Source of the DNA: Clostridiaceae bacterium
Lineage (GTDB): Bacteria > Bacillota > Clostridia > Acetivibrionales > DTU013
Length of the DNA: 45,182 bases
Direction: 5' to 3'
Assembly (NCBI GenBank): GCA_012519745.1
Contig: JAAYPO010000079.1
Coordinates: forward strand, 1-45,182
The translations under genes and the position numbers were made by a program. Below are positions 1 through 45,182 of the stretch, piece by piece. The notes under the pieces are model-generated. The model made no database searches. It was not told where the DNA came from and worked only from the letters and a program-made list of their open reading frames with translations. Position 1 is the stretch's first letter, and the number at the start of each line of letters is the position of its first letter.

Positions 1-28
1 TAAGGATAATTATGCAATCCAAACCACA

Positions 29-66
29 ATTGATTATTTATCGAAAATCAATAAATATATATTGAT
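29..66. promoter_or_regulatory. Repeated ATTGAT/ATCAAT half-sites at the first promoter
   Basis: ATTGAT at 29-34 faces ATCAAT at 47-52, and a second ATTGAT lies at 61-66 across the -35 box of the promoter at 62-90. This could be an operator for the small Xre-type regulator encoded in the same operon. That role is inferred from position only; the stretch is very AT-rich, so chance symmetry is possible. Confidence 0.3.
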
Positions 67-90
67 AAAGAATAAAAAGTGTAGTATACT
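62..90 (+). promoter_or_regulatory. Sigma-A-type promoter of the DUF2975 operon
   Basis: TTGATA (62-67) and TATACT (85-90) are separated by 17 bases, close to the sigma-A consensus. Transcription would start near 97, leaving a short leader before the AAAAAGGATGG ribosome binding site and the ATG at 123. Confidence 0.65.
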
Positions 91-122
91 ATCCTCAAGA
101 ATAAAAAAGGATGGTATTTTTT

Positions 123-584
123 ATGAAAATACTGGATCGCAAAGGTCTCTCGGGAATAATTCAGCGATTTATCGAGCTTATATTTATTGGAGGGATACTG
201 ATCATACTTGGGCTGCCGTTTGTTTTGAAATGGTATATTGGGCTGCTTAGGGGCAATACGACGGAACTTTATGCTTTTCTGCTCCCATTTCTTTATGTGA
301 CAGGGATCCTGGCGGCCATAATCGTCTTTGAGCTTCGGAAGATATTCATAACACTTAACCGCATGGATCCTTTCAGGATGGACAATGTAAAAAGCTTCAG
401 AACGATTGCAATATGCTGCTTTATCATAGCGGCGGCTTATGTAGTAAAAATTTTCATGTTCAATTCTTTTCTGACTATCATTCTTTTTATGGTTTTTGTA
501 ATAGGCGGATTTATGCTGCTTATCCTGTCCGAGGTGTTCAGACAGGCAGTCATTGTAAAGCAGGAGAATGACCTTACGATATAG
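123..584 (+). CDS. DUF2975-family integral membrane protein
   Basis: A 153-residue, very hydrophobic protein with four predicted membrane helices (about residues 10-36, 48-66, 90-108 and 112-134) and short charged loops. Length and helix pattern fit the DUF2975 family, whose genes commonly sit next to a small Xre-type regulator, as here. The ATG at 123 is preferred over the ATG at 111 because AAAAAGGATGG (104-114) covers the earlier ATG and is correctly spaced for 123. It is first in an operon with the regulator at 640 and the membrane protein at 886. The biochemical role of the family is not known; a membrane-linked sensing or accessory role to the regulator is inference. Confidence 0.75.
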   Translation: MKILDRKGLSGIIQRFIELIFIGGILIILGLPFVLKWYIGLLRGNTTELYAFLLPFLYVTGILAAIIVFELRKIFITLNRMDPFRMDNVKSFRTIAICCFIIAAAYVVKIFMFNSFLTIILFMVFVIGGFMLLILSEVFRQAVIVKQENDLTI

Positions 585-639
585 GCCCCGGAGCTGCAGC
601 GGAAGCGGATGTGAAGGAAAGGGAGAAGCAGGAGGATAA

Positions 640-855
640 ATGGGTATCAAAACAAATCTGGATGTGATGATGGCCAAGCGTAAAACCAGTCTGACAGAGC
701 TGGCTTCAAAGGTAGACATTACAATGGCGAATCTGTCCATATTGAAAAATAACAAAGCGAGGGCTATAAGGTTTTCTACTCTGGAGAGCCTGTGCAGAGC
801 ATTGGACTGTCAGCCAGGAGACATATTGGAATATGAGCCTGATGACGATCAATGA
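640..855 (+). CDS. Small Xre/Cro-type helix-turn-helix regulator (YozG-like)
   Basis: A 71-residue protein that is essentially one Cro/CI-type HTH domain. The recognition region is around residues 20-45 (ASKVDITMANLSILKNN), followed by the family's typical end in which the protein recognises LCRALDCQPGDILEYE. There is no effector domain. A strong AGGAGGATAA ribosome binding site precedes the ATG. It lies 55 bases after the DUF2975 gene and 30 bases before the DUF4153-like gene, so the three are probably cotranscribed. Such regulators paired with DUF2975 proteins are common in Firmicutes. It may autoregulate through the repeated half-sites at 29-66 (inference). Confidence 0.85.
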   Translation: MGIKTNLDVMMAKRKTSLTELASKVDITMANLSILKNNKARAIRFSTLESLCRALDCQPGDILEYEPDDDQ

Positions 856-885
856 TAGAGATTCCTTATATGAGGAGGGTTAATA

Positions 886-2613
886 ATGACTGAAGATAAT
901 AGGAATGTGAATAGTGTGGAAACACAGAGTGAATCTGAACGAGGGACAACTGCAGATATCAACAAGCAGATGACTCAGCCGGAAGGGCCTAACACTCAGC
1001 CGGAAGGGCCTAACACTCCGCCGGAAGGGCCTGACACCCAGCCACAAGGCTTATACACCCAGCCACAGGTGCCGTACAGTCAACAGCAGAGGCCGTTATA
1101 CAGGCAGCCTCAAGTGCCTGTTAAGCAGCCTTTAGTGGTCACTTCCGCAGACAAGCTGCTGCTGGCAGGAGCATTGCTTTTTGGCACGCTATTCGTCTGG
1201 CTGTTTTTTGATAAGCACATTGGTATTTCTATACCACTATTCATCATCGCATTTTACTCACTGCTATTTACTTATGCAAGGCCTGTTCTGAAAAAGGAAG
1301 CAAGGTTCGGCTGGTTCCTGTGTCTGCCGGTTTTGATGCTTTCATTGACTTTCCTTTTTTTCAGAAACGGCACATTGATGGTCCTTAATGTCCTTGCACT
1401 TATGCTGCTAATAGTGCTGCAGACGATGCTTGTGACAGGAGTAAACAGCTACAAGTGGTATAGTCCGGGAATAATGCCGGATATGTTTTTAAGTATGTTT
1501 GGCAGGAGCCTGATCCATATACCCAAGCCATTTGCCATACTTTCATCCATGGCCCGCAACAGGACAGAAAACACCAGGAAAAGGTCAGTTGGCTCAAGAG
1601 TGCTGATCGGGCTTGTCATATCTGTACCTGTAGTGTTGGTGCTTCTTCTGATTCTGGCTTCAGCAGACATGGTATTTGGCAAGATCGTCGAAAGGCTTCC
1701 GGAGTTTCTTGAAAGCCTCAGCTTTTCCGAGCTTTTCTCCAGGACGATCATTGCGCTGTTCATCTTTTTCATTTCCTTCAGCTATATATGGAGCCTTGGC
1801 CATGGAGAAAAGCTTATAGACAACAGAAACGGCACCGGACTGGTCAGCACAAAAACGCCTGAAGAGAAGCGATTCTGGGACCCTGTCATACTCACGACAG
1901 TTACTGCAGCTGTCGACATACTATATATTTTCTTTGTGTTCATACAGTTTACTTACCTGTTTGGAAAATACGGGCTGCCTGAGGGACTGACATATTCTGA
2001 ATATGCCAGGAACGGATTTTCCGAGCTTGTCTTCGTATCGCTGTTGAATATGGGGATGCTGGCAATGACCCTTACTTACACAAAAAAGATGAACAAAGCC
2101 GGTGACAGAGTATTCAGGCTTTTAAACACGATAATGATATGCTGCACATTTATCATGCTGCTTTCGGCATATTACAGGATGACGCTCTATGAGGCTGCGT
2201 ATGGTTTCACATTCCTTCGCATCATGACCCAGGCATTTATGATCTTTCTTTTCGTTTTGTTTGTCATTACCATGGCAAGGGTCTGGAACGACCGAATCCC
2301 ATTGCTCAAGCCATATATCGCGGCAGCTGTGATCGCCTTCACAGTCATAAATTACATCAATGTTGATGGGATGATTGCACGAAAGAATATTGAAAGATAC
2401 TATGAAACGGGAAAAATCGATATTTATTACTTCGACAGTCTTTCCAATGCTGCAGTGAGAGAACTCAAGATGCTTTCAGAAGACAAGGACCCAGAGATTG
2501 CATCACTGGCTCAGGGAATGCTTGAGTCCAGAAAAAACAAGCTGGCGGAAAAATCTGAATGGCAGGCCTTCAATTTGACCGATTACTATGCCGGAAGGGT
2601 ACTTTTGAAGTAA
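886..2613 (+). CDS. DUF4153/DUF4173-type polytopic membrane protein with proline-rich repeat N terminus
   Basis: A 575-residue protein. Residues 1-85 are hydrophilic and rich in Gln, Pro and Gly, containing seven-residue repeats (TQPEGPN and variants) encoded by 21-bp DNA repeats. From about residue 88 the protein is a multi-pass membrane domain with ten or more hydrophobic segments. The last 90 residues are soluble and contain the NIERYYETGKIDIYYFDSLS stretch that I associate with DUF4153/DUF4173 proteins. A good ribosome binding site (GAGGAGGGTTAATA) precedes the ATG. It follows the Xre regulator by 30 bases and is probably the last gene of the operon. Molecular function is unknown. The repeat N terminus is presumably cytoplasmic and disordered. 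Confidence 0.75.
   Translation: MTEDNRNVNSVETQSESERGTTADINKQMTQPEGPNTQPEGPNTPPEGPDTQPQGLYTQPQVPYSQQQRPLYRQPQVPVKQPLVVTSADKLLLAGALLFGTLFVWLFFDKHIGISIPLFIIAFYSLLFTYARPVLKKEARFGWFLCLPVLMLSLTFLFFRNGTLMVLNVLALMLLIVLQTMLVTGVNSYKWYSPGIMPDMFLSMFGRSLIHIPKPFAILSSMARNRTENTRKRSVGSRVLIGLVISVPVVLVLLLILASADMVFGKIVERLPEFLESLSFSELFSRTIIALFIFFISFSYIWSLGHGEKLIDNRNGTGLVSTKTPEEKRFWDPVILTTVTAAVDILYIFFVFIQFTYLFGKYGLPEGLTYSEYARNGFSELVFVSLLNMGMLAMTLTYTKKMNKAGDRVFRLLNTIMICCTFIMLLSAYYRMTLYEAAYGFTFLRIMTQAFMIFLFVLFVITMARVWNDRIPLLKPYIAAAVIAFTVINYINVDGMIARKNIERYYETGKIDIYYFDSLSNAAVRELKMLSEDKDPEIASLAQGMLESRKNKLAEKSEWQAFNLTDYYAGRVLLK
973..1077 (+). repeat. Five 21-bp in-frame tandem repeats
   Basis: Units start at 973, 994, 1015, 1036 and 1057. 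The first two are identical over all 21 bases, the third differs at two positions, and the last two are more diverged. Each unit encodes seven residues of the T-Q-P-E-G-P-N type, so changes in copy number keep the frame. Identity of the first copies suggests recent duplication. Confidence 0.9.
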
Positions 2614-2650
2614 TGAGGTTTACAGGTATATCAAGAACCGGATAGAATGC

Positions 2651-3142
2651 TCAGCTGATCCTTGAGATCTTATTGAGCAGCGTGAACAGAATAACAGTGA
2701 CGTTTGACATACTGGCAAGGAATATTTGCGGCTTGTGATTGTTCCTGTCAAATACGCCGCTGTTTTTCTTTGTTTTAACCAGTACAAAATATAGCTGGAG
2801 CAATATAGCAAATGCAGTTATGCCCTTTAACAGAGTGTTTTCGAGAAAAAATGCGCAGTAGCATAAAAACAGGATAATTATGAGATTGCAAACTACGCTC
2901 AGGCCGGCGCCTAACATTTTAATATCTATGTTAACCAGATCTTCCAGCTCTTCTTCGAGCTCTTCGTCGATCTCCTGTTCGTCAAAGCTGTTCCCTCCGG
3001 CAATATTTACTATGTTCGCAAAAGATACTATTGTCAGAATCGCTGCTATCACACCGAAAAAGATTTGATGATTCGTTGATATAGCGATGATAGGGAAAAC
3101 TAGTATGGCTAAAAATACAAAAACACTGCCTTTGGATTGCAT
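2651..3142 (-). CDS. Small four-helix membrane protein of unknown family
   Basis: A 163-residue protein with two N-terminal membrane helices (about residues 6-22 and 27-46), a strongly acidic cytoplasmic or external loop (about residues 52-72, many Glu/Asp), and three further hydrophobic segments to the C terminus. The ATG at 3142 has a good ribosome binding site (CAGGAGTAAAGAA). It is convergent with the DUF4153-like gene, 37 bases apart, without a clear terminator between them. I do not recognise the family and assign no function. Confidence 0.6.
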   Translation of the reverse strand: MQSKGSVFVFLAILVFPIIAISTNHQIFFGVIAAILTIVSFANIVNIAGGNSFDEQEIDEELEEELEDLVNIDIKMLGAGLSVVCNLIIILFLCYCAFFLENTLLKGITAFAILLQLYFVLVKTKKNSGVFDRNNHKPQIFLASMSNVTVILFTLLNKISRIS

Positions 3143-3297
3143 TTCTTTACTCCTGGGATCTGACGGACATAACTTATGTCTGCTCAGATGTTTTCTTTTT
3201 CAGATTATTATACTATAAAAATTCATATTCAGACACATAAAGTTTATGACGCATCACAGTCTGTATATTTGAACTATTTCCAAGGTGGTGATCTTTT

Positions 3298-3360
3298 ATG
3301 GATCAATGTAATGACTCTGGGGACTCGATCTATTATAGCTGCACTCTGATACGCACATAA
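3298..3360 (+). CDS. Candidate 20-residue small ORF
   Basis: ATG at 3298 follows a strong ribosome binding site, AAGGTGGTGA at 3282-3291, with six-base spacing. The frame runs 20 residues (MDQCNDSGDSIYYSCTLIRT) to a TAA at 3360. It has two Cys, no hydrophobic segment and no similarity I recognise. The 288-base gap between flanking genes otherwise holds nothing recognisable apart from a TATAAT at 3387-3392. The main support is the ribosome binding site; it could be chance. Confidence 0.3.
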   Translation: MDQCNDSGDSIYYSCTLIRT

Positions 3361-3430
3361 TTATCCGGTAAAATTGTTATGCTAACTATAATGATTTGCA
3401 TAATAAATATGTGCTAAAGGAGGATACCGA

Positions 3431-4078
3431 ATGTCAAAGACAGTAGTAGGCCTTTTTGATACTCAGGATCATGCTGAGGCCGCAGCCCGCCGGATCAAGG
3501 ACCAGGGCCTCCGTACCAGCGATATATCCATCGTTGCAAAAAAAGGGGATACGGGCGATCCGTATGACAAGGGTTCATCAGGCGGCGGTGTTGATAATGC
3601 GGGCAGGTATGCCGACGGGGATTTTGACGGAGCTTTTTCGGTGGTAGGAGACAGGATAGGCGGGAATATGACCGGCAGCAGGACCGGTCCCAATGCATCT
3701 ATAGTCACCAGGCCTGATACTGATGCCGGGACGGACAGACGTGAAGGAGCCGACGACAGTATTTCCGACGGTATCATATCAGGCGGTTTGCTGGGAGGCA
3801 TAGCCGGACTGCTGATAGGAGCAGGAAGCATGATAATTCCCGGACTGGGGATCGTTGCAGCAGCAGGTCCCATAACAGGGCTGCTCTCAGGAGCGGTCAC
3901 CGGAGGAATAGTCGGCGGGCTGATCGATCTGGGCATCCCTGAGAAGGAGAGCAGGCAATATGAGAGCGGTATCAAGCAGGGAAAGGTATTGTTCAGCATG
4001 AAGACCGATGATGATAAGGTTGATCGTGTGACGGCACTTTTGAGAAACAGCGGCGCTAGGAGCGTTAATGTATATTAG
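3431..4078 (+). CDS. YflT/GS17M-like general stress protein with glycine-zipper core
   Basis: A 215-residue protein. Residues 1-40 match the start of the YflT (general stress protein 17M) domain: a TVVGLFDTQDHAEAAARRIK strand-helix unit followed by DISIVAKK. Residues 45-115 are a polar Gly/Asp-rich linker. Residues 118-170 form a Gly/Ala-rich hydrophobic stretch with GxxxG-type spacing, and the end (IKQGKVLFSMKTDDD...) is the usual second half of the fold with a vicinal strand. AAAGGAGGATACC precedes the ATG. It is a single gene ending at a bidirectional terminator. The family is linked to general stress in Bacillus; the role here is inferred by family. Confidence 0.75.
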   Translation: MSKTVVGLFDTQDHAEAAARRIKDQGLRTSDISIVAKKGDTGDPYDKGSSGGGVDNAGRYADGDFDGAFSVVGDRIGGNMTGSRTGPNASIVTRPDTDAGTDRREGADDSISDGIISGGLLGGIAGLLIGAGSMIIPGLGIVAAAGPITGLLSGAVTGGIVGGLIDLGIPEKESRQYESGIKQGKVLFSMKTDDDKVDRVTALLRNSGARSVNVY

Positions 4079-4125
4079 CGGAAGGGATGTACAGCATGCG
4101 ATTTGGATAAGTAAACAGCAAAATA

Positions 4126-4170
4126 AAACAGGGTATGGGAGATCTGATCCCATACCCTGTTTGTTTTAGA
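4126..4170. terminator. Bidirectional intrinsic terminator
   Basis: A perfect 15-bp stem, AAACAGGGTATGGGA (4126-4140) with its complement at 4148-4162, loop of seven bases, followed by TGTTTT on + and flanked by A-rich sequence for the minus strand. It separates the convergent stress-protein gene and the Gfo/Idh gene. Confidence 0.9.
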
Positions 4171-4173
4171 TAA

Positions 4174-5181
4174 CTACAGGTCGATCCATTTGCCGGATCT
4201 TGAGGAACTGTAAAGGCCACGGACCAGGCGTACCGCTTCGATGCCCTGTCTGCCGTCTGTCGGGAAGGGCCTTCCCTGGGCCAGACTGCTATAAAAATCA
4301 TCTATCAATGATATATGCCCAACACCGTAATATGCCTTTTCTCCGGTTTTGGGATGGACATCCCTGACATTTTCAGTATCCCCGTTTGAATACTGTATCG
4401 TAAGCGCCCCCGAAAGCTTTATGACTGCATTTTCACAAACCAGCTCAAGCTCGACGGGAGAGTCATGATAGCTGTTTGTTGCATAGAAAAACGCGTGGAT
4501 GCCGTTTTCAAATATTATGGTTGCCTCTGCAGTATCTTCGACTTCAATCACATCACCAAGCATTCTGTTATCTATCGTGCCTTTGATCCTGACCGGATTT
4601 CCGATAAACCACTGCAGCAGGTCCAGTGTATGGATAGCCTGGTTTATCATGATGCCTCCGCCTTCCTTTTCCCAAGTGCCCCTCCAATCGCTTTGAAGGT
4701 AGTAATCCGCCTTCCTGAGCCAGGTGACTGACGCCTTTGCTGCCAGTATGTGTCCCGCCTTGCCGGAGCGCAGAAGCTCCTTGATAAATATGGAGGTAGT
4801 GTTATAGCGGTTTTGGAAGCATACACCAAGCTGTCTGCCTGACTGATCTGAGACCCGGATCATCTCTCTACATTCTTCTGCAGTTATTGCCATGGGCTTT
4901 TCTGTCAATACATGCTTTCCTGCTCTCATTGCCTCTATAGCCATGGAGCTGTGAAGGTGATGAGGGGTGCAGATATGTACTGTGTCGATTTGTGGATCTG
5001 CAATGACATCACTAAAGCTATGGTATGACCTACAGTCATACCTTCTGGCGGCATCATCAGCAATGGCGGTATCCGTGTCAGCTACAGCACAGAGCTGTGT
5101 GTTGTTAAGACTTGATATTGCATTTACGTGGACGTTGTGTACTGCTCCACAGCCAATAATTGCTGCATTGAATTTTTTCAT
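4174..5181 (-). CDS. Gfo/Idh/MocA-family dehydrogenase (first paralogue)
   Basis: A 335-residue NAD(P)-dependent oxidoreductase of the Gfo/Idh/MocA family. The N-terminal Rossmann fold begins with AAIIGCGAVHNVHV (residues 5-18). The family's cofactor and catalytic EKP motif is in VLTEKPMAI (about residues 91-99). The C-terminal alpha/beta domain contains the GGGIMINQAIHTLDLLQWF motif (about residues 174-192), including the conserved His used in catalysis. Members act on sugars, inositol or sugar acids; the substrate cannot be told from sequence. It is the last gene of a minus-strand trio with a second Gfo/Idh and a TIM-barrel epimerase. No sugar transporter is adjacent. Confidence 0.9.
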   Translation of the reverse strand: MKKFNAAIIGCGAVHNVHVNAISSLNNTQLCAVADTDTAIADDAARRYDCRSYHSFSDVIADPQIDTVHICTPHHLHSSMAIEAMRAGKHVLTEKPMAITAEECREMIRVSDQSGRQLGVCFQNRYNTTSIFIKELLRSGKAGHILAAKASVTWLRKADYYLQSDWRGTWEKEGGGIMINQAIHTLDLLQWFIGNPVRIKGTIDNRMLGDVIEVEDTAEATIIFENGIHAFFYATNSYHDSPVELELVCENAVIKLSGALTIQYSNGDTENVRDVHPKTGEKAYYGVGHISLIDDFYSSLAQGRPFPTDGRQGIEAVRLVRGLYSSSRSGKWIDL

Positions 5182-5277
5182 ACCACTGCCTCTCAGTTCA
5201 ATAAAGTGATGAACTATATTTATCTCTTAAGGAAGACACTGATTATTATTGTTGCGTTCTTTGCAAAGGCTGTATTT

Positions 5278-6438
5278 TCAGTGTGTGCCGTCTACATCCA
5301 GCGTTATGGACGGGCTCTGGGTCTTTTTAAAGGTTGAGGTTTTTACTTTCTCCATCAGCTTTTCATAATACAGCTCTTCATCGAAAGGTATTTCGACCCA
5401 GTTGTCTATCCAGGAAGACAGATGTATGGCATTTGATATAATGAGCCCATTGATCCCTTCCTTACCTGGCGCAAGGAGCGAGGTGCCCTTTAAAATGGCG
5501 TCGACCCAGTTTTCGGTGATCCCCTCGTGCTGTCTGTTATCGCCGCTGACCGGGATCTCGCATTTCCAGCATTCGGGGAAGCCAAAGCCGCCCTTGTACT
5601 CACTGTTGAAAACTCTTTCTGACACACGATTCCTCCAGAAGGTCAGAGTGTCATTTTCGATCACAGCCTTGCCCATGTCGCCGGACACTTCAAGCCGGTT
5701 CGTTCCGGGAGCGTCTGCCGTGCCGGTGACAAAAACGCCGGTTGCACCATTTTCATATTCGACATATGCAGTTACATCGTCTTCGACTTCGATATCATGA
5801 TATTTTCCAAAACTGCAGAAGGAACGAACTCTTACAGGCATACCGCATATCCATTGCCATAGATCCAACTGGTGGGGATCCTGGTTGATCAGTACGCCGC
5901 CGCCTTCTCCTGCCCATGTGGCGCGCCATCCGCCGGAATCGTAGTAGCTCTGGGGGCGGTACCAGTTGGTCAGTATCCAGTTGGTACGCTTCAGCCCGCC
6001 CAGCTCTCCCGACTGTATCAGGTCACGCAGCTTCTGGTATACCGGATTTGTACGCTGGTTGTACATTATGCCGAACACCTTTCCGCTTTCTTCTGCAGCC
6101 TCATTCATTTCACGCACCTGCTTTGTGTACACTCCTGCAGGCTTTTCGACAAGTACATGCAGACCGCGTTTAAAAGCTTTTATGGCTAACGATGGATGGT
6201 CGTAATGCGGGACTGCGATAAGGACCCCGTCTATAGTCCCCGAGGAAATCATTTCATCATAATCCTGATAAAAGCGTACACTGTGGCCGACATGCTGTCC
6301 GGCCCACCTAAGCTTCTCAGGGTCTATATCACAGACCGCTGCCAACTCGGCATTTGCCACCTTCTTGTTCAGCAGGTATCTGGCATGTGCTCTGCCCATG
6401 TTTCCGATGCCTGCGATACCAATACGGACTCTGTCCAT
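5278..6438 (-). CDS. Gfo/Idh/MocA-family dehydrogenase (second paralogue)
   Basis: A 386-residue oxidoreductase. The Rossmann motif is GIAGIGNMGRAHARYL near the N terminus, the EKP motif is in LVEKPAG (about residues 96-102), and the C-terminal domain has GGGVLINQDPHQLDLWQWI, with the conserved DxxxH-type catalytic region. It is about 50 residues longer than its neighbour because of C-terminal insertions around a TFWRNRVSER segment. GAGGAGAACGAAGTC is a clear ribosome binding site. It is the middle gene of the minus operon, 43 bases after the epimerase gene and 96 bases before the other dehydrogenase. The pair probably acts in one pathway (inference), for example oxidation and later re-reduction of a sugar. 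Confidence 0.9.
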   Translation of the reverse strand: MDRVRIGIAGIGNMGRAHARYLLNKKVANAELAAVCDIDPEKLRWAGQHVGHSVRFYQDYDEMISSGTIDGVLIAVPHYDHPSLAIKAFKRGLHVLVEKPAGVYTKQVREMNEAAEESGKVFGIMYNQRTNPVYQKLRDLIQSGELGGLKRTNWILTNWYRPQSYYDSGGWRATWAGEGGGVLINQDPHQLDLWQWICGMPVRVRSFCSFGKYHDIEVEDDVTAYVEYENGATGVFVTGTADAPGTNRLEVSGDMGKAVIENDTLTFWRNRVSERVFNSEYKGGFGFPECWKCEIPVSGDNRQHEGITENWVDAILKGTSLLAPGKEGINGLIISNAIHLSSWIDNWVEIPFDEELYYEKLMEKVKTSTFKKTQSPSITLDVDGTH

Positions 6439-6481
6439 GACTTCGTTCTCCTCTCGCGCTTTTTATTACGGGTTGTTTTAT

Positions 6482-7339
6482 TCAGCCTTCGATTTCTGTA
6501 ATTATTTTTTTCAGTGCTTCGGCTGCCATGGCAAACTGTTTCGGTCCGCCGTCCTCCATCTTGTTTACATGTGAACGCGGCTCCAGATCGGCATAGCCGA
6601 CAAAATCCCAGAGGTGAGGCTCTATGGAAAGGAACCCCTCATAACCGCTGTCGTATAATGCCTTCAGTATTTCCCTGACCTTCCCGTCTCCGTATCCTGC
6701 CGGGACCACATGGTGGTCGGAATAGACGGCATCCTTGATATGCATGTATTTGATATGTTTCTTCAATAATTCATATGCTTCGGGGTAAGTCTCGACATCG
6801 CATTGCACAAAGTTGGCCGGATCGAAAATCGCCGCCGTATAGTCACAGTTCATTGTTTCCAGCAGGTCCAGACATCTTTCGGGAGTATCTCCATAGATGT
6901 CCTTCTCGTTTTCATGCAGGAGAGTGATCCCTGTCCCTGAGGCAGCCTGTATAAATTGTGAGAACCTGTCCATGACCTGGCTGCGGTGATCCGCCGGATC
7001 CGCACCTGTCGGGGGATAGAAGCTGAAAACCCTGATATATCTGGTGTCAAGTATGTCTGCCAGCTCCAGCGTATGCCTGAACATCTCCAGGTGGGGCACG
7101 AAATCATCCTCTATGCCGATCTTTCCAAAGGGCGAGCCAATGGCGGAAATGCGAAAGCCCCTTGCATCAAGCTGCTTCTTGATGTCCCTGGCTTCTCTGG
7201 CGGTATATTGTACGATACTTCTTCCATTTACTCCGCGCATTTCGATATACATGATGTCATTCTGCTCAAGCACATCCATTTGGGTAGTCAGATTTGGAGA
7301 AATTTCATCGCCGAATGCAGATAAAATAAACCTGCTCAT
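6482..7339 (-). CDS. Sugar phosphate isomerase/epimerase (xylose isomerase-like TIM barrel)
   Basis: A 285-residue protein of the AP endonuclease 2 / IolE-like TIM-barrel superfamily. Likely divalent-metal ligands are the Glu in LLHENEKDIYG, the Asp in AAIFDPANF, the His in YMHIKDAV and the Glu in FLSIEPHLWDF, in the order usual for this fold. The start at 7339 (MSRFILSAFG) is chosen because GGAGGTGCC lies just before it; the upstream ATG at 7360 would place that ribosome binding site inside the gene. It is first in the operon with two Gfo/Idh dehydrogenases, a combination typical of inositol or uncommon-sugar catabolism. The specific substrate is unknown. Confidence 0.88.
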   Translation of the reverse strand: MSRFILSAFGDEISPNLTTQMDVLEQNDIMYIEMRGVNGRSIVQYTAREARDIKKQLDARGFRISAIGSPFGKIGIEDDFVPHLEMFRHTLELADILDTRYIRVFSFYPPTGADPADHRSQVMDRFSQFIQAASGTGITLLHENEKDIYGDTPERCLDLLETMNCDYTAAIFDPANFVQCDVETYPEAYELLKKHIKYMHIKDAVYSDHHVVPAGYGDGKVREILKALYDSGYEGFLSIEPHLWDFVGYADLEPRSHVNKMEDGGPKQFAMAAEALKKIITEIEG

Positions 7340-7419
7340 ATGATCGGCACCTCCTGACATGAGTAATATGAACGCCTTTCAGATTCTATTTTATATTAAG
7401 TGTAAAAAAATGCAATGTA

Positions 7420-7454
7420 AAAATTAAAGGACATATGAGAATTTCATATGTCCT
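7420..7454 (-). terminator. Intrinsic terminator of the VanW gene
   Basis: An 11-bp perfect stem, AGGACATATGA (7428-7438) with its complement at 7444-7454. Read on the minus strand it is followed by TTTAATTTTT. It lies 20 bases after the VanW stop codon and before the start of the downstream epimerase operon. Confidence 0.85.
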
Positions 7455-7473
7455 TCACTCATTGAATTGTGAT

Positions 7474-9360
7474 TCATGGATTCTCCGGTGGTTCCTGTAC
7501 TGTTGTCGGTTCATCCGCGGCAGGTGTCTGCTGTGCTGCCGGCAGTTCCGGAGCAGGCGGTTCAGATGGCTGTTCTGCTGTATCCTGGCCATCTGGAGCC
7601 TCGGTAACGTCGGAGACGTCGGGAACGTCAGTTGTGCCGGCAGTGCCGGGAGTACCCGGTGAGTCAGCTGCGTCCGCAGCACCCGGTTTTGTTTCAGCTG
7701 CAGCGGCAGTTGATGTGTTTATGTTTTTCATTTCCGCTGCAAGGCCCGGAGTGGTCGAACCGTCGGGATTGAGTATCCCCACCAGTATCTCTTCGGTGCA
7801 GGGCTTGTAACGGCTTGTATGGAGCTTTGTCTGAGAAACGACTTCATTGCCCATCTTTATTGTTTTATATGTTTCGACGACGAAACCATCGGTGCCGTAC
7901 TGGTATTTTTTCGTAGTACCCACCGGGAGATTGGGATCATCTACATATTTTGTTTCATAGGGGGTCCGGCTCAACACCTTGCTGCTGATATGGACGGTCT
8001 TGTCAGGTGTTGTATTGGTACCTTTGAATACAACATGTACATTCTTATCGTCGAGCCAGCTTTCGATCATGAGGGGCCATTGAGTAGAATTCACAAAGCG
8101 AAAGTCCGTGCCGCCGTAGTAAGCGGTAGCATCCTGGCCCAAGGGGACATATGTCACAATGAAGGTGTGGCTCTTCCTTTCATTGACCTGCAGGTCGGAT
8201 TGGAGAACAGCGGTGTAGAGCGTGCTGACTGCCTGACAGATACCGCCGCCGATGCCATCCTCCACTCGTCCGTTGATGTATATATGAGCTTCCTTGTAGC
8301 CGGTTTTTGCATTTCTCGAACCGACAATATCGTTGAATGAAAATTCTTCACCCGGCAGAAGTATGGTGCCGTTAAACTTGTTTACGGACAGGCCGATATT
8401 ATGGGCCCTGTTTATTTCATTTTTGGTGACTGTTTTGAAAGGGGTGCTCACCCTGGCCAACTCGTCTCTGAACAGCATGGAGACAGCTGTCTCGGTAGTC
8501 ACTGCCGGAGGTGTCAGGGTCACCGGGATTTCCCGGTCCCTATCTTCGGTTTTGTTATGCTCTTCGACTATTTTTTCAAGACGAGACCGGTCTATCTTTT
8601 TGCCGACTTTATGAGGTACGATCCTCAGAGTACCGTCCTCCCTCTCAAAGAAGGCATCCTCCGGTTCGCTGTTTAGCTGGGCATATATATCCTGAGCATC
8701 GAAAGGAGTGGGATGCGTCACCGTGACCTCGGGTTCGGCCAGACCTCCCCTGTTATTTTTTATCATGCCCATAACAAGAGCTTTAACATCTTCTTTGCTC
8801 ACACTCTCCCCATGCCTGCCGGATCTGATGACTACGCGTTCGTTAGTGACGAGGAGAGCTCCTTCTTTGACTTCGATGAACGCTTCCTTGCAGAAATTGT
8901 TAACAAAGCTGTCGATCTTCTCTTCATTATAGCTTTGGGGCATATTGATCACGACCCCGCTGATACCTGCCTGTGCGATATCATACAGCCTTTTGAACAC
9001 ATTGCCGGTACGTCCTATTGAATAAGCAGCTTCCACTGCGGCGTCGGTATCGTAATCTACTCCCAACTCAGGGTAAGTTGCTTCCACTTCGGCAGACGGG
9101 CTTCTAAGCATGATCTTAAGCTCCGCTGCAGGGATAGTGTATTGGGCATCCAGGTATTGGAGCATATCGTGCCTGCCCATGCCCGAAACATCCAGCCTGT
9201 CTACATATACACCCTCGTATGCTGTAGTGCTTTGCAAAAGCACATAGGAAAAAATGGCAGCCGACAACAGCATTATGGCTGTAAATATCAGCAATGCAGC
9301 AATAATAATACGTTTTTTGCTTTGTGGCTTGGGCAAACTGGACTGTACCTCTGGCTCCAT
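7474..9360 (-). CDS. VanW-family membrane-anchored cell-wall protein
   Basis: A 628-residue protein. Residues 1-15 are cytoplasmic, and a single membrane helix spans about residues 17-42 (IIIAALLIFTAIMLLSAAIF). Two tandem YoaR-like/PG_binding_4-type modules occupy about residues 50-300. A VanW domain follows at about 305-440, with the signature FSFNDIVGSRNAKTGY and DGIGGGICQAVSTLYTAVL, then a beta-rich G5-like region at about 450-540. The tail (about 555-628) is Ala/Pro/Thr/Glu-rich, low-complexity and probably surface-exposed. VanW-type proteins are tied to the cell wall in Firmicutes, but the biochemical activity is not established. It is monocistronic with its own terminator and divergent from the Nudix gene. 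Confidence 0.88.
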   Translation of the reverse strand: MEPEVQSSLPKPQSKKRIIIAALLIFTAIMLLSAAIFSYVLLQSTTAYEGVYVDRLDVSGMGRHDMLQYLDAQYTIPAAELKIMLRSPSAEVEATYPELGVDYDTDAAVEAAYSIGRTGNVFKRLYDIAQAGISGVVINMPQSYNEEKIDSFVNNFCKEAFIEVKEGALLVTNERVVIRSGRHGESVSKEDVKALVMGMIKNNRGGLAEPEVTVTHPTPFDAQDIYAQLNSEPEDAFFEREDGTLRIVPHKVGKKIDRSRLEKIVEEHNKTEDRDREIPVTLTPPAVTTETAVSMLFRDELARVSTPFKTVTKNEINRAHNIGLSVNKFNGTILLPGEEFSFNDIVGSRNAKTGYKEAHIYINGRVEDGIGGGICQAVSTLYTAVLQSDLQVNERKSHTFIVTYVPLGQDATAYYGGTDFRFVNSTQWPLMIESWLDDKNVHVVFKGTNTTPDKTVHISSKVLSRTPYETKYVDDPNLPVGTTKKYQYGTDGFVVETYKTIKMGNEVVSQTKLHTSRYKPCTEEILVGILNPDGSTTPGLAAEMKNINTSTAAAAETKPGAADAADSPGTPGTAGTTDVPDVSDVTEAPDGQDTAEQPSEPPAPELPAAQQTPAADEPTTVQEPPENP

Positions 9361-9592
9361 TGATTCAACACCCCGGAATAATTAGTTATACTGATTTCTA
9401 TACTTATTAAGACTGTTTAATTATCGCAATTGTTTCCCTAAAACTCAATACATAAACAAAAAATAATATTAAGTTTTCATTACTGAAGTTTCAAATTATC
9501 AATACAATAGTAGAAATGGGCTTTAAAATGTATTAATATTAAGGAAAAGAGAGATCTACCACATAGGCGGCTGTTTGAAAGGACAATAACTG

Positions 9593-10183
9593 ATGAATGT
9601 ATTTAATGAGGCAGAGTTTTACAATATATGCAAAAAGCTTGACTGTGAAGGAACAATAAAGGATGTGACGGTACGCTATACTACACCCAGCTACTTTAAC
9701 AGGATAAGGAACGTAGTTCAGCGGGACAGAAGAGGTGAAGTCGTTTTCTGTGTCATCAGGCCTGATGGCAGGATCATAACCACTGCCTGCAGAGATTATC
9801 CTGAAAACATATACAGGATACCCACGGGAGGCATCGGACATGGGGAAGATATACTGGACGCCATATTTCGCGAGGTCAGGGAGGAGCTGGGCCTTGAGGT
9901 CAGGATAAGATCCTTTGCAGGTGCGGTAAGGATACGGTTTGAGTACAAGGACAGCTTTGTGATGTTTTATTCATACATTTTCATCCTGGATGAGATCGGC
10001 GGCAAGCTGCTGGTGGATGCAAGCGATGACGAGATAAGTGCCATCAAAGAGGTTGACCTGGAGGGACTTGAGTGCGTCGCAGCGGCCCTTGATTCCATAA
10101 AAGGGAAATGGCATGATTGGGGCAAGTTCAGATACATAACTACCCACGCTGCACTGAGATATTTGAGTTACATGCGTATATAA
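9593..10183 (+). CDS. Nudix hydrolase
   Basis: A 196-residue protein with a complete Nudix box: G at the start of GGIGHGE, then seven residues, then REVREELGL, matching Gx5Ex7REUxEExGU (about residues 82-104). The N-terminal 50 residues are a family-specific extension and the C terminus forms the second half of the alpha/beta sandwich. Such enzymes hydrolyse nucleoside diphosphates linked to another moiety; the substrate here is unknown. The ribosome binding site GAAAGG is somewhat far (11 bases) from the ATG. It is upstream of the DUF2508-bofA pair, possibly cotranscribed since only 57 bases separate them. Confidence 0.88.
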   Translation: MNVFNEAEFYNICKKLDCEGTIKDVTVRYTTPSYFNRIRNVVQRDRRGEVVFCVIRPDGRIITTACRDYPENIYRIPTGGIGHGEDILDAIFREVREELGLEVRIRSFAGAVRIRFEYKDSFVMFYSYIFILDEIGGKLLVDASDDEISAIKEVDLEGLECVAAALDSIKGKWHDWGKFRYITTHAALRYLSYMRI

Positions 10184-10240
10184 GCACAAATCGGCGCCTA
10201 TACTTATAGTATAAAAGGAATATGCTGTAAGAAGGTGCAA

Positions 10241-10555
10241 ATGATGGATACCGAATTATTAAAACGGGGCCCAACGGGCACAGATTCCAGACTCAAATCA
10301 AGCAATGCAAAAAGTTCTTTTTCTCCAAAGGCAAAGCATCATAACAGACTGACACGGGAAGAACATCAGATCATAGAAGCGGTGCTTGAGGCCAAGGACG
10401 AGTGGGTGGCAGCAAGTGTTGATTTCAACTATGCAGATGATGATCTGCTCGTAGATTATCATGTCTACAGGCTAAAGGCCTGTGAGGCCAGATATGCTTA
10501 CTTTTTAAAGCTTGCCAAGGAAAAAGGGCTGACTCTGAACACTCTGTTGTCATAA
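10241..10555 (+). CDS. DUF2508 (YaaL-like) protein
   Basis: About 104 residues. The C-terminal two-thirds matches DUF2508: helices around EAVLEAKDEWVAASVDFNYADDDLL and a YHVYRLKACEARYAYFLKLA segment. The N-terminal 35 residues are polar and not conserved. The start is ATG at 10241 or 10244; the GTG at 10235 overlaps the AAGAAGGTG ribosome binding site and is rejected. The gene directly precedes bofA, the order known from Bacillus (recR-yaaL-bofA) and other spore formers, which supports the call. Function is unknown. Confidence 0.8.
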   Translation: MMDTELLKRGPTGTDSRLKSSNAKSSFSPKAKHHNRLTREEHQIIEAVLEAKDEWVAASVDFNYADDDLLVDYHVYRLKACEARYAYFLKLAKEKGLTLNTLLS

Positions 10556-10716
10556 TTACATCATTGTACAAGTATAATAGAACGAGGCAGCCGGATGCGC
10601 TTGGGCCGCATGCTGTTCACGGCTTCTTGTCTGTTGCTTTGCGCATGGGACAGGCGGGCAGAGCTGCCGGTACGGGCTAAAGTAAAGTGTTGGGTTCGCC
10701 GGGTATGGTGTGAAAT

Positions 10717-10983
10717 ATGGTTAATGTTGGGGTCGTTTTTGCATATGTCATCGGTATAGTACTGCTGTTTATATTTGCCAGGCTGTTTCTTACTCCTCTT
10801 AAAACCATCCTTAAGCTTGTGCTCAATTCGCTGATGGGAGCTGCAGCTATCCTGCTTGCCAACTGGGCAGGCAGCCTGTTTGGCTTTCATATGGCACTTA
10901 ACATATATACTGCATTTATCGTTGGGACACTGGGCATACCGGGGTTCATCCTTCTTGCCATTCTAAAGCTGATATTCAAATAG
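10717..10983 (+). CDS. bofA: BofA-family pro-sigma-K processing inhibitor
   Basis: An 88-residue integral membrane protein with two hydrophobic stretches (about residues 3-25 and 33-52) and a third C-terminal one. The conserved C-terminal BofA pattern is visible: FHMALNIYTAFIVGTLGIPGF (about residues 53-73). In Bacillus, BofA sits in the mother-cell-derived membrane around the forespore and, with SpoIVFA, keeps the SpoIVFB protease inactive until the forespore signals. Its place directly after the YaaL-like gene is the classic arrangement. The ribosome binding site is weak. In Clostridia BofA homologues occur even where pro-sigma-K control differs, so the exact role here is inferred. Confidence 0.88.
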   Translation: MVNVGVVFAYVIGIVLLFIFARLFLTPLKTILKLVLNSLMGAAAILLANWAGSLFGFHMALNIYTAFIVGTLGIPGFILLAILKLIFK

Positions 10984-11067
10984 CAGATAATAAATTTGTT
11001 AGTAAATGAAACACTTCACAAAACCCAAGTTCAGTGTTAAAATAATATCAGGTGTGCGGATTAAAAT

Positions 11068-11082
11068 TGTATACAGTATACA
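11068..11082. promoter_or_regulatory. Perfect 15-bp palindrome, candidate GntR/FadR-type operator of the PFOR gene
   Basis: TGTATACAGTATACA is a perfect inverted repeat (TGTATAC, centre A, GTATACA). With one mismatched pair, it extends through flanking AAA/TTT to 23 bases. It lies 157 bases upstream of the PFOR start in the only intergenic space before that gene. The TGTATAC-type half-site resembles operators of FadR-subfamily GntR regulators, one of which is encoded at 21978-22664. Binding is inference. Confidence 0.5.
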
Positions 11083-11238
11083 TTTTGACCCGTGAATCAA
11101 ATTGACAAAACCCCCGATTATCTTTAACTGTAAGTTTTTATAGATTGATCAGTACATAGAGCCCTCCTGAATCAATGCGTTATAAGAAGTCTGCAGTAAT
11201 CAGAGAACAAAAAGGGGAAAAATAAAGGGGAGATTAGA

Positions 11239-14200
11239 ATGGGAAAGAACATGAAAACAATGGACGGAAATACCGCTGCTGCCCACATTGCATATGCATT
11301 TACCGATGTGGCGGGTATTTACCCTATCACTCCGTCATCCGTTATGGCAGAACATGTGGATGAGTGGTCTGCAAACGGCAGGAAAAACATTTTCGGCCAG
11401 GAAGTAAGTGTCGTAGAAATGCAGTCGGAAGCGGGTGCAGCAGGAACTGTACACGGATCCCTCGCAGCGGGTGCTCTGACTACCACCTTCACAGCATCTC
11501 AAGGCTTGCTGCTCATGATACCGAATCTTTACAAGATCGCGGGAGAACTGCTTCCGGGCGTATTCCACGTGAGTGCAAGGGCAGTGGCCAGCCATGCGCT
11601 GTCCATCTTTGGAGATCATTCGGACGTTATGGCATGTCGCCAGACCGGCGCTGCATTGCTTGCAGAAGGCAGCGTACAGGAGGTCATGGACCTGGCAGCT
11701 GTTGCTCATCTGAGCGCAATAAAGGGCAGAGTGCCTTTTATCAACTTCTTTGACGGCTTCAGAACATCCCATGAACTGCAAAAGATAGACGTGATCGAAT
11801 ATGACGAACTGGCAAAGCTCATCGATTATGATGCAGTCAAAAGGTTCAGGAAAAACGCTCTCAATCCAGAGCATCCGGTGATCAGAGGAACAGCACAGAA
11901 TCCGGATATATTCTTCCAGGCCCGTGAAGCATCAAACGGTTTTTACAATGCGCTGCCGGCAATCGTTGAAGAATACATGAACAAAATAAATGAACTCACC
12001 GGCAGGAACTACGGACTCTTCAATTATTACGGAGCACCGGATGCAGACAGGATAATCATAGCCATGGGATCCGTCACCGAAACTATAGACGAGACCATTG
12101 ATTACCTGATGGCTGCCGGAGAAAAGGTCGGCGTTGTAAAAGTCCACCTTTACAGACCTTTCTCAGTTGAACACCTGCTGAAGGTCATTCCCGATACCGC
12201 TGAGAAGATAGCTGTCCTTGACAGGACAAAAGAGCCCGGAGCGCTGGGAGAGCCGTTGTACCAGGATGTTTGTACAGCCCTTCTGGAAAGCGGTAAACTG
12301 CGCACTATCGTTGCCGGCCGTTATGGACTTGGTTCGAAGGATACGACGCCTGCACAGATAGCAGCTGTATATGAGAACCTGAAATCAGATAATCCGAAGA
12401 ATCACTTTACAATAGGAATAGTAGATGATGTTACAATGCTTTCCCTTCCTGTAGGGGAAGAGCTTGACACTGCTGCCGAAGGAACCAAAAGCTGCAAGTT
12501 CTGGGGACTTGGTTCGGATGGAACAGTCGGTGCCAACAAAAACTCCATCAAGATCATAGGCGACCATACGGATATGTATGCACAGGCATACTTTTCATAC
12601 GACTCCAAGAAATCCGGCGGTGTAACGATCTCGCATCTGAGATTCGGAAAGAAGCCGATCCGCTCGACCTATCTCATAAACAAGGCGGACTTCGTGGCAT
12701 GTCACAACCCGTCCTATATCGGCAAATATGACATGGTCAGCGATCTGAAGGACAACGGTATTTTCCTGCTCAACTGCAGCTGGACCCCTGAGGAGCTGAA
12801 CGAGAAGCTGCCTGCAGACATGAAGCGCTATATAGCAAAGCACAATATCAAGCTGTATACTATTGACGGTGTTTCCATAGGCAAGGAGATAGGGCTTGGA
12901 AGCAGGATCAATATGATAATGCAGTCAGCCTTCTTCAAGCTGGCCAACATCATTCCTCTGGAAGATGCAGTTAAATACATGAAGGATGCTATTCTCAAGA
13001 CTTACGGCAGAAAGGGCGAGAAGATCGTCAACATGAACTATCTTGCTGTAGATAAAGGAATAGAGGCTCTGCATAAGATAGAAATACCGGCAGACTGGGG
13101 CAATGCAGTCGACGAAGCTGCAGCCACAAAGGACGTGCCTGAATTTATCAGCAAGATACTTGATCCAATAAACAGCCAGATGGGTGACAAGCTTCCTGTC
13201 AGTGCATTTGTAGGCAGAGAAGACGGTACGTTCCCCAATGGCACCTCGAGATACGAGAAGAGAGGAATAGCTGTCGATGTTCCCGAATGGCAGATAGATA
13301 ATTGTATCCAGTGCAACCAGTGTTCATACGTATGCCCCCATGCAGCTATCAGACCGTTCCTTTTGGATGAAAACGAAGTCAAGAACGCTCCTGAAGGCTT
13401 TGAATCAAAGAAGGCAATGGGCAAAGGCTTTGACGGCCTGAACTTCAGGATCCAGGTGTCGGTGCTTGACTGTGCCGGCTGCGGAAGCTGTGCAAATGTA
13501 TGTCCCTCAAAGGAAAAATCATTGATCATGAAGCCTATCGAAACCCAGTACGAACAGGAAAAGAACTGGGAGTATGCCATGACAGTGGAGCCGAAGAACC
13601 CGATGGGAGAGACTACGGTCAAGGGCAGCCAGTTCCAGGAACCGCTGCTTGAGTTCTCCGGCGCATGCGCAGGCTGCGGTGAGACTCCTTATGCAAAGCT
13701 GATGACTCAGCTGTTCGGCGACAGGATGATGATAGCAAATGCAACAGGCTGTTCGTCCATATGGGGCGGAAGTGCTCCGTCAATGCCTTATTGTTCAAAC
13801 AAGAAGGGCTTTGGACCGTCATGGGCAAACTCGCTGTTTGAGGACAATGCCGAATTTGGCTATGGTATGTATCTTGCCGTGAAACAGATCAGGAGCAAGA
13901 TTGCAGATAACTGTGCAAAACTCCTTGAAGGATCACTTCCTGAGGATGTAAAAGCAGCAATCGAAGGCTGGCTCGAAAACATGGATGACGGCAATGGTTC
14001 CAAGAAGGCTTCTGCTGATCTGAAAGCAGCGCTTGCAGGCTTTGCAGCAAAGGCTGATGCCGATGCAAAGGTACTGGTCGAGGATATACTGGAGAACAGT
14101 GAATTCCTTGTAAAGAAATCTCAGTGGATCCTTGGCGGAGACGGCTGGGCTTATGATATCGGCTTTGGCGGTCTGGACCATGTCCTGGCCTCAAATGAAG

Positions 14201-14763
14201 ATATAAATGTGCTCGTATTTGATACGGAAGTGTACTCAAATACAGGCGGTCAGTCATCCAAGGCTACTCCTACCGGCGCTGTGGCACAGTTTGCGGCATC
14301 CGGCAAGAAGACAAAGAAGAAAGACCTTGGCATGATAGCCATGTCATACGGCTATGTCTATGTAGCTCAGGTAGCCATGGGTGCAAATCAGAACCAGCTT
14401 ATAAAGGCAATGATCGAAGCAGAGAAATATAAAGGACCTTCGCTGATCATTGCGTACGCTCCCTGCATAAACCATGGACTGAAGCTGGGAATGGGCAATT
14501 CACAGCTTGAAGAAAAGAATGCAGTAGAAGCAGGCTACTGGCATCTGTACAGATATAACCCGATGCTCAAGGAAGAGGGAAAGAACCCCTTCGTGCTCGA
14601 TTCCAAGGAGCCGACCGCTTCTTACAGAGACTTTATAATGAGCGAGGTAAGGTACTCGTCATTGACAAGGACATTCCCTGAAAAAGCGGAGCAGCTGTTT
14701 GCAGAGGCTGAAAAGGACGCAAAGGAACGCTATGAGAGCTATAAAAGACTTGCTAACGGCTAA
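11239..14763 (+). CDS. nifJ: Pyruvate:ferredoxin (flavodoxin) oxidoreductase, homodimeric
   Basis: A 1174-residue single-chain enzyme that converts pyruvate and CoA to acetyl-CoA and CO2 with reduction of ferredoxin; central to clostridial fermentation. It starts with the pyruvate-binding domain (AYPIT-type GIYPITPSSVMAEHVDEW, residues 27-44). A transketolase-like domain II, the EKR region and two [4Fe-4S] clusters follow: CIQCNQCSYVCP (from C689) and CAGCGSCANVCP (from C745). The C-terminal part has the third cluster ligands in GACAGCGETPY (C810, C813) and the thiamine diphosphate/Mg site GDGWAYDIGFGG and VYSNTGGQSSK. Length is standard for the family. It is transcribed alone, ending at a strong terminator. 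Confidence 0.98.
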   Translation: MGKNMKTMDGNTAAAHIAYAFTDVAGIYPITPSSVMAEHVDEWSANGRKNIFGQEVSVVEMQSEAGAAGTVHGSLAAGALTTTFTASQGLLLMIPNLYKIAGELLPGVFHVSARAVASHALSIFGDHSDVMACRQTGAALLAEGSVQEVMDLAAVAHLSAIKGRVPFINFFDGFRTSHELQKIDVIEYDELAKLIDYDAVKRFRKNALNPEHPVIRGTAQNPDIFFQAREASNGFYNALPAIVEEYMNKINELTGRNYGLFNYYGAPDADRIIIAMGSVTETIDETIDYLMAAGEKVGVVKVHLYRPFSVEHLLKVIPDTAEKIAVLDRTKEPGALGEPLYQDVCTALLESGKLRTIVAGRYGLGSKDTTPAQIAAVYENLKSDNPKNHFTIGIVDDVTMLSLPVGEELDTAAEGTKSCKFWGLGSDGTVGANKNSIKIIGDHTDMYAQAYFSYDSKKSGGVTISHLRFGKKPIRSTYLINKADFVACHNPSYIGKYDMVSDLKDNGIFLLNCSWTPEELNEKLPADMKRYIAKHNIKLYTIDGVSIGKEIGLGSRINMIMQSAFFKLANIIPLEDAVKYMKDAILKTYGRKGEKIVNMNYLAVDKGIEALHKIEIPADWGNAVDEAAATKDVPEFISKILDPINSQMGDKLPVSAFVGREDGTFPNGTSRYEKRGIAVDVPEWQIDNCIQCNQCSYVCPHAAIRPFLLDENEVKNAPEGFESKKAMGKGFDGLNFRIQVSVLDCAGCGSCANVCPSKEKSLIMKPIETQYEQEKNWEYAMTVEPKNPMGETTVKGSQFQEPLLEFSGACAGCGETPYAKLMTQLFGDRMMIANATGCSSIWGGSAPSMPYCSNKKGFGPSWANSLFEDNAEFGYGMYLAVKQIRSKIADNCAKLLEGSLPEDVKAAIEGWLENMDDGNGSKKASADLKAALAGFAAKADADAKVLVEDILENSEFLVKKSQWILGGDGWAYDIGFGGLDHVLASNEDINVLVFDTEVYSNTGGQSSKATPTGAVAQFAASGKKTKKKDLGMIAMSYGYVYVAQVAMGANQNQLIKAMIEAEKYKGPSLIIAYAPCINHGLKLGMGNSQLEEKNAVEAGYWHLYRYNPMLKEEGKNPFVLDSKEPTASYRDFIMSEVRYSSLTRTFPEKAEQLFAEAEKDAKERYESYKRLANG

Positions 14764-14785
14764 GTAAGCTGTCCGGCAGATGCTT

Positions 14786-14827
14786 ACCGGCGGATGGTCA
14801 TCACTGACTGTCCGCCGGTTTTGTTTT
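14786..14827 (+). terminator. Intrinsic terminator of the PFOR gene
   Basis: A 9-bp GC-rich stem, ACCGGCGGA (14786-14794) with TCCGCCGGT (14811-14819), followed by TTTTGTTTT. It starts 22 bases after the PFOR stop codon. Confidence 0.9.
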
Positions 14828-14926
14828 CCGGCTCCTTCTATATACGCTGCCGAGGGCATATAATTTATTGTTTCGCAACAATACGGAGTAAATGCTCCTG
14901 CAGAGGATATGACCGGAGGAATTGCC

Positions 14927-15916
14927 ATGCAGGGAATAGAAAGAGAAATCGAAAACATCTACAGTCTGGATGTCAGCAGTATGTTTCCCTATAAGGATAT
15001 GTTTATTATTGTAACACCGAAAGGCCACAAGGCAATAAGAAGGATACCATTTTCATTCGAGAGGCTCAGATTTGTTCACGGTGCAAAAGAACATCTGGCG
15101 TCAAACGGCTTTCCTTTCATAGATCCCTATGTGCTGACAGCCTCAGGCGATCCCGGCTTTTATCACAATAACAGCCTGTATGCCCTGACGGACTTGATCG
15201 ACGGCCGTGAAAGCAGCTTTGACAGCGATGCGGATCTGGTAAAGGCCGCCGCCGCTCTGGCTGGGATGCACAAAGCCTCAGCCGGATATATCGCCCCTGA
15301 AGGCTGTAAAGTACAGAATGAACTGGGCAGATTGCCCGGTTATTTTGCAAAGCGCCTGGAAGACATCAAGAAGATGCGCAAGCAGGCAAAAAGGGGAAAA
15401 GGGCGGTTTGACCAGCTGTTTCTTCAATATGCCGACCATTTTATCAATGTCGGTGAAAAAGCTTCCAAGGAGCTTGCTGCATCGGCTTATGAGAAATTAG
15501 CAGCCAAAACATGGGACGAAAAATCCTTTTGTCATCACGACTATACCCATCACAATATCATATTGAATGACGGACGTGTTACTATCATCAACTTCAATTA
15601 CTGCTGCTATGAGCTGAGAGTGTACGATGTGGCAAATCTGCTGAGACGCAAGATGCGAAAATGCGGATGGGATGTGTCAAAAAGCGAACTGATCATTCGG
15701 TCTTATTGCAGCGTTGATTCTCTGGACCGGGAGGAAATGGAGGTAATGAAGATCGTCCTTCAGTTCCCTCAAAAATTCTGGCGTGTAGCAAACCGCTACT
15801 ACAACAGCCGGCGCAGCTGGTCGGAGAAGAGCTACGTGAACAGGCTTCAGGAGGTAATAGATGAGATAGAGCCCTTTAAGGCGTTCATAGAGGCTTATAA
15901 AGAAACATACTTATAA
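14927..15916 (+). CDS. CotS-family spore coat protein, kinase-like fold
   Basis: A 329-residue protein of the CotS/YutH spore-coat family, which shares the aminoglycoside/choline phosphotransferase fold. The catalytic-loop motif HxDxxxxN is present in CHHDYTHHNIIL (Asp at residue 205). The following metal-binding position, normally IDFD, reads INFN (residues 221-224), so both acidic residues are Asn. C-terminal VYDVANLLRRKMRKCGW and VANRYYNSRRSW are typical of the family. The ATG at 14927 is preferred over 14909 because GGAGGAATT lies directly before it. Family members are made late in sporulation and deposited on the spore surface. The changed residues suggest weakened or absent kinase activity (inference). 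Confidence 0.85.
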   Translation: MQGIEREIENIYSLDVSSMFPYKDMFIIVTPKGHKAIRRIPFSFERLRFVHGAKEHLASNGFPFIDPYVLTASGDPGFYHNNSLYALTDLIDGRESSFDSDADLVKAAAALAGMHKASAGYIAPEGCKVQNELGRLPGYFAKRLEDIKKMRKQAKRGKGRFDQLFLQYADHFINVGEKASKELAASAYEKLAAKTWDEKSFCHHDYTHHNIILNDGRVTIINFNYCCYELRVYDVANLLRRKMRKCGWDVSKSELIIRSYCSVDSLDREEMEVMKIVLQFPQKFWRVANRYYNSRRSWSEKSYVNRLQEVIDEIEPFKAFIEAYKETYL

Positions 15917-15925
15917 CGCATCGTT

Positions 15926-15970
15926 ATAGCGGGGCAGAGGCTGATCGGGATCCGTCCTCTGCCTCGCTAT
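15926..15970. terminator. Long hairpin between convergent genes, probable bidirectional terminator
   Basis: A 15-bp stem with one G-T pair: ATAGCGGGGCAGAGG (15926-15940) against 15956-15970. It lies between the ends of the CotS-type gene and fhs. The T-run is poor on both sides, so efficiency is uncertain. Confidence 0.65.
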
Positions 15971-15982
15971 GGCCTGTTTAAT

Positions 15983-17653
15983 TCAAAACAGTCCGGTTAT
16001 CAGGCCTGCTTCATCAATATCTATTTTTTCGGCGGCCGGTACCCTGGGCAGGCCCGGCATGGTCATGATCTCGCCTGTCAGAGCTACTATGAAGCCGGCT
16101 CCTGCCGAGACCTTTATTTCCCGCACAGTTATTTCAAAATTCTCCGGCCGGCCGAGCATTTTGGGATTGTCTGAAAGGGAGTACTGGGTCTTTGCCATAC
16201 AGATGGGCAATGTATCAAGGCCCATTTCCCCAAGCCTCTTTATAATTTTGTCTGCCTGTGGAGAGTACACCACTCCCCGCGCTCCATAGATCTCCCTGGC
16301 TATTTTCTCTATTTTTTCTTTTACAGGCTCATTAACATCATATAGCAGCTTAAATTCGGAGGGAGTACTCTTTATCAGACCTACCAGTTTTTCTGCCAGC
16401 TCCCTGCCGCCTTCGCCGCCCTTGGCAAACACCTGTGAAAAGGCAACTTCTGTATTACAGCTGCGGCATTTTTCCCGGACATAGTCCACTTCATCGGCTG
16501 TGTCCGTATCAAAGTGATTTATTGCCACAAGCACCGGTACGCCGTATTTATTTAGGTTTTCTATATGTTTTTCGAGATTGGAGAAGCCGCGTTTCAGAGC
16601 GTCCAGATCCTCCAGCTTCAGGTTCTCCCTGGGTACGCCGCCATTGTACTTAAGCGCCCTGATCGTAGCTACAAGCACGACTGCATCGGGCTTAAAGCCC
16701 CCATATCTGCACTTTATGTCAAAGAATTTCTCAGCGCCCAGATCAGCTCCGAACCCCGCCTCGGTGATCACATAATCCGACAGCTTCAGAGCCAGCTTGG
16801 TAGCATTCACACTGTTGCAGCCATGGGCAATATTTGCGAAGGGTCCGCCATGCATCAATGCAGGCGTGTTTTCAAGTGTCTGTATAAGGTTGGGCTTTAT
16901 TGCATCCTTCAAAAGCAGTGTCATTGCGCCCTCCACCTTCAGCTGTGCTGCTGTGACAGGCGCACCTGAGTAGTTGTAGCCGATTATTATCCTGCCCAGC
17001 CGCTGCTTCAGATCGGTGATATCGGCGGCAAGACACAGAATGGCCATTACCTCTGACGCCACAGTGATCACAAAGCCGTCCTCCCTTGGCGTTCCGTTGG
17101 CTTTGCCGCCCAGGCCCACTACAATGTTCCTCAGGGCCCTGTCGTTCATATCCATGGCTCTTTTCCATGCTATCTGCCGGGGATCTATTCCCAGTTCATT
17201 GCCCTGTTGTATATGATTGTCTATCGCAGCTGACAGAAGGTTGTTTGCAGCGGTAATAGCATGCATATCTCCTGTGAAGTGCAGGTTTATATCTTCCATA
17301 GGCACTACCTGTGAATAGCCTCCTCCTGCCGCTCCTCCCTTCACCCCCATCACTGGCCCCAGTGATGGTTCTCTAAGGGCGATGACTGCCTTCTCTCCCA
17401 TCGCAGCCAAAGCCTGTCCGAGTCCGACTGTGGTGGTAGTCTTGCCCTCGCCGGCAGGCGTCGGGTTTATGGCAGTGACCAGCACCAGCTTGCCGTCCTG
17501 TCTGTCCTTTATCCTTTCCCAGAGAGCAGGTGTCAGTTTTGCCTTGTATTTGCCGTACAGCTCCAATTCATCTGCGTCTATACCCAATCCCGCAGCTATT
17601 TCTGTGATCGGCTTCATGATGCACTGCTGTGCTATTTCTATGTCTGTGAGCAT
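15983..17653 (-). CDS. fhs: Formate-tetrahydrofolate ligase
   Basis: A 556-residue enzyme that forms 10-formyl-tetrahydrofolate from formate, tetrahydrofolate and ATP; the first folate step of the methyl branch of the Wood-Ljungdahl pathway and a source of one-carbon units. The ATP-binding P-loop [11 protein letters not shown] is at residues 65-75, as in characterised clostridial enzymes. The conserved [18 protein letters not shown] and [11 protein letters not shown] stretches are intact. Starts at 17662 (TTG) and 17659 are too close to the AAAGG ribosome binding site; ATG at 17653 is nine bases from it and gives the family's usual length. No other acetogenesis gene is in the window, so an acetogenic lifestyle cannot be claimed. 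Confidence 0.97.
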
Positions 17654-17776
17654 TTCCATCAACCTTTCGTGTAAGATTTGCCTGCCAAAGCACTGTCGTG
17701 GTCAGCGTTTGTCTGCAGTTCAGTTTATAGCCGCCTGTGTGTCTGTGCAATGACAAATATCCGCGACTCGCCTTTT

Positions 17777-17805
17777 ATTATACCTTCCTGTTTATTACAA
17801 GACAA
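17777..17805 (-). promoter_or_regulatory. Sigma-A-type promoter of fhs
   Basis: On the minus strand, TTGTCT and a perfect TATAAT are separated by 17 bases (TATAAT as ATTATA at 17777-17782). This leaves an approximately 115-base leader before the fhs start. Confidence 0.7.
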
Positions 17806-17893
17806 TAGTGAACAATAGCCGGAAGGTTTACATATAATGATACAGGAGCGGCTGTCAGTTGCAGCCACAGATAAAAGCAATGGTGGTGTATAA

Positions 17894-18793
17894 ATGAGCG
17901 ATCTTAAGGTAGGGGATATCGTTGCAAGAAAATCCTACGGCTATGATATTTTCTTTAAGGTGGTAGATATAACGGGTACCGGCAGCGAGAGGATCATCAC
18001 TTTAAAGGGGATAAGCTACAGGATTGAGGCTGATGCCCCGGAGTCAGACCTTGAGGTGCAGCCGGAGAGCAGAGTAAGGGAATACAGGGACAAATGCTGC
18101 AGGAAGGCGAAGCAGCACAGCGCAGACAAGAGGCTGACACCTGGGTATGCATACTATTCAGCGCCTTATTACAGAGGATTAAGAAAAAAAGCATATTATA
18201 GAGATACTGCAAATGATACGGCCGAAAAAATCAAAAGGCCGGGAAAGGTACTCCATTTAGATGGAGATAAGGATTATCTGGAGAACTGTATGGCAGAATA
18301 TAAAAAGCTCGGCATAGAGGTCATCGGGGAATATGTACCTGAAAAGGAACAGCCTCAAAGAGTGGCGCAGCTGCTTGCCGAGCATAGACCTGATATACTG
18401 GTACTTACCGGTCACGACGGATTTATCAAGGGGCATGACAGCTACAACAATCTGGCATCATACAGGACGTCAAGATATTTTATAGATGCTGTAAAGACAG
18501 CCAGAAGGTTTAATAGTGATATGGATGGATTAGTCATATTCGCAGGTGCATGTCAGTCGCTTTACAGAGAAATAATCAATGCAGGTGCCAACTTCGCCAG
18601 TGCTCCCTTCAGAGATCTGATACATGCCCTTGATCCCGTCAGAGTATGCCAAAAAATAGCTTTTACCGGTGTTGACAGCATACTGGATGCAGAGGATGTA
18701 ATAAAAAACACTATTACAGGGAAAACTGGTATCGGTGGGGTACAAACCAGAGGAAAATACCGGGAGGGTTTTCCTGCAGAACCTTACCAATAA
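17894..18793 (+). CDS. yabG: Sporulation-specific protease YabG
   Basis: A 299-residue cysteine-type protease of the YabG family that processes coat proteins in late sporulation. The N-terminal SH3-like strand region (VGDIVARKSYGYDIFFKV) is followed by the family core: LTGHDGFIKGHDSYNN (candidate catalytic His) and LVIFAGACQSLYREI (candidate catalytic Cys). GGTGGTGTATAA precedes the ATG. As in Bacillus, veg is directly downstream. An ACATATAATGATA stretch about 55 bases upstream could be the -10 of a mother-cell sigma factor, but I cannot assign it with confidence. Confidence 0.95.
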   Translation: MSDLKVGDIVARKSYGYDIFFKVVDITGTGSERIITLKGISYRIEADAPESDLEVQPESRVREYRDKCCRKAKQHSADKRLTPGYAYYSAPYYRGLRKKAYYRDTANDTAEKIKRPGKVLHLDGDKDYLENCMAEYKKLGIEVIGEYVPEKEQPQRVAQLLAEHRPDILVLTGHDGFIKGHDSYNNLASYRTSRYFIDAVKTARRFNSDMDGLVIFAGACQSLYREIINAGANFASAPFRDLIHALDPVRVCQKIAFTGVDSILDAEDVIKNTITGKTGIGGVQTRGKYREGFPAEPYQ

Positions 18794-18824
18794 GTGGCAT
18801 ATTTAGCTTTTTTCAAAAAAACAC

Positions 18825-18854
18825 TTGACATAATTAAATTTCCCTTGTTATAAT
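18825..18854 (+). promoter_or_regulatory. Upstream veg promoter (consensus sigma-A)
   Basis: TTGACA (18825-18830), 18-base spacer, TATAAT (18849-18854). Both hexamers are perfect consensus. Confidence 0.8.
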
Positions 18855-18865
18855 ATATAATTTTT

Positions 18866-18894
18866 TTGACAAGCTATACTACTTGTGATATAAT
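18866..18894 (+). promoter_or_regulatory. Downstream veg promoter (consensus sigma-A, 17-base spacer)
   Basis: TTGACA (18866-18871), 17-base spacer, TATAAT (18889-18894), a full consensus promoter. Transcription would start near 18901, about 20 bases before veg. The veg promoter of Bacillus subtilis is likewise one of its strongest. Confidence 0.88.
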
Positions 18895-18921
18895 AAACAA
18901 AACAGAAGATGAGGTGATTCA

Positions 18922-19188
18922 ATGGCCGAGAAGAGTGACCTGTTTCAAATAAAGAAGAGCATTGAGACCTGCATTGGTGAAAAGGTCCAGCTGAAAGCTA
19001 ATAAAGGCAGAAAGAAGGCTTTTATAAAAGAGGGAGTAATTGAAAACTCATATCCCAGCATCTTCATCATCAAGTTTGAGAACGAATACGAGACAACAAG
19101 ACGAGTATCCTACAGTTACACGGATGTGTTGACAAAAGCGGTAGAACTGGTTATTTGCAAAGATGACAAACGTATTCTTGTAAGCTAA
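18922..19188 (+). CDS. veg: Veg protein
   Basis: An 88-residue small basic protein with the compact Veg fold: an N-terminal helix (LFQIKKSIETCIGEKVQLKA) then strands including FIKEGVIENSYPSIFIIKFE and VSYSYTDVLTKAVEL. Length and sequence match the Firmicute Veg family, in Bacillus linked to biofilm gene expression and spore outgrowth. GATGAGGTGATTC is the ribosome binding site. Two tandem consensus promoters drive it and a strong terminator follows, so it is probably an abundant monocistronic transcript. Position between yabG and the sipL/ispE block is conserved. Confidence 0.95.
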   Translation: MAEKSDLFQIKKSIETCIGEKVQLKANKGRKKAFIKEGVIENSYPSIFIIKFENEYETTRRVSYSYTDVLTKAVELVICKDDKRILVS

Positions 19189-19223
19189 AACGGTGATAAA
19201 GACAAATTATTAATAGCCTTAGA

Positions 19224-19252
19224 GCAGCCCGATCAAACGATCGGGCTGTTTT
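19224..19252 (+). terminator. Intrinsic terminator of veg
   Basis: A 10-bp stem CAGCCCGATC (19225-19234) against GATCGGGCTG (19239-19248), tetraloop AAAC, then TTTT. Confidence 0.93.
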
Positions 19253-19366
19253 CGATACAAACAAAAACCTGCGTCCCCCGTGATCGTTTTCAGTAATATT
19301 TGCAGGGTCTTGTCAATATACATTTAGAGAGGATATGCATGCTGTCATGCGGGGGGAGGATATCAA

Positions 19367-20932
19367 ATGTCTCTTGAATTGATGAAAGAGGCCGTAAGGC
19401 TTAATCGACCAATAGGTGAGGATTCCACACAGACCATAGTTGAAAATGATATCATAGTGCCGGATATAAAGCCGGACATTGCGCACATATTGCTGCTGGA
19501 CGGTGATGCCTGGATAAGCGGTGCTGAGACCGCCGCAGGCAAGGTACTGATCAATGGCACGGTCAGATACAAGATACTGTATGTTTCCGATGATCCGGAT
19601 CAGCCGGTAAAAAGCATAACGACTTCTACCGGATTCCAGTATCCCATGGATATACCCGAGACCAGACAGGGTATGCAGTGCAGCGTAAAGTGTGATATCG
19701 AGCATATGGAATATGAAATACTCAACAGCAGAAAGGTCAATGTAAAGGCCATCGTCAGTCTGTTCGCAAAAGTGTCGGAACAGCAGGAACAATATGTTAC
19801 AAGAGATTTCGACGGCTCTGACGGGATACAGGTCCAAAAAAGCCCCATCACTATCAACTCATATATCGGCGACGGCAAAGAGGAATGTCCTGTCAGGGAA
19901 ATAGTCGATATACCTGCAGGTAAACCGGCAATACTGGAGATATTGAGAAACGATGTCAAAATATCCGGCAGGGAATATAAAGCGGGGGATGACAAAATCA
20001 TTGTCAAGGGCGAGCTGAATGTATCCACACTGTACATCGGCGATGATGAGAGCCGGAGTCTGCAGTTCATGGAGCATGAGATCCCCTTTGTGCAGCTCAT
20101 TGATATGCCCGGAGCTGATGAATCCTGCTCCTGTGATGTGGATATAACACTGGGGGAGGTATCTTTCGAGGCTGACGAGGATAGCGACGGTGAGCTCAGG
20201 AAGTTAAAATGCGAAGCGGATCTTGGCATATACGCCCAAAGCTATGGAAGAAAGGATATTGAGATCGTTGATGATGCGTACAATCCGAACTCCAGAGTCA
20301 GCATAGAGAAGGAGCAGCTCGTGTTTGAAGAGCTTGTCTATGAGGATGAAAGCCAGATTACCCTCAAAGAAAATATCGAACTGGAGCAGGACGCTCCTGA
20401 CATCTCAGAATTGTTCAATATTGTTGGCAAGCTGACTCTTTCCTCCAGCGAAATAACAGACGACCGTATAACTGTGGAAGGTGCGGCGATATGTAATGTG
20501 CTGTATCTTGCCGATAACGGGGAGAAACCGGTCTACTGTGTCGAGCAGGAGATCCCCTTCAGGCAGGTGCTGGATGCTAAAGGCATCCGTGCGGGAATGT
20601 CCCTGGATGTGGAAATGGATATAGACCACTACAGCTACAGCATACTCAATTCAAGAGATGTTGAGGTGCGGTTGCTCATCGGTTTAAAGAGCAGGGTCGG
20701 CAAACAGCTTACCGTGCCGGTGATAGTGAGAGCGACGGAGCAGCCGCCTGATGATAAAAGATTTGAAAGACAATCCAGTGTTACCATTTACTTCACCCAG
20801 CCCGAGGATACCCTTTGGAAGATAGCAAAGCGGTACTATACGACAGTCAGCGAGCTTGTAAGCAGCAATGGTATCGATGAAAACGAAGCGCTGGTGCCGG
20901 GGAGCCAGATCATCATAATGAAGAAGGCTTGA
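19367..20932 (+). CDS. sipL: SipL-like protein: three DUF3794 (SPOCS) domains and C-terminal LysM
   Basis: A 521-residue protein. Three DUF3794/SPOCS units are visible at about residues 25-130, 175-285 and 345-445, each with a KILYV/STLYI/NVLYL-type strand, a central EIPF or equivalent and a DIEHMEYEILNSRKV-type end (clear in the first and third). Residues about 468-520 form a LysM domain (YFTQPEDTLWKIAKRYYTTV through LVPGSQIIIM). In Clostridioides difficile SipL binds SpoIVA through LysM and anchors the coat to the forespore. Its location between veg and ispE, as in other Clostridia, supports orthology. GGGGGGAGG is a strong ribosome binding site. Expression is presumably mother-cell specific. 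Confidence 0.88.
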   Translation: MSLELMKEAVRLNRPIGEDSTQTIVENDIIVPDIKPDIAHILLLDGDAWISGAETAAGKVLINGTVRYKILYVSDDPDQPVKSITTSTGFQYPMDIPETRQGMQCSVKCDIEHMEYEILNSRKVNVKAIVSLFAKVSEQQEQYVTRDFDGSDGIQVQKSPITINSYIGDGKEECPVREIVDIPAGKPAILEILRNDVKISGREYKAGDDKIIVKGELNVSTLYIGDDESRSLQFMEHEIPFVQLIDMPGADESCSCDVDITLGEVSFEADEDSDGELRKLKCEADLGIYAQSYGRKDIEIVDDAYNPNSRVSIEKEQLVFEELVYEDESQITLKENIELEQDAPDISELFNIVGKLTLSSSEITDDRITVEGAAICNVLYLADNGEKPVYCVEQEIPFRQVLDAKGIRAGMSLDVEMDIDHYSYSILNSRDVEVRLLIGLKSRVGKQLTVPVIVRATEQPPDDKRFERQSSVTIYFTQPEDTLWKIAKRYYTTVSELVSSNGIDENEALVPGSQIIIMKKA

Positions 20933-20978
20933 AAACACATGGATATTGTACTTATTTTGAGATTTAGAGCTTGTGCAG

Positions 20979-21009
20979 GTGCCCGAAAATATGATTTCGG
21001 GCACTTTTT
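20979..21009 (+). terminator. Intrinsic terminator of the sipL gene
   Basis: A perfect 10-bp stem GTGCCCGAAA (20979-20988) with TTTCGGGCAC (20995-21004), then TTTTT. Confidence 0.93.
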
Positions 21010-21010
21010 A

Positions 21011-21043
21011 TTGTAAACGGCATGTTTTTTGTATATAATATAC
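21011..21043 (+). promoter_or_regulatory. Promoter of ispE, with -10 box inside a small palindrome
   Basis: TTGTAA (21011-21016), 17-base spacer, TATAAT (21034-21039). The -10 lies within GTATATAATATAC (21031-21043), a perfect 13-bp palindrome similar in shape to the palindrome before the PFOR gene. Operator function is speculative because the sequence is AT-rich. Confidence 0.65.
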
Positions 21044-21071
21044 TTCAAAATGCAGTACACCGAGGCTGATG

Positions 21072-21932
21072 ATGAATTATCTGGAAATACCGGCTCATGC
21101 TAAAATAAACATATCACTGGACGTCCTTGGAAAAAGGGAGGATGGTTATCATGAGCTCAGAATGATAATGCAGTCTTTGGAGCTGCATGATACGGTGTGC
21201 CTGGAGAAATCGGGAGAGGGTATCAGACTGGAATGCGGCAGCAAATGGGTACCGGAGGACTGTACGAATACGGCATGGAAGGCAGCGGATCTAATGAGAC
21301 GTTCCTTTGGGATAAGGGATGGACTTCGGATACAGATAATAAAACGGATACCTGTGGCTGCCGGTCTGGCAGGAGGCAGTTCGGATGCGGCTGCTGTACT
21401 CAGGGGCATCAATGAAATGTTTGATCTGGGACTGGGCAATGATGAACTAAGGAAGCTGGGAAAACAGATAGGCGCGGATGTCCCATACTGTATCGAAGGG
21501 GGGACAAGGCTGGCGGAGGGGATCGGAGAGATCCTGACGGAGCTGCCGTCCTTTGGCGGAGTGGATGCAGTGCTGATAAAGCCCGACATAGGTGTATCGA
21601 CCCCATGGGTATACAGGAATCTGAACCTGTCGGAAATAAAGGAACGGGACAGACCTGATACAGAGCTGCTGGCAGAGGCCATTAAGCGAAAGGATATCAT
21701 GACCGTTGCGCAAAACATGAAAAATGTGCTGGAACTTGTGACGATCAGCAGGTATGATATCATTGGAAGGATAAAAAATAATATGGTGCGGTCAGGTGCT
21801 GCAGGAAGCATGATGAGCGGAAGCGGCCCTGCAGTGTTCGGGCTGTTTATGGATACCGATGCTGCCCGGGCTGCATATGGGGAGCTTTCAGCCTTCCCGG
21901 ACTGGAAGAGCATCATTACTAAGACTGCCTGA
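21072..21932 (+). CDS. ispE: 4-diphosphocytidyl-2-C-methyl-D-erythritol kinase
   Basis: A 286-residue GHMP kinase that phosphorylates CDP-methylerythritol in the MEP route to isoprenoids. The GHMP ATP motif PVAAGLAGGSSDAAAVL is at about residues 93-109. The N-terminal substrate-binding AHAKINISLDVLGKREDGYHEL and the C-terminal MSGSGPAVFGLF are intact. The start at 21072 is chosen over 21069 because the GAGG ribosome binding site is too close to the first ATG. It is probably cotranscribed with the GntR regulator 45 bases downstream. The veg-ispE neighbourhood matches Bacillus and Clostridia. Confidence 0.96.
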   Translation: MNYLEIPAHAKINISLDVLGKREDGYHELRMIMQSLELHDTVCLEKSGEGIRLECGSKWVPEDCTNTAWKAADLMRRSFGIRDGLRIQIIKRIPVAAGLAGGSSDAAAVLRGINEMFDLGLGNDELRKLGKQIGADVPYCIEGGTRLAEGIGEILTELPSFGGVDAVLIKPDIGVSTPWVYRNLNLSEIKERDRPDTELLAEAIKRKDIMTVAQNMKNVLELVTISRYDIIGRIKNNMVRSGAAGSMMSGSGPAVFGLFMDTDAARAAYGELSAFPDWKSIITKTA

Positions 21933-21977
21933 TATGCAAGATAAATGAGTTTATTTTATAAAGGAGATGTACAGCAA

Positions 21978-22664
21978 ATGGCGGGAAAGCTTACGAAAGT
22001 AAATCTGAATGATTATAAGCCGCTGAGAGATGTGATTTTTGACACTTTGAGGGAAGCTATAATAGTAGGCGAACTGAAGCCGGGGGAAAGACTGATGGAG
22101 GTACAGCTGGCCCAGAAGATGGGGGTCAGCAGGACGCCTGTGCGCGAAGCGATAAGGAAGCTCGAGCTTGAAGGCCTTGTTGAGATGCTGCCAAGAAAGG
22201 GAGCTCATATTGCAGACCTTTCCGTCAAGGATATAATGGATGTCCTTGAGGTACGTGCGACTCTGGATGGTCTTGCATCATCATTGTCAGCCCTGCGTAT
22301 AAGTGACGAGGAGATAAAGGAACTCAAGCATGTGCAGGGCCAGTTCGTCAACTATGTGGAGAAGGAGAATCTCCAGGGATCGATCAAGAAGGATGTGGAG
22401 TTTCACGATATAATATACCGTTCATCCAGGAACGACAAGCTGATACAGATATCCAACAACCTCAGGGAACAGATACAGAGGTTCAGAGTCATTTATATCA
22501 AGGATTACAGCAGTACCCGTGATTTGATCAAGGAACACAATGAAATAATAGAAGCAATAACCACACGAGATGCCGATGCTGCGATGCGATCAGCCCAGAC
22601 GCATATAAAGAAGCAGGAGGAAGCCATCACCAGATCGGTAAAGAAGAATAGAATAATCGAATAG
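21978..22664 (+). CDS. GntR-family regulator, FadR subfamily (FCD domain)
   Basis: A 228-residue transcription factor. The N-terminal winged helix includes LREAIIVGELKPGERLMEVQLA and the recognition segment GVSRTPVREAIRKLELEGLV (about residues 43-62). The C-terminal all-helical FCD ligand domain has the metal-ligand pattern in EFHDIIYR, EHNEIIEAI and QTHIKKQE. The ATG at 21978 follows AAAGGAG by 11 bases; an ATG at 21945 would place the ribosome binding site inside the gene. It follows ispE, a common clostridial arrangement. FadR-type proteins sense small organic acids. The TGTATAC-type palindrome before the PFOR gene is a possible target (inference). Confidence 0.9.
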   Translation: MAGKLTKVNLNDYKPLRDVIFDTLREAIIVGELKPGERLMEVQLAQKMGVSRTPVREAIRKLELEGLVEMLPRKGAHIADLSVKDIMDVLEVRATLDGLASSLSALRISDEEIKELKHVQGQFVNYVEKENLQGSIKKDVEFHDIIYRSSRNDKLIQISNNLREQIQRFRVIYIKDYSSTRDLIKEHNEIIEAITTRDADAAMRSAQTHIKKQEEAITRSVKKNRIIE

Positions 22665-22682
22665 AGGGTCTCAGGCATGCCC

Positions 22683-22717
22683 GGCAAAGGGCGGACCGGA
22701 ATGGTCCGTCCCTGTCG
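22683..22717. terminator. Hairpin between convergent GntR and HMA genes
   Basis: The stem GGGCGGACC (22689-22697) pairs with GGTCCGTCC (22703-22711) with one G-T pair, and extends outwards through CCGGCA/TGTCGG. No T-run follows, so it may be a weak or factor-assisted terminator. Confidence 0.5.
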
Positions 22718-22727
22718 GTGCCAGCCT

Positions 22728-22934
22728 TCACTGCATTACCTCGTAGCCCAGCTCAGCGATTTTTCTGCTGATATCACCGGGGCTGCGGAGTTCAGGATCA
22801 AAGGATACTTTCACTGACTGGGTTTTCAGATCCACATCGACGCCTTTGATTCCTTCCATGCCGGCCAGCCCGTCCTTTATCCGGCCTGAGCATGTGCTGC
22901 AGGTGATCGAAGGTACCGTATAGGTTGCTTCCAT
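22728..22934 (-). CDS. CopZ-like heavy-metal-associated (HMA) domain protein
   Basis: A 68-residue single HMA domain with the metal-binding CxxC in SITCSTCSGRI (Cys at residues 11 and 14), followed by GLAGMEGIKGVDVDLKTQSV and a C-terminal EIAELGYEV-type helix. Such proteins carry Cu(I) or related metals to P-type ATPases or regulators. No copper ATPase or CsoR is within the window, so the partner is elsewhere. The start at 22934 (MEATYTV) is preferred to the GTG at 22946, which is part of the GTGGAGG ribosome binding site. Confidence 0.88.
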   Translation of the reverse strand: MEATYTVPSITCSTCSGRIKDGLAGMEGIKGVDVDLKTQSVKVSFDPELRSPGDISRKIAELGYEVMQ

Positions 22935-23049
22935 AAGAGCCTCCACTAAAAATATTTATATATATTGTTTGCAGTATTTGAACAAAAAAGAACACGGATC
23001 AGCAGGAAAATTCTCCTCCGGCTGAAAATATGATTTGAGATGACGAGAA

Positions 23050-23079
23050 ATAAACATTTGAAAATATTTAACGTATAAT
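23050..23079 (+). promoter_or_regulatory. Candidate promoter of the AAA-PspA operon (ECF- or sigma-A-type)
   Basis: Two overlapping readings fit. ATAAAC (23050-23055), 16 bases, CGTA (23072-23075) resembles the extracytoplasmic-function sigma-W type (consensus TGAAAC-N16-CGTA). TAAACA (23051-23056), 17 bases, TATAAT (23074-23079) fits sigma-A. The start codon lies about 70 bases further on. Envelope-stress control would match the downstream pspA gene. Confidence 0.45.
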
Positions 23080-23154
23080 TGTTTGCATTGTATTTTTAAA
23101 GGCCGGGAATAATTTGCAGCAGGGGCGGCCGGCAGCATAACAGGAGGGATAATC

Positions 23155-24789
23155 GTGTCATCCGGAGAATTTTGGTACGATAGTTTTCTAAGCAAATACA
23201 AATCAGGGATCTCCCACGAGTTTCTATTCTACTTCAATGTCCGTGATCTGGTGGACAACTACAGATATATGGACAGGTACATATACGAGGAATTCATCAA
23301 GAAGAGAGGCTTTGGGATCGTTGCATTTTACGACATTTCAAGAGGTCTGACCTTTTTTGACGCGGGAATGGAAAAGGAGTTCAATATAATCACCTCCAAT
23401 GAAGCTGCCAATCTCATGAACGCGATGCCGTCCAGGCTTTTTCCGCATATCGATAAGGCGCTGAAGAACACAAAGATGGTACTCTTTATCCATCATGTGG
23501 AAAAGATCATACCTGCGGGTGATATAGCCAGCATGACTTTAGAGGAGAGGATATCTCTTGTATGGATCTGCGAGTGGTCTGTCAGCCCAAAGATATCTTC
23601 CGTCGGCAGCTGTATCATGCTGCTGGCTGACAATCTGGCTGATGTGAGCCGGGAGCTGCTCAAATCCTCTTACAGGATAGAGCCGGTCTTCGTAGGGCTG
23701 CCCGATGAGGCACAGCGCAAGGAATATATCGATTACCTGCTCAAGGATGACAGTGTGAAGACCGAAATAACGGCGGACGAATTTGCCAAGCTTTCATCCG
23801 GTCTGAGCAAGAAATCAATAAAAGATATCAAGCTGAAATCCGAAGCGGAGGATATACCCATAAGCTTCGAGTTCATAAAGGAAAAGAAGCATTCCGTACT
23901 GCAGAAGGAATACGGGGATGTGCTGGAATTCATATACCCCGAACTGGACTTTGAGAACATAGGCGGTATGGAAAAGGCAAAGAACTACCTGCTAAAGAAT
24001 ATCGTAAGGCCCATTATGAAGGGCGACCTCAGACGAGTTCCCATGGGCATATTGCTGTGCGGCCCTTCCGGTACGGGAAAGACACTTCTTGTCAATGCTC
24101 TGGCAAAGGCCAGCGGCTTTAATTGTGTGAAGATAGATATGTCAAGGATCCTTGGACAATATGTGGGCGAAAGCGAGAAGAACTTTAAGAAATGTCTCCT
24201 CGGCGCTCAATCGCAGCACCCGGTCATAGTGTTCGTGGATGAATTGGATACTGCTTTCCGCAGAGGAGACAGCGGAGACAGCGGTGTGAGCAGGAATATT
24301 TTCAGTGAATTTTTACAATTCACCGGTAATACAAATAATAGGGGCAAGGTTATTTTCATTGCAGCGACCAACAGACCGGACCTGATAGATCCGGCGCTTA
24401 AGAGAGCGGGAAGATTCGACAAGAAGATACCGATACTGTTGCCGGATGCCGGGGAGCGGGCGGATATTTTCAGGATCATGGTGAAGAAGTACGGCTTTGA
24501 TACGGATGTAGAGGATTTCATGCCCTTTGCAGAGGAAACGGAAAACTATACCGGTGCAGAGATAGAGACCGTCGTCAGGAAAGCCTATGAACTGGCAAGC
24601 GAGGATGATATCGATGAGAGCATCCTTACGGCCGAAATAATGTCGGAGGCGATAAAGAGGTGCCGTCCCAGCACCCAGCAGGTCCAGTTCATGACGATGC
24701 TGGCCATCGATGAATGCGATGACAAGGATCTGCTGCCTGATAAGTATAAAGGGCTGCTGGACAATAAGAACCTGTCCGAGGACAGGTGA
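23155..24789 (+). CDS. AAA+ ATPase with degenerate N-terminal and intact C-terminal AAA module
   Basis: A 544-residue protein; GTG start behind AGGAGGGATAATC. The C-terminal half is a complete classical AAA module close to the FtsH/Cdc48 group: Walker A GPSGTGKT (residues 303-310), Walker B VIVFVDELD (D362, E363), sensor 1 in FIAATNRPD, the RAGRFDKKI arginine-finger region, and the YTGAEIETVVRKAYELA lid. Residues about 25-240 look like a second, worn-down AAA unit: a Walker-B-like LFIHHVEKII (about 110-119), a sensor-1-like CIMLLADNL, then PVFVGLPDEAQRKEYIDYLL and a lid-like LSKKSIKDIKLKSEA, but no Walker A. It is first in an operon with PspA and a coiled-coil membrane protein. A Vps4-like role in remodelling PspA polymers is inference. 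Confidence 0.88.
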   Translation: MSSGEFWYDSFLSKYKSGISHEFLFYFNVRDLVDNYRYMDRYIYEEFIKKRGFGIVAFYDISRGLTFFDAGMEKEFNIITSNEAANLMNAMPSRLFPHIDKALKNTKMVLFIHHVEKIIPAGDIASMTLEERISLVWICEWSVSPKISSVGSCIMLLADNLADVSRELLKSSYRIEPVFVGLPDEAQRKEYIDYLLKDDSVKTEITADEFAKLSSGLSKKSIKDIKLKSEAEDIPISFEFIKEKKHSVLQKEYGDVLEFIYPELDFENIGGMEKAKNYLLKNIVRPIMKGDLRRVPMGILLCGPSGTGKTLLVNALAKASGFNCVKIDMSRILGQYVGESEKNFKKCLLGAQSQHPVIVFVDELDTAFRRGDSGDSGVSRNIFSEFLQFTGNTNNRGKVIFIAATNRPDLIDPALKRAGRFDKKIPILLPDAGERADIFRIMVKKYGFDTDVEDFMPFAEETENYTGAEIETVVRKAYELASEDDIDESILTAEIMSEAIKRCRPSTQQVQFMTMLAIDECDDKDLLPDKYKGLLDNKNLSEDR

Positions 24790-24798
24790 GAGCGGCAG

Positions 24799-24984
24799 AT
24801 GAACACAGAGGATCGGCAGGGCTTCAAAGTAAAACTCATATGTCAGCAAAACAGTTATGCAGCGGTATGTGCTTTAAAACATGATCGGAATAAGCAAGCC
24901 CTGCCGGTTACGGATAATTATTACAGGATAGGAGTATTGCCGGACAATAATCCTTTACATCGTGCGGCATTTATTATAAATTAA
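24799..24984 (+). CDS. Doubtful 61-residue ORF between the AAA and pspA genes
   Basis: An open frame starting 10 bases after the AAA stop, without a convincing ribosome binding site. The residue composition is mixed and I recognise no family or structural feature. It may be only the untranslated spacer of the operon. The rest of this 245-base gap contains an AT-rich stretch just before the AGGAGG site of pspA and no terminator. Confidence 0.2.
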   Translation: MNTEDRQGFKVKLICQQNSYAAVCALKHDRNKQALPVTDNYYRIGVLPDNNPLHRAAFIIN

Positions 24985-25034
24985 ATATATACAGAAATGG
25001 CGGAATGCAACAATAAATTAAGGAGGCAGTAAAT

Positions 25035-25763
25035 ATGGGTTTTTTCAGTAGACTGGGAGCTTTGATAAGAGGTTTCTTCGGCAAATTGCTGGGAGGAATG
25101 GAAGAGAATAATCCGGAATTGCTATTTGAGGATATCAAGATGCAGATAGACAGAGCCAGAAAAGAAGCGGAGCGGCAGATACTTGAGATCCAGACCAATG
25201 CTGAAATGATCAAGATCGAAATGCGGAATGCGGAAAAGAATCTCCTTACTGTAAAGGCCAGAGTCGAAGCGGCACAGAAGACCGGCGACAAGGATCTTCT
25301 GATAGAGCTGCTCATGCACGAGGAGGAATATCAGGCAACCTATGAGACCCACAAGGCCACTTATGATACCGCTATGGCCGAGGTGGCAAAGATCAGGGAG
25401 GACTATAAGATATTCGAGTCTGAAATGAGTGCCAAGCTGAATGAACTCAAGACTTTGAAATCCCAGGCGAAAATGGCTCAGCTCAGAGAGAATATAAACT
25501 CAGTGAATGCCAGATACACCTCCAGGAATAATACCGTCGGCAGTGTGAACGAGAGCATGGACAGGGCAAGAGAGCTTGTCAACAAGAAGACGGCACGGGC
25601 CAATGCAGTGGAATCCCTTGGAGACACAAATATGGACCTGAAGCTCAAGAGGCTTGACATGAACTCTGCAAGAGAGAGGGCAAGGGCAAGGGCCGAAGCG
25701 CTCCTTGGCAGTGAGCAGGGCTTTGAGGTAAAAGAAAAGGCTGAAAACAAGGTATCACAGTAG
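25035..25763 (+). CDS. pspA: PspA/IM30-family protein (ESCRT-III superfamily)
   Basis: A 242-residue, almost entirely helical coiled-coil protein. Residues 1-22 form an amphipathic membrane-binding helix (MGFFSRLGALIRGFFGKLLG). The long hairpin then starts with ENNPELLFEDIKMQIDRARK, has ADxEMI-like and QAxxAxxL-like heptads, and ends with a MNSARERARARAEALLG helix. PspA/Vipp1 proteins polymerise on damaged membranes and share the ESCRT-III fold. AAGGAGGCAGTAAAT gives a strong start. It lies between an AAA+ ATPase and a membrane-anchored coiled-coil protein, all on one strand. The C-terminal region after residue 180 is more Arg/Lys-rich than in Escherichia coli PspA. Confidence 0.92.
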   Translation: MGFFSRLGALIRGFFGKLLGGMEENNPELLFEDIKMQIDRARKEAERQILEIQTNAEMIKIEMRNAEKNLLTVKARVEAAQKTGDKDLLIELLMHEEEYQATYETHKATYDTAMAEVAKIREDYKIFESEMSAKLNELKTLKSQAKMAQLRENINSVNARYTSRNNTVGSVNESMDRARELVNKKTARANAVESLGDTNMDLKLKRLDMNSARERARARAEALLGSEQGFEVKEKAENKVSQ

Positions 25764-25825
25764 ATAGCGGAACAATTCGGTGCTACCGGCAATGAGTTAT
25801 TATTTGGGAATGGTGGTTTGAGCTT

Positions 25826-26641
25826 ATGAGAGCAAGAATGTTTTTAAGTGCTTTATTCAAGTTGAGAAATATAGGGATATTGGCTGCGGCTTTGATTTTG
25901 GCATCTCTTTTAAGCGATCCGACTGCACTTCCAAATATGTTCGGTGTAGATGGTGCACTGCCTGATTCGCTTACCATTACGGGAAGCATTGCGGTTTATA
26001 TTGCATTTGTCATTCAGACACTTCTGAGTAAAAAGTTCCAAACCGAATTCAACCAGAAGGAAAAGTTCAGGAACATAAAGGAGCTGAACAGGCTGGCCAA
26101 CAGGCTTTCATCAGAGGCCAGAAGAAACTCCAACAACACTTATATGCAGAAGCTCAGGAAGGTAATAAACGACAAGAACGAGATTTTTACATCCTACTCA
26201 ACAGGAGAGCACAGCTATTTGAAGGAAAGGATAGTGGAGCAGACACTGAATCTTGTGATAGCCTATCTCAAGCTGTTCAACAACTTCTGTATCAGGAGCC
26301 GCGAGCTTAGCAGCGTTGATGTGGGAGCTGTGTCGGCCAGGATAAACAACAATACAAGGAAGCTCAGCTTTGCAAAGGACGCAAGGATGGCAGAGGACGT
26401 ACGAAAAATCATAGAGATGGATGAGAAGCTGATAGGCAGGCTGAAGGATGAGAAGAAGGAGCTGGAGAGGATAAGTGCAAAGCTGGATTACATGGAAAGC
26501 ACGGTAAACATGTTCAAGCACCAGATCATGTCCAGCATCGAAAACGAGGATATGCTCGAGCAGCTGGAGACAGCGGTAAACGAGGCCGAAGCCCTTGATG
26601 CTGTGCTTGAGGACAGGCGCAGGAACAAGCTGAGGATGTAG
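25826..26641 (+). CDS. Membrane-anchored coiled-coil protein of unknown family, partner of PspA
   Basis: A 271-residue protein with two N-terminal hydrophobic segments (about residues 13-30 and 48-68) and then about 200 mostly helical, highly charged residues, with coiled-coil character from about 185 (MAEDVRKIIEMDEKLIGRLKDEKK onward in shorter heptad blocks). I do not recognise a named domain. It follows pspA by 62 bases with a weak GGTGG ribosome binding site and is followed by a terminator-like hairpin, so it is probably the last gene of the AAA-PspA operon. A role as a membrane receptor or anchor for PspA is inference from topology and context. Confidence 0.65.
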   Translation: MRARMFLSALFKLRNIGILAAALILASLLSDPTALPNMFGVDGALPDSLTITGSIAVYIAFVIQTLLSKKFQTEFNQKEKFRNIKELNRLANRLSSEARRNSNNTYMQKLRKVINDKNEIFTSYSTGEHSYLKERIVEQTLNLVIAYLKLFNNFCIRSRELSSVDVGAVSARINNNTRKLSFAKDARMAEDVRKIIEMDEKLIGRLKDEKKELERISAKLDYMESTVNMFKHQIMSSIENEDMLEQLETAVNEAEALDAVLEDRRRNKLRM

Positions 26642-26670
26642 GCTCTATCTACGATTTTATGTAAAAGGCA

Positions 26671-26712
26671 GGGGACGGGAAATTGTTATAAATGATTTCT
26701 CCGCCCCTTTTT
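26671..26712 (+). terminator. Probable terminator of the AAA-PspA operon
   Basis: An imperfect stem between GGGGACGGGAAA (26671-26682) and TTTCTCCGCCCC (26696-26707), followed by TTTTT. Confidence 0.7.
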
Positions 26713-26801
26713 CATTTATTTGTGTTATCCTTTAAGGGAACAGTTCACTGATGCCGATAGTCAAAATGATAGAATATGCAAAGGAGCTGCTATAGATCAG
26801 C

Positions 26802-27179
26802 ATGTCAGTACATTGTGGTGTCGATATAATTGAGATAGACAGGGTGAAAAAATCTGTTGATGAGCTTGCCGGCTTCAAGAGCAGGGTTTTTACAGAAAAA
26901 GAGATAGCGTACTGCGAGGGCAGGAATAAAGCAAAATATGAAAGCTATGCCGCTAGATTCGCCGCAAAGGAGGCAGTTCTGAAGGCTCTGGGCACGGGGC
27001 TTGCCGACGGAGTCGAGTGGAAGCACATCGAGATCAGCAATGATGAACGCGGAAAGCCGGTGGTGCTCCTGACCTGCAGAGCCCTTGATATTTTCCGGGA
27101 AATGAATGGAAAGAGCATCGATATTAGTCTTTCACACTGCAGCGCGTATGCGGTGGCTTATGCAGTGATCGAAAGTTGA
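26802..27179 (+). CDS. acpS: Holo-[acyl-carrier-protein] synthase
   Basis: A 125-residue enzyme that transfers 4'-phosphopantetheine from CoA to acyl carrier protein. Both family motifs are present: GVDIIEIDRV (residues 6-15, Mg-binding Asp) and FAAKEAVLKALGTG (about residues 52-65, catalytic Glu and Lys). The C-terminal SLSHCSAYAVAYAV strand is also typical. The ribosome binding site AAGGAG is unusually far (15 bases) from the ATG; an in-frame TAG at 26793 excludes a longer start, except for a non-standard codon. It is first in an operon with the SbcD/SbcC-like pair, 13 bases upstream. Confidence 0.95.
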   Translation: MSVHCGVDIIEIDRVKKSVDELAGFKSRVFTEKEIAYCEGRNKAKYESYAARFAAKEAVLKALGTGLADGVEWKHIEISNDERGKPVVLLTCRALDIFREMNGKSIDISLSHCSAYAVAYAVIES

Positions 27180-27192
27180 GAGGTGTATTGGA

Positions 27193-28293
27193 ATGAGTAT
27201 CAGACTGCTTCAGTTCGGAGATCTTCATCTGGATGCCCCCTTCACATCACTTTGCGATTTTGAGGGGAGGCCTCATCAGAGGAGGCAGGATCTTAAGAGA
27301 ACACTGTCAAGGATAATCGATCTTGCACTGAGTGAAGGACCGGACATATTGCTTGTCTGCGGAGATCTATATGAGCATGCCTATACTGAAAAAAGCTCGA
27401 TAAACTTTGTATGCAGTCAGTTCGACAGGATAGCGGACATACCTGTCCTTATGATACCGGGAAACCATGATCCGCTGGTGCCCGGATCTTTTTACAGCGG
27501 GCATGCATGGCCGTCGAATGTACATATACTTGGTGCGGGAGATATGTTTGAGCATACTTCTTCACATACCAGAGTATACGGCGCAGCCGCCGGAGTGACA
27601 ACAGACCCGTCCTATATAAACATATTGATGCACCATGGGACATTGGACATGCCCTTCAGCGCCAATGCCTTTCAGCCGATATCGGGAAAGGAGATCGAAG
27701 AGCAGGGTTTCGATTACTGTGCTCTGGGACATTTCCATTCAAGGATATCCGGTCCGGGACCCGGAGGGATATGTTTTAATGCAGGCAGTCCCGAACCCCT
27801 TGGCTTTGATGAAGAGGGGGATCATGGCGTACTTTTATCCGTTATCGAAAAGGAGCGGGAGAAGAGAGCTGTCATAAGCTCAAGCTTTATCAAGCTTTGC
27901 TCAAGGAGAGCCGTCAGCCTTGAGGCCGATATAGGCGGATGTCTGAGCAATGAGCAGGCGGCGGAACTGGTGGAGGCAGAAATAAGAAAAGCCGGAAGCA
28001 GCGATGACCTTTTCAGGGTGACTTTGAAAGGACGTATTCCATCGGATATCAGAATAGATCCGGAGATCATCACGGAGCAGACAGCTGATAAGGTATTTTA
28101 CATAAAGATAATCGATGAAACTGCCCCGGACTATGACCTGGAGCAAATATCCCGCGAACAGGGACTCAGGGGCCTTTTTGTCAGAAAAATGCTTGAGAGG
28201 GCTTCAGCGGCCGGACAGGAGGAGTCCAGGCTGGTCATGCAGGCGCTCTATTACGGACTGGAGGCTATTGACGAGGGAAAGGTATGCGTATAG
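27193..28293 (+). CDS. SbcD/YhaO-like metallophosphoesterase (DNA exonuclease family)
   Basis: A 366-residue calcineurin-like phosphoesterase. Metal-binding motifs are visible in order: GDLHLDAPF (residues 9-17), LVCGDLYE, MIPGNHDPL, ILMHHGTLD and ALGHFHSR. This is the set of Mre11/SbcD and of Bacillus YhaO. The C-terminal part is a variable capping region. The stop overlaps the start of the following ATPase gene by 10 bases, so the two are translationally coupled as in sbcDC and yhaON. The pair is expected to process DNA ends or structures; which substrate is used here is unknown. Confidence 0.9.
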   Translation: MSIRLLQFGDLHLDAPFTSLCDFEGRPHQRRQDLKRTLSRIIDLALSEGPDILLVCGDLYEHAYTEKSSINFVCSQFDRIADIPVLMIPGNHDPLVPGSFYSGHAWPSNVHILGAGDMFEHTSSHTRVYGAAAGVTTDPSYINILMHHGTLDMPFSANAFQPISGKEIEEQGFDYCALGHFHSRISGPGPGGICFNAGSPEPLGFDEEGDHGVLLSVIEKEREKRAVISSSFIKLCSRRAVSLEADIGGCLSNEQAAELVEAEIRKAGSSDDLFRVTLKGRIPSDIRIDPEIITEQTADKVFYIKIIDETAPDYDLEQISREQGLRGLFVRKMLERASAAGQEESRLVMQALYYGLEAIDEGKVCV

Positions 28294-30482
28294 AAAGATT
28301 AGAGATCAATGGTTTCGGTAGAATGAGGAACCGGATTATTACTCCCGGCAGCGGACTCAATATCATCTTTGGAGCTAATGAGGCCGGAAAATCGACAGTT
28401 CAGAGATTCATCAGAGCGATGCTTTACGGGATCAGGAGCCCGCGCAGGATGTCCGGACTGCCTGTCGCACAGAAAAGGTATATGCCCTGGGATGGAGCTT
28501 CATATGGCGGTGCCATAACCTATTCTCTTGACGATGGCTCTGTATACAGGGCAGAAAGAAACTTCAATAAAAATACCGTCAGTATTTTTGACGCAAATTA
28601 TAGCGATATATCCGGGACATTCAGGCTTGGTATGGATAAGCTGCCAATGTTTGCTGACGAACACCTGGGAATAGATGAGACAACATTTATAAGGACTGCG
28701 TTTATAGGGCAGATGGAAGTCAGGATCGGCAGCAGCGGCTCGTCAGAGCTGGCGGCAAGGCTGGCCAATGCAAGAGACACTGGGGTCGAGGGACTGTCCT
28801 TCCAGAGAGCCGAGGCAGCTTTGACCAATGCACTAAAAAGCAGGATAGGTACCGATAGGACCAGGACGCAGCCGCTGGATAAGCTGGAAGCTAGGCTGAA
28901 GCAGCTCCGGCAGGACCATGACAGGCTCAGACAAAAGCAAGAGCAGCGACAGAGTCTGAAGGAAGAGCTGGCAAAGGTAAAAGACCGGCTTTCCGGTCTG
29001 GAGGCACAGGAGCAGTACCTGACAAAAGTGGCAGAGCTGATCGATACAAGAAAGAAGATCGATGCAGGTATAAAGAAGGAGGCAAGTCTCAGAGAGACCG
29101 CCGCGCTGCTGGAGGAGACGGACAGTAAGCTGGCGGAGCTGACGAAGCAGGAGAATACAGATGAGGTAAAAACGGGCCTAAGTGGTGAAATCAGTCGGGA
29201 ATCCGGACACGGCGCAGCCGGAGCAGGACATGGCCGCAGCTCCGGAAAAGTCGGGAGTCCTGCTTTTAGTTTATCTGCTGCACTGTTTTGCAGCGCCATT
29301 GCTCTGGTGTCAGTGATACTATATGTGTCATCATTGACATCAGCCGGTTGGCTGAGCTTGTCAGTGCCGCCTTACATATATGTGTTTACTATGATCATAT
29401 CTGCTGTTGCAGGAGCATATTTTCTCATCAAGAGAATGAAGCTCATATATAGCCGGACTGAAGAGGCATCTGTCGTGCTGCCGGGCGAGTGCAATGAAAA
29501 TGACCGTGATAGCGGCAGTTCCGCCAATTTGATCAGTACGGCCGATACCTCGCTGAAAACGGATGACAATGCGGCCAGGGTCGAAGCCCTTACCGCAATG
29601 AAGCGTAATGCATTGAGCAGTGCTTCTTTGATATGCGGCGTCAGAATGGAGGGTATCGAAGATGTACACAATACGTTGAGGGATATAATGGCTGAGCTGG
29701 AGGAACTAAGCGCTGGTCTGCAGCAGGGCATTGAAGCAGCCGGGAGCCTGAAGCAGCATGGAGACGGGTATTTCGTTGAAAAGGACCTGGATATGGTAAT
29801 CTATGATTCTGACATATCGAGTCTGGAGTCCACACTGAAGAATGAAATGGACAGTGTCAGGAATGAGTTTCTTAAAACGGCTCTTAGAGAAAAGTATTGT
29901 GAAGGTATGGCTGACGATGACAGGGAAAACACTTATGAATTGCAGCGTGTGGAAGAAGAAACCGTTGCGGTGAATGAAAAAATCGCGTATCTTAGAAATA
30001 AGGCCGATGCCATCAAGCTCGCTCATGAGGTCCTGCTGGAAGCCGGTGCGGAAATCAGACGAGACTTTGCACCCAGTCTGAACAGCAGGATGAGCAGCAT
30101 AATTGCAAATATGACAGGACAGAGGTATACAGACCTCAGAGGGGATGAAGGTCTTATGCTCAAGGCAGCGGCGCCGGAATACGGAGAGGTCAGGAATGTG
30201 CTTTTGTTGAGCGGCGGGACGGCAGACCAGATGTACCTTGCCATGCGGCTTGCAATGACGGACCTTTTGACATCCGGATCGGAGAGCCTGCCCCTGATAA
30301 TGGATGAGGTGTTTTCACAGTTTGATGACAACAGGACTGCTGCTGCGTTAGAATATTTACATAATGAGTATAGAGACAGCCAGATATTCATATTTACCTG
30401 CAAACAGCGGGAGGTGGAGCTGGCGAGACGGATTTACGGGGACAGAATGAATTTTGTGGAGTTGAGGCATGAGGATTCTTAA
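28284..30482 (+). CDS. SbcC/YhaN-like ABC-type ATPase with central membrane segments
   Basis: A 732-residue ATPase. The N-terminal P-loop is FGANEAGKSTVQ (about residues 30-41). C-terminal ABC signature LLSGGTADQMYLAMRL and Walker B LPLIMDEVFSQFD lie near residues 640-680, and a final HTF-like switch follows. Two coiled-coil blocks (about 180-300 and 470-590) flank a pair of hydrophobic segments at about 330-352 and 362-382, in place of the Rad50/SbcC zinc hook; I see no CxxC hook. Bacillus YhaN has a similar plan. It overlaps the upstream SbcD-like gene by 10 bases and the downstream lipoprotein gene by 14. Confidence 0.87.
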   Translation: MRIERLEINGFGRMRNRIITPGSGLNIIFGANEAGKSTVQRFIRAMLYGIRSPRRMSGLPVAQKRYMPWDGASYGGAITYSLDDGSVYRAERNFNKNTVSIFDANYSDISGTFRLGMDKLPMFADEHLGIDETTFIRTAFIGQMEVRIGSSGSSELAARLANARDTGVEGLSFQRAEAALTNALKSRIGTDRTRTQPLDKLEARLKQLRQDHDRLRQKQEQRQSLKEELAKVKDRLSGLEAQEQYLTKVAELIDTRKKIDAGIKKEASLRETAALLEETDSKLAELTKQENTDEVKTGLSGEISRESGHGAAGAGHGRSSGKVGSPAFSLSAALFCSAIALVSVILYVSSLTSAGWLSLSVPPYIYVFTMIISAVAGAYFLIKRMKLIYSRTEEASVVLPGECNENDRDSGSSANLISTADTSLKTDDNAARVEALTAMKRNALSSASLICGVRMEGIEDVHNTLRDIMAELEELSAGLQQGIEAAGSLKQHGDGYFVEKDLDMVIYDSDISSLESTLKNEMDSVRNEFLKTALREKYCEGMADDDRENTYELQRVEEETVAVNEKIAYLRNKADAIKLAHEVLLEAGAEIRRDFAPSLNSRMSSIIANMTGQRYTDLRGDEGLMLKAAAPEYGEVRNVLLLSGGTADQMYLAMRLAMTDLLTSGSESLPLIMDEVFSQFDDNRTAAALEYLHNEYRDSQIFIFTCKQREVELARRIYGDRMNFVELRHEDS

Positions 30483-31473
30483 CAAGAGTACTTGGAAGAT
30501 AGCTTTAAAGGGTCAGCTGCTTGCAGGCGTACTGCTTCTGGTATTGCTCTGCGGATGTGGTGACAGGGATGCAAATATGTCCGGGAGCAACGGGTCAGAT
30601 ACCGAAGGACCGGATACAAAGACGGAGCACTCGGCAGAATATATTTACGGAATACCCATGGATGAGAATGCCGCCGTTGTGACCGAAAATGTGGCAGACA
30701 TTTTTGCCGGGCCGGATGTCAAGTCGGAGCGCATCACCCAGGTGCTGTGCAACCAGCCTGTCAGTGTCATTGAAAATGAAGGCGGCTGGGCGAAGGTAAA
30801 GACCATCAGCGGTATTACCGGATGGATAAAGTCCAGATATATAAGTGATGATGTATCAAGTATCACAGGCAGGATATACACATACAGGATAATCGTGACC
30901 GGCAGGGAAAAGACCGTTTATTCCGGACCAAATGGAGGGATAACACGGGTCGATGCCCAGATGGGGACTGAATTTTATGCCTTCAACAACAAGGATGACG
31001 CATATGAGGTGTTCTTGCCGGACAATACCACAGGCTGGCTCAAGGGGAGCGGCATCATCCGCATACCGGTCAACGATGCCATACCTGTTACCAATGCCGA
31101 TGACTTTGCAGCTACAGCACTCAGGTTCAAGGGGACGAGCTTTATGCTCAACGGCATGAGCTCCATGGGCATCGATTCTCCCGGCCTTGTTTATATTTGC
31201 GCGAGGATCAACGGCATCAATCTGCCGACAACTATAGAAGGACAATTGTCAAAAGGGATCGAGATAGAACTCGACGATGTAAAGGCAGGCGATCTTGTTT
31301 TCCTGACGGGAACCGGCGACAATGAGGCCGATATGGTTTCCTGTGTGGGCGTCGGCATCGGAGGCGGCAGTTATATTTACGCAGGACGGAAAACAGGATA
31401 TGTGGCCGTGGGCGATATATACAGGGAAAACCCCGACGGGGTGGTCGTAGCTGCCAGAAGGATATTCAATTGA
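30469..31473 (+). CDS. SH3-domain lipoprotein with degenerate NlpC/P60 domain
   Basis: A 334-residue exported lipoprotein. The signal peptide ends in VLLCGC, so acylation is expected at the Cys at residue 27. Two bacterial SH3-like modules occupy about residues 60-125 and 135-195. Residues about 205-334 resemble NlpC/P60, but the catalytic Cys of the DCSG motif is Ser in GIDSPGLVY (S237) and the HVGIY histidine is Cys in VSCVGVGIGGG (C292). The third position reads Tyr in YIYAG. The domain therefore looks like a non-catalytic peptidoglycan-binding module. The gene overlaps the ATPase gene by 14 bases and is last in the acpS operon. The family assignment of the last domain is by pattern only. 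Confidence 0.75.
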   Translation: MRILNKSTWKIALKGQLLAGVLLLVLLCGCGDRDANMSGSNGSDTEGPDTKTEHSAEYIYGIPMDENAAVVTENVADIFAGPDVKSERITQVLCNQPVSVIENEGGWAKVKTISGITGWIKSRYISDDVSSITGRIYTYRIIVTGREKTVYSGPNGGITRVDAQMGTEFYAFNNKDDAYEVFLPDNTTGWLKGSGIIRIPVNDAIPVTNADDFAATALRFKGTSFMLNGMSSMGIDSPGLVYICARINGINLPTTIEGQLSKGIEIELDDVKAGDLVFLTGTGDNEADMVSCVGVGIGGGSYIYAGRKTGYVAVGDIYRENPDGVVVAARRIFN

Positions 31474-31499
31474 ACATAAAATCACAGCGGTATTGAGGC

Positions 31500-32651
31500 C
31501 TATCTTGTGTATTCGCAGGAGGGCATGTCAAAGGTACACTCTTTCATAACCAGCCTTAAGATCAGCCTGGCAATGTCTTCACATGCATCCGGCATTGCCA
31601 GCTTTGCCGCTGCGGCGGACATTCTGCGCAAAAGGAATGGATCCTCCAGCGTCCTCATCAAAACATCGGGTAAGGTCTCGTCATTGGGAAGGTTCAGTGC
31701 TGCTCCGGAGCCTGTTAGGAATTCTGCGTTCCTTTCCTCCTGACCTGGGATCGGATCCATTATGAGTATGGGAAGCCTTTTGACCAGTGCTTCCGATATG
31801 GTCACACCTCCCGGCTTTGTGATGATGATACTTGCCGCATCCATCAGCTTGCTTATGATATGTGTGTACCCGAGCACTGCTGCCGGCGTTGCTGATACGG
31901 ACGAAAGCTCTTCAAGCTCCTTCTTCAGCTTCTCATTATGTCCTGTGACAGCGATTATGCTTATTTCTTTATCAAGAGCCAGCAATGATGCAAAGACAGC
32001 CCTCATATTGCACAGGCCCAGACTGCCTCCCATCAGCAGTATTACAGGTCTTTTATCCGGGATTTTATATCCTGTGCTCCCGCTGCTGACATTACTGTCT
32101 GTAAATTGGCTGGATACCGGGATCCCCAAGGGGTATATACGATCCTTTCTTATGCCCATCCCTGCCATATCCGATCTTATACATTCATGGGGCACTATAA
32201 AGGCATCAGCCTCATCCAGCTTCCAGAAATAATGGTTTGTATAATCAGTGACGATGCCCGCCACGGGGATCTGTACAAGACCGGTCTTTTTCAGCCGGCA
32301 TACAATCTGGAGCGGTATCGTATGCGTACAGACCACAGCATCAGGCGACTCATCCAGGAAGATCCTTAGCAGCCGCGGGGCCAGTATACTGTTGAAGGCT
32401 TTGACAAGATCCGTGAGGACCTCATCCTTTTCAGAGAGAGAATATAGGCTGCCATATATGTAAGGAGCCCTTCTGATCGTTTGCAGGTATGTTCCTGTTA
32501 TGAGCCTGTCGACTGCCGGGCTTATATACTTCAGTGCATCGACCAGCTTTGTCCTGCATCCCGGGATACGTCTTTCCATATGCTCCATGAGGGCCTGTGC
32601 AGCTTTGACATGACCACCGCCTGTGGATGCGGTCAGGAATAGTATATTCAT
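31500..32651 (-). CDS. Diacylglycerol glucosyltransferase / MurG-like glycosyltransferase
   Basis: A 383-residue GT28-type glycosyltransferase of the MGDG synthase/UgtP group, which glycosylates diacylglycerol at the inner face of the membrane. The N-terminal MGDG synthase motif is NILFLTASTGGGHVKAAQAL, followed by IVTDYTNHYFW. The C-terminal GT28 nucleotide-sugar site includes VILLMGGSLGLCN and IITKPGGVTISEALVKRLP. The start at 32651 is preferred to 32684 because GGAGG lies 10 bases before it. It is monocistronic and divergent from sleB. The sugar donor and acceptor are inferred from family. Confidence 0.87.
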   Translation of the reverse strand: MNILFLTASTGGGHVKAAQALMEHMERRIPGCRTKLVDALKYISPAVDRLITGTYLQTIRRAPYIYGSLYSLSEKDEVLTDLVKAFNSILAPRLLRIFLDESPDAVVCTHTIPLQIVCRLKKTGLVQIPVAGIVTDYTNHYFWKLDEADAFIVPHECIRSDMAGMGIRKDRIYPLGIPVSSQFTDSNVSSGSTGYKIPDKRPVILLMGGSLGLCNMRAVFASLLALDKEISIIAVTGHNEKLKKELEELSSVSATPAAVLGYTHIISKLMDAASIIITKPGGVTISEALVKRLPILIMDPIPGQEERNAEFLTGSGAALNLPNDETLPDVLMRTLEDPFLLRRMSAAAAKLAMPDACEDIARLILRLVMKECTFDMPSCEYTR

Positions 32652-32800
32652 TTGGCATTTACCTCCGACATACATTATTAGCAAAATTGACCTTTGTTAT
32701 TACATTTTGCTCCTCTGTTTTCTCCCTCGAATAATTTTTTCCATTATGAAGAGAATAATAGCAAGGTATAATACGTTAAAACGGGACAGGAGGGTGTATC

Positions 32801-33277
32801 TTGAAACCAAGAAAATCTGTCACAGCGGTTTTGGCGCTGCTTTTGATAGCCGTCATTTGTGCACTTGTGGGTCCTGAGACTCTATTCAGGATGAACATCG
32901 CATATGCAAAAAACAATAATGTCAGTGACGAACAGCTCCTTGCCAGGGCTATTAACGGAGAAGCCAGAGGTGAGCCTTATGAGGGCCAGGTAGCTGTCGG
33001 TGCAGTGATTTTGAACAGGGTAAAGGATCCCAACTTTCCAAATACCATAGCAGGGGTGATCTACCAGCCGGGTGCTTTCACAGCGGTGTCCGACGGACAG
33101 ATAAACGAGCCCATAGACCCAGGATCTACAGTGGTAAAGGCTGCCCGTGATGTATTGAACGGATGGGACCCCACCGATGGCTGCATTTATTACTGGAATC
33201 CTGCAACGGCTACCAGTTCATGGATCTGGAGCAGGAAGATCGTAACGAAGATCGGAAAGCACAATTTTGGAGTATGA
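32801..33277 (+). CDS. sleB: Spore cortex-lytic enzyme / cell wall hydrolase SleB (CwlJ-like fold)
   Basis: A 158-residue exported hydrolase with a TTG start behind GGGAGGGTGTATC. A signal peptide or anchor covers residues 1-32. The catalytic domain starts with ARAINGEARGEPYEGQVAVG, containing the conserved Glu of the lytic transglycosylase, and includes QPGAFTAVSDGQIN and CIYYWNPATA. It lacks the N-terminal peptidoglycan-binding domain of Bacillus SleB. The next gene is ypeB, 21 bases away, the usual partner that stabilises SleB in the dormant spore. A TATAAT-like box at 32767-32772 precedes the gene; a forespore sigma-G promoter would be expected but I cannot place it securely. Confidence 0.88.
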   Translation: MKPRKSVTAVLALLLIAVICALVGPETLFRMNIAYAKNNNVSDEQLLARAINGEARGEPYEGQVAVGAVILNRVKDPNFPNTIAGVIYQPGAFTAVSDGQINEPIDPGSTVVKAARDVLNGWDPTDGCIYYWNPATATSSWIWSRKIVTKIGKHNFGV

Positions 33278-33298
33278 TTTTCATGGAGGTAGGAAGCA

Positions 33299-34669
33299 AT
33301 GGGCGAAAAAAGAAGACTGTCTGATAAAAAAGTGTACGCAATCGTTGTCTTAGCCATCGCAGCAATATCTGCATGGGGCATCTACCAGTTCAGACATGCC
33401 GCAGATCTAAGGCAGGAGCTTGACAGCCAGTACAACAGGGCGTTCTATGAAATGGTCGGATATGTGAACAATGTGGAAACACTTCTGGCCAAATCAATGG
33501 TCAGTACTACCACCGACAGAACTGCAATCACGCTGCAGGAGGCATGGAAGCAGGCTGACCTTGCGCAGACGAACCTTGGGCAGCTGCCTGTCTCACAGCC
33601 TGTGCTGGCCAGCACGTCGAAATTCCTCAACCAGGTGGGGGATCTCAGCCTGGCCCTGGACAATCAGAACATAAAGGGCAAGCCCCTCAGTGATGAGCAG
33701 TATGGCATGGTGGAAAAGCTTTATAAGTACTCATCCTCATTAAGTGAAAAGCTCAGGGAACTTCAGGATGATCTGAATGCAGGCCGGCTGAGGTGGGGTG
33801 AGCTTGCCAGCAAGGGGACCAGACTGTTCAGCAAGACAAAGCCGGGAGAAATGATGAAAAAGTTCGAGACAGTGGGAGATAACTTCAAGGATTATCCAAC
33901 GCTGATCTACGACGGTCCGTTTTCAGACCATATGTCAACAGCTGAAGCCCGGGGCCTTACCGGGGACAAAATCAGTGTGGAGAAGGCAAAGGAAAAAGTC
34001 AGGGAGTTCCTGGGGAAGGACCGCGTCCAGGAAGTGAAGGATTCGGGCAAAAGCGATAACGGTCCTATAAAAACTTACAGCTTTCAGGTAAAGCTAAAGG
34101 ACATGCCTGAGGATCAGATGATAAACATAGCTGTCACACAAAAGGGCGGCCACATCGAGTGGATGCTCAGCAACAGGCCGGCAGGCGAATCAAAGCTTGA
34201 TATGGATAAGGCAAAAAAAGCCGGAACAAAGTTTCTGAAGGAAAAAGGCTATGAAAACATGAAGGATACCTATTACATCAAGCAGGACAACACAGCCACC
34301 ATCAATTATGCATATACACAGGATGATGTGACGATATATCCGGACCTGATCAAGCTAAAGATAGCATTGGATACAGGGGAGATAACCGGTATGGAGGCCA
34401 AGACCTACCTGTCCAACCATACCAAACGGGATATACCTGAACCCAAAATTTCCATGGAGGAGGCCAGGAAGAAGATCAACGGGAAAATGGAGGTATTGAG
34501 CTCGGGGCTTGCAATCATCCCCACTAACTACAAAAAGGAGATCTTTTGCTACGAGTTTAAAGGAAAGCTCAACGACAAGGATTTTCTGGTTTATATCAAT
34601 GCCGAAACAGGAGAAGAGGAAGACATACTGATGATAATCGATACGCCAAACGGAGTGCTTACCATGTAG
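33299..34669 (+). CDS. ypeB: Germination protein YpeB
   Basis: A 456-residue protein with one N-terminal membrane helix (about residues 13-28) and a long helical N domain (about 35-180). PepSY-like modules follow to the C terminus: strand-helix repeats around ISVEKAKEKVREFLG, LDMDKAKKAGTKFLKEKGY and ISMEEARKKINGKMEV. YpeB is required for SleB accumulation in spores, and the adjacent sleB-ypeB order is the canonical pair. GGAGGTAGGAAGCA is a strong ribosome binding site. It is convergent with the DnaC-like gene, 24 bases apart. Confidence 0.93.
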   Translation: MGEKRRLSDKKVYAIVVLAIAAISAWGIYQFRHAADLRQELDSQYNRAFYEMVGYVNNVETLLAKSMVSTTTDRTAITLQEAWKQADLAQTNLGQLPVSQPVLASTSKFLNQVGDLSLALDNQNIKGKPLSDEQYGMVEKLYKYSSSLSEKLRELQDDLNAGRLRWGELASKGTRLFSKTKPGEMMKKFETVGDNFKDYPTLIYDGPFSDHMSTAEARGLTGDKISVEKAKEKVREFLGKDRVQEVKDSGKSDNGPIKTYSFQVKLKDMPEDQMINIAVTQKGGHIEWMLSNRPAGESKLDMDKAKKAGTKFLKEKGYENMKDTYYIKQDNTATINYAYTQDDVTIYPDLIKLKIALDTGEITGMEAKTYLSNHTKRDIPEPKISMEEARKKINGKMEVLSSGLAIIPTNYKKEIFCYEFKGKLNDKDFLVYINAETGEEEDILMIIDTPNGVLTM

Positions 34670-34693
34670 ACCGTCCGGCCCGGGATCTGTGCT

Positions 34694-35725
34694 TTAAGCC
34701 TTCTTCATGCGAATATCATCCCCTGCGAAACGGAAAATGTCAAATCCTCCGGTTATTCGTGACACGATCCTTTCATCATAATACTCAAACAGCTTCTTCA
34801 GGTCTATGTTTGTGGCGATGATAGTTTTGCAGGGCTTTTTGATGTCATTTGACATCCTGGTATCGATAATATTAAGCAGCTCTGCATAACGCATGGCTGT
34901 CGGTGATTCGGTACCGAGATCGTCTATTATCAGCAGTTCTGTTTCCAGTATGTTTTTGTACACAGTGGAGTCGCAATCATCATTGTTGTTCGCATTATAC
35001 CTGTACTCATATATGGCATTGAACAGAGCAGGGGCTGTCTGGTAGAGAACGGTGTGTCCGGTTCTCATCAGATCCATTGCCAGACACACGGCCATAAAGG
35101 TTTTGCCGACTCCGGTAGGACCGCAGAAAAGAAGGTTCTTCACATCCGGGTCATCAAAATTATCCAGAAAGCGGCGGCAGTTTTCAAGTATTCCCGTGAT
35201 CTGCCTGCGGGGAGATTTTTTGATACCATACTTCTTTTCATCGACTACATCGGGGTAATATTCAATATTGAAGCATTCCAGCCCGCTATTGCCTGCGATG
35301 CATATATTGGACTGATCATACAGATGGTTTATAAGCATCTGACGGTAGCAAATACAGAGCGTATCGCCTTCTCTGTCCGGTGAACTGACTATGCCGGTAT
35401 CGGAGCACTTTTGACACTCATAGACCGGTTCCAGGCAGTCTGTATCATAGCCGTTGGCTTTCAGCAGATCGAACCGTTCTCTCCTGAGCTGCTCTATAGT
35501 GTCAGAGAGCCGGGCAGCTGCGCTGTCGGAAGGTACTGTTCCCAGAAGTATCGCTTTGTTGTATTTCAACCCTGCCGCATGTATCTCTCCCTCTATTTCC
35601 TCGAGCCGGGGAATGTGGTAATAAAGCGCAGATTTTTTTTCTTCCAGATGCTCCTGAGCCCTTCTTTGCTTTTTTTCATATTCATTTTTTATACGTTGAT
35701 GTATATTGATACCTGTGCCCATCAT
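34694..35725 (-). CDS. DnaC/DnaI-like helicase-loader ATPase
   Basis: A 343-residue AAA+ protein of the DnaC/DnaI/IstB group that loads the replicative helicase. The N-terminal 110 residues are helical, then a zinc-ribbon-like YECQKCSDTG...CICY (about residues 117-140). The ATPase has Walker A GPTGVGKT, Walker B LLIIDDLGTES and a C-terminal TIIATNIDLKKL / RIVSRITGGFDI (sensor and arginine-finger region). ATG at 35725 or 35722, both near AAAGGATCAGA. It lies 68 bases after a DnaD-like gene on the same strand, forming a primosome pair common in Clostridia. Confidence 0.92.
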   Translation of the reverse strand: MMGTGINIHQRIKNEYEKKQRRAQEHLEEKKSALYYHIPRLEEIEGEIHAAGLKYNKAILLGTVPSDSAAARLSDTIEQLRRERFDLLKANGYDTDCLEPVYECQKCSDTGIVSSPDREGDTLCICYRQMLINHLYDQSNICIAGNSGLECFNIEYYPDVVDEKKYGIKKSPRRQITGILENCRRFLDNFDDPDVKNLLFCGPTGVGKTFMAVCLAMDLMRTGHTVLYQTAPALFNAIYEYRYNANNNDDCDSTVYKNILETELLIIDDLGTESPTAMRYAELLNIIDTRMSNDIKKPCKTIIATNIDLKKLFEYYDERIVSRITGGFDIFRFAGDDIRMKKA

Positions 35726-35793
35726 TCTGATCCTTTCAATTAAACCGAACTATCCTTGCTGCTGTGTCCGCCAGATCATAAAATATCCGGAGG

Positions 35794-36774
35794 TCAAACA
35801 TCCTTGTAGAGCTTATCAAAATAGTCATCATCATATTTGCGTTGTTCAAAATTGCCCTTTTGAGGGATCGCCTTTTCCCTTGGCTTGTATTTGCCTGAAT
35901 CGGAAGATTTTTTTGTCCCCTCGGCGGCAGTGATCTCTTCTTTTGTCTTGTATCCCTTTTCATACCAGTTGGTCAGGATTTTGTTGATATACTCAAAGCT
36001 TGGGTTCACAGCCGATGTCGTGCGTTTCAAAGCGAGCTCTATGATGCCGCCGTCATAACCATATTCCGAGACCCATCTTTCAACATATGCCTCTTCATAC
36101 TCCGTTAGGAGGCCTTGCTTCCTGAGCTTCTTGATTATCATACCCCTTATATCCTTTATCTTTTTGGCTTCCATGGAGTACTTATCCAGATCGAAGCTGT
36201 TGCGGATATTCTTGCTGTGCCAGTTATCGGCGACCTTGGCGATATACTGACGGGAAAGGGCTTTGTAGTCATAGCAGTGCTTGAACAGGGCGAACATAAC
36301 GTCTTCCTCAAACTGATACTTATCGAACCATGAGTCAATATCCGTATACCAGGAAGGAGACATAACGCCCTGGAAAAATGCATTGTTTATACTTGAGATA
36401 AAACGGCTGCGCCTTTTGCTTCGTTCACTGCTGAGTTCAGCCTCTTCCGGTGTCGATGTTGTCTTGGCCCGGTACACCTTTTTTATTTCCCGCTCTTTTA
36501 GATCGTTTATGATCATGACATTTTCGTTGGTGCCCCTTGATATCAGGCCGAGCTCTTCGAGACGGACAAGGGCCTGCTTAACGCGGGGCGTCGGCAGCTC
36601 CAGCTTTTTGGCTATATCGTCCGATGAAGGGGTTTTCCTGTATTTGCTCAAAAACAGGCAATATATATATACCTTTATAAAGTCGCTTTCCAGCGACGGT
36701 AAGTATTCCGAGATAAAAACATCCGGAATAAGTGTATCTGAATAAAGTATGGATATGTTTGTATCAAAAACCAT
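35794..36774 (-). CDS. DnaD-domain replication initiation protein
   Basis: A 326-residue protein. The N-terminal part has a winged helix (about residues 25-110; SKYRKTPSSDDIAKKLELPT, VKQALVRLEELGLISRG). A DnaD domain at about residues 215-285 includes YGYDGGIIELALKRTT and the Y-xxx-I-xxx-W-type YINKILTNWYEKGYKT. The last 40 residues are a Lys-rich flexible tail. DnaD-like proteins help open DNA and recruit the helicase loader. GTGAGGTTATCTA precedes the ATG. On the minus strand a perfect TATAAT occurs about 85 bases upstream (ATTATA at 36858-36863). It is cotranscribed with the DnaC-like gene. Confidence 0.92.
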   Translation of the reverse strand: MVFDTNISILYSDTLIPDVFISEYLPSLESDFIKVYIYCLFLSKYRKTPSSDDIAKKLELPTPRVKQALVRLEELGLISRGTNENVMIINDLKEREIKKVYRAKTTSTPEEAELSSERSKRRSRFISSINNAFFQGVMSPSWYTDIDSWFDKYQFEEDVMFALFKHCYDYKALSRQYIAKVADNWHSKNIRNSFDLDKYSMEAKKIKDIRGMIIKKLRKQGLLTEYEEAYVERWVSEYGYDGGIIELALKRTTSAVNPSFEYINKILTNWYEKGYKTKEEITAAEGTKKSSDSGKYKPREKAIPQKGNFEQRKYDDDYFDKLYKDV

Positions 36775-36963
36775 TAGATAACCTCACTGATCTCTATCTG
36801 TATATACTCCGTCACGCTGTATGTCATTGCCCGTCACAGGATGTAGATCCATTATCCATTATAACATACACAGTGTACTATAAAAACTAGAAAAAACCCA
36901 CACCCATGCTCTGGTTTAAATGTGTTAAACCTATAACATCTTTCTTGACCCACATAAATACAG

Positions 36964-36992
36964 TTGATTTTTGGCCCGGAAAGTATTATCAT
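36964..36992 (+). promoter_or_regulatory. Candidate promoter of the tRNA-Arg gene
   Basis: TTGATT (36964-36969), 17 bases, TATCAT (36987-36992). The transcript would begin near 36999, where a perfect 7-bp hairpin (GCACTCT/AGAGTGC, 36999-37016) forms just before the tRNA. Confidence 0.5.
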
Positions 36993-37025
36993 ATATATGC
37001 ACTCTTGACAGAGTGCGGATTATTT

Positions 37026-37102
37026 GCGCCCATAGCTCAACTGGATAGAGCGTCTGGCTACGGACCAGAAGGTTGTGGATTCGATCTCTGCTGGGCGCGC
37101 CA
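37026..37102 (+). tRNA. tRNA-Arg (anticodon ACG)
   Basis: A complete 77-base cloverleaf with encoded CCA: acceptor GCGCCCA/TGGGCGC, D stem GCTC/GAGC, anticodon stem TCTGG/CCAGA with loop CTACGGA (anticodon ACG at 37060-37062), variable loop, T stem GTGGA/TCTGC-type with TTCGATC loop, discriminator G, CCA at 37100-37102. ACG (deaminated to ICG) reads the CGU, CGC and CGA arginine codons. Confidence 0.97.
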
Positions 37103-37105
37103 GAA

Positions 37106-37137
37106 AACCTCGAAGGCATCACAGCTTCGGGGTTTTT
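37106..37137 (+). terminator. Terminator of the tRNA-Arg transcript
   Basis: The stem AACCTCGAAG (37106-37115) pairs with CTTCGGGGTT (37125-37134), with one G-T pair, followed by a T-run. It starts four bases after the tRNA. Confidence 0.9.
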
Positions 37138-37253
37138 CTCTATTTGGTTTTTACGGTTTTCAGAGCCGCATGACCAAGGCTTGTCAACTGTTTGTGACTG
37201 ATGTGACAACAGTGAATTGATGAAAAGGGTTGGCTGTTTCAGTTATTGATAGT

Positions 37254-37281
37254 AAAATACTTGTATATACACTAGTATTTT
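37254..37281. promoter_or_regulatory. Inverted repeat upstream of the aldo/keto reductase
   Basis: AAAATACT (37254-37261) and AGTATTTT (37274-37281) form a perfect 8-bp inverted repeat with a 12-base centre, 33 bases before the start codon. It may be an operator; the factor is unknown. Confidence 0.35.
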
Positions 37282-37314
37282 TGACTAAATAAATCTAGTA
37301 CGGGGGGCATTGGT

Positions 37315-38472
37315 ATGCAGTACAGGAATTTTGGGAAACTTGATCTGAAGGTGTCGGCGCTGGGGTTTGGAGCAATGAGGCTCCCGACAAAGGAAATCAA
37401 GGGCGCCGGCAACAGGCTCGACAGCAACATAGATGAGGATGAGGCCATAAAAATGATCCGGCATGCCATTGACAACGGAGTCAATTATGTTGATACGGCA
37501 TACGGATACCATGGCGGACAAAGTGAGGTACTCACAGGGAAAGCTCTTCAGGACGGATACAGAAATAAAACAATGCTTGCTACAAAATCGCCGGTCTGGT
37601 TCATAAAAAAGCCCGAGGATTTTGACAGACTGCTGGATGAGCAGCTGGGCAAGCTGCAGACGCACTATGTGGATTTCTATCTGCTGCATGCCATCGGCAG
37701 GAATTCGTGGAGGAATATAGTGCTAAAGCACGATGTGCTCCAACGGGCAGAAGCTGCCAAAAAGGCAGGAAAAATAAAGTATCTGGGATTTTCCTTCCAC
37801 GATGGTCTCGATGCGTTCAAGGAGATAGTTGACGGCTATGACAAGTGGGATTTCTGCCAGATACAGTACAACTATATGGACATTGAAAATCAGGCAGGTA
37901 CGGAGGGGTTGAAATACGCGGCCTCAAAGGGTCTTGGGGTTGTCATTATGGAGCCTCTGCTTGGAGGAAGACTTGCCAGGCCTCCGAAGGATATCAAGGC
38001 AATATTTGATGAGGGCGGCAGCGGCAGATCTCCGGCAGACTGGGGCCTGGAGTGGCTGTGGAACCAGCCGGAGGTATCGGTGGTGCTCAGCGGAATGAGC
38101 ACGCTTGAGCAGGTGGAGGAAAATATCCTGTCTGCGGACAGGTCAGGGATCGGAAAATTCAGTCTCAACGAGCTTGATATCATTGAGCGGGTGCGCATGA
38201 AGTATAACGAAAGGGCTGCCATACCCTGTACCGGGTGTAATTATTGCATGCCCTGTCCGAATGATGTCAATATACCAAGGAATTTTTCCCTGTACAACGA
38301 TGGTGTTATACATGAGGATATAGAAGGAGCAGCCGTCTCGTACAACAATTTTTTCAACGAGTCAAATCGTGCAGACAAATGTGTTGATTGCAGGATATGC
38401 GAGGACAAATGCCCCCAGACGATACCGATCAGCCAATGGCTGCAGAAGGTAAATGAAACGCTGAGGAAATAG
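37315..38472 (+). CDS. Ferredoxin-type aldo/keto reductase
   Basis: A 385-residue protein. Residues 1-290 are an aldo/keto reductase TIM barrel: FGKLDLKVSALGFGAMRLP at the start, DTAYGYHGGQSE with the catalytic Asp and Tyr, LATKSP with the Lys and YLLHAI with the His. Residues about 300-385 form an iron-sulfur region with CTGCNYCMPCP and CVDCRICEDKCPQ, enough Cys for [4Fe-4S] clusters. This C-terminal extension is typical of anaerobe oxidoreductases thought to take electrons from ferredoxin. GGGGGG precedes the ATG closely. It ends at its own terminator. Substrate unknown. Confidence 0.92.
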   Translation: MQYRNFGKLDLKVSALGFGAMRLPTKEIKGAGNRLDSNIDEDEAIKMIRHAIDNGVNYVDTAYGYHGGQSEVLTGKALQDGYRNKTMLATKSPVWFIKKPEDFDRLLDEQLGKLQTHYVDFYLLHAIGRNSWRNIVLKHDVLQRAEAAKKAGKIKYLGFSFHDGLDAFKEIVDGYDKWDFCQIQYNYMDIENQAGTEGLKYAASKGLGVVIMEPLLGGRLARPPKDIKAIFDEGGSGRSPADWGLEWLWNQPEVSVVLSGMSTLEQVEENILSADRSGIGKFSLNELDIIERVRMKYNERAAIPCTGCNYCMPCPNDVNIPRNFSLYNDGVIHEDIEGAAVSYNNFFNESNRADKCVDCRICEDKCPQTIPISQWLQKVNETLRK

Positions 38473-38496
38473 GCTGCAGATATGTGAATGTATGTA

Positions 38497-38526
38497 AAAC
38501 CCGGTCCGAAAAACAGACCGGTTTTT
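38497..38526 (+). terminator. Terminator of the aldo/keto reductase gene
   Basis: CCGGTC (38501-38506) pairs with GACCGG (38516-38521), flanked by AAA and TTTTT; one extra C bulges in the 5' arm. Confidence 0.8.
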
Positions 38527-38578
38527 ATTATGCTGTCAGATCAATAGCATCGGATGGTATGACTATTGAAGAAGAGCC

Positions 38579-39934
<1,356 letters not shown>

Positions 39935-40118
39935 TTACTGAAAAAATCACATATTACGGATTTGCTGTCTCCGTATTGCAGTATTTCTGTTTATGATAGA
40001 TCAGATGCCTTTTGTGAAATTGTTGCTGCACAATCCTTCATATTGGTAAAAGATCCTCAAACGGCAACTGCTTCCTTCAAAGACCTGTAACACACTCAAA
40101 TTACTGCTTTACTATAAT

Positions 40119-40148
40119 AATATATACGCATTACTATAGCTTTGTCAA
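40119..40148 (-). promoter_or_regulatory. Sigma-A-type promoter of gdhA
   Basis: On the minus strand TTGACA (complement of 40143-40148) and TATATT (complement of 40119-40124) are separated by 18 bases. Confidence 0.65.
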
Positions 40149-40173
40149 GAAAAATATGAAGGAAATGTTAGAC

Positions 40174-40237
40174 GGAAATTGCATAATGCATCCTGCTCCT
40201 TCTGTGCATTATTACAATTTACTACAGGAAATTGCAT
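40174..40237. repeat. Direct and inverted repeats upstream of the response regulator
   Basis: GGAAATTGCAT occurs at 40174-40184 and again at 40227-40237, 53 bases apart (about five helical turns). Between them ATAATGCA (40183-40190) and TGCATTAT (40205-40212) form an 8-bp inverted repeat. These may be binding sites for the downstream AraC-type regulator (inference). Confidence 0.5.
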
Positions 40238-40323
40238 GAATTTATTATAGTGTTATATGTTATTACGGTTTCCAATATGGTAATATATTTAAAGTAAATG
40301 TCGTAATTTGTTGAGGTGAGAAT

Positions 40324-41421
40324 TTGTTCAGGGTATTGCTTGTGGACGATATGGAAATAAGCCGCAGACAGGTCAGGAGACTTGATCTGTGGAATGGTGC
40401 GACGAATTTCTCTATAGCGGCAGAAGCTCAAAATGGGCAAGAGGCGTTGAATCTGCTGAAGCAGGAACAATTCGATCTGATCATAACAGATATAAAAATG
40501 CCAAAGATCGACGGTATCGAGCTGCTTCGGGAAACGGCGGAAAAAGAACTTTGTCCCTGCGTTGTTCTGCTGAGTGACTATGAAGACTTCTCTTTTGCAA
40601 AGCAGGGAATACTGCATGGTGCATTCGACTATCTTGGAAAGCCTCCGGAATACGAGGCAATGAAGGATATGCTCAAAAGGGTGGAGCAGTTTCTAGTCAA
40701 AAAGAAAAAGGAGGACGAGCTCGTTAAAAGCCTGGAAGAGAAGCTTGAAGAAAAAATCGAGGATGCGTTTCCGTCGGCAGAGCTTGAGCATTTAATAGAA
40801 GCTGCCAAGGGAAAGCAGCCTGATATAACGGCGGCAGCAAACAGGCTGACGGAGTCGATATCAGCGCTTTTTGGGGACGATGTCATAAAGACAAGCACAG
40901 CGCTGAAAAAATCAATGTCAGAACTGATTTCACAGCTAAGGTCGCATTTTGCCTGGATGTGTAAATTCATTGACTGTAATAAGTATAAAGGATTTGATTA
41001 TGTCACAATGGGTGACACACAGTCAGCCTTTGAGGCCTTTGGTGCCGCCGTAGGTGAAATGACCGGAGAAATCGGCAGGCTTGAGTACGGCAATTCGGAA
41101 AGCCAGATAGAGTACAAAATTTGCCGGTATGTACTGGAAAATGTAGATAACGAAATCTCCATCGAGGGAATTGCGAAGGTGCTGTATATGAACCGAAAGT
41201 ACATTAGTGAGGTTTTCAGGCAGAGAACAGGTGAGCTGCTGATCGACTATATCACCAGGGTGAAAATGACCCGGGCTGCACGCCTGCTTTTGCAAAGCGG
41301 CCAGAAAACATATGAGATAGCTTTACAGTTGGGTTACCGGGATACGGAATATTTTAGCAGGCTTTTCAAGAAGCATATGGGAGTCAACCCAAGTCATTAC
41401 AGGAATATGACAACTCATTAG
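40324..41421 (+). CDS. YesN-type response regulator with AraC DNA-binding domain
   Basis: A 365-residue protein with a TTG start behind GAGGTGAG. Residues 1-120 form a receiver domain: acidic pair D8/D9, phosphoacceptor D56 in IITDIKMP, and the conserved Lys near 105 in YLGKPPE. The middle (about 125-255) is a helical linker. Residues about 260-365 are an AraC/XylS double HTH (YLxNRKYISEVFRQRTGELL-type first helix pair, and the DTEYFSRLFKKHMGVNPSHYR signature). Such regulators usually work with a sensor kinase of the YesM type, which is not adjacent, so this is an orphan in the window. Possible binding repeats lie upstream. Confidence 0.92.
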   Translation: MFRVLLVDDMEISRRQVRRLDLWNGATNFSIAAEAQNGQEALNLLKQEQFDLIITDIKMPKIDGIELLRETAEKELCPCVVLLSDYEDFSFAKQGILHGAFDYLGKPPEYEAMKDMLKRVEQFLVKKKKEDELVKSLEEKLEEKIEDAFPSAELEHLIEAAKGKQPDITAAANRLTESISALFGDDVIKTSTALKKSMSELISQLRSHFAWMCKFIDCNKYKGFDYVTMGDTQSAFEAFGAAVGEMTGEIGRLEYGNSESQIEYKICRYVLENVDNEISIEGIAKVLYMNRKYISEVFRQRTGELLIDYITRVKMTRAARLLLQSGQKTYEIALQLGYRDTEYFSRLFKKHMGVNPSHYRNMTTH

Positions 41422-41447
41422 TCATTATCTGACAAAATTCGGGGTAT

Positions 41448-41476
41448 TTGCTAGAAATAATTCATTAAAATATAAT
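41448..41476 (+). promoter_or_regulatory. Promoter directly in front of a terminator-like hairpin
   Basis: TTGCTA (41448-41453), 17 bases, TATAAT (41471-41476). The start point near 41483 falls at the beginning of the hairpin at 41482-41519. Confidence 0.65.
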
Positions 41477-41481
41477 TTTTT

Positions 41482-41527
41482 ACAAGGTATTATAAGTAAG
41501 GGATAATATGATACCTTGTTTTTTTAT
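41482..41527 (+). terminator. Terminator hairpin, possibly also a leader attenuator
   Basis: The stem ACAAGGTAT (41482-41490) pairs with ATACCTTGT (41511-41519), with further TAT/ATA pairing inside, followed by an eight-base T-run. It would end the response-regulator transcript, but it also lies immediately after the promoter at 41448-41476 and about 80 bases before the CheY-like gene. Confidence 0.8.
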
Positions 41528-41607
41528 TGCAATAAGGTGCGGCATATGTTGCCGGTCCGATGGAATACCCGGTAATAAGATGTAGAAAACAAGAATGGTG
41601 GATGAGT

Positions 41608-42000
41608 ATGGACAATGGGGCTGTACTGTCGGTTGTCGTTGTAGAGGATTCACAATTTTTTGCGGATCTGGCTATAAGGATACTGAGAAGAAGCGGGTTG
41701 AACTTCAAAAGCAGAATAGTATCATCCAGACCTGCACTGCAAAAAGCACTAAAGGAAGACCGGTGCGATATTATTTTGAGTGATAATGCTATGCCCGGAC
41801 TAAATGCTTTGGGCGCTCTCGAGATAAAAAACAACATTTGCAGTAAGATACCGTTTGTTATAGTATCCGAAGACGTGAGTCAGAATGAACTGGAAGAGGC
41901 TTTCGAAAAAGGCTGTGATTCCTACCTTCCCAAAGAGAGGATCACAGATTTGCCGGAGGTCGTAAGACAGGTTCTGCGCGCTTCGGAATCTAAAACATAG
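41608..42000 (+). CDS. Single-domain response regulator (CheY-like receiver)
   Basis: A 130-residue receiver domain without output domain: acidic pair E13/D14, phosphoacceptor D59 in IILSDNAMPG, conserved Ser/Thr in FVIVSED and the Lys near 104 in YLPKERI. The ATG at 41608 is chosen because GGTGG lies six bases before it; the track from 41560 would give an atypical Cys/Trp-rich extension. It lies 45 bases before an AbrB-type regulator and upstream of a c-di-GMP signalling gene, suggesting a small signalling operon. The kinase is not present here. Confidence 0.88.
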   Translation: MDNGAVLSVVVVEDSQFFADLAIRILRRSGLNFKSRIVSSRPALQKALKEDRCDIILSDNAMPGLNALGALEIKNNICSKIPFVIVSEDVSQNELEEAFEKGCDSYLPKERITDLPEVVRQVLRASESKT

Positions 42001-42045
42001 AAGCTAAGATGCAGCAACATACGCAACTTGAAAGGGGGTGAAGGT

Positions 42046-42285
42046 ATGAAGTCCACTGGTATAGTGAGAAAGGTTGATGAACTGGGAAGAGTGGTTCTGC
42101 CGATAGAGCTGAGAAGAACACTGGACATTGCTGAGAAGGATGCTCTTGAGATTTTTATCGATGGTGCAAATATCATTTTGAAAAAATATGAACCGGCTTG
42201 CATATTCTGTGGTGATGCCAAGGACGTCATTAACTATAAGGGCAAAAACATCTGCTCTGTTTGTATGAAGGAGCTCAAGGGCTAG
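42046..42285 (+). CDS. AbrB/SpoVT-type transition-state regulator with C-terminal CxxC pair
   Basis: A 79-residue protein. Residues 1-50 are the swapped-hairpin AbrB fold: MKSTGIVRKVDELGRVVLPIE and LRRTLDIAEKDALEIFIDG. Residues 55-76 contain CIFCGD...ICSVC, two CxxC pairs that could bind zinc. AbrB-type proteins are DNA-binding regulators of the exponential-to-stationary transition and sporulation. AAAGGGGGTGAAGGT precedes the ATG; the upstream TTG at 42028 overlaps that site and is rejected. It sits between the receiver-only protein and the c-di-GMP gene. Confidence 0.9.
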   Translation: MKSTGIVRKVDELGRVVLPIELRRTLDIAEKDALEIFIDGANIILKKYEPACIFCGDAKDVINYKGKNICSVCMKELKG

Positions 42286-42315
42286 ATTCCTGCAGATATC
42301 CTGATTACTATTGAT

Positions 42316-42424
42316 AGAAGCAATTTGTTCTGTCATGCATAATGGAGGGCAAATTGCTTCTGTTATGACGTACTGTTTATCAGTATGCACACTTCAGCGG
42401 GGATGGCCGTGTCTGCCGCCCCGC
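42316..42424 (+). ncRNA. Structured untranslated leader between abrB and the c-di-GMP gene (candidate)
   Basis: A perfect 12-bp inverted repeat, AGAAGCAATTTG (42316-42327) with its complement at 42350-42361, extendable to 15 bp with G-T pairs, has a 22-base loop containing GGAGGG. A second GC-rich hairpin follows: GCGGGG (42397-42402) with CCCCGC (42419-42424), with an inner GGC/GCC. Neither has a T-run. I could not match it to c-di-GMP riboswitch classes. It may be a terminator, a leader or a cis-acting RNA; calling it a non-coding RNA element is tentative. Confidence 0.4.
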
Positions 42425-42445
42425 AATAACAAGTGTGAAAGACTT

Positions 42446-44086
42446 ATGTTGTATGATTATTTAAAGGATGGTTTTCTGAAGTCAGTGAGAAAAAATATCG
42501 TAATCAACAAAACTTTACAGATAATGGCTGTGGCCTTGATAACAGGACTCCTGTTCTATTATGCTGTTACCAGGATACTCATATTCGATATGGAAAACTC
42601 TCTTATAAGGTATGCTAATCAAGGTGCGGCAACAGTGAGCAGTTATGTCAATGGGCGCCTGTCGGAGACCAGGTCCATCGCGGCCAACAGTATTATCAGC
42701 AATACTGCTCTGCCTACAGAACAGCGGCTGGAGGAGCTTCGAAAGCAGCTGAGCCTTGACGGATACAGGAGGCTGAGCATAGCTGATGTGAATGGCAATT
42801 CTATAACCACTGACGGAGTAAGACTCAATATACACGACAGAGAGTACTATGTGAGAGCAATGGCTGGAGAATCTGTCGTATCAGATCCCTTCAAAAGCCG
42901 GGTCGATGGCTTGATGGTAATCACATTTGCCGTTCCGATATACAATGAAGGAAAAACAGCGGGAGTACTTTATGCTACTTACGATGCAGAAGTCATCAGT
43001 ACCATCACGGACCAAATAAAGCTCAGTGACAGCGGATACACTTTTATTATAAATAAGGATGGCAATATTATTGCACATGAGGACAGACAGCTTGTTTACA
43101 ATATTGGAAACGATATAATAAACTCTTATACACAAAGCGATCTGGGAAAACTTGCCGAGCTTGAGAATAGGATGATTGCAGGCGAGAACGGTACCGGCGA
43201 ATATCATTATAATGGCGAGAAGCGGTATATGGGCTTCTGCCCCATCGAAGACACAGAATGGTCCATTGCGGTGACGGCGCCTAAAAGCGCAGTTTTCAGC
43301 AAGCTCAATATTGTTTTCATTATTCTTCTGATACTGATACTGACCATTTCCTTTGTCATTACCTTCATTATATTCCGCACAAGGCTTCTGAAGATCGACC
43401 TGTTGAGGCAGCAGGTCAATACCTACAGGATCGCGGATTTTACAAACCTTATCGCATTTACGGTGAAACGCGACGGAACCATATTGACGTCAAACAGATA
43501 TGCAGAGGATATGCTCCTTTATTTCGACAAATATGGAGCAAACAAGGTCCAAAACTTGTTCGAACTGCTTTCTGAGGATGACAAGGAGATGCTGAAAGAA
43601 TCCATAGGAAATGTAAACAGCAATGACGATAATGCTAGTTATGAGCTTGCACTCAGCAGGGGTGAAAGCAAGACGATCCATATATACTGTAATGCCATTG
43701 ATGACAAGGATAAGGATGGTACCATTGAGATCCTTGGTGTTGACATTACTCAGAGGGTGGTGCAGGAAAACATTCTTCAGGACAGCTTTGAGGAGCTTAC
43801 TGTTGTGTATGATGAACTGGCAGCTACTGAAGAGACGATCAGACAGCTGGCCTACAAGGATCAGCTCACAGAACTCCCTAACAGGGCAGCACTGTTCAAT
43901 GAAGTCGAAAAGGTCATTGCCGGCATAGGTGAAGCCGATAAATGTGCCCTGCTTTACCTTGACCTGGACAACTTTAAATATATCAATGATTCCTTCAGTC
44001 ATTCCATAGGAGATATGCTGCTTGTGGAAATAGGCAGACGGATAAGGGAAGCCTTCAATGATAATGAGATGGTTGCAAGATTCTAA
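42446..44086 (+). pseudogene. 5' part of an interrupted dCache-PAS-GGDEF-EAL protein
   Basis: A 546-residue open part of a larger c-di-GMP signalling protein. One membrane helix (about residues 24-43) is followed by an extracellular dCache-like sensor (about 48-285; LNIHDREYYVRAMAGESVVSD and GYTFIINKDGNIIAH are typical). A second membrane helix spans about 287-310. A PAS-like region (about 320-455) precedes the GGDEF domain, which starts at YKDQLTELPNRAALF. The frame stops at TAA 44084-44086, directly after RF, where the GGDEF motif should begin. The next in-frame codons read GDEFVVFI, so a single nonsense change is the simplest explanation. The start at 42446 is the best of several; its ribosome binding site is weak. 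If translated alone it would be a truncated, probably inactive cyclase. Confidence 0.8.
44084..44086 (+). other. In-frame TAA at the first residue of the GGDEF motif
   Basis: Codons read AGA TTC TAA GGA GAC GAG TTC, i.e. R-F-stop-G-D-E-F. Common residues at this place are G or S. From a serine codon TCA one base change gives TAA. Both flanking parts are in the same frame and otherwise intact. Confidence 0.9.
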
Positions 44087-45112
44087 GGAGACGAGTTCGT
44101 TGTTTTCATCAAGAAAATAACCTCTATCGATGAGTTGAATTCGAAAATCGCCAGTGCAATGAAGGTGTTCGAAGAGCCCTTCAGTGTAATGAGAAACCAT
44201 TTCCATGTATCAGCCAGCTGCGGTATTTGTATATATCCCGATCATGCCTCGTCCATCGAGGAGATGATGAAGAGCTCGGATGTTGCCATGTATCATGCAA
44301 AGAAGGTGGGCAAAAACACTCACATCATGTTCAGGCAGGAAATGAACGATGAATTTACCGAAAGGATAGAGATGGAGAACGGGCTTAGGCGCGCCATCGA
44401 GAATGATGAATTCATCCTCTATTACCAGCCTCAGGTGGATCTGGCCACAGACAGCATCGTAAGCTTTGAGGCGCTGCTCAGATGGGTCCATCACGAAAAC
44501 GGTATTATTCCGCCCTTGAAATTTATCAGTGTTGCAGAAGAGACCGGTCTGATAGTACAGATCGGAAAATGGGTGCTGAAAACGGCCTGTGAGTTCATTG
44601 TCAATCTCAACAGGCGGTATGGCAAGGAATACGGCATATCTGTGAATATCTCAGTTATTCAGCTCATGCAGGCAGATTTCGTCAGCACAGTGGTCGATAC
44701 ACTGACAAATACAGGACTTGCACCATCGCTTCTGGAGCTTGAGATAACAGAATCAAAGCTTGTGGAGACGGTGGATATAAACCTGAAGAAGCTGCATGAG
44801 CTAAGGGAGATCGGGGTCAGGTTCTCGATAGATGATTTCGGAAAAGGTTTTTCATCATTGAGTTATCTCAAGCAGCTGCCTGTAAGTACACTGAAGATAG
44901 ATAAATGCTTTGTGGACGATATACCCGACAATGATCACAGCATGATAGAGTCAATAATCCATATAGGTCATAAGCGGAACCTTGTGGTGGTTGCCGAAGG
45001 AGTGGAAAAGAAGGAACAGCTCGAGTACCTGGCGAAGCATAAATGCGATATGGTCCAGGGATACTACTGTTCAAAGCCCGTACCGGAAGAGGAAATAAAA
45101 GAGATGCTGTAG
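44087..45112 (+). pseudogene. 3' part of the interrupted protein: rest of GGDEF and complete EAL domain
   Basis: In frame with the upstream part. It holds the end of GGDEF (GDEFVVFI, then ASCGICIYPDH and MYHAKKVGKN) and a complete EAL phosphodiesterase domain: FEALLRW, SVNISVIQLMQ, LEITESKLVE, IDDFGKGFSSLSYLKQLP, LKIDKCFV, AEGVEKKEQL and QGYYCSKPV. All usual EAL metal and catalytic residues appear present. The first possible start is the TTG at 44135, without a ribosome binding site at the right distance (an AAGGAG at 44085-44090 is 44 bases away). An EAL-only product of about 325 residues could in principle be made, but I see no good start for it. Confidence 0.8.
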
Positions 45113-45125
45113 AGGGCAATAACAC

Positions 45126-45179
45126 TTATCCACAACTGGACAGCCCTAAAAAACAGGGTTATGCACAGACTTATCAACA
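45126..45179 (+). other. Cluster of three DnaA-box-like nonamers
   Basis: TTATCCACA (45126-45134) and TTATGCACA (45159-45167) match TTATNCACA; TTATCAACA (45171-45179) differs at one position. All are in the same orientation within 54 bases, at the edge of the window after the EAL gene. This suggests an origin or a DnaA-regulated region. The window ends here, so what follows cannot be seen. Confidence 0.55.
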
Positions 45180-45182
45180 TTA

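Follow-up and report, generated by a model that had tools for sequence, protein, structure and literature searches.

A conserved clostridial module of a tandem AAA ATPase, a divergent PspA with an AAA-linked C-terminal tail and a two-helix membrane protein

The stretch of DNA analysed here (the window, 45,182 nucleotides) is contig JAAYPO010000079.1 of a Clostridiaceae bacterium assembly (GCA_012519745.1). Three open reading frames follow each other in it on the forward strand, on which all features given below are located. The first, which begins with a GTG start codon, codes for an AAA ATPase of 544 amino acids with a degenerate domain 1 and an active domain 2 (positions 23155..24789); the second codes for a PspA/IM30-family protein of 242 amino acids from a divergent subfamily (25035..25763); and the third, referred to as the 2TM gene, codes for a 271-amino-acid protein with a positively charged N-terminus, a predicted two-helix membrane hairpin and an all-helical, probably cytoplasmic part (25826..26641). 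A promoter-like site, TAAACA-N17-TATAAT, is present 5′ of the AAA gene (23051..23079), and a terminator-like stem-loop with a T run (−20.6 kcal/mol, z −2.85) is present 3′ of the third gene (26670..26712). Thus, all elements of the layout proposed in a preliminary description of this DNA, i.e., three same-strand genes after a promoter and before a terminator, were located. The description also pointed to the absence of PspB, PspC and PspF. None of them is encoded by genes neighbouring the module, and LiaI and band-7 partners are likewise missing there; other contigs of the same genome do code for two PspC-domain proteins, so the absence is true of the locus and not of the genome.

A single operon, as had been suggested, is not what the upstream regions indicate: there is no single obvious transcript, because a promoter element precedes pspA. 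This dedicated element, TTTACA-N15-TATAAATTA (24954..24983), is kept across the order; the pattern TTTACA-N15-TATAAATT was found upstream of pspA in 42 of 55 genomes, the window included, while 0.01 matches were expected from shuffles. Loose patterns picked out a −10-like element, CGTATAAT or a similar one, upstream of the AAA gene in 30 of 50 relatives. The sole exact or close match to the pspA promoter pattern in its own genome is the pspA site itself. A wider regulon was considered and rejected, the other genome matches being about as many as those for a control pattern. The pspA and 2TM genes probably share one promoter.

All three genes were present in 57 genomes, and in 55 of these they stand in the order AAA-pspA-2TM on one strand; in the remaining two they are split between contigs. 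This recurrence is far above chance. Adjacency in relatives, which the preliminary description had itself named as a test, is therefore conserved. The module ranges over a single clostridial order, that of Acetivibrio, Ruminiclostridium and their relatives, plus a few genomes outside it. Since synteny with acpS and other genes is kept beyond the edges of the module, adjacency alone is the weaker evidence.

The AAA protein matches Pfam AAA (PF00004) with an E-value of 2e-37. Its tandem AAA fold aligns with p97/Cdc48 D1-D2 at Z 26.0 over 484 residues. By this alignment and a motif scan, the degenerate domain 1 comprises residues 3-250 (23161..23904), and Walker A is missing from it in 40/40 relatives. 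Domain 2, assigned by motifs and by alignment with Vps4 (residues 253-525, 23911..24729), has a complete set of motifs: Walker A (303-310), Walker B (359-365), the pore loop QYVGESE (335-341), sensor 1 and the arginine finger. Its residues 253-524 align with Vps4 at Z 24.2 (266 residues, 2.8 Å), and about equally well with katanin, spastin, fidgetin-like 1 and PAN. The protein scores below the cut-offs of the CDC48 subfamily (170.9 vs 802.65 bits) and of NCBIfam CdvC (127.9 vs 650 bits). It contains no MIT domain, the AAA fold beginning at about residue 3, and thus it is not a Vps4. There is no HExxH motif and no hydropathy segment above 1.6; since the protease motif is missing, the FtsH half of the initial “Cdc48/FtsH-type” label is wrong, while the Cdc48-like half stands. 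By its fold and motifs, including an intact pore loop, the AAA protein counts as a Cdc48-like unfoldase, which PspF is not. Ycf46, which also has a degenerate N-terminal AAA domain, came into consideration as well. A role in defence was considered and dropped, as PADLOC gave only general AAA matches, e.g., IetA.

PspA belongs to the ESCRT-III superfamily. The protein encoded in the window matches Pfam PspA_IM30 (PF04012) over residues 3-222 (E 1.3e-9, 38.5 bits, cut-off 33.9), and the profile is matched by 35/35 members of the subfamily at E-values of up to 0.1. Divergent as it is, the module’s PspA is nearly always the sole PspA in its genome. The N-terminal helix, described earlier as amphipathic and membrane-binding, appears amphipathic, but modestly so: its hydrophobic moment of 0.43 is equalled by 12.5% of shuffles.

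At the other end of PspA lies a tail motif, GFEVKEK (residues 229-235, 25719..25739), a candidate docking site for the AAA protein. Among AAA-linked PspAs, the tail counts were confined to those whose C-terminus is complete. The form GFEV[KR]E[KR] is present in 56/56 of these from Clostridia, and a distant class has it as GRVVKE[KR] in 3/3; it was found in 0/11 PspAs from genomes without the AAA gene. One AAA-less PspA, which has no tail, is 45% identical to PspA of the window, and the distant AAA-linked one, which has it, 35%. Across these sequences, the presence of the tail tracks the AAA protein rather than PspA kinship, an association drawn from few independent evolutionary events (two AAA-linked lineages), with tree forks that are weak near the AAA-less rows. 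Because it follows the AAA protein and not kinship, the tail is likely the handle by which the AAA protein grips PspA. The tail is sometimes repeated, and one genome has three in tandem, GFEVKEK-NFEVKEK-LEVKER. It could have a binding partner other than the AAA protein.

The third protein is predicted to be all-helical, with membrane helices at residues about 13-33 (25862..25924) and 47-68 (25964..26029) according to hydropathy and helix prediction. The earlier view of it as an unrecognised protein with two membrane helices was borne out, since Pfam, NCBIfam, PADLOC and PHROGs returned nothing or weak coiled-coil matches only. Foldseek found no match in the PDB at E-values of up to 0.001, and VIA-align retrieved designed helical repeats and BAR-like bundles with Z of up to 16, barely above the level of helical bundles. 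Kinship with PspA was rejected (hhalign probability 0.1%), and a profile match to the DnaI N-terminus (E 8e-4) was judged to be coiled-coil noise. Among 148 relatives, the 2TM protein was seen only in AAA-bearing genomes, and it was found in 0/10 genomes with an AAA-less PspA. From this distribution and the predicted helices, it looks like a membrane-anchored, conserved co-component of the module.

One could instead suppose that the partner of the tail is the 2TM protein, as the true receptor of PspA, and that the AAA protein is an independent unfoldase with a housekeeping job, its gene staying close through synteny. The gene spacing is in line with this: the distance from pspA to the 2TM gene is 22-239 bp in most genomes, with a promoter that is probably common to both, and the AAA gene is at least 73 bp away. 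However, in three genomes of the distant class that have both the AAA gene and the tail, no homologue of the 2TM gene was found, adjoining or otherwise, and the gap between the AAA gene and pspA in this class is 24 bp (one genome measured). We consider the 2TM protein as the partner of the tail distinctly improbable.

A different possibility is that PspA regulates the AAA protein, the tail switching the ATPase according to the state of the membrane, and that the clients of the ATPase are other membrane or cytosolic proteins. In E. coli, PspA interacts with PspF, its AAA partner, in a regulatory capacity and is not a substrate of it; PspA exerts control over this AAA+ protein by way of its N-terminal part and its C-terminal domain (PMC6003685). 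Contact with an AAA protein therefore need not mean disassembly. Separate promoters would permit separate control of PspA and the AAA protein, and cousins of the latter are found on plasmids and in element-like regions with no adjoining PspA, which means that the AAA fold can serve other clients. Set against this are the unfoldase anatomy described above, which PspF does not share, and the tail itself: terminal, linear and sometimes repeated, it resembles a grip site more than an allosteric surface. On balance, regulation of this kind is unlikely.

The Clostridia are a class rich in spore formers, and a role in engulfment had been proposed. The AAA gene was found in 25 of 391 Clostridia genomes, with the module’s PspA in 25/25 of these, and was not found in the other 366. 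As the AAA gene is missing from most Clostridia, a part in engulfment is improbable. Sporulation genes do occur near the module (yabG, a LysM/SafA-like gene, sleB and ypeB); in some AAA-less genomes ypeB directly adjoins the orthologous pspA, and a paralogue of the 2TM gene adjoins a spoIVFAB-like peptidase pair. Yet with the AAA gene so restricted and no sporulation promoter identified for the module, we assign very little probability to dedication to sporulation, be it to engulfment or to spore membranes.

The reading that we favour, with a probability of roughly 0.6, is that the module is an ATP-driven machine that remodels PspA at the cell membrane. The flexible C-terminus of PspA, ending in GFEV[KR]E[KR], would protrude from the polymer and be bound by the AAA ring. 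The inactive domain 1 may serve as a platform and substrate-binding collar, and the active domain 2 would draw PspA subunits through the pore, leading to their removal or exchange. Such extraction would resemble the action of Vps4 on ESCRT-III, although no MIT domain would take part. The role of the 2TM protein, perhaps an addition specific to Clostridia, may be to anchor PspA and/or the AAA protein at the membrane or to recruit them there. With pspA and the 2TM gene under their own promoter, the levels of the polymer and of the putative disassembly enzyme could be set separately. A more specific proposal, which we put forward tentatively and at somewhat less than even odds, is that of bacterial ESCRT-III disassembly without an MIT/MIM pair, in which the dead domain 1 of a Cdc48-like ring would read a C-terminal, in some cases repeated, tag on PspA and a dedicated two-helix protein would act as membrane receptor.

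The anatomy of the AAA protein and PspA is in keeping with an ESCRT-III/ATPase-like reading. What remains of the original ESCRT-III/Vps4 proposal is a conserved pair, a Cdc48-like tandem AAA protein and an AAA-specific PspA tail; membership of Vps4 does not hold, as there is no MIT domain. As in ESCRT-III/Vps4 and archaeal CdvB/CdvC, a polymer former of the ESCRT-III superfamily is paired with a Cdc48-like AAA ATPase, the two probably making contact through a linear motif at the C-terminus of the polymer former. The module differs from these systems in being bacterial, in lacking MIT and in having tandem AAA domains, the first degenerate, in place of a single cassette. We know of no MIM motif that GFEVKEK resembles. 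Cdc48/p97, Rix7, NVL and Drg1 share the tandem unfoldase plan with its D1-D2 arrangement, but domain 1 of the module’s protein has no Walker A and is preceded by no N-domain. In E. coli PspA-PspF and Bacillus Psp/Lia, PspA is also accompanied by an AAA+ partner or membrane anchors; PspF, however, is of a different AAA+ type and acts as a sigma-54 activator.

According to the main text of Ravi et al. (2024, mSystems; PMC11237479), both the pairing of the AAA protein with PspA and a proposed ESCRT-III/Vps4-like role, deduced from gene neighbourhoods, are already published: occasionally and in some clades, PspA adjoins a protein with two AAA domains, of which the first is inactive and the second active. 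That main text makes no mention of a 2TM partner, a PspA tail or a dedicated pspA promoter, nor of the joint absence of the AAA gene, the 2TM gene and the tail (PMC11237479). The tail motif on AAA-linked PspAs is new here. Since it is present beside the AAA gene and absent without it, whether bacteria have a counterpart of ESCRT-III/Vps4 becomes a directly testable question. The module supplies a concrete ATPase, a seven-residue handle for mutation and natural controls in the form of PspAs that have neither the AAA partner nor the tail, so the question can be addressed in vitro with three small proteins. If the proposal is true, this would be the first bacterial motor shown for a polymer of the ESCRT-III superfamily.

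The three genes of the module lie on the plus strand: an AAA ATPase gene (23155-24789, GTG start, 544 aa), pspA (25035-25763, 242 aa) and a third gene (25826-26641) encoding a 271-aa protein. A promoter-like site is present upstream of the AAA gene and a terminator-like hairpin (26670-26712, -20.6 kcal/mol, z -2.85) follows the third gene, as the preliminary description had it. The AAA gene product matches Pfam AAA (E 2e-37) and PspA matches PspA_IM30 with 38.5 bits (cut-off 33.9); the Pfam search matched no family to the third protein.

We searched 148 related genomes and found the AAA in 59, module-type PspA in 64 (including three weak matches, probably canonical PspAs) and the third protein in 57, all of them AAA genomes. 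The order and strand AAA-pspA-third gene are unchanged in 55 of the 57 genomes with all three genes, and in the other two the genes are split over separate contigs; the proposed adjacency is thus conserved. In the two AAA genomes lacking the third gene, a contig edge is close to the AAA gene or pspA. Named carriers are Acetivibrio, Ruminiclostridium, Pseudobacteroides, Anaerobacterium, Herbivorax and a few Oscillospiraceae bins, across which the AAA is 65-89% identical and the third protein just 31-78%. Of the 391 Clostridia genomes screened, 25 carry the AAA, each together with module-type PspA, which is present in 34. Since most Clostridia have no AAA, engulfment, one of the roles suggested earlier, is unlikely to be the general job of the module. 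Sporulation genes lie near it in the window (17894-34669), namely yabG peptidase (17894-18793), a LysM/SafA-like protein (19367-20932), a sleB-type hydrolase (32801-33277) and ypeB (33299-34669).

In several genomes the conserved gene order runs on into acpS and sbcCD-like genes; the SbcC/Rad50-like ATPase of the window (28284-30482, 732 aa) has mid-protein hydrophobic segments, unusual for SbcC. PspAs from genomes without the AAA also mostly adjoin acpS, and in three such relatives ypeB directly adjoins the orthologous pspA (L219 3752-5116, L220 4380-5744, L226 6857-8176; Pfam-confirmed for L220, by sequence likeness for the others), which suggests an ancient neighbourhood of pspA, acpS and ypeB. 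In Ruminiclostridium loci (e.g., L087 7101-7598, genome G010) and some others, pspA and the third gene are about 550 bp apart, with a gene of some 165 codons between them that looks like an acetyltransferase gene.

The element TTTACA-N15-TATAAATT was found at most 200 bases upstream of pspA in 42 of 55 genomes (0.01 expected from shuffled sequence) and was absent before the AAA and third genes of these genomes. Its window copy (24954-24983) is the sole exact match in its genome. Since, in addition, the AAA-pspA gap is never below 73 bp in Clostridia, pspA, and probably the third gene, has its own promoter, and read-through from the AAA gene may occur as well; the single transcript proposed for the three genes was not borne out.

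In all of the 40 relatives compared, the AAA has Walker A, Walker B, the pore loop QYVGESE and sensor 1, and in 39 an Arg finger pattern; a motif scan found no Walker A within residues 1-250 of any. The AlphaFold2 model (pLDDT 78) aligned with the D1-D2 part of p97 over 484 residues (Z 26.0, rmsd 6.0 Å). The second domain taken by itself aligned with yeast Vps4 (Z 24.2, 2.8 Å over 266 residues), but about as well with katanin, spastin, fidgetin-like 1 and PAN. It follows that the protein is, as judged from motifs and model, a tandem AAA with a predicted inactive first domain and without an MIT domain. Of the Cdc48/FtsH-type assignment, the Cdc48/p97-like fold stands, whereas FtsH does not, since there is no protease motif. 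Scores are far below the CDC48 and CdvC family cut-offs. AAA cousins (32-40% identical) occur without PspA on plasmids or element-like regions (L236 5958-7685, L237 7401-9203, L240 3840-4910, L245, L246, L247); downstream of those in L236 and L237 are uncharacterised helical proteins that look alike.

Module-type PspAs are divergent: they score about 29-47 bits against the Pfam profile, compared to 130 and 183 bits for canonical PspAs from two of the genomes, and make up a subfamily. They are the sole PspA in nearly all carriers. The N-terminal helix, proposed to bind membranes, is hydrophobic and basic; its amphipathic moment does not clearly exceed that of shuffled sequences. In PspA, the last helix is followed by a short variable linker, the tail GFEVKEK and a short variable end. 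Out of 55 fetched AAA-linked PspAs, 51 carry exact GFEVKEK and three GFEVKER or GFEVRER; the remaining one (L138, Acetivibrio straminisolvens G056) has a frameshift, possibly through sequencing error. The tail is also found in two more PspAs, whose genomes have the genes split between contigs; 11 PspAs of the same subfamily from 10 AAA-less genomes and two canonical PspAs do not.

A search with the degenerate AAA domain alone retrieved AAA cousins in other classes. In one lineage (G766, G845, G865) the AAA precedes a PspA with the tail GRVVKER or GRVVKEK (gap of 24 bp in G766); G880 also carries the pair, its pspA being truncated by a contig edge. With composition matched, G..V[KR]E[KR] would arise in a tail by chance with a probability of about 0.0005-0.0016. 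Since one tail-less PspA from an AAA-less genome is 45% identical to that of the window and the tailed, distant AAA-linked one 35%, the tail tracks the AAA rather than overall PspA kinship, in a set of related sequences whose tree needs few state changes and has weak forks around the AAA-less members. The motif is repeated in some genomes, three times in succession in one (GFEVKEK-NG-NFEVKEK-NEA-LEVKER) and as a second, less exact copy in others (e.g., PLDVKEK); linear docking motifs are often repeated in this way.

In the third protein, which was rightly described as unrecognised, a basic N-terminus is followed by two hydrophobic segments and then by a long helical part (modelled as all helix, pLDDT 83). 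By the positive-inside rule, this suggests that the two segments form a hairpin in the membrane and that the helical part is cytoplasmic. No third protein was found in the 10 AAA-less PspA genomes or in G766, G845 and G865, and G880 has a weak homologue away from its AAA-pspA pair. Since the distant lineage has AAA, PspA and tail without it, this core can do without the third protein, which looks like a clostridial component. Paralogues occur elsewhere, in the window's own genome (L069 6424-7236, contig C92) beside an M23/M50 peptidase pair like spoIVFA-spoIVFB, as also in L070, L071, L072 and L075.

We take AEY64321.1 to be a clostridial protein. It is the example accession in the main text of Ravi et al. 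2024 (PMC11237479), where PspA is reported to co-occur occasionally with a protein that has two AAA domains and, as in this module, no activity in the N-terminal one, and ATP-dependent membrane remodelling comparable to Snf7/VPS4 is suggested. Thus, neither the pairing nor its interpretation is new; in the main texts searched, among them that of Ravi et al., we found nothing on the third gene, tail motif, dedicated promoter or order-wide conservation.

As the main alternative, PspA may regulate the AAA instead of serving as its substrate, for which the regulation of PspF by PspA in E. coli offers a precedent (PMC6003685). What the analysis establishes is the linkage and co-occurrence of the genes, the anatomy of their products and the association of the tail with the AAA. 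It is most economical to suppose that the AAA would grip the PspA tail, unfold PspA and pull its subunits out of membrane polymers, thereby disassembling them, with the third protein as a putative anchor at the membrane.
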